DNA of 64,000 nt, taken from NCBI GenBank assembly GCA_963576725.1, contig OY755240.1, forward strand, positions 58,218,633-58,282,632. Direction: 5' to 3'. Positions 1-64,000 of the stretch are shown one piece after another. This stretch comes from Azorinus chamasolen. Lineage: Eukaryota; Mollusca; Bivalvia; Cardiida; Solecurtidae. The position numbers and the translations under genes are program-made. Numbering within the stretch: the first letter of the stretch is position 1; each line of letters opens with the position of its first letter. The notes beneath the pieces were generated by a model that ran no database searches, had not been told where the DNA came from, and saw nothing but the letters and a program-made list of their open reading frames with translations.

Positions 1-150
1 CCTATAGGAGCAAATGCTCTATTTATCACAATGGTTTCAAACTACAAATTTCTAAAAAATTCCTTTTCTCTAGTTAATACTCCTTTTCGGTAGATTTGTT
101 CAAAGAGGTTGTATCTAAAAATAGCCTATGAGGTACATGTAATAAGTTAA
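1..150. repeat. Family D MITE, right half (cut by window start)
   Basis: Begins at the apex of the family D hairpin (GGAGCAAATGCTC) and continues through the shared right half to a degenerate terminal TTAA. It matches the complete copy at 4327-4555 throughout. Orientation is the same as that copy. Confidence 0.8.
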
Positions 151-1231
151 ACACATAAAATTACTGTTACAGTCTAGAATCTTATAGGGCGATGCGGTTC
201 ATAGCGTCTTATTGGGATTCAATTGGGATTGTACAGGTAATCACAGAGCCTCCATTAGCAGCAAAGCAGCTAACCATTTACACCATGAATATTCATGTGA
301 GAAATAATATCATCATGAATATTAATTATATTATTTGTTATAACAGCACTATGGACACATGCAATTTTGGCCTAGGCAGAAACCGTAGAATCATATCTAT
401 GTTATTGGCTGCGGCGATAGTCGCAGCCAATCTTTTAGGGGTTAAAAAGTCATTATGCGTTTCTGCGGGATTAGTCTTTATTTGATTTGATAGAAAATTC
501 CAAGTAGAGTTTACATTTGTTTGGCTGCTATTTTTAGTTTTTAGTAATAGAGTCCAATCAATAAGAGTATATCGTCGACGTTCTTCTAAAATGTCGTATA
601 TCGATTATGGCGAGAAAACTTTTTTCGTTTCATCTGAAAGAGCGGAAAATTTTGCATCATCCAGTGAGTCTCTAGTTTTTGTAGCCAATCAGGCGGCAAA
701 GTTATGTCACATGATTTTATATCGTAAAATTATTGGTTAATATTTTTGTTCTTCTAAAATGTCGTATGTAGAGGAGAGCTGCTGCGAATTCAGGTGGTGT
801 TGTCATTCAGACTAATATTTTCCCAATTAAATGTAGGAATTGAAGGTACATATGCCTTCTGTGATAAAGCAGCGTAATTAATGTACGATAATCATCTTTT
901 ATTCTTAAGAATTCGAAAGAAACATTGACATTCCAAGCTGTCGTATAACAAAGTGCATGTCAGGTTTCAAATTCGTAAATGTTGTATCCGTCGTATAATA
1001 CCTCTAAACAACAATATTCAAGTTCTTAAAGGTCGTATATTGCCGCAAAAAAAATCTAAGGGCCACAGACACAGAAACATAAGGGACACAGACACATAAG
1101 TGACGTGCATAAACAGGTGAAAATGTCTCCTTATGATGTGTGCCGATTTTGAGAACCGTAACTTAACAAACACAGAAATGAATATTTTTTTTCGTTTTTC
1201 TCAAAACAAGCAAAATTGACATACGACATTG
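151..1231. other. Gene-free AT-rich stretch
   Basis: No exon or RNA gene seen. Holds a family E fragment (271-409), an isolated minisatellite-like unit near 545-585, and two copies of a short phrase (TTCTTCTAAAATGTCGTAT) near 581 and 749. The short open frame at 192-485 overlaps the MITE fragment and has no recognisable domain. Confidence 0.5.
271..409 (+). repeat. Family E MITE fragment
   Basis: Starts with the family E left end (TAACCATTTACACCATGAAT) and follows the family through its ATGAATATTAATTA and GGACACATG segments, then stops before the hairpin core. 3'-truncated copy. Confidence 0.65.
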
Positions 1232-2060
1232 TTTTTATAGTGATATAATCCATTAAATAAAAGTATATCAAACAGGGTTTGTAGTAATATAATCCATTTA
1301 ATAAGAGTATATCCACCAGGGATTGTAGTAATATAATCCATTTAATAAGAGTATATCCAACAGGGATTGTAGTAATATTATCCATTTAATAAGAGTACAT
1401 CCACCAGGGATTGTAGTAATATAATCCATTTAATAAGAGTATATCAAACAGGGTTTGTAGTAATATAATCCATTTAATAAGAGTATATCCACAAGGGTGT
1501 GTAGTAATATAATCCATTTAATAAGAGTATATCCAACAGGGTTTGTAGTAATATAATCCATTTAATAAGAGTATATCCAACAGGGTGTGTAGTAATATAA
1601 TCCATTTAATAAGAGTATATCCACCAGGGTGTGTAGTAATATAATCCATTTAATAAGAGTATATCCACCAGGGATTGTAGTAATATAATCCATTTAATAA
1701 GAGTATATCCACCAGGGATTGTAGTAATATAATCCATTTAATAAGAGTATATCAAACAGGGTTTGTAGTAATATAATCCATTTAATAAGAGTATATCCAC
1801 CAGGGATTGTAGTAATATAATCCATTTAATAAGAGTATATCCAACAGTGTAAGTAACAGAGTCCATTCAATAAGGGTATATCCACCAGCGTTTAGTAAAA
1901 GAGTCCAATCAATAAGAGTATATCCAACAGGGTTTGTAGTAATATAATCCATTTAATAAGAGTATTTCCAACAGTGTTTATAGTAATATATTCCATTCAG
2001 TAAGAATATATTCAACAGTGTTTATAGTAATATAATCCATTCAATAAGAGTATATCTACC
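1232..2060. repeat. 44-bp minisatellite
   Basis: About 18 tandem units of 44 bp built on CCATTTAATAAGAGTATATC followed by a CACCAGGGATTGTAG-like segment and TAATATAAT. Units differ by few bases. The array passes directly into the related 42-bp array on its right, so both derive from one ancestral unit. Confidence 0.95.
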
Positions 2061-3816
2061 AGGTTAAGTAACAACTTCCAGTCAATACGAGTATATCCAT
2101 CAGGGTTTAGTAACAACTTCCAGTTAATACGAGTATATCGAACAGGGTTTAGTAACAGCTTCCAGTCAAAACGATTATATCCACCAGGGTTTAGTAACAG
2201 CTTCAAGTCAATAAGAGTATATCCACCAGGGTTTAGTAACAGCTTCCAGTCAATAAGAGTATATCCAACAGGGTTTAGTAACAGCTTCCAGTCAATAAGA
2301 GTATATCCAACAGGGTTTAGTAACAGCTTCCAGTTAATACGAGTATATCGAACAGGGTTTAGTAACAGCTTCCAGTCAATACGAGTATATCCAACAGGGT
2401 TTAGTAACAGCTTCCAGTCAATACGAGTATATCCACCAGGGTTTAGTAACAGCTTCCAGTCAATACGAGTATATCCACCAGGGTTTAGTAACAGCTTCCA
2501 GTCAATAAGAGTATATCCACCAGGTTTTAGTAACAGCTTCCTGTCAATAAGAGTATATCCAACAGGGTTAAGTAACAGATTCCAGTCAATAAGAGTATAT
2601 CGAGCAGGGTTTAGTAACAGCTTCCAGTCAATACGAGTATACCCAGCAGGGTTTAGTAACAGCTTCCAGTCAATACGAGTATATCCACCAGGATTTAGTA
2701 ACAGCTTCCTGTCAATACGAGTATATCCAACAGGATTTAGTAACAGCTTCCAGTCAATACGAGTATATCCACCAGGATTTAGTAACAGCTTCCAGTCAAT
2801 ACGAGTATATCCACCAAGATTTAGTAACAGCTTCCTGTCAATACGAGTATATCCAACAGGATTTAGTAACAGCTTCCAGTCAATAAGAGTATATCGAACA
2901 GGATTTAGTAACAGCTTCCTGTCAATACGAGTATATCCACCAGGGTTTAGTAACAGCTTCCAGTCAATACGAGTATATCCACCAGGGTTTAGTAACAGCT
3001 TCCAGTCAATAAGAGTATATCGAACAGGATTTAGTAACAGCTTCCTGTCAATACGAGTATATCCACCAGGGTTTAGTAACAGCTTCCAGTCAATAAGAGT
3101 ATATCGAACAGGATTTAGTAACAGCTTCCTGTCAATACGAGTATATCCACCAGGATTTAGTAACAGCTTCCTGTCAATACGAGTATATCCACCAGGATTT
3201 AGTAACAGCTTCCAGTCAATACGAGTATATCGAAAAGGGTTTAGTAACAGCTTCCAGTCAATACGAGTATATCCACCAGGGTTTAGTAACAGCTTCCAGT
3301 CAATACGAGTATATCCACCAGGATTTAGTAACAGCTTCCTGTCAATACGAGTATATCCACCAGGATTTAGTAACAGCTTCCAGTCAATACGAGTATATCG
3401 AACAGGGTTTAGTAACAGCTTCCAGTCAATACGAGTATATCCACCAGGGTTTAGTAACAACTTCCAGTCAATACGAGTATATCCACCAGGGTTTAGTAAC
3501 AACTTCCAGTAAATACGAGTATATCCATCAGGGTTTAGTAACAACTTCCAGTCAATACGAGTATATCCACCAGGGTTTAGTTACAGCTTCCAGTAAATAC
3601 GAGTATATCCAACAGGGTTTAGTAACAGCTTCCAGTCAATAAGAGTATATCCACCAGGGTTTAGTAACAGCTTCCAGTCAATGCGAGTATATCCACTAGG
3701 GTTTAGTAACAACTTCCATTCAATACGAGTATATCCACCAGGGTTTAGTAACAGCTTCCAGTCAATACGAGTATATCCACCAGGGTTTAGTAACAGCTTC
3801 CATTCAATATGAGTAT
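2061..3816. repeat. 42-bp minisatellite
   Basis: About 41 tandem units of 42 bp, core AATACGAGTATATCCACCAG plus GGTTTAGTAACAGCTTCCAGTC-like sequence. Because 42 is divisible by three, a 510-codon open frame runs through it on the minus strand with a 14-residue repeat. That frame is a by-product of the unit length and not a supported gene: there is no splice or domain context, and all substitutions are unit variants. Confidence 0.95.
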
Positions 3817-3836
3817 AGTTTGCGAGAGGAGTTTAA

Positions 3837-4044
3837 ACGGCACACAGTTTTGACCCTGAGCAGAGGGTTCGTCTAGAAGCCCTCTGGTACGGCACACAGT
3901 TTTGATCCTGAGCAGAGGTATCGTCTAGGAGCCCTTTGGTACGGCACACAATTTTTACCCTGATCGGAATGTTCGGCTAGACGCCCTCTGGTACGACACA
4001 CAGGTTGACCCTGAGCAGACGGTTTGTCTAGAAGCCCTCTGGTC
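3837..4044. repeat. 52-bp tandem repeat, 4 units
   Basis: Four units begin at 3837, 3889, 3941 and 3993, each opening ACGGCACACAGTTTTGACCC or a close variant and ending AGCCCTCTGGT. Units carry CCCTGAGCAGA and GTCTAG motifs reminiscent of the MITE hairpin core. Confidence 0.9.
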
Positions 4045-4245
4045 TGGTCTGCACTGTTTATAAATGTTTCAACAGATCCGACCTAAACTAATTTGCTTCA
4101 GGTTGTTTTCAAATGATATAAAATGAGTGTTTGATTGATTGGATCCTAATTAGACACCAACTTACTCGGCGTCTAATCTAGATTTAACCTAGATTGAAAG
4201 CTTCAGCAACTTGTACCAATGAACTAGAATATCATTGTGAAAGTG

Positions 4246-4698
4246 TTAACCGTTTACTCCATGAATATTGACGAAGGAAATTATGGCATCATGAATACCA
4301 ATTAGTAAGTACATGTAGATTAATTTTTAACCCATTCCCTGATATTGACGAATTTTGACGACTCTGTAAAAGACACTTCATGAAACCATTGTGATAAATA
4401 GAGCATTTGCTCCTATGGGAGCAAATGCTCTATTTACAACAATTGTTTCAAAGTGCAAAATTCTAAATTTTTCAATTTATCTAATTAATGCTCCTTTTCG
4501 GTAGAATTAATCAAATATGTTGTATCTAAATATAGCCTATGAGGTAATGGGTTAACAAACTTGCATATCAACACATACATTTTTTGCCAATTGCAAACAA
4601 CTCTGATGAGACGGCTCCTATTGTAGGAGCCGTCTGATCTGGGTCTACTCTATTTACAAAGGCGTAGAAATGTATATTTATGGAGTAAAGACTTAAAA
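4246..4698 (+). repeat. Family E MITE split by a family D MITE
   Basis: The left part (4246-4326) and right part (4556-4698) together align to the continuous family E copy at 42946-43183. The right part keeps the hairpin core (CTGATGAGACGGCTCC with its inverted partner). The join corresponds to a TTTAA in the uninterrupted copy, so the gap is a later insertion. Confidence 0.85.
4327..4555 (+). repeat. Family D MITE, complete, TTAA on both sides
   Basis: TTAA then CCCATTCCCT at the left, AATGGG then TTAA at the right, so TTAA is the target duplication. The central hairpin at about 4393-4440 pairs GATAAATAGAGCATTTGCTC with its complement. It sits inside a family E element, and the paralogous empty site (family E at 42946) has a single TTAA. 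Confidence 0.9.
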
Positions 4699-4786
4699 AG
4701 TTATGCGTGCGTAATATAAAATCTGTTATGCCTACTCTCTGCACGAATCCTTCATATCTTGAGAAACTATTGACCGAATATCAAAC

Positions 4787-4862
4787 TGAATGGAACCTGA
4801 TGAGACGCCGAGTAATTCGGCGTGGCGCCGAGTATGCCGACGTCTCATCTTGATCCAAAAGG
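4787..4862. repeat. Family G hairpin fragment
   Basis: Contains GGAACCTGATGAGACGCCGA and the inverse GACGTCTCATCTTGATCC, the family G core. The flanking TTAA ends are missing. Confidence 0.65.
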
Positions 4863-4983
4863 TATGCACATGCTAAGTAGGTGACGCTTGACAAGAACAG
4901 GGTGAACGAAAATATACAAAAATCCCACTTTAAACCGGAATTTTAGAAGAAATAAATTTGGATGTTTTAGGCAGATGGCTGCG

Positions 4984-5160
4984 TAACCATTTCTTGCATA
5001 AGTACGCCTTTCTACGCCTCTGTAAAAGTCACTTTCTGAAACCACATTGGTTTCAAACCACAAATTCTAATTTTTCCCCTTTTCTCCAGTAAATTCTCCT
5101 TTTCGGTAGATTTATTCGAAGTGGTTGGATCTAAAAATAGCCTATGAGGGAATGGGTTAA
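4984..5160 (+). repeat. Family D MITE lacking its hairpin
   Basis: Both flanks of family D are present, ending AATGGGTTAA, but the hairpin is gone: the left TGAAACCA joins almost directly to the right TGGTTTCAAACC. This looks like a precise loss of the palindrome. Confidence 0.75.
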
Positions 5161-5472
5161 AGAAGTGTGAAAATCATAAGCCTAAGCAACCATCTGCCAT
5201 ACAGACCTAAGTTGATGCTAATATAAACGCCCTATTTAGAAGGGTTATACTGTACAGCGGAATGCAACGTAAATATAAGAAACGGGGTAGGGTTTATGTA
5301 GGTTTTATATTCGGGTATAGCCTTACATGACTTTAAATATGTGCTATAAACTGCATGCAACAATCAACATTTTGTGCAAGTAAGAGTGCGATATAACAGT
5401 CAATACGTGCATTAAAACTTCAGTAAAAACTCACTGCAACGAAAATTTAGTAATGAATAATGCATGTCTTTG

Positions 5473-5556
5473 TAGGCAGGTGGCTGCTTAATGTAGGGTG
5501 AAAGTGATGCAGAAAGCTAGAGGAGCTTTCTGCATGACTTTCACTCTGCTACCTGT
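5473..5556. repeat. Family F palindrome core
   Basis: Arms GGCAGGTGGCTGCTTAATG and its complement flank AGAAAGCT / AGCTTTCT. The pogo-like terminal repeats seen in complete copies are not recognisable here. Confidence 0.75.
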
Positions 5557-5557
5557 G

Positions 5558-5788
5558 TTAACTCTGTCTCTGTTCTATGTGTATTACAAATTTCAATACC
5601 TACTGAATATTCATTAATAAAGTAGTTGTAACGAAATATGGGAGGTGTAACATTGTAGACAATTTAGACAGCAAAGAAACGGATCTATCAAATTCTGTTA
5701 GCAAACAGAGCAGACCCTGATCAGACGGCTCCTCTAGGATCTACTCTGTTTGCAGATGCGTGAAAACACGTTTATATGAGGGAAAGAT
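5558..5788 (+). repeat. Family A MITE
   Basis: Starts TTAACTCTGTC and follows family A through its GAATATTCAT and ACATTGTAG segments to GAGGGAAAG. The left hairpin arm (CCCTGATCAGACGGCTCC) is intact; most of the right arm is deleted. Confidence 0.8.
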
Positions 5789-6139
5789 CCATAATTATGC
5801 GTATTTTAGTATTCGTAATATCGAGTTTTTACTGTACCATAAGTCATCGATAGCCTACCTGGTTCGTCTCTCTGGTGCATAAACTCTAATATCCCATAAC
5901 CTGCGGCGTGGGAATATCGAAACAGAGGGACGTTACCAGCGGTAACACTAATGCATTTTTATTCAAATCAGCAGTTTTTCAGTCCGGTTGATAATGAACC
6001 TTGTGGAGAATAGGCGTAACAAATGCGTTACTAATCAATGCATTCTATTGCGTGGTCAGTTGTATTACTACGCTGTTTATAAATAATGACCGAAACAGTC
6101 GTCAGCAATTTTATACAGCTTGTTTACTTTTCTATTGGA

Positions 6140-6313
6140 TTATGTGATAAATAGAGGATCTTACATGAGTGTTCTTGATTATTGGATTTATTAAATGAGT
6201 CTTTTTAAAACGATAAAAAACAAGCTTTAGCGAGTATTTTATCGTTTTAAAAAGACGAATTCAATAAATCCAATAATCATGAACACGAATGCAAGATCCT
6301 ATTTATAACATAA
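6140..6313. repeat. Long inverted repeat, ~75-bp arms
   Basis: TTATGTGATAAATAGAGGAT at the left is matched by ATCCTATTTATAACATAA at the right. Arms pair through TGATTATTGGATTTATT and TTTTTAAAACGATAAAA around a loop of about 17 nt. Foldback element of unknown family. Confidence 0.85.
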
Positions 6314-8889
6314 CACACACAAATGTTATTTGCAGCCAATATTTCAGCAGTAACGTGGATTGTTATAAATTCTCCTTACATATAGAAATGATGAATGAAA
6401 GGTGTTATTAGGTTCGCTAGGTAACTGGGATAAAGTAGGTCCAAATTTTCCAACTTTTTTTTTACTTACTGTCGTATCAATCAGGATCTAATTCAGACCT
6501 CTCTGGTATTCAATTTAACTGTGATAGTTTAAGATACAAAAACATACAGAAACACGTCAAAATAAATTCTGAGTTACAGTTTTGACATACATAGTTACAA
6601 ACACGTCACATTATGACGTCATTGTACACAACATGTGTCTATGTAAAGCGCGCCATTTACATGAAGACCCACATACAGTCGCCAACACGTCCGACACTCA
6701 CTGTCAATGGGATTCGAAATGCGCCTTCGTTTTGGTATATTAAGCCCTTCATTAGTGTTGTATGTATACACATGGACATGGACATTTCCACCGAGAAAAA
6801 AATCTCGATTCAAGTTCAGTGAAAATGTTTGAAATGGACAAAAGATTCAGTACGAACTGCTGCATAAAATGTGTTGGAACAGGAGGAAGATTTTCGCGAT
6901 CAGTATGAGTATAGCATATTTGAAATATGTTTGTGCTGTGCTGGATTCAGATGACTTTAGTTGTTGATTGATGAGATATTTGTATGAGTAGAAATCTGCA
7001 TAAACAAAAGGACATGCGGTGAAGAAAATGCAAAGTTGAGGAGGCATTTTAAATATAGAATGGATTGTATGGGTCAGAGTAGCTGGTAGGTCTTTTTTGG
7101 CATACATTTTGTATATGATTCCTGACAGCGATTACAATTTGTATTATTTTATCGAAATTAAGGCGTAAGTGCCAACAATCCTTTGCCATCTGTCGTGACT
7201 CAATCGTGAACAGGTAGGTCGACCACCGTCCGCCAGTTTGTTTGTTTTGACAGCGCGTATGAATCGTTCGAATGTCATTCGGTCGTTCGAATGTTATTCA
7301 CTAGTGAATATATGCCCATGATTATCAAAAAATAATTGATAGTGTTACGTCACGCTGAAGCCATGAGTTATGTTATAAAAAATCTTATGTTTCATAAACA
7401 CAAATTTTAATAACCTATATAAATCAAAGTACTGACAGTACTGAAGGTTTCGGACATAATATATATAATATGGATTGTTTGCCGTGGATTTTTCTGAAAA
7501 TCATGTCAGTAGTTTGGAAGACATTTAAAGAATTGTTTTATGAACATGTCACACACAGGTCGATTCCAATAGCTCAACTTGCCACTTTGTGCCAATAGAG
7601 CCAAAATTGATGTTGAATGTAGCGTAGAGCCATCACTCCATTATTTGAAAGTAAGGGTCATACTTCTGCTATTATCTGGTGGACCATAACAGTAATTAGT
7701 ATGCATCATTCACTAATCCATATATACACTTCCACCAATTTTAGACATATATTTCCTTGTGATTCTAAATACCCTACAAATAATTGCCAAATATACTGTG
7801 GGGTGATATTAACAATATGACAAATTATAAAGTAACAAATATATTTCAACTTAGCATGGCAGGATACAACTGGGAAAATAAAATTAACTAGAAAATTGTT
7901 TCCAAGACACTGATGCACCCCTCCCCCTAACAATAGTGCCTCTATATATCAAGCACTTTTGACTATGTGTTATACAGTGAAGAACATTTCAGAGTCCCAT
8001 AACTCTGGTAAAATGGTCAGAGCAATAATTACATTCTTTAAGAAAATCTTCACATCAAGGTTGACAGCTTATCATGGGTGAAATTTTGAAGTAAAACCTC
8101 CCATTGGTATATGGGTTGTTAGACACATAACATTGTCTCACTTTATATTATATAGTAAAGACGATTTCAGGGTTCCATATCGGGTACAATTGGTCTGAGC
8201 AAAAATAAGCCTTTCTATGCTTTTGCAAACAGAAAAGACCCTGAAGTTCATAGAATAGTTTATCCATGCCTATACTTTGTCTTTGCGTGTGATTGCATTG
8301 TATTTTCTTACTTTTTCCTGAGGAGACTGCGGGTGTGAGTCTGTTCAGGGCCAGTTTGTGAGTCTGTGCTGCAAACAATACATTACCCGATCAGTTACCA
8401 CAACTGGCCAGGGTCTTCGCTATTTGCAGCATCATACAATAAATGATATAATTAAAAATAAATTATATTCATACATGCAAATTACAGTTAGTGTTGTAGT
8501 AAACACTACAGACCCTGATCAGTAACCGGCGTCATAGAAATAAATGATATGAATAGGAAATAAATTACATGTATACATTACTATAAGATACTATAAGACA
8601 CTATAAGATACTATAAGCCTGACACGTAAATCAATAAATGATGAAATGTATATAAATTAAAAGATAAGAAAGTGCTTTGTCTCATTTTGTTTGCCTTTCT
8701 CATTTTTAAAGTGGGACACCCTGTTTGGATTCAGATCTAATACCAAGTAACTGTTTGACCAAAATCTAAACTGTTTACAACTTGTGACAATATTGCCTTA
8801 GGTCAAAATGCCTAAAACTGATCTTTTAGAAATTCAAATGATGACAAACCTGAAGCAGACGATATTATAGATCTCTGCATGCAGCTTGC
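6314..8889. other. Gene-free stretch
   Basis: No exon with domain support seen on either strand; the short open frames at 6613-7933 show no family I recognise. A diverged direct duplication links about 7967-8026 and 8145-8203 (178-bp spacing). MITE hairpin remnants with CCCTGATCAG lie near 8388-8530 and 8710-8790. Confidence 0.5.
8580..8618. repeat. 10-bp tandem repeat x4
   Basis: Four units of ACTATAAGAT with one substitution. Confidence 0.9.
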
Positions 8890-9101
8890 TTAATCCTTAC
8901 AGTGCTGGGTGATTTTTCGTTTGCAACAATTGCCGTCTGCTTCAATTCTTCAATAGACTTTCTTTCATTTTATGCAAAAATATGGTCAAGATGACAAACA
9001 GTTTGGATCATGATGAGACGCAGAATTATGTGGCCTCTCATCTGGATCCAAACTGTTTGCATAGGTAATCACAGTTTCGCCGCTAGCGTGCAAAGAGTTA
9101 A
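8890..9101 (+). repeat. Family G MITE
   Basis: TTAATCCTTA at the left and GCAAAGAGTTAA at the right. The core pairs AAACAGTTTGGATC with GATCCAAACTGTTT. The right arm has ATCTGGATCC and the left GATCATGAT, keeping the T versus A asymmetry described in the findings. Confidence 0.8.
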
Positions 9102-9210
9102 GCGTATGACCTCGAGAGATTTTAGCATGATGTAACAGTTGCCCTGCACTACTGACCACAAGTGCTGTAAATCTAACTAGCTTCTGATGTGAAGAACAGA
9201 AGAAGTCTAT

Positions 9211-9342
9211 TTAACCCTTAATTTCCCTCATATAAACTTGTTTTCATGCCTCTGCAAACAGATTCGACCCAGATAAGACAGTTCGCTCCCATAGGATCAG
9301 CGTCTGCTCTGTTTGCTAATGGATCCACCTTCCATATTTCAT
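9211..9342 (-). repeat. Family A MITE, partial, reversed
   Basis: TTAACCCTTAATTTCCCTCA through GCAAACAG and a hairpin core with CCCAGAT, then CCTTCCATATTTCATTATAA, the reverse of the family A interior. It ends inside the family. Confidence 0.7.
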
Positions 9343-9684
9343 TATAAATATTTCGTAAGATTCCGGAACCGGATTGTAAGCCAAGCACTGCACATGCGCG
9401 TATTCTCTTAGGGGGATTCCCGCTAGGTAGAGCTCGTGCAATAGGGTTTTCCGCCATAGTTTGAGTCGCAATCCATTTTATAAGGATTTCGGCAAAAGCC
9501 GAAACCCTAAAAAGACAGCCGTCATTCGAACTTGACATACACATAAAACGTGTCTGACTCTTTGTGACAAAAGTTACTGTGTTTATTTGCCGTCGTCTAC
9601 ACGAATTTCATATATGCTTTCTCGTTCATTTGAACAAGTGGCAAACAGAATAATAGAATCAAGCATTGGTTTTGTTAGAGACGG

Positions 9685-9769
9685 GGGTTTCTATACCCGA
9701 TGTTGGTCTGTTCCAGCCGGAAACGAGCGAGTTTCCGATAGGAACAGACCAGCCGAGGGTATAGAACCC
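9685..9769. repeat. Hairpin, ~35-bp arms
   Basis: GGGTTTCTATACCC and GGTCTGTTCC pair with GGAACAGACC and GGGTATAGAACCC; an inner pair GGAAAC/GTTTCC closes on GAGCGA. Probably the centre of a MITE: flanking sequence shows no gene. Confidence 0.85.
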
Positions 9770-9779
9770 AAAATTCATG

Positions 9780-10355
9780 CTTGATTATTTTTCTCGCTGA
9801 AATACGCCCTAAAACCAATTAAATTAACGAATTTTGCGAAGTACTACTTTACATTGCGTAATACGACTTCCATATCTAATAGCAACAGACCGCAGCATAA
9901 CGTTAGGCGTGATACCAAAATGACGTCATTTGTTATGACAACCACAAACGTTACGTTTTGGCGTAAATATAAATGACTGAGTGACTACCAAACAACGTCG
10001 TCGGTTAATTAAGTATGCTTTTAAAGTGTTTATATGATAAATAGAATTCCATATTCGTGCTAATTACTTATATTAATTTCAATTCCTAAGGTTATTGCCT
10101 ATAGAAATGTTGGTATCATTCTGTAAGAATTCCTTCCCTTGTATTGATTTTACCCAATCCCGCGTATGAATACACTAGTCACGGGGTGTTCCAGATAAGG
10201 ATTTGTAGTATGGCTAATTTTAGTAACTCAGCTTATCTAGCACGGCTGAGAAGCGATAATGACTGTTTTAATATACCATGTTTTAAGCGGACAACGGTTG
10301 TGCAGCAAGAGAAACGTGATTCTCGAAAATATTGGATGAGGAAAACATACTTCTA
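9780..10355. other. No gene seen
   Basis: AT-rich sequence with no recognisable exon. The upstream exon expected before the D8C exon at 10628 was looked for here and not found. Confidence 0.4.
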
Positions 10356-10592
10356 TCAACCCTTTCTCTGTTCTTTTATTTATTCCAAATTTATAATACC
10401 AACTGAATATTCATGGACATAATAGTTGTAATGAGATATGGAAGGTTGAGAATTGTAGTCATTTTAGAAAGTGAAGAGACAGCTCTATCAAATTCTACTA
10501 GCAAACAGAGCAGATCCTGATCAGCCGTCTGGGTCTGGGTCTACTGTGTTTGTAAATGCGTGGAAATACGTTTATATGAAAGAAAGGGTTAA
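10356..10592 (+). repeat. Family A MITE
   Basis: TCAACCCTTTCTCTGTTC to GAAAGGGTTAA with the family A interior. The hairpin is shortened to GATCCTGATCAGCCGTCTGG, a deletion inside the palindrome. Confidence 0.8.
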
Positions 10593-10627
10593 AAAGAAAA
10601 ACATGTAATATGCTTATCTCCTTTCAG

Positions 10628-10792
10628 GCACACACCCTAGCACTTCCTCACCGGTCTCCAGGACTGCCTGCATGGTCGTCAGTGGTGATAGTGACTGTTA
10701 TGCAACCTATGACATTCACATTGCCAGGTGTACCGATTTTTATTTGTTCTAATTGACGGATTCTTTGTACCACGGCAGTGTATATTGCTTTG
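10628..10792 (+). pseudogene. D8C-domain exon with in-frame TAA
   Basis: Seen: a polypyrimidine acceptor (CTCCTTTCAG) before 10628, a GTAAGT donor at 10793, and 165 bp read from phase 1 to phase 1. The frame gives TACMVVSGDSDCYATYDIHI followed by ARCTDFYLF, a TAA at 10750-10752, then LTDSLYHGSVYCF. The order Cys, Cys, I-x-I-x-x-C, FY-L and a final Y-C resembles the C-terminal part of the D8C domain known from uromodulin, GP2 and OIT3-like secreted proteins; that match is from memory. The exon end is phase-compatible with the vWA exon at 13560, and D8C and vWA modules both occur in large extracellular proteins. One in-frame stop interrupts an otherwise coherent module, so I call it a decaying exon. 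A donor at 10728 would avoid the stop but ends in phase 2, incompatible with the next exon. The preceding exon, which would carry the rest of D8C, was not found. Confidence 0.55.
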
Positions 10793-11041
10793 GTAAGTCA
10801 ATATGATTTGCTTTCAAAGCTATAGTAAAAGCTCCCTATATCGACTAATAAACCATTGACCTAATAAATATACGTGACAGAAGTAAGGCCTGGATGAGTA
10901 TAATCTTATGTCATTTGAAAACAGTGTAGACCCCGACGATAGACAGCACAGAGGAACCGTCTAATAAGGGTCTGCACCGTTTGTCATTCTAAAAGTTGAC
11001 TAAACGGGCTATTTCATTCTAAAATTTCAGCAATGAAAGGA
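10793..11041. other. Intronic, degenerate MITE core
   Basis: Contains a decayed palindrome core near 10925-10985 (GTAGACCCCGACGATAGACA and its rough inverse). Nothing else recognised. Confidence 0.4.
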
Positions 11042-11275
11042 TTAACCCTTTCATCGCCTATGTCGCGTAAATGCACCACGACAAAAGTGCAGGATCAGAT
11101 CAAACGCCGCCTTTTCAAAGCGGCGTCTGATCAGGGACTTCATTTTTTGTCTCAGTCTCTACTTATATATTTGTGGTTTATTCCTTTGAAATTTTCAATT
11201 ATTTATCCCATTTCCTTATTTTACAGAATGATTTAACAAACTTGACAATTAGAAATTTGGCGCCGAAAGGGTTAA
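11042..11275 (+). repeat. Family C MITE
   Basis: TTAACCCTTTCATCGCC to GGCGCCGAAAGGGTTAA. The core has CAGATCAAACGCCGCCTTTT paired with AAAGCGGCGTCTGATCAGGG. Confidence 0.9.
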
Positions 11276-11341
11276 TTAGCCGAAATGTTATAACAACACT
11301 GGGTGGAAGACGACAATTAAACTTTGGCACCGAAAGGGTTA
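11276..11341 (+). repeat. Family C right-end fragment
   Basis: Ends AACTTTGGCACCGAAAGGG then TTAA, a second family C right terminus next to the complete copy. Confidence 0.6.
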
Positions 11342-12124
11342 AGACAGGCTACATACTATTACAAGTGATCAGGGTTTTGTTCAGATTGCTAATTCGCCGT
11401 AATTCATACACCATGTGAATTGAAATATTGAGTTATTCTCAGAAATACATAACTTCATGAATATTGATTTAAAAATAATAACATTATGAAATTAATTACA
11501 TGTGTGTTTAAAATGACATATAAACACAGGATATTTGACATTGAAAAAACCCGTAGAATCAGATCAATAAACTCTGAGGCAAAATTAAATGTGCACTTTT
11601 CAAATTTAGTTTTCATGGCAACTGTATAGCCTATCGTAACGAAAGTTTACATACAAAGTACACGAGTACTTGGTCTAAGTTAGCAAACAAAACTGCGACG
11701 AATGACCGAAATTCAGCCAAGTGCTATTATGCATTTTTTTGCACAGGACACCCGTGCAACAAGTGTAATGTCCGGACCTGAAAGTATAATGTCTACGCCC
11801 CCGTTTATGCAAAATGGTTGAAATAATTGTATTTTTTGTTCTAAATTTAAGATGTTTTTCATTTCACCTACATGATTTAAATCATGTTGTTGATTAATAT
11901 TATCATGAAAAACGTCAGTAAACACATACAATTGCGATCAATTAAATCAGAAGATATCCGGATGTGGGACCAACTCGGTGCAAACCTCCTTGCAGAGTTG
12001 TCGTTCGCTTCTCTCACATACACCTCTGCGATGGGCTCAATGGCAAGAATCTTGGCAAAACCAATAGTTTGTATTTTATGGTTATCTGAGTCGAAAGTTT
12101 ACATTTAAATAGGCTCAATGTCTT
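11342..12124. other. No gene seen
   Basis: AT-rich intron-like sequence. A faint family E trace with two CATGAATATTGA-like phrases lies near 11400-11530. The small open frames here lack splice or domain support. Confidence 0.4.
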
Positions 12125-12371
12125 TTAACCCTTTCCCTATTCTATGTTTATTCCAACTTTCAATACTTACTGAATAGTCATGGACAAAATAGTTAAACTA
12201 TAATATGGAAGGTTGAACACTGTAGCCATTTTAGAAATTAAATAAACTGACCTATTAAATTCCGTAGGGATACAGAGCAGACCCTGATCAGACGGCTCCT
12301 ATAGGAACCATCTTATCTGGGTCTACCCTGTTTGTAAATGCGTGAACGCGTTTATATGAGGGAAATGGTTT
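12125..12371 (+). repeat. Family A MITE
   Basis: TTAACCCTTTCCC at the left to GAGGGAAATGG at the right. Hairpin arms CCCTGATCAGACGGCTCC and GGAACCATCTTATCTGGG. Confidence 0.9.
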
Positions 12372-12388
12372 ATTTTCCCTCTAAGACT

Positions 12389-12638
12389 TAACCCTTCGCT
12401 TGCTATTTACGTCAATATACCTACCTGTAAATAGTGAAGACCCAAATGAGACAGCTCCTGCAGGAGCTGTCTCATCAGGGTCTGCACTATGTACATGTTG
12501 ATTGTGCAACAAGTGCACTCCGCAGCAGTGATTGCACAGCGAAACACTTGTACACAGTGGAGATATATGTAATTATACAACAGGACATGGGTAAAGAAGG
12601 AGAAATGTATTTTAAAACACAGCAAGAGAAATGTTAAG
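12389..12638 (+). repeat. Family B MITE
   Basis: TAACCCTTCGCTTGCTATTT to CAAGAGAAATGTTAA. The hairpin GAGACAGCTCCTGCAGGAGC is off-centre near the left end. The open frame through it comes from the repeat. Confidence 0.9.
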
Positions 12639-12715
12639 CGGTCTGTCAACTAGTTTGGAGTATGATCTTATCTGGATCTGAACGGTTTGTATAGGAAATA
12701 TATAGGGAAATAAAT

Positions 12716-12912
12716 GTGCCCACTGCAGTAAACAAATTCTGGAAGTGGGAGATTCTTCGAAATAAAAAGCAACAAATTACAGTCTCGATTTTATTGAGTC
12801 CGTTCGTGAACAGCAGTTTAAAGTGCAACACTACTCACGCCCCTAGCACCGGCTTAAGCGGTATACAACTAAAATCAATGACACTGATCATCCCGAAGGA
12901 TCAGAAAATATA
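12716..12912 (+). repeat. Family H repeat
   Basis: Shares with 46432-46640 the segments GATTTTATTGAGTC, GTGCAACACTACTCACGCCC and CCCGAAGGATCAGAA. No hairpin core; terminal structure unclear. Confidence 0.7.
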
Positions 12913-12916
12913 ACTG

Positions 12917-13130
12917 GTCCAAAATTTCTAATTGACGTCTGCAATGAAGTTTGTTCAATCATTCAGTAAAAAAGGAAACGAGACAGATAAATGCAAATTT
13001 CAAAGGAATAAAACACATACAATGTATATAGAAATAGAGATTGAGACAAAAGTGAAAAGGCTGCCTCTGATCTGGAACTGCACTATTTGTCGTGGCGCAT
13101 TTATACGACATTGGCGGCGAAAGGGTTAGT
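12917..13130 (-). repeat. Family C MITE, reversed
   Basis: Opens with the reversed family C end (AATTTCTAATTGACGTCTGC) and closes GGCGGCGAAAGGGTTA. The core is reduced to one arm (CTCTGATCTGGAACTGCAC). Confidence 0.7.
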
Positions 13131-13246
13131 AAATGTTAAAGTACGAAGAGAACAAATTGACATCTTTGTTTAAATGATATTAACTGATTCAAATCTGCTA
13201 CAACACAGTATTGTTCTGAAATGTATCGCTATGCATATCTAAAACA

Positions 13247-13327
13247 CATGTGACGGCTTAATGTTGTTCTAAAGTAATGCTGAAAGCTCCTACAGGAGCT
13301 AACAAGATTACTTTAAACCTGCATTAA
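13247..13327. repeat. Family F palindrome core
   Basis: GTGACGGCTTAATG and TGCATTAAGCTGTG flank GAAAGCTCCTACAGGAGCT. Followed by pogo-like GTTCGAGATATCGAAGTTCG near 13405. Confidence 0.65.
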
Positions 13328-13559
13328 GCTGTGAAATTGTCCAGAAAAGATATCGGATAACTCAAAAATCTGTTATTTCGAACAAATTTGTATAGTCCCA
13401 TAAAGTTCGAGATATCGAAGTTCGACTGTATATCATTTACCAGATAAGGCATTTTTATTCGATTAACCATTGTTGTTAACCAATTGTTGATACACATTTT
13501 GATACACTCCTTTGCAAAACACATCTAGAGTATCAAGTAGTTTTATGGTTTCTGTGCAG

Positions 13560-13719
13560 CAACGAGCGACTGTGGTGACAAGGCGGCGGACGTGTTTTTT
13601 CTGTTAGGGTCTTCTGGGAACATATCTAGCGCAACTTTTCAGAAGAAGCTCGAGTGTATCAACAATGTGGTTTCGGACTTCAACATTGGGCCGGACGTTG
13701 TCCGAGTTGGCGTCATAAG
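13560..13719 (+). pseudogene. vWA-domain N-terminal exon, MIDAS degraded
   Basis: Seen: acceptor TTTCTGTGCAG, donor GTAAGG at 13720, one open frame entered in phase 1 and left in phase 2. The product has ADVFFLLGSSGNISSATF, then a helix-like stretch and VVSDFNIGPDVVRVGVI. This is the classic vWA opening (beta-1 strand, MIDAS loop, helix 1, beta-2 strand IGPDxVRVGV) of matrilin- and collagen-like secreted proteins. The usual metal-binding DxSxS is here GxSxN, so metal-dependent ligand binding is probably lost. The middle of the domain (GGTxT and TDG motifs) should be one or two exons further on; I did not find it before the C-terminal exon at 23597. The exon itself has no stop; I class it with its two stop-containing neighbours. 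Confidence 0.7.
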
Positions 13720-13795
13720 GTAAGGCGTATTATGTGTACTCGAGTATTGAATAATTATGGATCTTATTATCCAGATGGTTCACCGTTAGACAGGC

Positions 13796-13975
13796 TGGGT
13801 CCATGCTTATAAAGCTTTTAGTTGAGTCTGAGATCGTTTTCAAGCTTTTGATTGGTCAGATTTGAGCCTTTGGCTCAAATCTGACCAATCAAAAGCTTGA
13901 GAACTCAAATCTGACCAATCAAAAGCCTGAGAACGAAACTCAGACTCAACTAAAAGCTTTATAAGCATGGACCCA
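13796..13975. repeat. Long inverted repeat, ~75-bp arms
   Basis: TGGGTCCATGCTTATAAAGC at the left is the complement of the right end. The inner arms (AAGCTTTTGATTGGTCAGAT) are present twice on the right side, so the hairpin has a partial internal duplication. Confidence 0.9.
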
Positions 13976-14303
13976 GGATTAATAACGTACGGAGCAATTT
14001 ACTTGGTTCTCTTGAACGAGACGATTAGTTATCGATAGTACAATATACTGGGATACGAGGAAATGGGTTGATTGTCATGCGGTTTGGACATGGTAAAGTT
14101 TCGTGTTACTGACAACTGTGACACCATTGATACTTATATAATAACTCATATGTCTAATGCAGAACATATTTCATTCAGAAAACCTATTGCATTTGGTGTA
14201 AAGTAAGTCAGGCGGCGAATGGTATATCATTTTACAATGCTCGTCTGATTGAGTGAAGATGGCATTTATTAGAGTGAGCTTGGACACGTCACCAAACCTT
14301 GGT

Positions 14304-14524
14304 TTAACCCATTACCTCATGGGCTATTTATAGATCCAACCTCTTTGAATAAATCTACCGAAAAGGAGCATATACTAGAGAAAAAGAGCATTTTAGAATT
14401 TTGTGGTTTGAAACCATTGGGATTAATCGAGCATTTGCTCCTATAGGCACCATTTGTCACAATGGTTTCACAAAGTGACGTTTATAGAGTCGTCAAAAGT
14501 CGTCAATATCAGGGAATGGGCTAA
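14304..14524 (-). repeat. Family D MITE, reversed
   Basis: TTAACCCATTACCTCATGGG to AGGGAATGGGCTAA. The hairpin is imperfect (GAGCATTTGCTCCTATAGGC). Confidence 0.85.
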
Positions 14525-14810
14525 ACCCTCAGTGGTAATTATACCACATATCGTTCTAAGGCGGTACGCCTGTCTTCATCCTTTATTTGTGTTTGTATCC
14601 TGAATCTTACATACTTTGTATATAAGACTATGTCTTTGTATGTGCTATATTCGTGTGTGATTGCGTGTCAATTGCTGTGTCTCGGTCCTTTTGGAATTTT
14701 CAAAGTCAATAGGCGATACGTGACCTGTTCAGTGTCGAAGTGTCCTAAAATCAAAATCATCCAATCTAGTGTCGCAGTGCCCAACACCCAACTCAACCGA
14801 TACATGTTTT
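14521..14810 (+). mobile_element. Naiad 3'-UTR fragment upstream of copy 1 (pseudo-LTR-like)
   Basis: Starts TAAACCCTCAGTGGTAATTA and continues to TCTAAGGCGGTAC, matching the 3' UTR of copy 1 (16493 onwards: TAAACCCCCAGTGG, then CCAAGGCGGTAC). It lies head-to-tail directly before copy 1, the partial-tandem arrangement (pseudo-LTR) typical of Penelope-like elements. Confidence 0.6.
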
Positions 14811-14879
14811 TCGGAACATGTAAAAATGTGCAATAATTTTAAGTCTGGTCATAACATAAAACAACATTAACTTTCTACT

Positions 14880-16194
14880 TTGTACTGGATTCCGAAACTA
14901 CATAAAAACCCTTATAAGTCGCGTTTTATTGCCAACTCTAGCTGTTGTACCACTACTAAATTATCTATATTTTTGACGTCCTGTCTAATTACGATCAAAG
15001 AACATGTTAAACGCTACTGTGATAAAATATATGAAAATTCTGGTATTAATGTTTTTTGGTCCATAAAAAATTCAAATGATGTTTTTAACAAAACTTGAAA
15101 ATGAACAGTATAACATTTCTTTACTGAGCTCTTATGATTTCTCTACACTCTATACTACTCTACCTCACCATCTTATAAAGGATAAACTTATTAAATTAAT
15201 AGAAAAAACCTTTGCCAGAGAAAACAAAATGTTCATTGTTTGTAATGTTCAACGTGCATTCTTTTCGAATTCAGAAGTTGAACATTACACAATGTGGACT
15301 TGCCTTGATGTTTGTAGATCTCTTATCTTTCTTTTAGATAATATATGTGTGCGTTATGGGGATACCATATATCGTCAAGTTGTTGGTATACCCATGGGTA
15401 CAAATTGTGCCCCTCTTGTTGCAGATTTGTTTTTGTATTGCTACGAGAGGGATTTTATGCTTAGCTTAAAACCTGATACACAGACCGATATTGTTAATGC
15501 TTTTAATAAAACTTCAAGGTATTTAGACGATATGTTGAATTTAGATAATCCTTATTTTGATACTATGGTTTCTTCAATCTACCCAAAAGAACTGTCTTTA
15601 AACAAAGCTAACCAATCTGACATTAATGCTTCATTTTTAGATTTGAATCTTTCAATTACAAATGATAAAGTTTCGTCCAAAGTATACGATAAAAGAGAAG
15701 ATTTTAATTTTAAAATTGTTAATTATCCTTTTCTAGATGGGGATGTGCCACGTTCTACATCTTATGGGGTTTATATTTCTCAACTTATTAGGTTTGCCCG
15801 AGCCTGTTCTTTGCTTGAAGATTTTAACAGACGTAATTTAGTTATAACTGATAAACTTCTTAAGCAAGGTTACAGATATCACAAACTTCGGAAAACCTTT
15901 TCTAAATTTTATTATCGAAATTTACCTCTCATTAGTAAATATAATTGCAATTTACGGACGTTACTGCGACAAGGCATTTCTCAACCAGAATTTTATGGGG
16001 ATGTTATCTACAAACTTAGGAAAATTCGGGGTCATATCCATTTTCATGATTTGTTTATAAAATGCATTAAAACATTTAAAAAGAAAGGTTATGATCCTAT
16101 TATATTGCAACACACTGCATGTTTGGTTATCGACCCTTTTACAGTCGGTAGCTACGCTTCCCTCTTTGCTTGCGCGATGACGGGCCGAGGGTAG
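14880..16194 (+). pseudogene. Naiad reverse transcriptase, one frameshift
   Basis: Reads YWIPKLHKNPYKSRFIANS in one frame, then shifts at about 15080 where five T replace the four in copy 2, and continues to 16194. Motifs in order: SSYDFSTLYTTLPHHL (catalytic Asp of motif A), GIPMGTNCAP (motif B), SRYLDDMLNL (catalytic YLDD), and a C-terminal thumb-like region ending ILQHTACLVIDPF and LFACAMTGRG before TAG. The old copy at 27548 stops at the equivalent place, so this is the true C-terminus; there is no C-terminal GIY-YIG domain. That fits the Naiad clade, in which the endonuclease is N-terminal. The RT would copy element RNA at a nicked target in the nucleus. The first residues are lost to truncation. 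Confidence 0.85.
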
Positions 16195-16200
16195 TACTCT

Positions 16201-16245
16201 ATGATGGTATGCTCTTAAACTTGGATACAGGAGGAGCTTACCAGA
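16201..16245 (+). promoter_or_regulatory. SECIS-like hairpin in Naiad 3' UTR, copy 1
   Basis: ATGA at 16201-16204, stem strand TGGTATGCTC, TT, AAAC in the apical loop, returning strand GAGCTTACCA at 16234-16243, then GA. This gives the UGA/GA quartet, a 10-position helix with one U-U mismatch, and AA 12 nt after ATGA, which are the defining features of a eukaryotic selenocysteine insertion element. It starts 7 nt after the stop codon. Copies 2 and 3 keep the same elements. Confidence 0.7.
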
Positions 16246-16820
16246 CTCATGTATTACTTTTTCCCTGTCGTGCCCTTAACGGCTTACCTGCAGGTGCTCT
16301 GACTTAAGCAAAGTCATTGAGTACATATTTGACGGTTTGTCACAGTTATTATGCTATGTTTTACATGTTGTCCTGTGTTAACCGTCGTCTATGTTGTGGG
16401 TAAGTCCAGCGGGGATACCTTTATTTACAATATTTGTAAAGCTAGGGTGACTTTGAGAGAAGTGTGAGGTTAGGACGTCCGTAAACCGGTTTAAACCCCC
16501 AGTGGTGTTTTTGCTACTGACCGTGCCAAGGCGGTACTCTCTTTGTCACCCTTCCTTTTGTTTGCCTTGCGTCTTTGTGCTTGTGGTTTGTTCAAGTTGT
16601 GGAACGTTTGTCCCTGTTTCTTGTGTGTCTGTTGGTGTTTTCTGTGTTCATTTCGTGTGTGTGTGTGCGTTTGGGTGTGTGGTTGTGTGTGTGTGTCATG
16701 CTGTCTATCGGTGTTTTGATGGTGGTTGCGTCTTGCATGTGGCTTTGCCTGCTTGACTTTACTACTTTTCCATTTATGTAAGACGTTTTTAGACTATATG
16801 TCTTGTCATAGTATTGTACG

Positions 16821-17013
16821 TTAATCCTTCTCTTGCTGAATTCTAACACACATTTCTCCTTCTTTACCCATGCACTGTTGTATAATGACATATGTCTGCA
16901 CTCTGTACAAGTATTTCTCTGTGCAATCACTGCTGTCCTGCAGGAGCTGTCTCATCTGGGTCTTTACTATTTACAAGAAGGTATATTGACGTGAATAGCA
17001 AGCGACGGGTTAA
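16821..17013 (-). repeat. Family B MITE, reversed, shortened
   Basis: TTAATCCTTCTCTTGCTG to AAGCGACGGGTTAA. The left arm of the hairpin is deleted (CTGTCCTGCAGGAGCTGTC remains). Direct copies of a 24-bp phrase (TCATAGTATTGTACGTTAA and a variant) lie on both sides, at 16801 and 17026. Confidence 0.85.
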
Positions 17014-17091
17014 GACTTTATTTCTTGCCATAGTCTTGTACGTTAAAGTGCCACATCTTGCTTTTAGTTTTCGATTAGCATGAGGTTTTGT

Positions 17092-17314
17092 TTAACCCTT
17101 TAAACGCCAATATCGCAAAAATGCGCCACGGCAAAAAGTGCAGTCCCAGATCAAGGCGGCGTCAAATCAGGGACTTCACCTTTGTCTCATACACCGTTTC
17201 TATATCTGTGCTTTATTCGTCTGACTTTACATTTGTTTTATCTTATTTTACCGAATGATGTAACACAAATTGGATAGCAGACGACTATTAGCAATTTGGC
17301 GCCGAAAGGGCGTA
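17092..17314 (+). repeat. Family C MITE
   Basis: TTAACCCTTTAAACGCC to TTTGGCGCCGAAAGGG. The palindrome is partly deleted (TCCCAGATCAAGGCGGCGTC, then AAATCAGGGAC). Confidence 0.85.
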
Positions 17315-17364
17315 ACGTTGTCGTTGTTGAGAAGGCAATGGACAGGCCTGAAGTATATTTGTGA

Positions 17365-17651
<287 letters not shown>

Positions 17652-18284
17652 CGTACGTGTGTTTGTGACCGTTCATCAACTCCATACTATCGTATATAGT
17701 GTCGCAGTTCCCTAGACCCAGCCCAACCGAGATATACCTTTCGGTACGTTTTGTGACGCTATGTCTGACCTTACTCTTGCAACAGTTATGGCGTTAAATC
17801 TTGTCTTTTGTTTCAATTAATTCGATTCAGGTTTGGTTACGCACTGCCGGTGTTGAGCAGACACATTGAATGTCATTTATATATTTCTGAGTGTGGACTT
17901 CGTTTCTTCTTCTAGTGTTGATGTGGACTTTCCTAAATCATTTCCTAATTTCTTATGTAAACATCTTTTAAGTGGTTGTTGTTGTTGAATAGTTTCACTG
18001 AATATATATCTGGTTTTAGTTCAGTAATACTGGCTTTCAACGAATTGATTTGGGCGCCTACAGGGACAAGTCTCACCTTATATCCAAAATATCAGCATTA
18101 TAATTCGATATGAGAGACTCAAACACTGCTTCTGCGATCAAATATCTGCATGAAAAGGTAGCGATCAAATGCAATATACGACAGTATCGGTATGTTTTAA
18201 TTTACTCTTATCCCGCTATGTCTGCTCAAATTATGATACAGAAGAACCTGTCTAAAGCGGCCAGCCAAATGATAAATCAATTCT
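17652..18284. other. No gene seen
   Basis: A segment near 17700-17745 (GTCGCAGTTCCCTAGACCCA) resembles 14770-14810, inside the Naiad-derived fragment. The rest is unrecognised intron-like sequence. Confidence 0.4.
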
Positions 18285-18345
18285 GACAGAAGGAGATCCT
18301 TCGAAAGCAAAAGCAGCAATGCAAAAAGAGACAAATTGTGTAACT
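18285..18345 (-). repeat. Family H fragment
   Basis: GGAGATCCTTCGAAAGCAAA and GCAATGCAAAAAGAG match part of the family H copy at 54600-54830. Confidence 0.45.
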
Positions 18346-18361
18346 ATGGGTACATGTATGT

Positions 18362-18438
18362 AAGGCAAATGGTAGCTTGATGCAGAGAAAAAGTAGCTTT
18401 CTGGATAACTTATTGCTCTGCATTAAGCAACCACCGGC
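18362..18438. repeat. Family F palindrome, decayed
   Basis: GGCAAATGGTAGCTTGATGC and TGCATTAAGCAACCACC are the degenerate arms. Confidence 0.55.
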
Positions 18439-18441
18439 TCT

Positions 18442-18691
18442 TTAACCCTTCTCTTGCTGAATTCTAAAATACATTTCTCCTTCTTTACCCATGCCCTGGT
18501 GTATAATTACACATATCTTCACTGTGTACAAGTATTTCGCTGTGCAGTCACTGCTGTGGAGTGCACTGGCAGCACAATCAACTTGTACATAGTGCAGACC
18601 CTGATGAGACAGGTCCTGTAGGAGCTGTCTCATCTGGGTCTCCACTATTTACAGGTAGGTATATTGACGTGAGTAGCAAGCGAAGGGTTAA
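18442..18691 (-). repeat. Family B MITE, reversed
   Basis: TTAACCCTTCTCTTGCTG to AAGCGAAGGGTTAA. Hairpin CCCTGATGAGACAGGTCC with GGAGCTGTCTCATCTGGG. Confidence 0.9.
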
Positions 18692-19034
18692 AACACCTAT
18701 GTTCAGATGAATGACCGCATGCCACAGGTTCTAATGTGTGTTCATGTTTGACTACTTTTGAATAAATGTTGAGCAAGTGTTATGGCACAAACGTTTAACC
18801 ACAGTTCAAACAATTTGGTGAGACTTTACATCTGATGAAGCGGTTATCAGAACAGAATAAAGAAGACCGAACGAAACAGTGACCCCGACCGAGACACATT
18901 TACATTGGACGGATGAAATTTAGAAAAAGGCATAGTTATTCATTACGAATTCCTCCAGCGACCCCTTCAAGCGTAGTAAATATGCATATTAGTTAATCGC
19001 CCTTTCCACGAAAAGTTTATTATGATTTAGAAAT

Positions 19035-19249
19035 TTAACCCTTTCCCCGCCGCAGTAGCATAAATGCACCACGACAAATAGTGCAATCCCAGATCAGGGA
19101 CTTCACTAATTGTCTCAGTCTCTATTTCTATTTAAATGCTTTATTCCTTTGAAAGTTGCATTTATTTATCTCATGTCCTTATTTTACTGAACGATTCAAC
19201 AAACTTGGATTGCAGACGACACTTAGACATTTGGCGCCGAAAGGGTTAA
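19035..19249 (+). repeat. Family C MITE with collapsed hairpin
   Basis: TTAACCCTTTCCCCGCC to GGCGCCGAAAGGGTTAA. The core is reduced to CAATCCCAGATCAGGGACTT: both stem arms and the loop are gone and only the outer asymmetric pair is left. Confidence 0.9.
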
Positions 19250-19808
19250 GACTTAATTGACTGGGATGATTCGAAAGCTAGTCATTATTGTAATTCATCA
19301 TTCGAAGAACGAAACCCGTAAATTTATTTCGGTTCTAGTTTCACTTTTGTTGTTTGGTCGCTCTTATCCACACTCACGTGATTTACTGATGTCATTTACT
19401 ATACGATAGATTTAGATTGCTCTGTCTTATCTGCGATGTAGTCCAGTGTTAAGCAAATAAAGCGTAAAATGGAAATATTTTCTATACAAAACCCCATGTG
19501 TAGCCACTTTAAAACTAAATGGTCACGTAAATCGATTCACATAAATATATACTAGGACTTTATAAGCTAGTTGGTGTAGACGTTCGTGTGCAATTTCCTG
19601 TTTGACATCTGTTCTTCTGTGTATTGCGTTCTTGTTGCATGCCCATTTACCATAAAGAACAGGGACTTGCTTTGAGTAAATACGTTTTATAAATTGATCA
19701 CTTTTCCTACACACTTATACCTTTCACATTAAGAATAACTTCATTATTCTAAATCCCCTTACATATATTCTCAGTTATGAACCAAACTATCTCACAGTAA
19801 AATGAAAT

Positions 19809-19896
19809 TTAACCCTTTCCTCCTTAAATACGTCTTTATACGCCTCTATAACAACAGTTTCTTGAAACCATTGTGATAAATAGAGCATTAGCTCCT
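19809..19896 (+). repeat. Family D MITE, left half
   Basis: TTAACCCTTTCCTCC to GAGCATTAGCTCCTAAAG, cut at the hairpin apex by the tandem-duplication junction. Confidence 0.85.
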
Positions 19897-20072
19897 AAAG
19901 AAGACCGAACGAAACAGTGACCCCGACCGAGACACATTTACATTGGACGGACGAAATTTAGAAAAAGGCATAGTTATTCATTACGAATTCCTCCAGCGAC
20001 CCCTTCAAGCGTAGTAAATATGCATATTAGTTAATCGCCCTTTCCACGAAAAGGTTATTATGATTTAGAAAT

Positions 20073-20287
20073 TTAACCCTTTCCCCGCCGCAGTAGCATA
20101 AATGCACCACGACAAATAGTGCAATCCCAGATCAGGGACTTCACTAATTGTCTCAGTCTCTATTTCTATTTAAATGCTTTATTCCTTTGAAAGTTACATT
20201 TATTTATCTCATGTCCTTATTTTACTGAAAGATTCAACAAACTTGGATTGCAGACGACACTTAGACATTTGGCGCCGAAAGGGTTAA
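20073..20287 (+). repeat. Family C MITE with collapsed hairpin (duplicate)
   Basis: Second copy of the element at 19035, produced by the 1,038-bp duplication and differing at a few bases. Confidence 0.9.
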
Positions 20288-20846
20288 GACTTAATTGACT
20301 GGAATGATTCGAAAGCTAGTCATTATTGTAATTCATCATTCGAAGAACGAAACCCGTAAATTTATTTCGGTTCTAGTTTCACTTTTGTTGTTTGGTCGCT
20401 CTTATCCACACTCATGTGCTTTACTGATGTCATATACTATACGATAGATTTAGATTGCTCTGTCTTATCTGCGATGTAGTCCAGTGTTAAGCAAATAAAG
20501 CGTAAAATGGAAATATTTTCTATACAAAACCCCATGTGTAACCATTTTAAAACTAAATGGTCACGTAAATCGATTCACATAAATATATACTGGGACTTTA
20601 TAAGCTAGTTGGTGTAGACGTTCGTGTGCAATTTCCTGTTTGACATCTGTTATTCTGTGTATTGCGTTCTTGTTGCATGCCCATTTACCATAAAGAACAG
20701 GGACTTGCTTTGAGTAAATACGTTTTATAAGTTGATCACTTTTCCTACACACTTATACCTTTAACATGAAGAATAACTTAATTATTCTAAATCCCCTTAC
20801 ATATATTCTCAGTTATGAACCAAACTATCTCACAGTAAAATGAAAT

Positions 20847-21074
20847 TTAACCCTTTCCTCCTTAAATACGTCTTTATACGCCTCTATAACAACAGTTTCT
20901 TGAAACCATTGTGATAAATAGAGCATTTGCTCCTAAAGGAGCAAATGCTCTATTTATCACAATGGTTTCATACTACGAAATTCTGAAATTTTACTTTTCT
21001 CTAGTAAATGATCATTTTGGGTAGATCCATTCAAAGAGGTTTGGTTTAAAATATCATATGGAGGAATGGGTTAA
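20847..21074 (+). repeat. Family D MITE, complete
   Basis: TTAACCCTTTCCTCC to GAGGAATGGGTTAA. Perfect hairpin of GATAAATAGAGCATTTGCTC with its complement around CTAAAG. Confidence 0.9.
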
Positions 21075-21355
21075 AGCTATAGAAATTATAATCAGGCTAA
21101 TTTCTTTTTGCCGAACATAATCTCGCCATACAACTGCTAATTGAATAAACCAATGCTTTATCTACGACGAACATCTCGTCACCTCAAAAACTACAATCCT
21201 CACCATTATACAGGGGTTACCTACAACCACTAGTCGGCCGTATGTGCCGTTGGTAAGTATTAAATTAGCCAACAGTTTTGACTATCCTGTGGTTTCATGC
21301 AAACCTTGAATTAATCAAATGTACACAAAACGAAGTATCAGAACTGTAAACAATA

Positions 21356-21841
21356 CTGTTGAACTTCGATATTTCGAACTCGGATAGTGTGAACTTCATG
21401 ATAATTCATAGTTAAAGCTCGGTCCTTCAAATAATCAAAATATAGAATTATTCTAAAATGTATCATTGTGCATATCTAAAAACATATGCGACAGTTTAAT
21501 TCAGGTCGCAAGTTGTGCTGAAAGCTGCTAAGTTGTATACAGTAAAATCTCGATTATTCGAATTTTCGTTATAAACGAATTAAGACCCTTTTAGGCAGGT
21601 GGCTGCTTAATGCATGATGAAAGTCATGCAGAAAGCTCCTGTAGGAGCTTTCTGCATGCCTTTCACCATGCATTAAGCTGCCACCTGTCTTAAAGATCGA
21701 TGATAATACGTATTTTAGTGTTCGGATAATCGAGGTTTTACTGTATTTAAGAAACTGCTCAGAAATAGGACAACTTGAACCTCTGTTAGCTCGAAGAATG
21801 TTTTATGGACCGTTGAAGTTCGAGATATCAAGGTTCAACTG
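21356..21841. repeat. Pogo-like MITE (outer), TA target site
   Basis: Ends CTGTTGAACTTCGATATTTC and GAGATATCAAGGTTCAACTG, each bordered by TA. These ends resemble pogo/Tigger termini (CAGTTGAACCTCG-type). A second pogo-like MITE is nested inside. Confidence 0.75.
21540..21743. repeat. Pogo-like MITE with family F palindrome (nested)
   Basis: Terminal repeats CAGTAAAATCTCGATTATTC and GGATAATCGAGGTTTTACTG, each bordered by TA. The centre is a near-perfect palindrome of about 50-bp arms (GGCAGGTGGCTGCTTAATGC). Confidence 0.85.
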
Positions 21842-22300
21842 TATATGCATTTAGGTGGTACATGTTGTGCTTTGCAGCTAAACTTTATATTGCCTTTGCT
21901 GATTATTACGGCCTAAGATAGTAGATTTTAACAGTCTTTCAAGGGCAGGAAACGAGTTGCTAATGTCCTTTGCGAACAGTGTAGACCCAGCTGATATAAC
22001 AATAATAACAATAATTTAGGGTATAACAGGAAACTAAAGAGGCTAATTGATCAGTATGTTATCTGCAGTCTTTGGTGTTACAACATGCTACACCATGACA
22101 TTCAAATCTTATTAGTCTTATTTATCAACGCTCAGTTTTCAGAGTGGAATAGCCCATAGTTGTTTATTGGCACAGTCCATGCAGTATATAAGGGTAATTT
22201 TTGCGAAAGGAAAGTGGATTGCAAAAAGCACAGATCAATATCAGAGTATTGCTCTACGGGCCCTCTGAATAGGATCAACGCTGTTAACATCAACCAAATG

Positions 22301-22553
22301 AAAAACCTTTACGCATAATGAATATTCATGTACGAAATGATAACATCATGCATATCTTGTAGATGTTAGTAATGATATTTGAGAACAAGATTTGTTTTAG
22401 TCATTTCAGAACCTGTAGCATCTAACCACCTATATAATTTCATAAGCAAACATAGCTATCTGACTCTGACAAGATCGATTTACAGGAGGTTTTGATCTGG
22501 ATCTACAATGTTTGCAACGCGTCAAAATACGTCTCTATTTGATAAAGGGTTAA
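22301..22553 (+). repeat. Family E MITE
   Basis: AAAACCTTTACGCATAATGA to GATAAAGGGTTAA. The hairpin is largely decayed (GACAAGATCGATTTACAGG). Its right TTAA is shared with the next element. Confidence 0.7.
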
Positions 22554-22755
22554 CTCTTTCGGCGCCATTGTCGCCTGTTGGCGCAATTGAAAACAGCGCA
22601 GTCCCAGGTCAGATGCCGCTTTTTTTTTAAAAACAAACAAACCATGTTTTACTAATATACCTTTATTATTTAGTTTAGAATTATTTTTTTATATGAAAGT
22701 ATTGTTAAATTATTATTGCAGATGACACTTTTAAGTTTGGCGCCAAAAGAGTTAA
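22550..22755 (+). repeat. Family C MITE
   Basis: TTAACTCTTTCGGCGCC to TGGCGCCAAAAGAGTTAA. The right hairpin arm is replaced by a T/A-rich run. It abuts the family E copy through a common TTAA. Confidence 0.8.
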
Positions 22756-22922
22756 AACTATTCGGATATTCCAGATCTACGGGGATTCCGCATTTCAGAT
22801 CTGCCTGAAGCAAGCATATGCTTTGCAATACCCCTTGTCGAGTATTTGGTCCAAAACTATTGTTACCCCTTCTCATAATAGTTTTGCACCAAGCCCTCGA
22901 TGTTCATTCATCAAAGTGTCTC

Positions 22923-23157
22923 TTAACCTTTTCCTTTATTTAAACGAAATTTCACGCTTTACCAAACAGAGAAGATTCAGATCAGACCGCTCCTATCGAA
23001 GTCGTCTGATCAGGGTCAGCTCTGTTTTCTAATGAAATTTGATATATATGTTGCTTGACATTGTTTCACCTTTTATATTTCATTATACTTATTTGTTCTA
23101 TGAATTTTGAGTAGGTATTGAAACTTTGAAATAAACACAGAACATCGAAAGGGTTAA
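22923..23157 (-). repeat. Family A MITE, reversed
   Basis: TTAACCTTTTCC to CATCGAAAGGGTTAA. Core TTCAGATCAGACCGCTCC with GTCGTCTGATCAGGG. Its right TTAA is shared with the next element. Confidence 0.85.
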
Positions 23158-23368
23158 CCTTTTCCTCAATACATATCCCTGTTTATGTTTGTTCAAACAG
23201 AGTCGATTTAGGTTGTTTATTAAATGAAATACATATAGATTTGATTTTACAAATAAATCTATAGTCAAGCAATAATGTGCCCGTATACTATCATAAACAC
23301 TGCTTCTAATATCCATGATGCCATCATTTCCTACATAAATATTCATGGGGTACATAGTGAATTAGGTC
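23154..23368 (-). repeat. Family E MITE, reversed, no hairpin
   Basis: TTAACCTTTTCCTCAATAC, ending near CATAAATATTCATGGGGTAC. The hairpin core is missing (GTTCAAACAGAGTCGATTTA only). Confidence 0.7.
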
Positions 23369-23596
23369 ATGCTATATAGAAAGTGAGGGAGGGCAAGTGT
23401 ACCACCACGGCACTCATTTGATAACAGTTGTAACCACGCTTGAAATGCAGCAATATATGTTAGCAGGAACTGCTTCACAATGTAAAAGTATTATACAAAA
23501 CCGGTGTATGTTTCATAGGCGAGTATTGCATTAAATGGAGTTAAGAAGGAGCGGTCAATTTTCAAGCGAATCACAGTATATGACTTTATTATTTAG

Positions 23597-23731
23597 GCAT
23601 TGGGATTGGTCCCGACAATACAGAGCTGAAAAGTACAGCAAACTAACCATCATTCCAATTCGTGTTTGAGGTCGACAACGTTGAAGCGCTGAAGTATATC
23701 ACAGACACTGTTGCTTCCATGGCGTGTGACG
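23597..23731 (+). pseudogene. vWA-domain C-terminal exon with in-frame TAA
   Basis: Acceptor TTATTATTTAG, donor at 23732 (GTATCA), 135 bp, phase 1 to phase 1. Frame: IGIGPDNTELKSTAN, a TAA at 23644-23646, then PSFQFVFEVDNVEALKYIT and DTVASMACD. IGIG plus a P-x-x-VFxVxxxxAL segment and a closing Cys is the standard vWA C-terminus. The TAA lies in a surface segment where relatives carry a polar residue. With the D8C stop and the lost MIDAS Asp, it supports a decaying or dead gene. A lowercase assembly error is possible but would have to occur twice. Confidence 0.65.
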
Positions 23732-23833
23732 GTATCAGTTATAGCCATTTGCAAAATATACAGCTCAGTTTGAAACAAGTGAAAATTAAGTTCGATCGGG
23801 TTGTTAATAAATATGTTTTCAATTATAATACTA

Positions 23834-24036
23834 CAGTAAAGCCTCTATATAACGAACACTAAATTACATCAAGTATTTTGTATTCAAGGCAGGTGGCTGC
23901 TTAAAGCAAGGTGAAAGCAAAACAGAACGCTCCTAGAGGAGCGTTCTGTTTTACTTTCACCTTGCTTTAAGCAGCCACCTGCCCTAAGTACCAAATAATG
24001 AACACATTTAGTGGCCGATATAGATAGGTTTTACTG
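23834..24036. repeat. Pogo-like MITE with family F palindrome
   Basis: CAGTAAAGCCTCTATATAAC and GATATAGATAGGTTTTACTG termini around a near-perfect palindrome (GGCAGGTGGCTGCTTAAAGC; centre GCTCCTAGAGGAGC). Confidence 0.85.
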
Positions 24037-24091
24037 TTTATTTGTTCGACCTGTTTATATGTCATTTACTATGTATGAAATAATATAACTA

Positions 24092-24279
24092 CAGTGGAAA
24101 CTGCGGTCATCATTAATAGGCTTAATTATGGTTCAGTAAGGCAGACGGTAGTTTAACCTTGGTCAAACGTAATGCGCAAAACTCCTGTAAGAGCTTACTG
24201 CATTACGTTTGCCCTACATTAAGCTAGTCACCTGCTGTTTACACTCTTATGTTCAATAAATAAATAGCTGCGTCTACTG
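24092..24279. repeat. Pogo-like MITE with decayed family F palindrome
   Basis: CAGTGGAAACTGCGGTC and TAGCTGCGTCTACTG ends with TA on both sides. The core pairs GTAATGCGCAAAACTCCTG with CTTACTGCATTACG imperfectly. Confidence 0.75.
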
Positions 24280-24384
24280 TAGTAATAATTTGACATGTCT
24301 TAGGCAACATTGGCCACTGTGACTAGAACCTTATTAGACGTGGTCAGTAAAATAATCAAACTATGCTTACAGACAGCATGCCCC

Positions 24385-24510
24385 GAGGTAATAAATCGTT
24401 TTGCCTGAGACTGAAATTATTCTGAAGTATCTGATTGGACAAACTTGCTCAGAATCTAACAATCAGATACTTGAGAATGATCTCAGATTCAGACTCAGAC
24501 GTCGGTCGAA
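24385..24510. repeat. Imperfect inverted repeat
   Basis: GCCTGAGACTGAAATTATTC and GTATCTGATTG pair loosely with CAATCAGATAC and GATCTCAGATTCAGACTCAG. It shares its CAGACTCA end with the inverted repeat at 13796. Confidence 0.55.
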
Positions 24511-24577
24511 AGAATCCAAATAACTAGTATCGACCCTGATCAAAATATCATAAAAACACATACTTGAAATAGTTTTC

Positions 24578-24823
24578 TTAACCCTTTCCCTGTTCTATGT
24601 TTATTCCACATTTCGACACCTAATGAATATTCATGGCCAATAATAGTTATAACGAAATACGGAAGGAGGAATGATGTAGCCATTTTAGAAGGTAAAGAAA
24701 AATATATATCAAATTTTATTAGCAAACAGAGAAGACCCCGTCAAACTTCTCCTGTAGGACCCGTCTGATCTGGGGCTTCTGAGTTTGCAAATAGTTGAAG
24801 ACACATTTATAAAGGAACGGGTT
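24578..24823 (+). repeat. Family A MITE
   Basis: TTAACCCTTTCCC to AAAGGAACGGGTT, with the family A interior. Left hairpin arm mutated (GACCCCGTCAAACTTCTCC), right arm good. Confidence 0.85.
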
Positions 24824-25093
24824 GAGAAGAGACAACCCATTGTTTATGAGAGATAACATTAGCGATGAATTCTGCTCATTATTTCGATGTTGTTTTGCGT
24901 AACAAAATTCTGAAGTCTATGTGACTTGAAACTAACATAGCACTAACAAGTATGGTAAAGAAACAGTTGTTTGTATCGAAATGGGGTTTCTTTTAGATTT
25001 TTATTTGGTGTAGAAATGCGTCCGCCATTTACTGGAAATGTACAACTCTAAACACCGTGAACGTAATAATTCCGGTGTTCATGTTGGTTAACA

Positions 25094-25297
25094 TTAACTC
25101 TTTCGCTACCAAATGATTTCGTCTGCAAGCTATTTCTTCTGCTACAATTTTCATTTGTTTTTATTTTCTTCTTCATCGTCGTTTCAAAACAGTCACAGTG
25201 ACAAACAGTTTGGATCCTGATTACTCGGTGTCTTAACTGGGCCTAAACTGTTTGCATAGGTAATCGCAGATTCCAAACTGGCATTGAAAAAAGTTAA
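25094..25297 (+). repeat. Family G MITE
   Basis: TTAACTCTTTCGCTACC to GAAAAAAGTTAA. Core AAACAGTTTGGATCCTGAT with CTGGGCCTAAACTGTTT. Its right TTAA is the left TTAA of the family B copy. Confidence 0.85.
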
Positions 25298-25535
25298 CCC
25301 TTCGCTTGCTATTCACGTCAATATACATACCTGAAAATAATGAAGACCCAGATGAGACAGCTCCTGCAGGAGCTGTCTCATCAGGGTCTGCACTATTTAC
25401 AAGTTGATTGTGCAACCAGTGCACTCCACAGCAGTGATTTCTCAGCAAAATACATGTACACAGTGAAGATATATGTAATTATACAACAGGGCATGGGTAA
25501 AGAAGGAGAAATGTGTTCAGCAAGAGAAGGGTTAA
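25294..25535 (+). repeat. Family B MITE
   Basis: TTAACCCTTCGCTTGC to AAGAGAAGGGTTAA. Perfect hairpin CCCAGATGAGACAGCTCC with its partner GGAGCTGTCTCATCAGGG. Confidence 0.92.
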
Positions 25536-25626
25536 CAATGCAGACGTTCGGATAGAAAGCTTGTTGTCTAATCCTCTCAATTATTACGATTGTTGTTTTC
25601 CCTCTATATGTGACTCTACTGACATG

Positions 25627-25803
25627 TTAACCATTTTACCGCCAATGTGGCAAAAATGCACCCCAACAAATAGTGCAGTCCCAGATCAGATGCCGCTTTT
25701 TCAAGACGGCGTCTGATCAGGGACTTCACTTTTTGTCTAAAGCTTTATTTATATATCTTATTTTCTTACTTTAACGACTGATTTTACAACATCGGATTGA
25801 TTT
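25627..25803 (+). repeat. Family C MITE, right end missing
   Basis: TTAACCATTTTACCGCC, hairpin TCCCAGATCAGATGCCGC with GGCGTCTGATCAGGGA. The right end is replaced by the LINE fragment at 25804. Confidence 0.85.
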
Positions 25804-26064
25804 AATAAAACCATGCACAATGAATCTCCCAAGTGCATTGTCCACATGCTTGACGTATACAGGCCGCGCATAGAGGTAAGGTCAGGAAGCAGATCATTGT
25901 CGTTGGTTGTGTCAAAAAGTTGTAAGGTAAAATACGGCGAGAGAAGTTTCATGCATGCAGCTCCGAAACTTTGGAGTGCTCTACCTTTAGGCATTAGAGA
26001 CGCAAGGTCACTGGCATGTTTCAAAAGATGTCTGAAAACGCATTTTGTCAACAGTTGTTACTAG
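25804..26064 (+). pseudogene. 3' end of a LINE ORF2 (5'-truncated)
   Basis: The frame ends HAAPKLWSALPLGIRDARSL, then ACFKRCLKTHF before a stop. The A-A-P-x-L-W-x-x-L-P and F-K-R-x-L-K-T-H-F signature is the extreme C-terminus of many CR1/L2-like LINE ORF2 proteins (recognised from memory). About 85 codons are left. It is followed by a short tandem tail, typical of a 5'-truncated insertion. Confidence 0.7.
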
Positions 26065-26082
26065 GACAGTTTTGTTCAGAAT

Positions 26083-26230
26083 AGGAATGGCTTTCAGCCA
26101 ACCTATTAAGCTAACAGGTCACCCAATAATCATGTACAGTGTCAACTAAGCTAATGATAGGAATGGCTTTCAGCCTACCTATTAAGCTAACAGTTGACCT
26201 AGTAGCCATGTACAGTGGTAACTGAGTTCA
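26083..26230. repeat. 76-bp tandem repeat x2
   Basis: AGGAATGGCTTTCAGCC at 26083 and 26159 open two units with a few differences. Probably the LINE 3' tail. Confidence 0.85.
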
Positions 26231-27547
26231 GGCAATACTTAAGGTTGAATGACTGTGCTTATAGGTAGAATAACATATCTTTAAGACATTGTAGCCCCCA
26301 CATGACATTTGGGAAATGGAATGACACTGTTGTAAAGTGGAATGACAGTTATTATAGGTGCAATGACATATTTGTGAGACATTGTAGCCTCCATATGACC
26401 TGTTCGAAATGGAATGACACTGTAGTAAGCCCAAATGACAGTTATTATAGGTAGAATGACATACCTTTGAGACATAGTAACCCGACATGACCTTTTCGAA
26501 ATGGAATGACACTATTTAAGGTGGATTGAGAGTGCTTATAGGTGCAATAACATATTTCAGAGATTTTTAGCCTCGATATGACAGTTGGGAAATGGAATGA
26601 CACTGTTGTAAAGTAGAATGACTGTAGTTTTAGGTGGAATGACATATCTTTGAAACATTGCAGCCCCCATAAAACATTTTGGAAATGGAATGACACTGTT
26701 GTAAGGTGGAATGACAGTTATTATAGACGGAATGATATAAGTTTTTGGAATTGTAGTCCCTATTATGACCTCTTGGAAATGGAATGACACTATTTGAAGT
26801 TGAATGACAGTTATTATAGGTGAAATGACATACATTTGAGACATTTTAGCCCTTTTATGACATTTTGTAAATGAAATGACACTATTTAAAATGGAATTAC
26901 AGTGCTTATAGGTTGAATGGTATACTGCGGAGTCTTTTAGCCACGATATTACCTTTTTGAAAAGGAATGACACTGTTGTAAGGTGGAATGACAGTTAGTA
27001 TAGATGAAATGACATATTTTTGAAACTTTGTAGCTCCCATATGTCCTTTGGTAAATGGAATGACTTTGAAGCCCCGATATGACATTTGGGAAATGGAATG
27101 ACACTATTGTAAGGTTGAATGACAGTTATTATAGGTGGATTGACATACTTTTGAGGCATTGTAGCCCCTATATGAACATTTGGAAATGGAATGACACTAC
27201 CTAAGATTGAATGCAAGTTCTTATTGGTGGAATGACACGATCCTGAGACTTTGTAGTCCCCATTTGACCTTTTGGAAATGGAATGACACTGTTGTAAGGT
27301 AGAATGACAGTTATTATAGGCGAAATGACATACTTTTGAGACATTGTAGCCGCCATATGACCATTTTGGAAATGGAATGACACTATTTAAGGTGGAATGA
27401 CAGTGATTATAGGTGGAATGACGAATTTCTGAGACTTTGTAGCCCCGATATGAACTTTGGGAAATGGAATTGCACTGTTGTAAGGTGGAATAACAGTTAT
27501 TATAGGTAGAATAACATTTCTTTGGGACATTGTAGCCACAATAGGAC

Positions 27548-28346
27548 TTTTTCTAACTTTTACTATCGAAATCTCTCGCTTACAGGCAAGTACCAATCTA
27601 ATCTCAAGGAGCTTCTGCGACACGGTGTTTCATATCCTGAATTTTATGGTGATGAGATTTACAAAACTTCGTAAAATTATTGGACATACCTATTTTCTCA
27701 CTTTGTTCATCAAATATGTTAAAAAAATTCATTAAAAAGGGATATGATCCTGTAATACTACAACATACTGCATGTTTGGTAGTCAACCCTTTTATAGTTG
27801 GCAATTACTCTGGCCTCTTTGCATGTACGCCGACAAGAAAGGTTTAGTACTCTTTGAAGGCGACCTCTTAAATCCAGAAATGGGAGGAGAACGTCGGATA
27901 TCTGTTCTATTTCGTTTTTGTCGTACCCTTTATTACTTTTCTACAGTTACTCTGTTTGCAGCTCAATCATTGAGTACACTAGCGATATGTGGATACAGTT
28001 TGTTCACTTAGATGTTTTCGTTATACATGCACTTTCCCACTGTATTTACCGTCGTGGTTGTTGTAGATTAGTCAGAGAGGGGATACGTTTATTTACACTG
28101 TTTGTCTTTTAGGGTGGGAATGGAATAAGTGTAAGGTTTGGCGCCCATAAACCGGTTTAACACCCCGGTGACTTTTTTCGATGACCGTTTCAAGGCGGTG
28201 CTTCCATCTTCCCCCTATTGTGTGTTTGTTTTGTCTTTGTGCGTCTCTTGTTTTTTTTATAGTTATGTACATTTGCTTGTGCTGCTGTTCGGGCGACCGT
28301 TTGTTCTGTATGTGGTGTTTCCTGCATGACTCATTTTTGTACTTTT
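27548..28346 (+). mobile_element. Naiad copy 3, old 5'-truncated insertion in the satellite
   Basis: Starts inside the RT thumb region (TTTTACTATCGAAATC); the product has PEFYGDEIYK, then KKGYDPVILQHTACLVVNPF and LFACTPTRKV before TAG. At least one single-base frameshift (near 27660). The 3' UTR is diverged but aligns to copies 1 and 2, including AAACCGGTTTAA and CAAGGCGGT. Satellite resumes at 28347. Confidence 0.85.
27854..27898 (+). promoter_or_regulatory. SECIS-like hairpin, Naiad copy 3
   Basis: TTGA, stem strand AGGCGACCTC, TT, AAA, returning strand GAGAACGTCG, then GA. Compared with copy 1, two adjacent stem pairs have changed on both sides (U-A to C-G and A-U to G-C), while UGA, AA and GA are kept. 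This covariation supports the fold. Confidence 0.6.
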
Positions 28347-30230
28347 AAGAAATGGAATGACACTTTTGTAAGGTGAAATGGCAGTTATTATAGACGACAT
28401 GACATACGTTTGAGACATTGTAGCCCCTATTTGACCTTTTGGAAATGGAATGTCACTTTTGAAGGCGGAATGACAGCTTATCGGTGGAATTACATACTTC
28501 TGACAATTTGTAGCCCCCTTATGACCTTTTGGAAATGGAATGACACTGTTGTAACCTGGAATGACAGTTATTATAGACGGAATGACATACTTTTGATACA
28601 TTGTAGTCACCATATGACCTTTTGGAAATGGAATGACATTGTTGTATGGAGGAATGACAGTTATTATAGGTGGAATTACATACTTTTGAGACATTGTAGC
28701 CCCCATATGACCTTTTGGAAATTGAATGACACATTTTAAGGTGGAATGACAGTGCTTATGGGCGGAATGACATACGTTTGAGACACTGTAGCCCCATATG
28801 ACCTTTTGGAAATGGAATGACACTACTTAAGATGGAATGACACTGCTTATAGGTAGAATGACACACTTCTGAGACTTTGTAGTCCCCATTTGACCTTTTG
28901 GAAAGGAAATGACACTGATGTCAGGTAGAATGAGTTATTATAGGCGGAATGACATACTTTTGAGACATTTTAGCGGCCATATGATCATTTGGAAATTGAA
29001 TGACACTATTTAAGGCGGAATGACAGTGCTTATAGATGGAATGACATACTTTTGAGACTTTGTAGCCCCGATATGACCTTTTGGAAATGGAATGACACTG
29101 TTGTAAGGTGGAATAACAGTTATTATAGGTATAATAACATATCATAACACTATTTAAGGCGGAATGACAGTGCTTATAGGTGGAATGACATACTTTTGAG
29201 ACATTGTAGTCCCAATATGACATTTGGGAAATAGAATGACACTTTTGTAAGGTGGAATGGCAGTTATTATAGACGGAATGGCATACTTTTGAGACATTGT
29301 AGCCCCATATGTCCTTTTGTTAATGGAATGACACTGTTGTAAGGTGGAGTGACAGTAGTTATAGGTGGAATGACCTATCTTTGAAAGAATAAAGCCCCCA
29401 TATGACATTTGGGAAATGTAATGACATTGTTCTATGACGGAATGACAGTTATTATAGGCGGAATGACATATTTTTGACACATTGTAGCCTACATATGACC
29501 TTTTGTAAATGGAATGACACAATTTAAGGAGGATTGACAGTGCATATAGGTGGGATGACATACTTCTGAGAATTTGTAGCCCCCATTTGACCTTTGGGAA
29601 TATTAATAACATTGTTATAAGGTGGAATGACCGTTATTACAAATGACATCACTTTGAGACAATGTAGCCCCCATATCACATTTGGGATATTGAATGACAC
29701 TGTTGTAAGGTGAAATGTAATTGATTATAGGCGTTATAACGTACTTGTGAGATATTTTAGCTCCCTTATGTCATTTTGGAAATGGAATGACACTATTTAA
29801 GGCGGAATGACAGTGTTTATAGATGGAATGACATACCTCTGAGTTGTTGTAGCCCCCATTTGACCTTTTGGAAATAGAATGACACTGTTGTAATCTAGAA
29901 TGACAGTTATTATAGTTGGAATGACATACTTTTGAGATACAGTAACCGCCAAATAACCTCTTGGAAATGAACGACACTATTTAGGATGGAATGACAGTGC
30001 TTATAGGTGGTATAACATACTTCTGAGACCTTGTAACCCCGATATGACTTTTGGGAAATAGAATGACACTGTTGTAATGTAGAATGACAGGTTGTTATAG
30101 GTGGAATGAGAAATTCTGAGACATTGTAACCCCCATATGACATTTTGGAAATCGAATGACACTGTTGTAAGGTTGAATGACCGTTATTATAGATGCAGCC
30201 CCGACATAACCTTTGAGAAATTGAATGACA

Positions 30231-33200
30231 CAGTGTCATTTCATTTTATAAAGGTTATATCGTGGCTAAAATGCTTTAAAGGTATGTCATTGCATCTATA
30301 AACACTCTCATTCGCCCTTAAATAGTGTCATTTCATTTCCAAAAGGTCATATTGGGGCTACAATGTCAAGAAGTCTCGGAAGAATGTCATTCCACCAATA
30401 ATAACTGTCATTCTATTTCCAAAAGGTCATGTGGGGCTACAATATCTCATAAGTATGTCATTCCACCTATAATAAATGTCATTCCACCTTACAACAGTAC
30501 CATTCCATTACTCAAAGGACATATTGGGCTACAATGTCTCAAATACATGTCATTTCATCTATAATAACTGTCATTCCACCTTACAACAGTGTAATTCCAT
30601 TTCAAAAAGGCCATATCTGGGCTAAAACGTCTCAGAAGTATGCCCTTCCACCTACAAGCACCGTCATTCCACCTTAAATAGTATCGTTCTATTTCAAAAA
30701 GGTCATTTGGGGGCTACAATGTCTCAAATGTATGTCATTCCACCTATAATAACTGTCATTCTACATCAAATAGCGTCATTCCAATTCCAAAAGGTCATAT
30801 GGGGGCTACATTGTATCAAGACTATGTCCTTCTGTCTATTATAACTGTCATTCCACCTAACACCGGTGTCATTCCATTTCCCAAATGTCATATCTGGGCT
30901 ACAAATATAATCACCGTCATTCCTTCTTAAATAGTGTCATTTCATTTCCAAAAGGTCATATGGGGCTACTATGTTTCAAAGGTATGTCATTCTACCTATA
31001 ATAACTGTCATTTCACCTAACAACAGTGTCATCAGTCCGTCTATAATAACTGTCATTCCATCTTACAACGGTGTCATTCCATTTCCCAAAGGTCATATAG
31101 TTCCACCTATAACTACTGTTATTCCACCTTAAATGGTGTCATTTCTTTTCCAGGAGGTTTTATGGAGGCTACTATGTCTCAAAGGTATGTTATTCCACAT
31201 ATAATAACTGTCATTCCACCTTAAAACAGTGTCATTGCATTTCCCAAATGAAATATCGGGGTTACAAAGTCTCAAAGTATGTCATTTTACCTTTAAGCAC
31301 TGTCAGTCCACCTTAAATAGTGTCATTCTATTTCCAAAAGGTCATATTGGGCTTAAAATGTCTCAAAAGTATGTCATTCCGCCTATAATAACTGTCATTA
31401 CACCTTACACCAGTGTCATTCTATTTCCTAAAATACATATGGGGGCTACAATGTCTCAACAAATATGTCATTCCATCTATAATAAATGTCATTCCACCTT
31501 ACAACAGTGTCATTCAATTTCAAAAAGGTCATATCGGGGCTAAAAAGCCTCAGAAGTATGTCATTCTACCTATAAGCACTGTCATTCCACCTTAAAGAGT
31601 GTCATTCCATTTCCAAAAGGTCATATGGGGGCTAAAATGTTTAAAAGATATGTCATTCCACCTAAAATAACAGTCATTCAACTTTACAACAGTTTATTCC
31701 ATTTCACAAATGTCACATGGGGGATATACAGTATCAGAAGTATGTAATTCCATCTATAAGCACTGTCATTCCACCTTTAGCAATGTCATTCCATTTCAAA
31801 AAGGTCATATGGGGACTACAATGTCTCAAAAGTATATCATTCCGCTTATAATAACTGTCAGTCCACATTACAATAGTATTATTCAATTTCCCAACTGTCA
31901 TATTGGGCCTACAATGTCTCAAAATGTCTCATATCATCTATAATAAGTGTCATTCCACCTTACAAGTGTCATTCCATTTCAAAAAGGTTATATTTGGGCT
32001 AACAGTCTCAGAAGTATGTCATACCACCTATACGCACAGTCATTCCATCTTAAATAGTGTTATTCCATTTCAAAAGTCATAAAGTGACTACAATGTCTCA
32101 AAAGTATGTCATTCCACCTATAATAACTGTCATTCCTCCATAAATAGTGTCATTCCATTTCCAAAATGTCATACGGGGTCTACTATGTTTCGAAAGTATG
32201 TCATTCCGTCTCCAATAAGTGTCATTCTACCTTACAACAGTGTCACCTTAAAACATTGTCATTCCATTTCAAAAAGGTCATATTGGGCTTAGAATGTCTC
32301 AAAAGCATGTCATTCCACCGAATAATAACTGTCATTTCACCTTAAAACAGTGTCATTTCATTTCCAAAAGGTCATATGGTGACTAAAATGTCTCAAAGGT
32401 ATGTCATTCCACCTATAAGCACTGTCATTCCATCTTAAATAGTGTCATTCCATTTCCAAAAGGTCATAAAGTGGCTACAATGTCAGAAAAGTATGTCATT
32501 CCACCTATAATAACTGTCATTCCACCTCAAATAGTGTCATTCCATTTTCAAAATGTCATATGGGTCTACGATGTCTCAAAAGTATGTCATTCCGTCTATA
32601 ATAAGTGTCATTACCTACCTTACAACATTGTCATTCCATTTCCTAAAGGTCAAATGGGGGCTACAAAGTCTCAAAAGTATGTCATTTCACCTATAAGCAC
32701 TGTCATTCAACCATAAGTAGTGTCATTCCATTTCCAAAAGGTCATATGGGGTTAAAATGTCTCTAAGGTATGTCACTCCGCCTATAATAACTGTCATTTC
32801 ATTTTACTTCAGTGCCATTCTATTTCCCTGAAGACATGTGGGGGCTACGATGTCTCAAACGTATGTCATTCCATCTATAATAACTGTCATTTCACCTTAC
32901 AACAGTGTCATTCCATTTCAAAAAGGTCATATCGGGGCTAAAAAGCCTAAGAAGTATGTCATTCCACCTACATGTTTAGCAGGTTCATTCCTGATTAAAT
33001 AGTGTCATTCAATTTCCAAAAGGTCATACAGGGGCTACAAAGTCTCATAAGTATGTCATTCCACCTATAATAACTGCCATTCCACCTCAAATGGTGTCAT
33101 TCCAATTCCAAAAGGTCATATGGTGGCTACAATGTCTCAAAGGTATGTCATTCTCTCTATAATAACTGTAATTCCACCTTACAACGGTGTCATTCCATTT

Positions 33201-33564
33201 CCTAAATGTCATATAGGGGCTACAATGTTTCATAGATATGTCATTCCACCTTACAACAGTGTCATTCAGTTTTCAAAATGTCATATTAGGGCGACAAAGT
33301 CTCAGAAGTATATCATTCCACCTATAAGCACTGTCATTCCACCATAAATAGTGTCATTCCATTTCCAAAATGTCATATGGGGTCTGCTATGTCTCAAAGG
33401 TATGTCATTCCACCGAATAATAACTGTCATTTCACCTTAAAACAGTGTCATTTCATTTCCAAAAGGTCATATGGTGACTACAATGTCTCAAAGGTATGTC
33501 ATTCCACCTATAATAACTGTCATTCCATCTCAAATAGTGTCATTCGAATTCCAAAAGGTCATAG
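30231..33564 (+). repeat. 92-93-bp satellite, right (forward) array
   Basis: Same unit as the left array but on the plus strand. It meets the left array without spacer at GAATGACACAGTGTCATTTC. Continues after the LINE at 37469. Confidence 0.95.
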
Positions 33565-36500
33565 ATAGATAGATAGTTTATTCAGTACAAAGGCCATGGG
33601 CCCAACAGTACAGGATAGCAATACATACATATAAATGTAGTTTAGAACTGTCAACAGTAGATTAAATGGAATGAAAACATTCATTTCAAATCAAACAAAA
33701 ACTATGAGTCTGAGCATACTGTTAGAGGAAAATGATAACAGAAATTGAAGAGGAAATATAATAAAGAACATGTCAGCATTGACCGCATGTTTCTATGAAA
33801 AGGTAAGGGAGTTAACTCTTTATAGTAACAACCACGAAAACTTGAGCGACTCAGTGAGTTACATGTACGGTTATTGTACATGCATAACAAAAAAATGTAG
33901 ATCCAATGACAAACTGAGAGATGATACACATTCAATAAATTACATAAACGTTAATTCGGTTCTACGTTTAAAGCATTTTTGGACATAGATAGCAAGTTTC
34001 TTTAACACGTTTTGATTTTCTGTTTTCATGAGATTTACAAACTTAGGTATGTTTGGGTGACGCCAAAAGTATGGTTTTATGTACAGTTTTCTTAGATCGT
34101 TGTATATAGAACATTCCAACAAAAAATGAAATTCGTCTTCCAGAACATTACATACATGACACTTCCTCTCATTTCTTGGGATTTTCTGAGGTTTGTGCCA
34201 GCGGCCTGTTTCTACATTTAATCTATGAGACGACAGACGGAGTCTAGTTAAATCTCGTCTAAATTTTTCAATCTTTACTGTATCTAAGTATAGTTTGAAT
34301 CCAAAATCAGAGAACAATCTATAACTATCTGCACGAGAGGATGTATTAATTTCGGCACTCCAGTTTTGAATGAATTGATCAGTCAGTCTGTGCTTACATA
34401 GCCTTATAAAGCATTCAATATTACCTACACCTTGATTTAACCATGCATATCTTAGTCCAAGCGATTCTAATAGAACTTGTACTTTCGACGCCCAAGAAGC
34501 TCTGCATATCTTCCAGCATTAAATTATAAATTCCTTTTATGTATTTCCTGTCAGGGTTTTGTAATAGTTTAATCCAATATCGAATTATTGCAATATGTCT
34601 ATGTACTTTTAGATCGGTTCTTCCTAATTCGCCGAATACGAAACTATTTTGTGTCTGTTGTCGTACTCCTAGAATTTGTTTGCAATATTTTAAATGAATT
34701 CTCTCTGTCTTGTTATCTCTGCTAAATCCCCAAACTTCACAACTGTAATTAAGAATAGGTAATATAAGTTTATCAAATAGATCTAGTGTATGTTTAATAG
34801 AGATGTTTGCGAATTTGCGTAGATATGATTGTAGCTTGTAAATTGCCTTTGCAGCTTGGCCACTAAGAGCCGATTGAGTCTCTTTAAATGACCCACCGGT
34901 TGTAAAAATTACACCTAAGTAACTGAATTTGTTCACAATTTCAATATTTTTATCATCAAAAGTAAACTTAAATTTTGAAGAGTTTGAGAATCCTTTATGG
35001 AATATCATAATCTTTGTTTTTTCGGTGTTTACTTTGAGCTTCCATCTCTCACAGTATTCATGCAAAATGTCTAAGCCAGACTGCAGATCACTTTCAGACT
35101 CAGCAAACAGGAGAACGTCATCGGCGTATAACAATATAAAAAGTTTCAGCATTCCAATGTCCAAACCCTTATACCCTTTTAATATGAAAACCTCCTCTAG
35201 ATCGTTAAGATACATGGAAAATAGGAACGGTGAGATACATTCCCCCTGAGCTACACCCAAAGTACACATGAAATCCTCACTTAAACAGTTTTGATATTTA
35301 ACCTTAGATCTAAGATTCTTGTACATTGATTGAATTACGTTAATTATCTTTCCCCTCACTCCGTATTTCAAAAGTTTGTACCAAAGCACGTCTCTGACTA
35401 CGAAATCAAAAGCTTTTCTGAAATCAACAAAAGTTACAAAAAGTTTTTTATTATCATTTAAAAGGTGGGTTATCAAGCCATGGAGTACAAAAATATTGTC
35501 AACCGTACTCATGTTTTTCCGAAATCCAGCTTGAGCCTCAACGTAAACCTGATACTTTTCTGCCCAGTTATTTAGTCTTGTGTTAAGAATTTTTGTAAAG
35601 AGTTTACCCAGAGTGCTTAGTAAAGTGATGCCACGGTAATTTTCAGTGTCGTTCACGTCTCCCTTTTTGTATAGTGGAATAATATAACCCTCTGACCATT
35701 TTTCGGGATAAGATCCACTATCAAAGATAACATTAAACAATTTTACTAGATATGCAATTAACGAGTCTATGCCATGCTTAAAAAATTCATTTAGTATGTA
35801 ATCAGGGCCACCGGATCTACAATTATTCAATTCTTTACATGCTTTACGGATCTCCCCCTCAGTTATACAAATATTTAATTCAGAAAACATTTCTTGAAGT
35901 TCACCATCCAAATATCTTTCATTGAAATGTATAACATCTTCGTCAGGTTGAAATAATGCAGAATCTGGGTTGTTGATTGCTTTAAAATAGTCTAAAAAAT
36001 GAGATGTATCTAATGTAGATGAAGATTGTTTTTGCGTTAATCCTTTCAACAATTTCCAATATTCCTTTGCATTTTTATATCGCAGTGATTCTAACTTGCT
36101 TGTTTGTTTTCTGTCATATAAATATTTCTTGTTTCTTAAAGTTGATTTATAATCTGTTCTGGCGGTAGTCATTGAAATACGGGATTCTTCACACTGATCC
36201 TGTCTATAAGCATTTAATTTTTCATAGAAATTATTTTGTTTGTGTTTACATTCGTAGTCATACCATATTTGTCTCCCTTTCTTTATCCTACTTGTTTCCG
36301 CATTATCACTATAAGTATTTGACTTAAAAAGAGGATCACAAACATTACTTAAAATTGTATAAAACTGATTCAAATTTGAGTCAATATCTTGGGAAGTTTT
36401 GGCATCTTTTAAATCGTTCTCAATATCAGTTAATCTATTTCTGACACTGTCACTGTCTAAAATATTCTTATAAACCTCGCATTTATTTAGATCCCAAATA

Positions 36501-37468
36501 TATTTAAATTCTACTTTTTCATATTCTACATCTTCACCACGACACACATCTACAGATTTCGCACAATTTGTCTTTAACCCAATGTTTATCGCACAATGAT
36601 CGGAAAGAATATTAGGATCACCTACTTCAAAATGACTAAAGAAATCAAACAATGAACTTCTACACAATACATAATCTACCACACTGCATCCAGACGCCTT
36701 AACACATGTGAATTTACCCTCGCTCGCATCTTCGCACACCCTACCATTTACTATTCTGAGTCCCGTCTCTTTACAAAATTCTAATAAGCATAATCCAAAA
36801 TCATTTACACATTTGTCTTGAGAGTTTCGTTTTACATGTGTATCTTCACCATAGTCATCTGGTAATAACTGGAAGTTTACAAGGGTTTCATATTCAACAT
36901 AGTCTAGCCTCTCACCGGTCCGGCTATTGAAATCACCAGTAATAAAAAAATCACATTGTCCAAATTGATTTTCAAAGTTTATAATATCTTCAGTCAAAAT
37001 ATCAAAAATGTTTCTCTCAAGTAATGCTTGTCTACCACTTCCTATGGGTATATTGTATACTAAACATAAAATCAAATCATTCTTCATACTGATACGTTTC
37101 GCTTCAAGTTTTAACCATAAAATACTATCACTATCTGATTTCAATAGCATGTCCTTTGAAACTAGTCTATTTGCAACATATACCATTATACCACCACTAT
37201 CTCGGCGGCTATTTTTGTGCTTAAAATCCCTATGGAGAGCGAAACATGTAAACCCTCCACTTCATAGTCAAACTGTTCATTTGACCACGTCTCTGTGAAT
37301 AAAAGTATATCATTTTTCTGAAATAAATTTTTTAATTCAGCTGAATTCAGTTTATTGTATCTTTTACCTATTAAACCTTGTACATTTAGAAGACAAAAGT
37401 TTATTATATCATTTTCCTCTGATTTTTCCTATTGAGCATTGCCCTGAGCGGCTTCCGGGATTTCAGAT
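33565..37468 (-). mobile_element. APE-type LINE inserted in the satellite
   Basis: The satellite hexamer GTCATA is present at both ends (33559-33564 and 37469-37474) as target duplication. The 3' end on the minus strand is a short CTAT repeat. It holds endonuclease, RT and C-terminal zinc-finger regions but no ORF1, so the 5' end is probably truncated. Confidence 0.88.
33940..37430 (-). pseudogene. LINE ORF2 (endonuclease-RT), two frameshifts
   Basis: From the 5' side: LLNVQGLIGKRYNKL and LLFTETW (catalytic Glu of the APE endonuclease) in one frame, a frameshift near 37243, then a 921-codon open frame with GDFNSRTGERLD and SDHCAINIGL (endonuclease Asp and His), FVDFRKAFDFV (RT motif A), GVAQGECISPFLF (motif B) and LLYADDVLLFA (motif C). 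A second frameshift near 34490 leads to the C-terminal part RLRLSSHRLNVETGRW and CHVCNVLEDEFHFLLEC, a C-x2-C-x7-H-x4-C zinc motif, ending at 33940. The protein nicks the target and primes cDNA synthesis there. Clade (I, Jockey or CR1 group) not decided. Length and motif integrity suggest a fairly young insertion. Confidence 0.88.
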
Positions 37469-38603
37469 GTCATATGGGGGCTACAATGTCTCAAATGTTT
37501 GTCATTCTGTCTATAATAACTGTCATTCCGACTTACAACGGTGTCATTCCATTTCCCAAATGTCATATGGGAGGCAACAATGTTTCATAGATGTCATTCC
37601 ACCTTACAACATAGTCAATCAGTTTCCAAAATGTCATATTGGCGCTTAAAAGTCTCATAAGTATGTCATTCCACCTATAAGCACTGTCATTCCACCATAA
37701 ATAGTGTCATTCCATTTCTAAAATGTCATATTGGGGTTACTATGTCTCAAAGGTATGTCATTCCACCTATAATAACTGTCATTCCACCTAAAACAATGTC
37801 ATTCCATTTGCAAAAGGTCATATGGTGACTACAATGTCTGAAAAGTATGTCATTTCGTCTACAACAGTGTCATACCATTTCCTAAATGTCATATCGTGGC
37901 TACAATGTCTCAAAGAAATGTTATTCTACCTATAATAACTGTCAGTCCACCTAGCAACAGTGTCATTTCATTTCCAAAAGGTCATATCGGGGCTACAAAG
38001 TCTCAGAAGTATGTCATTCCACCTATAAGAACTGTCATTTCACCTTAAATAGTGTCATTATATTTCCAAAAGGTCATATGGCGGCTACAATGTCACAAAA
38101 GTATGTCATCTCGCCTATAATAAGTGCCATTCTATCATACAACATTGTCATTTCATTTCGAAAAGGTCACATGGGGGCTACAAAGTCTCAGAAGTATGTC
38201 ATTCCACCTATAAGCACTGTCATCCCACCTTAAGTAGTGTCATTCCATTTCCCAAAGGACATATGGGGGCTAAAACGTCTCAAAAGTATGTCATCCCGCC
38301 TATAATAAATGTCATTCTACCTTACAACTGTGTCATTACTTTTCCAAAAGTTCAAATATGGGCTACAAAGTCTCAGAAGTATGTCATTCCGCATAAAAGC
38401 ACTGTCATTCCACCTTAAGTAGTGTCATTCCTTTTCCAAAGGACATACGGGGGCTAAAACGTCTCAAAAGTATGTCATCCCGCCTATAATAACTGTCTTT
38501 CTACCTTACAACAATGTCATTCCATTTCCAAAAGGTCATACGGCGGCTATAATGTCTCAAATTTAGGTCATTCTATCTATAACCATTGTCATTCTATCTT
38601 ATA
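37469..38603 (+). repeat. 92-93-bp satellite, right array continued
   Basis: Same orientation and unit types as 30231-33564. Alternation of the two types continues, and units decay towards 38600. Confidence 0.93.
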
Positions 38604-38605
38604 AC

Positions 38606-38969
38606 AAACTGAATGACAAGGGACCAGTCATTGTAAAAATACTACCTGTCATTCGTCATTCCATTTTAACTCGTCATTCGTTTTAGGGAGTCCCAGAGTT
38701 ATGGCCCTTGTTATGGCCCTCATCATGCGTCTTCAATGTGTGAAGTTATAATGAAAACATTTTGGAGATATGGCCCGGACACGAAGCGTGACAGACGGAC
38801 GGACAGACGGACGGACAGACGGACAGACGAAATCGAGCAAACCTATAGTCCCCCAACCTTTAACCGGTGGGGGACTAACAAACTGAATGACAAGGGACCA
38901 GTCATTGTAAAAATACTACCTGTCCGTCGTCATTCCATTTTAATTCGCCATTTGTTTTAGGGAGTCCCT
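38606..38969 (+). repeat. SINE-like insert with GACG tail, flanked by ~90-bp direct repeats
   Basis: ACTGAATGACAAGGGACCAG begins both flanks (38612 and 38884). Between them lie ATGGCCC repeats, AGACGGACGGACAGACGGAC and CTATAGTCCCCC with GGTGGGGGACTA. The tail resembles those at 43770 and 54010. Confidence 0.7.
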
Positions 38970-39700
38970 AACAATCCACCTATAATAGCCTGCAAATCTG
39001 AAGAATTGGCGTACATCTGTAATGTTAGAGGATCACTGATTTTTTCAATGATCTGTTTAGAAAGTTTAAATAATTCAAATTTTGAAGCTTTCAGCTTTCA
39101 TCTTTACATTGTCCGAAAGCAACGTTTGAAAATAGACTTCTAGCGTTCGATATGCTCTTCAAAGGTACGGGAGAAGATAAGTATGTCTTCAATGAATAAA
39201 AGACATTCCTTGAGATGTACGTCACCCATGCACTTGTCCATCATCCGCTGAAAACAAACGCGAACGTTGGTTTAACCAAAACTTGATGAACTCATAAAAT
39301 CCAAGATTTCCAATTGAAAAAGCCGCCTTATGATTACCTTCCTTAATCATCTCCACTTGTCAATATCCACTTGTATGGTCTAATTTTGACAAATATTTAG
39401 ATCCATCAAAACGTGTTAAAATACACATGCATCCTTCCTAGTTCTCTTATAGAGAAGGTCACAGTCAATAAAAAAGCGAAGACAGCTATTTTTCTTCCTG
39501 AGCAAAACTATGTTGGACGAGAAACGACTAGTAGAATATCTGATGACACCCGCTTCCAGCACATCTTTAACATGCTGTCTCACATCCTTTTACAAAGCAG
39601 GAGGAAACTTCCTATATATATGCTGAATGGTCGTTCATCCTCTAGCACAATTCTATACTGAAGTAAAGCAGTCGTTCCAAGGTAAGTTGGACTCGTGGAG
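38970..39700 (-). pseudogene. Ty3/Gypsy reverse transcriptase remnant
   Basis: On the minus strand, with several frameshifts: YRKFPPALYK, HVKDVLEAGVIRYSTS, SSNIVLLRK, FQRMMDKCMGDVHLKECL, FIEDILIFSRTFEEHIER, KLKASKFELFK and YANSSDLQAIIGG. These follow the order of a Ty3/Gypsy RT from the fingers through the catalytic box to the start of the connection. The catalytic YxDD is FIED, and stops interrupt the frame, so it is dead. No LTRs, protease or integrase seen. Confidence 0.8.
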
Positions 39701-40434
39701 AAATATGAGTCTAGTTACCGAGCACTTGTCAAGCCCTAAGGACATTTTCTTCAGACAAAAGAGAATATATTGATATTAATGCCAAGATCATTCAAAGGAG
39801 GATTTGAAGAGCCCTTACTAGGATTAGAAATAGACAAAGCAAGATTATAATTCTTCAGTAAGTATATACAACATTTAACCTATTACCACAGTGATCCAAA
39901 TTAACAAGTCTGAGACACACAACATAACCTCAATCAACGCCCAAGCAAGTTATGAAATAACTATGCCTTATGTATCAATATGCTACCATCAATATTGTCT
40001 GGAACGCACTGAGCTGATACGGTGGGAACGCATAGGAAGAAGTTAGAAAGAAAGTCTATGCAAAGCATACGCAAATGGTATTGCGTGCAACTTAGCTGTC
40101 TGTATCTCATTACTATTCTCATACACCTATGTGTACGTGATATAAGGAGATATACATGTGTAAAGACACGTATGAAAGCATATGACATTACATTCATTCC
40201 AATTAAATGGAACCCTGGTTCCACAAAGCTTAATCAGATTGCACTTTAGCAATATGGAACCCTGGTTACAATTTAATATCATTTTCGTCAGTGATTAATT
40301 TTGATACAACTTTTGTTGAAATAATTTTCAGAATTGGAAGACCCCGTTTGAGTTATTCAGCAAAAAATGTTAAAGGTCTTTGCATAGTTGAAACAGTTTT
40401 TGATGTATTCATGATCAGTTGTTTAGAACTGTAA
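39701..40434. other. No gene seen
   Basis: Unrecognised AT-rich sequence. The phrase ATGGAACCCTGGTT occurs at 40208 and 40254. Confidence 0.4.
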
Positions 40435-40675
40435 GTAACTCATTCGCTGTTCTGTCTGTATTCCTAATTTCAATATCTACTGAATATCATGACCAAAATA
40501 GTTATAATGCAATATGGAAGGTGGAACATTGTAGCCATTTTAGAAAGTAAAGAAACAGATCTATCAAATTCCATTAGTAAACATAGCAGATCCAGATCAG
40601 ACAACTCCTATATGAGCAATCAGATATGGATGTTTGTAAATGCGTGACAATGAGTTTGTATAAAAGAAAAGGTTA
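40435..40675 (+). repeat. Family A MITE
   Basis: TAACTCATTCGCTGTTCTG to AAAAGAAAAGGTTA. Hairpin eroded (GATCCAGATCAGACAACTCC; ATCAGATATGGATG). Confidence 0.8.
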
Positions 40676-40880
40676 TCTTTGTTCCACTGTCATTCAATGG
40701 ACATTTTTAGTATTGGTGCAAAACAGATACAGTCGCTGCATTCAAACATAATACACAACCTCTGAAATGAGACCAAGGATTGATTCTGCTCTGTTTGCTT
40801 ATGAAATAACATATTCTGGGGTGAATATTCATGGAGTGGATGTTTAATTGTGACTAATTAGAATTATTTTCATTAACAGC

Positions 40881-41012
40881 TGTTTCCTTCCTGAAATTAT
40901 TTTTCTATATACAAGATGTATGCATTTCTACTAAAAGGTCTACAGATGTTTCCTTCCTGAAATTATTTTTCTATATACAAAATGTATGCATTTCTACTAA
41001 AAGGTCTCCACA
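40881..41012. repeat. 66-bp tandem repeat x2
   Basis: TGTTTCCTTCCTGAAATTAT begins at 40881 and 40947; near-identical units ending AAAAGGTCT. Confidence 0.92.
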
Positions 41013-41439
41013 TATATACAGACGCGTACTCAAATACTATAATCGTCTTTGCTCCACCAAACCCAAACCCTTCGAGATAATTCTAAAGAGATGTAAGAAC
41101 ATAGGGTTTGGTAGAAAAATATTATTCTCTTTTGAGGAGTGGTCACAACATAGTATTTGTTGGAGAAATAAAGAAGTTATTCTTGAAAATGTTTTAATTC
41201 GCGCATCTTATCTGAACCTTAAATGGTGTCAAGCATCAACAGTTAGTTCCAGTTCTGGCACGCTATCATTTAACGCTGAATTTTGAAAGCGGAATAACCC
41301 ACACTTCTAATAATGTAGAGTCCACAGATATGCGAAGAGAACCTGGTGGTCTTTTTGTGCCGTGTATACATTTATCAGCACAGATAACCGACTGCTTGAC
41401 ACACTGCTACCACCTGCTTCACATACACATACGAGGGGA

Positions 41440-42165
41440 GATTGTTAAGTTCGCGGAATTGCTTAATTATTTAAACATGGAGTAGAAATCGCAAAAACTA
41501 AACGTACCACGAGATACGTTTACTCACGACTAACATAGAGCTCAACTATTATATAGATACATTGAACAATAACGTTTTCATGAAACATTAAACAATAGTA
41601 CTATGTAGTACTTGAGGCACGCCGACGTCAACGTTGGGTCACACTGACATTACGTAAAGGTCAAAGTCGACGTAATCACCACCTGTGGTCACACACATTT
41701 AATGTCTATGTACCCATTGGTCAAATGTAACCTTAAACCAATCCTCACTGAATGATGAAATTATTCCAAGCGTCTTGTTATGTTATTCTAAAGATGTTTC
41801 AAACCGTTGGACTCAAAGTTCCTTCTTCAGATCACGGAACAGACGAATGTCCAAAGGGGCTAAGATTCGTCGACAACCACTGAAGTTCTACCATCCCTAA
41901 ACATGTCGTGCCATTTGTAGATAAATGTTTTTTCTACAGGTTGGTAATGTATCTGTGTTTTAAGTTGTTTTGGTGTTTCTACCGGTGAAAGTTTACTCAA
42001 ACTCAAACCATGCAAAATTTGACAACCGCACGCCACGCAGTGTCATCTGTTGACGCCATGCGCCGTTTTGAAGCCAAGATCATAAAACGCTGATGCGAAA
42101 TAACCGGCCATCACAATGACTTCAAATTTTCTGGAAAGGACGTCGAAACCTCACGCTAACAACAG
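41440..42165 (-). pseudogene. Mariner-like transposase remnant (N-terminal HTH)
   Basis: On the minus strand: ASTDDTAWRAVVKFCM, frameshift, LSLSKLSPVETPKQLKT, then EKTFIYKWHDMFRDGRTSV. This is the N-terminal helix-turn-helix of mariner-like transposases (x-P-x-E-T-x-K-x-L and Y-x-W-H-x-x-F-x-D-G-R). The catalytic D,D,D/E domain is absent. A terminus-like ACGAGGGGAGATTGTTAAGT lies at 41442, followed by GTTCGCGG. Confidence 0.65.
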
Positions 42166-42419
42166 TTGAATTCCCGCCAAATATGCGCTAAATTTGACTG
42201 CGCATTACCGTGCTTAGTGAATTCAGAATATGTAAAATAACAGCGTGCTTAAAGTCGCCAAACAGTGGTTGCTATCGATACCATTTATTCTTCTTACGTG
42301 TAAAATGTCTATTTACCTACCTGAATTCTGCGATTTATTAATCAGCCCTCGTACATAGATATATTTTTGATGGTCGCTTAAGATAAGTTCTACTGTATAT
42401 GAATTCAACTGTCTTTGAC

Positions 42420-42948
42420 AGCCGGACATGGTATACATGGACCATGTTGATTTTTTAAGAGAGGACTGCCGTTCTGTCCTGCTCACAGATGCAGTTAGGT
42501 ACTTCCAACATGTATATGTGCACTAGGGTTAGTAATGGCCAGGTCAGGTTCAACGCAGGAAACCTCTACCTGGTTGTCTTAGGCGGGAGCAGTTTGAATG
42601 GACGTTCCGACTGCGATGTTCTTGTCCGGGCACACTGACTGCCCAGTGGTATAGAGATGCGATTCTGGATACCCCGGTTATATTACATGCTGGTGCTGTG
42701 GGTGATGGGCTCAGTCTAATGGAGATCATATCCGTCTTCATACCGTACATGCTTATAATAATAATTCCCGCTAAGGGAGGAACTTTTACACGTGGACTAT
42801 CCAGTCCGACACTTAACATAAACCTCATTGACTATATGTGGAATGGGATGAAGGTTCGAATTTCCACCCATCAAGTTCAGTCAAGAAGTGTTCAGGGGTT
42901 TAGTCGCATGTTGGTCCAAGAAGTGCAGAAACCGTCCAAAGCTGCTTA
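42420..42948 (+). pseudogene. Tc1-like transposase, C-terminal part, degraded
   Basis: With several frameshifts: VLLTDAVRYF, VSNGQVRFNAGNLY, then a long frame with YRDAILDTPVILHAGAVGDG, LSSPTLNINLIDYMWNGM and a C-terminal tail. The order matches the Tc1 DD34E catalytic core: LLTD holds the first Asp region, HAGAVGDG precedes the second, and NINLID stands where N-P-I-E is usual. The region expected to carry the middle Asp and ARPH motif is garbled. Its final codons run into the TTAA of the family E MITE at 42946, which probably truncated it. Confidence 0.8.
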
Positions 42949-43183
42949 ACCCTTTACTCCGTGAATATTCAGGATAGAAATAATGATATCATGAATATTA
43001 TTTTTAAAACAGCACATGGACACTGGAATATTTAGCCATAGATGAATCTGTAGAATTATATCTACATTATTTCATAATCAAACAGAGCAGACCTTGATCA
43101 GACGGCTCTTATTGTAGCCGTCTGATCTGGGTATACACTGTTCGCAAAGGCGTAGAAAGGCGTGTTTATGGAGTAAAGGATTA
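42946..43183 (+). repeat. Family E MITE, uninterrupted
   Basis: TTAACCCTTTACTCCGTG to TATGGAGTAAAGGATTA. Hairpin CCTTGATCAGACGGCTC with GTAGCCGTCTGATCTGGG. Serves as the empty-site reference for the split copy at 4246. Confidence 0.9.
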
Positions 43184-43589
43184 TCGAATATTTATTCTAG
43201 CTGTTTTCTATCAGAAACATTCCGATGTGCAACGTGGTCACGAGGAAATGTCAACTGCACAATTATTATCTATATTAATGCTGTTTACTACTAATCCATT
43301 AGATAATTGCCTCAATTTTGAGTGATTATCCTGGTGACAATGTCATTCGTTAAACAAGCGATTTAATGTCAAATAGTTATTAAGTATTTAACATTAAGTA
43401 TGTTAAAATGCGACTAGAATGCCAGACAAATTAATGTTGTCAAGCAATTAATTCATTGTTCCCCACCAGAGACAGCCCTTAGCATTTGGTGTTTGAGTCA
43501 TGGTCAGAGAATCGAATTAATATTTGATGTTCTGCTTTCCTAAAATGCTTCAAAAAGAATTGTTTCATCTCTGACCCAACCGGATGAGG

Positions 43590-43850
43590 AGATATCATTC
43601 GGACACAACTTAAAGACATGCCTTTAACTGATGTTAAGGCCAGGTTAAGGGTCACGTAGATATCAAAGTAGAAAGAGAAACTCCGCCATCCAAATTTGCA
43701 TATAAAAAGTGGAAATGTTAACCAAAGCGATCAAGGTGACATCCTCCTGACAAAAAGATGGACGAAAGGATGGACGAAAGGACAGACGGAAAGACGGAAA
43801 GACGGACGGTATTCAAACCTATAGCCGCCAATCCATGACTAATCGACATG
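43590..43850 (+). repeat. SINE-like repeat with GACG tail
   Basis: Unrecognised head including AAGGCCAGGTTAAGGGTCAC, then GGATGGACGAAAGG and AGACGGAAAGACGGACGG, closing CAAACCTATAGCCGCC. The tail matches the copies at 38606 and 53820. Confidence 0.55.
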
Positions 43851-43860
43851 TACTAGCGTT

Positions 43861-44092
43861 TTAACCCTACCCCTGTTCTATGGTTATTTTAAATGTCAAT
43901 GTATACTGATTATTAATGAACAAAACAGTTGAAATATGGAAGATGGAACATTGTAGCTATTTTAGAAGGTAAAGAAACAGAACTACCAATTTCCGTTAGC
44001 AAATAGTGCATACCTAGATCAGACGGCTCCTATAGGAGTCGTCTGATCTGGGTCTACCCTGTTTGCAAATGTGTAAAACATTTTCCTCTCAT
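43861..44092 (+). repeat. Family A MITE
   Basis: TTAACCCTACCCCTGTTCTA, hairpin AGATCAGACGGCTCC with GGAGTCGTCTGATCTGGG, ending near TTTTCCTCTC; the right end is mutated. Confidence 0.85.
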
Positions 44093-44580
44093 ACATTCAT
44101 GTACTAGTGAGGGCTATTTACCTGAACAGCTAGATAAATAAGCTTACTTTGTAATTTGCTGCGGATAAACTTAACATGGACTTTATTAGCAGGTATCGTG
44201 TAACTTTCTATTTTACTCTTACTTTTCACTAGAAAACACCATAGGGGTTTGGCAGATTAATAACAGACATCAGATATTCACAGCTTCTATTAAATATCCT
44301 GATTTTAGCAGGTATTGTCCTGTTTTATTAACCTGTCAAATTATACGCTTGCTGAAAACGCCATATATAGCTTCGGTTGATATCGATCGTTCCGCTAATA
44401 AAAGCTTTCTTATTAATTTCGTGAAAAGCGTTTCAAACATATGTTTCCCAAGCTAAATACATCCTTTCAGTGACGTAGAATTATATTCACATTTGACAGG
44501 TCAATAAAACAGGACAATACCAAAAATATCAAACTTCCTGTTTATCAAACATCATTTTTATGAAACATTCTGTGTTTATG

Positions 44581-44720
44581 TTAACTCTTCCAGTGCCAAT
44601 GTCGAACCTGTAATTACCTATGCAAACAGTATGGGTCCAGATGAGACGTCAATTAGCTCAGTGTCTTATCAGGATCCAAATTGTTTGTTTCTATGTCTGT
44701 GTTTTGAAACAAATATGAAA
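44581..44720 (-). repeat. Family G MITE, reversed, truncated
   Basis: TTAACTCTTCCAGTGCC, then GGTCCAGATGAGACGTCAAT and GTGTCTTATCAGGATCC. The other end is not found. Confidence 0.7.
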
Positions 44721-45118
44721 AACCGCAGTTTGCGAACATTCGGTGGCGTTGGCCAATCCGAGTTGGTTATTCAGTCTTTAATTATTCGTGACGACTGGAT
44801 TATTGCCGCCAAAATGAGACCCTCGTGAAGAATATTTGATTGGCTGACTATCGTTTCTGACAGCTTAAACCATTTGACTCAGTATATGGACATTACTAGC
44901 AACTGTGACGTAGTGATGTAATCAGTGGGGTAGCTTTGAAACAATATCCCTTATTTGAATTTAGTAGGCGGTTACAATCTGTTTAAGGCTGCTATTTTAT
45001 GTTAATGGCATTGTTTTATTAAAACACACTGGCTTTGCAGAAGCTCCGCGCAGTCTCGTTCATGACGACCTGTCATAATGCAATCTAGTATGTCAGACTA
45101 TAGAGATAGATTGTTACA

Positions 45119-45340
45119 TTTAACTATTTACTACATACACACGACTTTCTACGTGACCGCAAGAAGAGTAGACCCAGGTACGACGGCTCCTATAGAAGCC
45201 GTCATATCAGTGTCTACTCTGTCGGCTCATGACATTATACAGATATGATTCTATTGATTCTGCCATGGAAAACTTCCTGTATGCAATCCAATTAATATTC
45301 ACGATGTTATTATGTTTTACGTTAATATTAATAAAGTAAA
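45119..45340 (-). repeat. Family E MITE, reversed
   Basis: TTTAACTATTTACTACATAC, core GACCCAGGTACGACGGCTCC with GAAGCCGTCATATCAG, and AATTAATATTCACGATG near the right end. Confidence 0.65.
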
Positions 45341-45680
45341 GATACGGATACTGGTGACAAGGTCTGTGAAACCTTTGGATAAAATATATTATCTTAATCC
45401 AAACATTATACATGTATTAAATAAACATTATGAACCACAGGACAAGGGCTAAATGTACATGTTCAATTCATTGTCGTACGAGAGATATTTACACATAGTC
45501 CTGTGCGTATTGCATAGCTGTAGTCTAATGGATTGCCCAGTCCTGCAGTAACGCCTGACAGCTCACAAACTCCTCTGTTTCACTCCACTAAACATTCATA
45601 ATTATAGGTTAGAAAAGCTGATTCTTTTGGAACTTGCATATTTTTGATTCAGGTTAAAGTGGTAATGTAGGTAGTTGTAC

Positions 45681-45786
45681 ATGCACATCATGGTTTTTGG
45701 ACCAGCACTTCGCGCACATGTTTTCCTTGTTATGTTTTGGAGTTATTTTGATATATCTGATGGAGCATCCGATTACAATGTCTCGG
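45681..45786 (+). CDS. EGF/ApeC secreted protein, exon 1 (signal peptide)
   Basis: Two in-frame ATGs (45681, 45690), preceded in frame by TAG at 45672. The peptide opens MVFGPALRAHVFLVMFWSY from the second ATG, a basic residue then a hydrophobic core, then DISDGASDYNVS: a plausible signal peptide for secretion. The donor GTAAGT at 45787 is perfect and leaves phase 1, matching the next exon. Another frame across the same bases (MDQHFAHMFSLLCF) is open too but would not join exon 2 in its Cys-rich frame. First-exon status is inferred; upstream 5' UTR exons cannot be excluded. Confidence 0.6.
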
Positions 45787-46431
45787 GTAAGTAAACTCAT
45801 TGTTCATTTAGTTTACAATATGCTTAATATTCAACATAATTCAGTGATATTTTCTTGTTTGAGATTTAAGTTTCAATTTATTGCACACAGCTTAAACTAA
45901 GTCGTTCATATAAAATTGCCCATGGAAACATGTAAATGTATCTGCAAACTTTCATCATTTCCCTAATATAAACGCTAATTGAGCAACACTGTTTGCCTAT
46001 GGAATTATATAAATCTGATCATACATTTGTTTTTAAAGGCAAGAAATCGTTGAAATACTTTTAATTGTAAAAAAGAAGTTAATGAAGACTAATTCACACA
46101 TAAGTGTTCATTAGGGGAATGGAAACATTTAATGAACACGGTAGATCTATCAATTATTTAAATTGCGTGTACCAGCATACTCATTTAGATAGAGAGTCCT
46201 TTTATATTTCGGTGACGTGATCATAAAATATAGTTTCCATTATTCTCGTCTAAGCTCATATAATCGAATACCATGTACAACTCATGAAACAACCGTTCAT
46301 TATTCCACTCAACTTAAGAAAATACTACTAGTAATTATTTCTTCGTTTCATCCAATTAATTCATTTTCTTGAACGTTGTCTATATTGTTCAATAACTATG
46401 CAAGGCATTCGCTATATATTTGGTACATGTA

Positions 46432-46640
46432 AATTCTGAAGGGAGGTGATCCCCGAGAGCAAAAATTGCAACACAAAAAGAGAAAATTGCAGACTCGGTT
46501 TTATTGAGTCTGTTCATGAACAGTAATTGAAAGAGCAACACTGCTCACGCCCCCTAGCACCTGCAAGCGGTATTCAATTTTCAGAACAAGAAGTACTGAA
46601 ATTCATGATCTCGAAGGATCAGAAGGTATAACAACACTGA
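46432..46640 (+). repeat. Family H repeat
   Basis: TTCTGAAGGGAGGTGATCCC, GGTTTTATTGAGTC, GAGCAACACTGCTCACGCCC and CTCGAAGGATCAGAA, matching 12716-12912. Confidence 0.7.
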
Positions 46641-46892
46641 GAATGAAGTACGGGGCGACGTTTTACGGCCGCCACACAAGCACTTAACATCTGCTGTTGT
46701 GAATATTATAAATTCTGAAGGGAGTTTGTTTACCTATCATTTTGTTTGATTACTTGTTATTAAATTCAAACATTTTACTTATAGTATTTGTATTGTTTCA
46801 TATATTTAATAATGCAATATAAACAGTGTTTTTATGGGGAACCCTATGATATTTGCTTAATTGAAAAAAAAGAAAGAAAATAGCTAGAGTTA

Positions 46893-47040
46893 ATCCACTC
46901 TAAACCGGAATTCTAGTAAGGAAGACTGTATATTTTAGGCTTATGGCTGCTCAATGCAGGGTGAAAGGCATGCCGAAAGAGTTTTCTGAGTTTTAAGCAC
47001 CTTGCTTTAAGCTGCTACCTGTCACCAAGATCGATTTTAT
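46893..47040. repeat. Family F palindrome, decayed
   Basis: GGCTTATGGCTGCTCAATGC and CTTGCTTTAAGCTGCTACCT form imperfect arms. Confidence 0.6.
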
Positions 47041-48369
47041 ACTAACTTGAACGAGTAATTTATCGTTCGGGTAAGACGAGTGTATGTGTGTTAAAGGAAA
47101 TAATGTATTACAACCAAACTATCATACCCAATCAATCAATCAATTATTGCACCCAACATTATAAAATGCTCAAAACAATCATACTGTATACACATCAGTT
47201 AATACATTTTACTATGGAACTGTCCATGAACAGAACAAATAAAAATGATGACATATAAAGATGATGACATATAGATTTTGCAATTTGTGTACAGTTGGCT
47301 ATTGACAATAATATCCTTTTAAACATTTATTTCTTAAATACTAATGTAAAATGGATTTCGTGCTATATAATATTCATATTAAATTGTATACATTTTCTTT
47401 CGTCTCTACTAGTCTTAGTGTATCGATAAAAATGAGGTGAGGAAAGTCTAACCTTTTTTAGTGAAAGTCTAAAGTTTTCTCCTTAGTGAAGTCCAAATAA
47501 GTTTCTGGTTTTGATGCATTATTGATATTAGAGTACCATGTTTGTTAATAAATTTCAAGAACTCTTGTTTTTATATTGTAAGTTTTAATTCATCCCAATA
47601 TTTGACATGCCGATAGAGTGATGTTAATAACTATCATTATACTGCAAAGTAATAAATTTCGATTTTAATTGGTTAATTAGCCATGTATAAAGAGTCCGAT
47701 AGCCCTCAAAATTCTGATGTATATACGGAGTCATTAGCAACGATAGAAATTCCCCCGTCGAGGGCGTTGCTTCATTGCTACAGCAAATGCCGACCGGCTT
47801 GACTTCGTCGATTCGATCCAAATAGCCGCTCACAAACGAAATAGCAAGAGTTTGGGACGGAATAAAGTTATCCATTGAGAAACAATTTTGTTTTAGTGTA
47901 AAAACAGTGTAAAAGAAGCTGATACATGGCGAATGTTTTATTCTGCTCTGATGCTGCAACCCTCGTCAAAGTGCTTGTGCACGTACCGATTGACCCCAAA
48001 CCTCCGCTTTTATATGTCCATTTTTGAGTATTATAAAAACGTCATTTTGACGTCATCCAAATGACATCGGAATAGTGCCATTCCCTCAATTACGTTTAAC
48101 CGTTCACATGCTGAAAAATAGTGTCTGCTTAATCTCTAATCTGCTGAAAGTTTTTCTAACGTCTTATTCTTTCCTATCCTTTGAGAAACATGCACTTGGA
48201 AGATCCCTTTCTATCCACAAATGTAATAAGCAGGTGTAATGTCGCAGAGTGATACAATCCCTTACCTTACAGTATGAGGCTCCTGAGGGGAACGACGCCT
48301 ACATTAACAACGCTATTTAACTGCTGCAAATGTTAAACTTTGCAGTTTAATAAAATCGTTATACAGACT

Positions 48370-48487
48370 ATTGGCGGGGTATCTGAATTTTTATTCCCTG
48401 TTGGGGAAAATAATGTAGCCCTCACCTAACACATCGGGCAACATGGGTTTCCTCAGCAGGGAATAAATACTCGGATACCCCGCCAAT
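48370..48487. repeat. Inverted repeat
   Basis: ATTGGCGGGGTATCTGAATT with TATTCCCTG pairs with CAGGGAATAAATACTC and GGATACCCCGCCAAT around a loop of about 45 nt. Confidence 0.88.
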
Positions 48488-48598
48488 TATAACTAATAGT
48501 ATCCCCGAAGACATCATGTAACATAGGACAGTTGCAAGCGTCATTAAACAGTACGACTCAAAATTAGTCTATTTCTGGTGTTTTAAAATAGGTGTAAC

Positions 48599-48860
48599 TT
48601 AACCCTTCTCTTGCTGAATTATAAAATATATTTATCCTTCTTTACCTATCCCCTGTTGTATAATTACATATATTTTGCTGTGGAATCACTGCTGTGGAGT
48701 CACTGGTTGTACAACCAACTTGTAAATAGTGCAGACCCTGATAAGACAGCTTCTGCAATAGTGCAGACCCTGATAAGACACCTCCTGCAGGAACTGTCTC
48801 ATCTGGGTATTCACTATTTACAGGTAGGTATATTGACGTAAATAGCAACCGAAGGGTTAA
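48599..48860 (-). repeat. Family B MITE, reversed, internal duplication
   Basis: TTAACCCTTCTCTTGCTG to AACCGAAGGGTTAA. The left hairpin arm is duplicated (GCAGACCCTGATAAGACA twice, 48730 and 48762). Confidence 0.9.
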
Positions 48861-49425
48861 TGCATGACCAAACATATCAGCCTTTTGTATCACGTTTGCC
48901 CTGCATTAAACACCTGTCCTAAAATCTGCTACGTTAGTTGATCTTCAGAGTTACAGATGAACATGTGTACTCAAGTATTAGAATCGTCGTTTCTCCACCG
49001 AACCCTATGATGTGACCACTCCTTAGAATCGTCATCAAAGAGGATATGTTTACAATATGTAACGCCTGGTATAGTGTGGACTTTCGCCATTAAAAGATCG
49101 GCAACGTCTACATATTTATCTAAGTACATGTATTGCATTATTATTGCATTCTCTATTTCCTGCCACTCCCGTTTTGGCGCGTCGCATCCTTTACCGGCAA
49201 ACTTAATTTAAATTATCGCATACCCTTCAACTTATTGATATACACTGTAGCTAAAGGTAGGAGGCGATTTGTTCAAAAGGAAATATCATTTTCTCTACTG
49301 AAACAACTTCGTTTGAGAAGAAAACCACCAAAAACACGTAAACACGTAAACTTACTATGAAGAATGTTCCATAACAATATATGAAAACATGTTGATATAT
49401 GTCAGAAAAAACAAAAACAAAAACT

Positions 49426-49930
<505 letters not shown>

Positions 49931-50322
49931 TATATATCTTTCTATCTACCCATGCAACCATCCGTCCATCCATTCATCCATTCATCAATCCGTTCACCCA
50001 ATAACCAACCCACACTCACAATGACCTACTCACACACGCACACATCAACCCAAACCCCAATCTCACCAATTGTACTCTGCAGTAAGCGGCCACATGTCTT
50101 TAATACATGTATTCCTATTAATACATTAATTCTTCGTTACTAAATGTTCTTAGTATCGCGTTTAATAAACAAATATTTAAGTGTCATGACTGCTGATAGA
50201 TATGACCATTTTGTAAACGATAAACTATAAATCTGTGTCATTGTACTTTACCAAGGAAGAGATTGAAATTATGTGTGTGATCAACCATTTACCTCAACAT
50301 TGATAGTGTCCTCTCATTTCAG

Positions 50323-50427
50323 ACTGTAGCTGGATCAAGTGCTACAATTTTGGGACTGTCATCGAACAAGACCAACACTGTGTATGTCAGTGTCTGGCTG
50401 GATTCTCCGGAATACTATGCGAATACG
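50323..50427 (+). CDS. EGF/ApeC secreted protein, exon 2 (EGF-like)
   Basis: Acceptor TCTCATTTCAG, donor GTAACC at 50428, 105 bp, phase 1 at both ends. Encodes DCSWIKCYNFGTVIEQDQHC, then VCQCLAGFSGILCEY. Six cysteines, and the last part CQCLAGFSGILC fits the EGF signature C-x-C-x2-G-aromatic-x-G-x2-C. EGF-like modules are disulphide-linked extracellular folds used in protein contacts; exons with phase 1 at both ends are typical of shuffled EGF modules. The next intron is short (139 bp), so exons 2 and 3 form a compact pair. The loop between Cys2 and Cys3 is longer than usual. Ligand unknown. Confidence 0.8.
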
Positions 50428-50566
50428 GTAACCGATTAATAAACTCGAATGCCAATATATTTAAAAATGTCTCATCAGGCGAAATTGAAACAATATATAC
50501 AAACAGTATGGCAATACAAAAAACAAACCAATATAGTTCTTATATATTTACGTACATTTGTTTCAG

Positions 50567-50890
50567 GAATGATGCCAAGTAGTTGGCCCGATGGACCTTA
50601 CGCTTTGCTCATGCCGTTAACTGGATGTCCCGAGGACAAACTCTACGGCTGGAGTCCAGGTCATATCAATATCACCACTCTGCAACCGATGGAAATATGG
50701 ACTAAGCATAATAAAGCAATGGCTTTAGTTCCATTATCGGAAACACCTTCGAAACTGGCCGGACCGTTGGGAAGCTACACAATACAGTTTAACTTTTGTT
50801 TTAAACATGCAGGATGGCCATTACAACAGGAAACTAGTTGGCCAACACCAGGAATCAGCGTTTTCGGAGTTCATGATGGATGTCCAGAAG
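50567..50890 (+). CDS. EGF/ApeC secreted protein, exon 3 (ApeC-like domain)
   Basis: Acceptor TTTGTTTCAG, donor GTAAAA at 50891, 324 bp, phase 1 at both ends. The product opens SSWPDGPYALLMPLTGCPED and later has FNFCFKHAGWPLQQ, TSWPTPGISVFG and DGCPEG. The pattern W-P-x-G-x-Y-x-L-x-M-P-x-x-G-C-P, then F-x-C-x-K, then W-P with a second C-P-x-G, resembles the apextrin C-terminal (ApeC) domain, recognised from memory of the family and not by a search. ApeC proteins of invertebrates are secreted; some amphioxus members bind bacterial cell-wall sugars and act in immunity. Here it follows a signal peptide and an EGF-like module, so the protein is probably extracellular; a role in microbe binding is only inference. 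The domain is incomplete at this exon end and continues in exon 4. No stops or frameshifts, unlike the neighbouring D8C/vWA gene. Confidence 0.7.
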
Positions 50891-52596
50891 GTAAAACAAG
50901 CAACATTTTAAATGACAACACACGCTTTTTGTTTTGTTGGTAGCAAGCTTTGATAATTCTAGACTGTGTACAGTCCGAAGTTTGGTCTTGGAAAATCTGT
51001 TAAGGCATATGAATATCGTTTGATCACTGGTATCCTGTTCGGCATGTTGACAAATCTTATTCTTATTTATCATAATTCAATTTACAGATGTCTTCCACGT
51101 AGTATTTGATATTTTGATGATGCAATGAAACACAAATCAAATTTATAAATGTCATGTGCATTCTTTATAAGAAAAGAAAAATCAAACTTCACATGTACCT
51201 TCTTTCGATGTAATTATATTTTTAAATTTCTATGTCAACCAGCCGAAATTCCTTGAAAAATCAGCGAAGCGTAACATACACAAACTTAGCCTGCAACTCA
51301 TAATAAAAAAGAAATATCTTTTAAAAATATATTCAGCGTCATTCAAATATTGACATAATAATATCTGCCATATTAAAGTCAATGTTTGGAGATTTTATAG
51401 TACAGGGAACTAGATCTATGAAGGGTTGCTTTTTATTATATTAGCAGACAGTCGTGCAATAGAAATGACTTAAAGAAAAGAAAGATCTACTATTTCATTC
51501 AATATACTTTATGGTTGTATCTTTTTATTAGTAAATTCGGAGATGTTGGTTAAATATACTGCAATGAGTTGGAGCCTTAGTCTGTCTGCATATTTTGTTT
51601 TAAGCCGATTATAATGTTCTGAAAAAGAATAAGCGGACAGTCGAAGAAACACTTATTGAATATTTTCAAGTAACTTGAAATGCAAATCAACCACAACAGC
51701 TCTGCACAGATGTCTTTAGATGACCGCCGAAAAATGTCTGAAGCACGTTCGGAGTATTATTCGCGTAAGAATTCATATTATGAAGCCCGTATATTTATAT
51801 TGATATGAAGATAACAAATTGGACGCACTTTAAAGAATGCAGAAATCGATTTTTGTTTGTGCAGAGTCGGTAATTACTTAAAGAACGGCATTTATCTAGC
51901 CGAGATCAACACATTAATCGACTTGTGTTCATGATTATTAACCAAATCTATTTCTTAAACAATATACAGTTAGCAACCTCAACCTACTTCAATGATCCAA
52001 AGTCCAAGTGATAGAGTCGTAGCACACTCACCCTCAGTAGTTTATTTATATCACAGAGAGCCAACAACCCCGAGCCTATGTGTTGTTCTCGGGAATAGTA
52101 ATTAATACTATTGATGCCACTTCTTTAATATATTAAACAACATTTCTTCTTTATTTCCTGTGGTTATCGCCAGTAGATTATTGTGGTTTCCTCAAACTAC
52201 CGGTTTGTCAAAATGGATTTAATGATCAAATGTGGTATTTAAATTGACAGCAAATTGATAATATTATTTTAAGTTTGATAGTGGTTTTGTCAAACTGTTA
52301 ATAATGTTAACCAATTATAACTCTGAGGTGATAAGAAAGATAATTGGTTTTGAACTGGTATAAATTGTAGCACCAGTTTGTTGGTATTGTAAAAATTATC
52401 ATTTATTTATTAATAATACATTCATGTATTGTAATTATAACATTATTTATTTGTAATAATTTATCATACGTATATTTAATCGTTTTTGACACTATTATTA
52501 AAGAGATTTTATTTATACCTTTTTCCTTCTTAAATGATGAAGCAAAGACCAACGATAATATGTAATAGGCCATTCGATGAAGATGATGAAGATATT

Positions 52597-52640
52597 ATTA
52601 TTGTTGTTGTTATTTGAAATGATGATGATGATGATGATGC
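52597..52640. repeat. Trinucleotide run
   Basis: ATTATTATTGTTGTTGTT, then seven GAT units. Confidence 0.9.
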
Positions 52641-52842
52641 CTAAAATCTGAGCTGTTGGAAAGGCTATTTACCCCTTTAAACTCTAGTAAGCTTATATAC
52701 GCGACTTAAAATAATTATGTATACCTATATAGAGTGCACTATTGAGTACACTGGTCCTATATGCTATGTAGACTAAGATCTTTTTTGTCTGGTGACACCG
52801 GCCACATCGCATGCCTTTCGTATACGATCATTTAGCCTTCTT

Positions 52843-53078
52843 CAAACCCTTTACTCCATGAATACGTTTTTCTACACCTTTGCAAACAGATTATACCTAG
52901 AACATAGCCGTCTGATCAGGGTCTGCTCTGTTTGCTCACGAAATTATACAGATCTGATTGTACAGTTTCTGTCATTACCAAAAATTACTGTGACCATGTG
53001 TTATTATAACAAATTAATCCAGTTAATATTCATAGGGTCTTTATGTCTTACATGAATATTCATGACGGAAAGGGTTAA
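52843..53078 (-). repeat. Family E MITE, reversed
   Basis: AAACCCTTTACTCCATG to CATGACGGAAAGGGTTAA. The core keeps the right arm AGCCGTCTGATCAGGGTC; the left arm is shortened. Confidence 0.85.
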
Positions 53079-53819
53079 GTGATCGCAATAGAGGAGGGGA
53101 ACAATGCCGTAAATTCATACTGTACCCAGTTTGACGAAACCGCTTTTCGTTTATTATGCTATATCAGTTTGACGAACCGGTAGTTTATCGAAACTGTCTG
53201 ACTGCCAACTCATTGGAGAATTGTGAAACAACTGCTTAAATATGCCAACCTATTTCGGAGTCTAGCACGTCTATATTTATATGGGGTATTTGCCTGTACA
53301 TGTAGCATCTATTTTAAGAACAGAAATTTCGACAGCATTCGAATATAAGAGTAAATATGACTTTCTGTTTTATATGGCATTTTGACTGAACTCTAAGAAG
53401 TTTATAGAAAAGGGTCTGTATAACAGAACGCCTTACATTTGGTGTGGTTAGGTCAATATGGATCGATTGCATGGAATTCAGCTTGTGGAGTACAAATGTA
53501 CTAGTCATAATAAGAATGGTATCTTGAAATAACTACAAGGTCTTAAGAATGAACCCAGGAATTTCACCACATTAGCTGACTGTGTCATGATTTTGTACAT
53601 CAAGTTTGGCCACGTGTAGAGTCATTGTAAAAGGCTGTATGCCAGTCTAGGTATTAACTAATGAAAGCACAGATTACTACAACATACTAATGGGTCATAT
53701 GCAAATTACAACGTAACATAGTTCCTGATTGGTGGAAAACTAGAACAGGGAATGAAAATAGCCAGCCAGCCGCTGAAAAACTATGTATTAAATATCACAT
53801 ATATATCTGAAAGGGTATA

Positions 53820-54080
53820 GAAAAAGTCATGAAAAGTGAATCGTTACTAAAATTGTCTAAGTCTTACTGATTTAAATTCCGTAATATATCAATGTTACTC
53901 ATAAACTCAAACTTCATCTGTAACCCTTTATAAAAAACAGATACATACTAAATATCTGTAGGGTGTAGAAAATTTCCGCTGGCGAACTGAAGTGTGACTG
54001 ACTGGTTGACGGAGGAATCGACGGACGGACGAACGGTGTGCAAACCTTTAACTCCCTTCGGCGTTGCCGTTAGGGAACTA
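53820..54080 (+). repeat. SINE-like repeat with GACG tail
   Basis: GAATCGACGGACGGACGAAC, then GCAAACCTTTAACTCCC and GCCGTTAGGGAACTA. Tail layout as at 38606 and 43590. Confidence 0.55.
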
Positions 54081-54135
54081 ATTATAAGATAAGCACTTAT
54101 GCCGATTGAGGAACATTTATATATACAATGCTATT

Positions 54136-54372
54136 GTAACCCGTTACTCCATAAGTACGTCTTTCCACACCTTTGCAAAGTAAAACCGGACTAGACGGCT
54201 CCTACAAGATACGTCTGATAAAGGTCTGCTCTGTTGGGCCATGATACACTATACATCCTGCAGCTTGTGCCATGACCAAAACTCCCTGCATCTATGTGCC
54301 ATTATTACTTAATCCAGTTAAAATCATGATGGCATTATTTCTGACATGACTATTCATGTAGTAAGGGGTTAA
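54136..54372 (-). repeat. Family E MITE, reversed
   Basis: GTAACCCGTTACTCCATAAG to ATGTAGTAAGGGGTTAA. Core CGGACTAGACGGCTCC with GATACGTCTGATAAAGGTC. Confidence 0.8.
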
Positions 54373-54484
54373 AGTGTTTGGAGGAAAGAACACGCAGTGT
54401 ACACTAGTTATACAGACAATTAGTTTAGTTCAGTTTCATGAATTGTGCAACATACCTCAAGACAATACGTTTCATAATAGAGTA

Positions 54485-55022
54485 AAACCTTTTTAAACCG
54501 GGCGTTGAAGTTAGTATAAATATCGGTCTTGGAGACAGGTGGCAGCTTATTGCAGGGAGAAAGTCATGCAGAAATCTCATTAGGGAGCCCGTACTTCATT
54601 CTCAGTGTTGTTATATTTTCTTTTTCTTCGGCATCATTAGTGTTGGTGTTATTAGTTTTGAAAATTGAATGCTGCTTAAGCTGGTGTTAGGGGATATGAA
54701 TAGTGTTGCACTTTTAATTACTACTCATGAACATACTCAATAAACCTGCTCTGCAATTTTCGCTTTTTGCATTGCTACGTATTCTTTCGAAGGATCTCCA
54801 ACTTTCAAAATGTGTGTACTTTACAACAGCAGGTGGTAAGTGCCTGTGTGGAGGCCGTAAAGAGTCGCACAGTGTTTCATTTTCAGTGTTGTTATATGTT
54901 AAAGGCAGGTGGCTGCTTAAAGCAAAGTGAAAGTAAATCAGAACGCTCCATAAGGAGCCACCTTCCCTAAATACCAACTAATTAACTCACTTTAGTGGTC
55001 GTTACAGAGAGGTTTTACTGTA
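54485..55022. repeat. Two family F pieces around a family H repeat
   Basis: Left F piece with AGTAAAACC and ACAGGTGGCAGCTTATTGCA; reversed family H between about 54600 and 54890, bordered by two copies of TCAGTGTTGTTATAT; right F piece with GGCAGGTGGCTGCTTAAAGC and a pogo-like end GAGAGGTTTTACTG. Confidence 0.65.
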
Positions 55023-55219
55023 CTCATAAACAGACTCAATAAAACATAATTCCGGTTAAGTAAGGTTTTACTATATTGGAAATCAGATCTATAGGGCTAA
55101 ATGGTCACTGCTCTGATACCATGTGTAATGACTGAAATATGACAAAATTACGTATCTCCCATTAACTGTTAGAAGGTTTACTCATAGATTAAGAATATAA
55201 ATAGGGAATACTATACGTA

Positions 55220-55348
55220 GTGACGATATGAAGGATTGTACCACATGAATTGCTGTTTGGCCGTGGTATTCTCACTGGCCCAGGAGCGGCGAGTGATAAT
55301 ACCACGGAAAAACAACCACGACTGTGATACAACCCTTCATATTGTCAC
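55220..55348. repeat. Inverted repeat
   Basis: GTGACGATATGAAGGATTGT and CCGTGGTATTCTCACT pair with AGTGATAATACCACGG and CCCTTCATATTGTCAC. Foldback element of unknown type. Confidence 0.88.
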
Positions 55349-57153
55349 GTTGTGTAATATTCCGTTTATTATATACCTGTTTGAATAAAAGAACACATAA
55401 GAACATCAATAGTCTTATATTCTAACTCATTTTATTCAGAGACATTTCGTTACTAAACATAGACGCATTTCCGGTGCGTCACGGAAATTGACGGCTATTG
55501 CTATACATAAAAACTGTCTGGGTGGCATATTCATATATTGTAGCATTGTTTAATAATATTGTAGATCGTAGTTTTATTACTTTCGTTTGGATGTTATTGT
55601 ATTGAAACGAGGATTGCATAAATTCATAAATTATATACACGCTAATTATATCTGTACGCTAATCGATATACTCAGGGAGCCAATAGTGCCTACCGTGCAC
55701 CCCCCCCCCCTCCCCTAAGACTTTTTTTCATGGGTACCAAAATGTTCAGAAAAGTGTCTTGAATCAGAATCACGAATGTACTCAAACTTAAATTCTTTTA
55801 GGCTATGTGTATTATAACCGTTCCCATGGCAACCCCCCAGTTTTCGTAATGATGACCCATACCTTCAAATTCGACCATAGCACAGCCAGTTTTTGTCCTA
55901 AAACTATAAAACTGGTACCAAATAGAAGATAAGACATTGTGCTTTTATTTCTAACTTGTTTTTTTGAATTACCTTCTTTGCATACTCATGAATATTAATG
56001 AGAACATTAAAAATAGTAAAAACAATATAAAAATAACGTAAATAATGTAAACTATTCACTTTTTATCCTACAAATATCAGAAAACAATTTCAAATGCAGT
56101 TTAACCTGATGACAAAATCCTCAGAAAACAAAATATCAAATTTGAGGACCAAAACTTTTTAACTGTTTCCTTAGTAACCATTCATTTCACTCTGTTCAAA
56201 CAGTTTTTGTTAGTCGACACCTACCTGCAAAAATCTTCCATATCACAGGAAGTATTTGTGCTAACTGCATAAAACTGGTACCAAATTAAAGCGAAGACAG
56301 TGTGCTTTGGTTTAAAAGCTATAATTAGGAATTACCTTATTTGTATGGACATGAATATTAATGAGAATAATTAAAAAAATAGCAAAAAAAATACAGAAAT
56401 AACGTAAACCTCTCAATTTTTATGCTACCAATATCAGAAAACAACTTCAAATGTAGTTTAAAATGATGACAATATACTCAGAAAGCTAATCATCTTAATT
56501 GATACACAAACAATGAATTGTAAGTAATATTATAACGGTTTCCATGGTAACTGATCCTTTCACAAATTTTGGAAATTTGACATCCAATTGTAATACTCCG
56601 CTAGATCTCGGTTATTTTTGATGAATCATGAAATCATTTGTTACAAACATAGATATGAGGCATTGCTTTAATAGTAAATATTACTTTTCAGATATAAACT
56701 AATTTGCAAATGTATGAATATTTATGAGAACAGTAATAGATGTTGAAATTTTCGACAGACACCAGTCTTTCTCTTATAAAGCTAACAAATATGGAAAATG
56801 GTTAGCTAAAGTTTACTATGATCACTGAATATCACCAAGATTATTAGATAAATAAATTTGGGACACATTATATAGCACTGATAGTGATATATCTGTTTCC
56901 TAGGCAACCATTCTAACCTCATTGTTCATATTACAGAGTGTTTACATACCTGCAACATACAAAGATATTGCTGCCTTCTTGGGCGATAATTATAAATGAT
57001 ATAAACATATACCCGGTAGTTGATGTATGAATCTTAATGTAAATAGGTTCACTTTATGCAAATTATATTATTTGCATCCTTATGAATATTAATTAGTGAT
57101 AAGAAAACAAAGAGAAACAATATTGAAAATAACATGTTTCGCAGTATACATGG

Positions 57154-57208
57154 TGGTGGTTGCGTCTTGCATGTGGCTTTGCCTGCTTGACTTTACTACT
57201 TTTCCATT
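57154..57208 (+). mobile_element. 55-bp Naiad 3'-terminal fragment
   Basis: TGGTGGTTGCGTCTTGCATG to ACTACTTTTCCATT, identical to the last 55 bp of Naiad copy 1. It lies in the left arm of the large element; the right arm lacks it, giving the empty site. Confidence 0.9.
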
Positions 57209-57404
57209 ACACCATTCTCCAAATATAGCTTGCAATGATAAATGTACCTTTTGATGATAAACAAATGAATTTTAATTCTAAAAGATGTTAAAGGGCATGT
57301 ATACATCTAGTAAAGGGTTAATCCCACTCTCTGCTTTAAAACACCTTTACAGAAAGCTTCTTTGAGTATGCCGACTCAACAAAAATAGATAAATGATATC
57401 TCAC

Positions 57405-57480
57405 TTAACCCTTTACCAGCTGAATATTCATGTTAGAAATAATGACATCATGGGTATTTATCAGCTAATTTATAAATTGA
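57405..57480 (+). repeat. Family E MITE fragment
   Basis: TTAACCCTTTACCAGCTGAA, ATTCATGTTAGAAATAATGA, then it ends before the hairpin. Confidence 0.7.
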
Positions 57481-57507
57481 AGGTCTGACTCTCAGGGCAT
57501 ACCTTAA

Positions 57508-58331
57508 TTAGAGGCTAAAATGGAACAGTTTATATTGGATCTTCTCAGGTAATACTCTGATAAGAGCTAGGTCAAGATGATAACATTGCTGTTGAATGTC
57601 TGTGGAGCATACCCTTATTACAGGCCATAATGTAATCATATCTGTTGATTGACTGTCAGAGTTACATGTTGACAACCATTCTTCTCTAAAACAAGGGGCA
57701 TGTCTCCCCAAAGTATCAACTGGTAAATAACCCTTCAGATGTGCTGTATTAAGCAGGCCCTACAAGGAGGTAATGTTCCAATATCAGCATTGCGAAGTGC
57801 ATCTGTTGGCTTATCTTCAAACTTCTCCTTAATCTTAAACAATATCAATTCATTCACAGTTTGAAATCTTAGGTTGCCATACATTGCACACGTAAATTCA
57901 TCCAAGTCTTGCACAAGATCTCCATACTCATCCAAAGAGTTGCCCAAACCTGCTAATGGTTTTATAAACATTGGTTTCTTTTCAATGGTTTTAGTGGGTG
58001 TCAAATGTTCTCAGCCATTGAATGCACTTGTAGAATCACAGCCACAGTACAAATGGAGACCCAGAAGTGCTGATCGGTAATCTTCTGTGTATGCTTCGGC
58101 AACTTCTCACATGTTTATTATTTTTTGATGATTGCCTGAGCCAGTATCAAACAAGACAGTAACACCTTCAAACCAGTTACGGTAATACAGAAGAATGAAG
58201 AATATATCACTATGTGGAGTTCGAAGATGAACAGTTTTGTAGCCTTGTTCATTTGCATGCTTGGTGTAAATAATGATCCTTGCTTCAGTTTCTTCCTGTG
58301 TTGAATTCAGGGCATCAAGACTGTTTCTCAC
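57508..58331 (-). pseudogene. Probable transposase of the inverted-arm element, broken
   Basis: Minus strand, in two frames. First part: STQEETEARIIIYTKHANEQ, GYKTVHLRTPHSDIFFILLY and VLFDTGSGNHQKI (58331-58107). Second part: LDEFTCAMYGN and LPPCRACLIQHI (58004-57735). A third open frame, 57711-57508, may be the C-terminus. The same arrangement (EEADTR-like, then V-I-x-S-P-x-T-D-V, then LFDTGTGN, and downstream F-x-C-x-x-Y-G and LPP) is common in repetitive open frames of cnidarians and molluscs. The acidic pairs resemble an XPG-type nuclease core, as reported for Academ transposases; that link is inference. At least one frameshift between 58004 and 58107. Confidence 0.5.
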
Positions 58332-60906
58332 TGTTGATATACCATAATCGGGCGAGAACTGGCTAGACTCACCGACATAGATGTGAAAAAATATTTCTGC
58401 CTTGCAGCTTCTAATCGTAAGGAATCAAAGGATTGTAGCAATTATTAGTGGTTCACATAGACCCAATAATGCAGATTGATATAGGTGAGACAGACAAATC
58501 AAAGGGTCTTAAAACACATCACAGGATTACCAGTTCTCGACAGATGATGGTATATTAAAAGTCGAAACAGTCTTGAAACCCTGAATTCAATGGGATTTAA
58601 AATCACTGACACTTTAAAAACAATAACAGAAGATTGTTTGGGATATCATAAGTACTTGGCTTTCAACAGTTACCATGGAAGCAGTACATGGTCAATTTGG
58701 TAACAGTCTTAGACATAAAATTTATTTATTCATCATCAAAAGGTACATTTATTATTGCAAGCTATACTTGGAGCATGGTGTAATGTTGTGCTCGGCATAC
58801 TGCGAAACATGTTATTTTCAATATTGTTTCTCTTTGTTTTCTTATCACTAATTAATATTTATGAGGATGCAAATAAGGTAATTTGAATAAAGTGAACCTA
58901 TTTACATTAATTCATACATCAACTACCGGGTATATGTTTATATCATTTATAATTATCGCCCAAGAAGGCAGCAATATATTTGTATGTTGCAGGTAAATAT
59001 GAACAATGAGGTTAGAATGGTTGCTTAGGAAACAGATATATCACCATCAGTGCTATATAATGTGTCCCAAATTTATTCATCTAACAATCTTGGTGATATT
59101 CAGTAATCATAGTAAACTTTAGCTAACCATTTTCCATATTTGTTAGCTTTATAAGAGAAAGACTGGTGTCTGTCGAACATTTCAACATCTATTACTGTTC
59201 TCATAAATATTCATACATATGCAAATTAGTTTATATCAGAAAAGTAATATTTACTATTAAAGCAATGCCTCATATCTATGTTTGTAAAAATTGATTTCAT
59301 GATTCATCAAAAATAACTGAGATCTAGCGGAGTATTACAGTTGGATGTCAAATTTCCAAAATTTGTGAAAGGATCGGTTACCATGGAAACCGTTACAATC
59401 TTACTTACAGTTCATTGTTTGGGTATCAATTAAGTTGATTGGCTTTCTGGGTATTTTGTCATCATTTTAAACTACATTTGAAGTTGTTTTCTGATATTGG
59501 TAGGATAAAAATTGAGAGGTTTACATTATTTCTGTAATTTTTTGCTATCTTTTAATTATTCTCATTAATATTCATGTGTATGCAAATAAGGTAATTCCTA
59601 ATTATAGGTTTTAAACCGAAGCACACTGTCTTAGCTTTAATTTGGTACCAGTTTTATGCAGTTTGCACAGATACTTCCTGTGATATGGAAGAGTTTTGCA
59701 GGTAGGTGTCGACTAACAAAACTGTGTGAACAGAGTGAAATGAATGGTTACTATGGAAACAATTAAAAAGTTACTCAGAGTTAAATGTTTGGTCCTCAAA
59801 TTTGATATTTTGTTTTCTGAGGATTTTGTCATCAGATTAAACTGCATTTGAAATTGTTTTCTGATATTTGTAGGATAAAAAGTGAATTTACGTTATTTCT
59901 ATATTGTTTTTACTATTTTTAATGTTCTCATTAATATTCATGAGTATGCAAATAAGGTTATCTAACTGGGAATAAAAGCACAATGTCATATCTCCAATTT
60001 GGTACCAATTTTATATGTTTTGGACAAAAACTGGCTGTAATATGGACGATTTTGCAGATACGGACCATCATTACGAAAACTAGGGTGTTGCCATGGAAAC
60101 GGTGAAAATGGTGCTTAAAATTAATGCTATGGTCCTCAAATTGGATATTTTGTTTCCTGTTTTTTTTTGTCATCATGTTAAACTGCATTTGAAGTTATTT
60201 TCTGATATGTGTAGGATAAAAAAATGAAAGGTTTATGTTATTTCTATACATTTTTTTTTACTAATTTTAATGTTCTCATTAATATTCATGAGTATGCAAA
60301 TAAGGTAATTGAAAAGAAACAAGTTACAAATAAAAGCACAATGTCTTATCTTCCATTTGGTACCAGTTTTATAGTTTTAGGACAAAAACTGGCTGTGATA
60401 TGGGCGCATTTGTAGGTATGGGTCATCATTACGAAAACTGGGGGGTTGCCATGGAAACGGTTAAAATACACATAGCCTAAAAGAATTTAAGTTTGAGTAC
60501 ATTCGCGATTCTGATTCAGGATACTTTTCTGAACATTTTGGTACCCATGAAAAAAGTCTAGGGGTGCACGGTAGGCACTACTGGCTCCCTGACTAATACA
60601 CACTGTTGTTTACATTGTATTAATAAAGATAGACGCGTCTCCGGTGAGTCACACAAATTTACGGTTATTGTCGAGCCACTTTTCCACATGAAAATACATT
60701 TTGTTTCTGAGAGGTTGTATTGCGTGATCGCACACAATCGTATTTTACTGCAGAAACTGACAGGTATATAATAAATATGATTATCTCAATGTGTATTCCC
60801 AGTTCAAATGATATACTCAAGAAATAGGGTATTTATATTAATCGTTTTAGTTAAAGATATGTCAGCTGCTTGGTGATAACACCGGTGATTGCAATTTTAT
60901 TTTCAG

Positions 60907-61005
60907 GAATGACCGAAGAGGAGCATGTGATATTCCTACCTCCAATCAGATCATGGTGGTACGATGGCTATTTGCCATACTTCTCCATACGCGAATTAGA
61001 TAACG
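60907..61005 (+). CDS. EGF/ApeC secreted protein, exon 4
   Basis: Acceptor TTTATTTTCAG, donor GTATGT at 61006, 99 bp, phase 1 at both ends and therefore compatible with exon 3. Encodes MTEEEHVIFLPPIRSWWYDG, then YLPYFSIRELDN. Joined to exon 3 it continues the second CPxG segment of the ApeC-like domain. The final part of the domain, with the usual terminal cysteines, must lie in a further exon that is not in the window. Naiad copy 2 starts at 61030, only 25 bp past the donor, so the next exon is at least 3 kb away. Whether the gene is still correctly spliced is not known. Confidence 0.65.
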
Positions 61006-61540
61006 GTATGTATGAGGTTTTTCCTCTTCAATGGAAAAGCAGTAAAGTCAAGCAGGCAAAGCCACATGCAAGACGCAACCACCACCAAAACACCGATAGA
61101 CAGCATGACACACACACACACACAACCACACACCCAAACGCACACTCACACACACGAAATGAACACAGAAAACACCAAAAGAGACACAAGAACCAGGGAC
61201 AAACGTTCCACAACATGAACAAACCACAAGCACAAAGACGCAAGGCAAACAAAAGGAAGGGTGACAAAGAGAGTACCGCCTTGGCACGGTCAGCAGCAAA
61301 AACACCACTGGGGGTTTAAACCGGTTTACGGACGTCCTAACCTCGCACTTCTCTCAAAGTCACCCTAGCTTTACCGCTGGACTTACCCACAACATAGACG
61401 ACGGTGAACACAGGACAACATGTAAAACATAGCATAATAACTGTGACAATCCGTCAAATATGTACTCAATGACTTTGCTGAAGTCAGAGCACCTGCAGGT
61501 AAGCCGTTAAGGGCACGACAGGGAAAAAGTAATACATGAG

Positions 61541-61585
61541 TCTGGTACGCTCCTCCTGTATCCAAGTTTAAGAGTATACCATCAT
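61541..61585 (-). promoter_or_regulatory. SECIS-like hairpin in Naiad 3' UTR, copy 2
   Basis: ATGA, stem strand TGGTATACTC, TT, AAAC, returning strand GAGCGTACCA, GA. The U-U mismatch of copy 1 is a U-G pair here, with one A-C mismatch next to it; all core elements are kept. Confidence 0.65.
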
Positions 61586-61591
61586 AGAGTA

Positions 61592-64000
61592 CTACCCTCG
61601 GCCTGTCATCGCGCAAGCAAAGAGGGAAGCGTAGCTACCGACTGTAAAAGGGTCGATAACCAAACATGCAGTGTGTTGCAATATAATAGGATCATAACCT
61701 TTCTTTTTAAATGTTTTAATGCGTTTTATAAACAAATCATGAAAATGGATATGACCCCGAATTTTCCTAAGTTTGTAGATAACATCCCCTTAAAATTCTG
61801 GTTGAGAAATGCCTTGTCGCAGTAACGTCCGTAGATTGCAATTATATTTACTAATGAGAGGTAAATTTCGATAATAAAATTTAGAAAAGGTTTTCCGAAG
61901 TTTGTGATATCTGTAACCTTGCTTAAGAAGTTTATCAGTTATAACTAAATTACGTCTGTTAAAATCTTCAAGCAAAGAACAGGCTCGGGCAAACCTAATA
62001 AGTTGAGAAATATAAACACCATAAGATGTAGAACGTGGCACATCCCCATCTAGAAAAGGATAATTAACAATTTTAAAATTAAAATCTTCTCTTTTATCGT
62101 ATACTTTGGACGAAACTTTATCATTTGTAATTGAAAGATTCAAATCTAAAAATGAAGCATTAATGTCAGATTGATTAGCTTTGTTTAAAGACAGTTCTTT
62201 TGGGTAGATTGAAGAAACCATAGTATCAAAATAAGGATGATCTAAATTCAAAATATCGTCTAAATACCTTGAGGTTTTATTAAAAGCATTAACAATATCG
62301 GTCTGTGTATCAGGTTTTAAGCTAAGCATAAAATCCCTCTCGTAGCAATACAAAAACAAATCTGCAACACGAGGGGCACAATTTGTACCCATGGGTATAC
62401 CAACAACTTGACGATATATGGTATCTCCATAACGCACAAATATATTATCTAAAAGAAAGGTAAGAGATCTACAAACATCAAGGCAAGTCCACATTGTGTA
62501 ATGTTCAACTTCTGAATTCGAAAAGAATGAACGTTGAACATTACAAGCAATGAACATTTTGTTTTCTCTGGCAAAGGTTTTTTCTATTAATTTAATAAGT
62601 CTATCCTTTATAAGATGGTGAGGTAGAGTAGTATAGAGTGTAGATAAATCATACGAGCTCAGTAAAGAAATGTTATACTGTTCATTTTCAAGTTTTGTTA
62701 AAACATCATTTGAATTTTTTATGGACCAAAAAACATTAATACCAGAATTTTCATATATTTTATCACAGTAGCGTTTAACATGTTCTTTGATCGTAGTAAG
62801 ACAGGACGTCAAAAGTATAGATAATTTAGTAGTGGTACAACAGCTAGAGTTTGCAATAAAACGCGACTTATAAGGGTTTTTATGTAGTTTCGGAATCCAG
62901 TACAAAGTAGAAAGTTTACGTTGTTTTATGTTAGGACCAGACTTAAAATCATTGCACATTTTTACATGTTCCGAGACTATATCTTTTTCAGGTGTTTGAA
63001 CTGTTATATAAGTTTTTGAATCAGTTAGCTCCTTCTTTAAAACATCAACATAATACAATCTTCAAATAATGATTACATTGTTTGATGCCTTGTCAGCAGG
63101 AACAAGAACATAATCTGAATGAAAATTAGAAATGTTTTTCTTCAAGTAGCGAAATGTAACTCTAGGTCGAGGTGGTAAAAGATGGTTATTTGATTTGTAA
63201 AAAGTTATTCGTGTATCAATAATATCGAAAATACATTTCTTCCAATCCGAAAGGGCATTAACATCAGCATGTTCTCGTCGACACCATTTGATGCAGAATT
63301 CTTGAATAGCTTCCGCAATATGAGTTCGACAAGCGTCAAAATCAATAAGGGAAGGTAATCTATATTTAGGTCCTTTAGTTAGAAGGGTCCTGAGACGTTT
63401 ATCCTTAATGATATCAAAATTACCAGTAATGACATGACCAACTGGTTTATAGCAAAAGCTAGAAATGCTACAATCTCAAGAAATAGGGGTATTAACATCA
63501 ATATTTAAGTCAGAGACAATTTTATTGTAGTTCAAAATAACATTTCTAATAGGTTTATTATATTTATAACAGATGATAGGTGATTCAGAGTTGATGAAAT
63601 ATTTGGGAATAGCATCGATTACATTCTTATCACGAAATATACTTTGAATATCAATAAAATCGATACCTTTATTTAGGAACTGAAGTTTCAGAAAATGTCT
63701 TTTATGTTCAGATTCTTTATCAATACGTGGACGAAGAACATGCTGTGTGTAACTTTGTATGTGAGGCAGTATTAATTAACGGATCTGTACGCATATAGAT
63801 TTTATCAGCCTCTTCGTCTATTGACTTAAGACAGGAAAAGGGTAAAGACGACAATCAAGATAACATAGAATGTTTACCAGTTTGTTTTAGAATAGTATGT
63901 AAATCATGAATAGACATATTACGACGTAATTTACGCTTAATATTACCATTTCTACGTCTACCATGTGATCTACTTTTACGTTTTCGAATAGAAAATATAG
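61592..64000 (-). pseudogene. Naiad polyprotein: basic region, UxC linker, RT; candidate selenoprotein
   Basis: Reading the minus strand: a basic N-terminal part (RKRKSRSHGRRRNGNIKRK) with TGA at 63857-63855; a one-base frameshift near 63776; RPRIDKESEHKRHF, then TPIS, TGA (63478-63476), DCSISSFCYKPVGHVITGN; KGPKYRLPSLIDFD; VLVPADKASNNVIII, TGA (63064-63062), RLYYVDVLKKEL; RT with YDLSTLYTTLP, GIPMGTNCAP, YLDD and the thumb region. At 61792-61790 a Tyr codon of copy 1 is TAA; the homologous C-terminus ends at 61592. About 735 codons upstream of that TAA contain three stops, all TGA. The second stands in the CxC linker motif of Naiads (here U-x-C); the third stands where relatives usually have Cys (from memory). 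Naiads with several selenocysteines are described from clams and spiders. The copy is dead through the frameshift and the TAA. Confidence 0.8.

Follow-up and report, generated by a model that had tools for sequence, protein, structure and literature searches.

The 64,000-nucleotide stretch of the Azorinus chamasolen genome analyzed here (hereafter, the window) ends in a damaged copy of a Penelope-like element of the Naiad type, which encodes a reverse transcriptase (RT). We hold with considerable confidence that this is a decayed copy from a family whose open reading frame (ORF) encodes a selenoprotein, with selenocysteine (Sec) at two of three TGA codons. Comparison with related proteins gives good support for the decoding of these two codons, at 63478 (site 2) and 63064 (site 3), as Sec by the family. 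In working members, the host machinery would insert Sec at two UGA codons, one opening the CxC linker motif (site 2) and one at the entry to the RT (site 3), under the direction of a SECIS hairpin; this hairpin would begin at the stop codon that ends the ORF itself and hence travel with the element.

Naiads are defined by an RT of the Penelope/telomerase type, a CxC linker and an N-terminal GIY-YIG endonuclease, and their further features include pseudo-LTRs, an insertion-in-fingers domain and a bias toward insertion into microsatellites. Naiads with several selenocysteines were reportedly described in clams and spiders by Craig, Yushenova, Rodriguez and Arkhipova in 2021 (Mol Biol Evol), and the window copy would therefore add to the known selenoprotein Naiads. 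It resembles these in its telomerase-like RT, its CxC linker, its Sec candidates at Cys sites and the GIY-YIG domain present in relatives, but differs in that it is broken and its GIY-YIG portion would lie beyond the window. To our knowledge, mobile elements rarely encode selenoproteins. An element carrying its own SECIS signal would deliver, with each full new copy, a complete selenoprotein gene dependent on host selenium, and telling Sec codons from nonsense mutations in a single broken copy shows how annotation cuts up such genes. A literature search of titles and abstracts returned, among the matches listed, none on selenoprotein Penelope-like elements; the 2021 Naiad paper of Craig et al. 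is cited in PMC11167929.

A broken Naiad copy at the window end

The element at the window end and its other copies in the window comprise the following features.

61592–64000, minus strand: Naiad-type ORF remnant (linker plus RT), recognized from reading frames, homologs and a telomerase-like predicted fold
63740–63765, minus strand: approximate place of a frameshift, where protein matches switch frame
61790–61792, minus strand: premature TAA; Tyr in relatives, TAT in copy 2
61592–61594, minus strand: TAG, the ORF's own stop, from frame and homologs; TAG also in copy 2 and in the relict
61030–61591, minus strand: 3' untranslated part, to the 3' end common to the copies, which align up to 61030
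14811–16774, plus strand: copy 2, 5'-truncated, 96.4% identical in alignment to the window-end copy
27546–28242, plus strand: diverged Naiad relict, 69–72% identical in two aligned pieces
57151–57208, plus strand: 58-bp copy of the element's 3' end alone, 98% identical in alignment

The ORF remnant extends past the window edge and is interrupted by a frameshift near 63760, a TGA at 63857 and a TAA at 61792, leaving this copy unable to make a full protein. We place the frameshift near 63760 because the 92 residues upstream of it match relatives that the main frame also matches, in the segment directly before that match (P0003, 51% over 79 residues; P0006; P0018). An earlier note on this DNA had correctly located TGAs at 63857, 63478 and 63064 on the minus strand, but had treated them as the only stops in a single frame of about 735 codons upstream of the TAA at 61792. 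Of the three, 63478 and 63064 are in frame with that TAA; the TGA at 63857 lies in another frame, and the frame of the TAA also holds a TAA at 63889, a TAG at 63820 and a TAA at 63778. Nor does the gene end at 61792, as had been assumed. The main frame continues for 65 codons up to the TAG at 61594; the TAA column is Tyr in 125 of 132 relatives among those listed (F in three, C in two, A in one and a gap in one); and copy 2 has TAT there. By this comparison the TAA is premature, and the TAG at 61594 is the true stop. The note had also reasoned that decay would have introduced TAA and TAG as well as TGA. With a premature TAA and a frameshift in the same copy, this argument fails.

The predicted model of the RT has a pLDDT of 93.1, and telomerases head both lists of similar folds; as predicted, then, the fold is closest to telomerase, which places the enzyme with RTs of the Penelope/telomerase type. 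Sequence identity to telomerase RT is about 10–14%, and a Naiad differs from telomerase in being a retrotransposon whose RT is linked, in relatives, to GIY-YIG. A Pfam search of the window frame did not find an RT, and searching the Protein Data Bank by sequence gave no match for this frame. The RVT_1 domain of one relative (P0077, residues 18–268) falls outside the part that matches the element (375–916) and was not counted as support. The CxC linker is present as TGA GAT TGT (U-D-C) at 63478–63470, in agreement with the placement of a TGA within this motif in the earlier note, and most informative relatives have CxC.

In relatives the GIY-YIG domain precedes the linker, and its place in the window-end copy would fall beyond 64000. 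When six relatives were scanned with the Pfam GIY-YIG model, P0150 scored at the cut-off (22.6 bits), P0216 scored below it and four had no match; P0255 has a precomputed PF01541 assignment. The motif YVGQT occurs within the first 140 residues of 16 of the 312 listed relatives, all of which start at the motif or at most 11 residues ahead of it, 12 of them as MQYVGQT. Such starts would be consistent with one more stop at the first Cys of the GIY-YIG CxxC, where a further Sec may exist, although P0180 runs past this point and P0216 begins on it, so that the sequences offer only a hint.

Relatives point to selenocysteine at two of three TGA codons

We read the residue at each TGA site from BLASTP alignments of 312 pooled relatives (120 of 994, 120 of 306, and 72 new among 120 listed of 1690), counting only informative rows.

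63476–63478, minus strand: TGA site 2, at the codon that opens the CxC linker motif (U-D-C, 63478–63470); candidate Sec, from relatives
63062–63064, minus strand: TGA site 3, Sec candidate at the RT entry, from relatives and the predicted model
63855–63857, minus strand: TGA site 1, in a different frame; judged from relatives, a probable nonsense mutation rather than Sec

Sites 2 and 3 alternate among Cys, the end of the ORF and W. Site 2 is C in 113 of 163 informative relatives among the 312 listed, the ORF end in 23, W in 19, S in four, L in two, and E and D in one each. At site 3, 170 informative relatives comprise 78 whose ORF ends exactly there, 69 with C, 22 with W and one with R. One of the three states is therefore found in 155 of 163 listed relatives at site 2 and 169 of 170 at site 3, which places the TGAs at 63478 and 63064 beyond chance. 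In all, 101 of the 312 listed relatives terminate exactly at the codon of one of these sites, and the ORFs of 28 begin two residues past site 3. In the predicted model, site 3 is residue 223, at the end of a strand and immediately ahead of a helix (224–237). Thirteen distant, long relatives (868–1326 aa, 36–40% identity) have Cys at both sites (P0243, P0245, P0248, P0249, P0251, P0252, P0255, P0256, P0257, P0262, P0270, P0274 and P0282). Taken with the residues at site 1, these rows identify sites 2 and 3, and not site 1, as positions of Cys or Sec. We count against a Sec family the other residues seen in a few relatives, namely S, L, E or D in eight of 163 at site 2 and R in one of 170 at site 3.

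The ORF ends in relatives presumably correspond to UGA, and W at either site may likewise be TGA in genes predicted with a code in which TGA is Trp. W at site 2 occurs in 19 proteins: 14 of them have W at site 3 as well, four lack coverage of that site, and P0221 ends exactly on it, which a plain TGA=Trp reading does not account for. In P0018 and P0020, W at site 3 is accompanied by C at site 2.

Site 1 behaves differently. Among the 312 listed relatives, 127 are informative there, and their residues are mainly R (42), K (27), L (11), F (8) and V (8), followed by A (6), T (6), C (5), S (3), I (3), Q (3), E (2), Y (1), N (1) and M (1). None of the 127 has an ORF end or W at this site; ORFs ending at site 1 would mostly be too short to become candidates, and the argument here thus rests on the residue letters and the absence of W. 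An in-frame UGA where homologs have Cys, the hallmark sought for a selenoprotein, is accordingly found at sites 2 and 3 and is lacking at site 1. Judged from these alignments, the TGA at 63857 is probably the product of decay at a variable, mostly Arg or Lys position in another frame. That all three TGAs are Sec codons, with 63857 a Sec of the window copy's lineage alone, strikes us as very unlikely: the five Cys include P0197, the row nearest to the window-end copy, but the other 122 relatives have different residues, the copy carries other damage (the TAA and the frameshift), and a single transition would turn the Arg codon CGA into TGA. Of the earlier proposal that the three TGAs occupy Cys-like positions, the part concerning 63478 and 63064 stands and the part concerning 63857 (Cys in 5 of 127) does not. 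The comparison of family codons that it recommended, made here on database relatives in place of copies from the same genome, gives the same division, against 63857 and for the other two.

Equally improbable, in our estimation, is plain decay, in which the Cys codons of a Cys-type element turned into TGA in the window copy. TGT and TGC are one change away from TGA, and this copy is broken in other ways too. Decay confined to one copy is opposed, however, by the relatives whose ORFs end exactly at these two columns (23 and 78) or that have W in them (19 and 22), and by a SECIS-like hairpin present in three copies.

A SECIS-like hairpin at the stop codon

The hairpin occurs in the window-end copy, in copy 2 and in the relict.

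61531–61593, minus strand: SECIS-like hairpin, beginning inside the stop codon; Rfam SECIS_1 23.8 bits, fold, covariation
16193–16255, plus strand: SECIS-like hairpin of copy 2; Rfam SECIS_1 30.6 bits, E 0.052
27846–27908, plus strand: SECIS-like hairpin of the relict; 14.7 bits, alignment and pairs

A scan of 60000–64000 with 4227 Rfam families ranked SECIS_1 (RF00031) first, at 61593–61531 (23.8 bits, E 0.23). Across the whole window, with E up to 10, SECIS_1 matched in only two places, this one (E 3.6) and 16193–16255 (E 0.052), and the two occupy equivalent positions in two Naiad copies. These E-values span all families; by arithmetic, those for SECIS_1 alone would be about 4000 times smaller. 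Several unrelated families elsewhere in the window have similar or better E-values, and in a scan of 151 bases of the relict a snoRNA family (16.3 bits) scores above SECIS_1 (14.7 bits). Because no SECIS_1 match in the window (30.6, 23.8 and 14.7 bits) reaches the family's gathering score of 35 bits, we refer to the hairpin as SECIS-like. The relict retains its hairpin adjoining its own TAG. Copy 2, being 5'-truncated, contains none of the three TGA sites.

The 76-nt hairpin stretches of the two copies have fold z-scores of −4.13 and −4.98, with 0 of 200 shuffles equally stable, and their 63-nt cores have z-scores of −2.11 (7 of 200 shuffles) and −3.31 (0 of 200). In an alignment of the three hairpins, 90.7% of cells pair, versus 37–54% with slid partners, and four pairs are compensatory, with both sides changed between subfamilies, versus 0–1 with slid partners. 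Because two of these rows are near-copies of each other, this covariation amounts to a single comparison between two subfamilies. Of 500 shuffles of the alignment's letters, 19 reached four both-sided pairs, 60 reached the observed share of paired cells and all 500 reached the observed number of pair types, which is thus not above the shuffles. A scan for a SECIS motif, designed after the hairpins were known and hence weak, found four places, two of which are the Naiad hairpins; 100 shuffles gave a mean of 0.95 and a maximum of 3.

The hairpin resembles eukaryotic SECIS elements of the SECIS_1 type in having a UGA/GA core, an internal helix, an unpaired AAA 12 nt from the core, an apical hairpin, and a location 3' of the ORF. 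It departs from them in starting at the stop codon itself, with its basal helix overlapping the end of the ORF. We propose that it works as a SECIS and that Sec would be inserted at sites 2 and 3. The earlier suggestion that the family uses Sec thus holds for 63478 and 63064, on the strength of the relatives and the hairpin in three copies, and is not upheld for 63857.

Among 712 codons of the window-end copy, the Cys-type codons comprise 14 TGT, seven TGC and two TGA, and this ratio of 21 to two argues against a general UGA=Cys code. Least probable of all is that UGA is read through without Sec, whether under an altered nuclear code or by some other readthrough device, and that template recognition is the role of the 3' hairpin: a hairpin adjoining the ORF could indeed serve the RT and its SECIS score is under the curated cut-off, but it has the SECIS-like UGA/GA core and apical AAA, TGA is limited to 2 of 23 Cys-type codons rather than spread as a changed code would have it, and a LINE ORF of 921 codons within the window is free of TGA.

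Possible exchange between Sec and Cys

A quick tree of 142 rows was built from the 93 columns before site 2, and 21 of its 139 inner branches are well supported. Changes between Cys and Sec on this tree number 19 at site 2 (137 labelled rows) and three at site 3 (112 labelled rows), at low support; counting well-supported branches alone, the Cys group at site 2 requires just two. The rows nearest the window copy are mixed at site 2, with ORF ends in P0197, P0202 and P0200 and Cys in P0121 and P0134. We tentatively suggest, at somewhat less than even chances, that Sec at site 3 settled in a large Naiad branch while the first Cys of CxC switched between Cys and Sec many times. If so, the Naiad family would provide a natural replicate series of Sec-Cys exchanges within one enzyme, and Naiad jumping would depend on host selenium.

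Related DNA and neighboring features

Two scans of viral contigs found no relative of the element, and a scan of genome contigs found three loci. One (L001; 2918–4850 of NYSS01000008.1) codes for a Penelope-like RT of the Cys type, with Cys at sites 2 and 3; its contig is filed as a Planctomycetota MAG and is probably eukaryotic contamination. In this single case of a Cys-type element, there was no SECIS match. A second (L002) has Cys at site 3, and the third (L003) covers merely about 30 residues. Naiad proteins also appear in bacterial assemblies, under Candidatus Thiodiazotropha MAG names (P0285 and P0299) and Campylobacter (P0039), and are probably host or other animal DNA. Candidatus Thiodiazotropha are symbionts of lucinid clams, which makes clam contamination likely for two of these relatives.

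Within the window, a 74-bp match to the 3' part of the element (70% identical) lies before copy 2. The diverged relict sits between blocks of a satellite of about 92 bp, whose large arrays at 26240–33563 and 37467–38606, in opposite orientations, flank the LINE ORF (34424–37186, minus strand). The latter encodes a LINE-type RT of 921 aa with RVT_1 (3.7e-35) and a weak Exo_endo_phos_2 match. An ApeC (apextrin C-terminal) domain at 50449–50940 on the plus strand (5.3e-9) is probably an exon of a host gene and, like the LINE, points to animal DNA. A strong, MITE-like inverted repeat at 13808–13963 has Rfam miRNA matches of 57.2 and 35.6 bits, below gathering scores. Simple repeats include 60 copies of a 42-bp satellite at 1262–3817, a TG run at 17367–17667 and a TATC run at 49429–49948.
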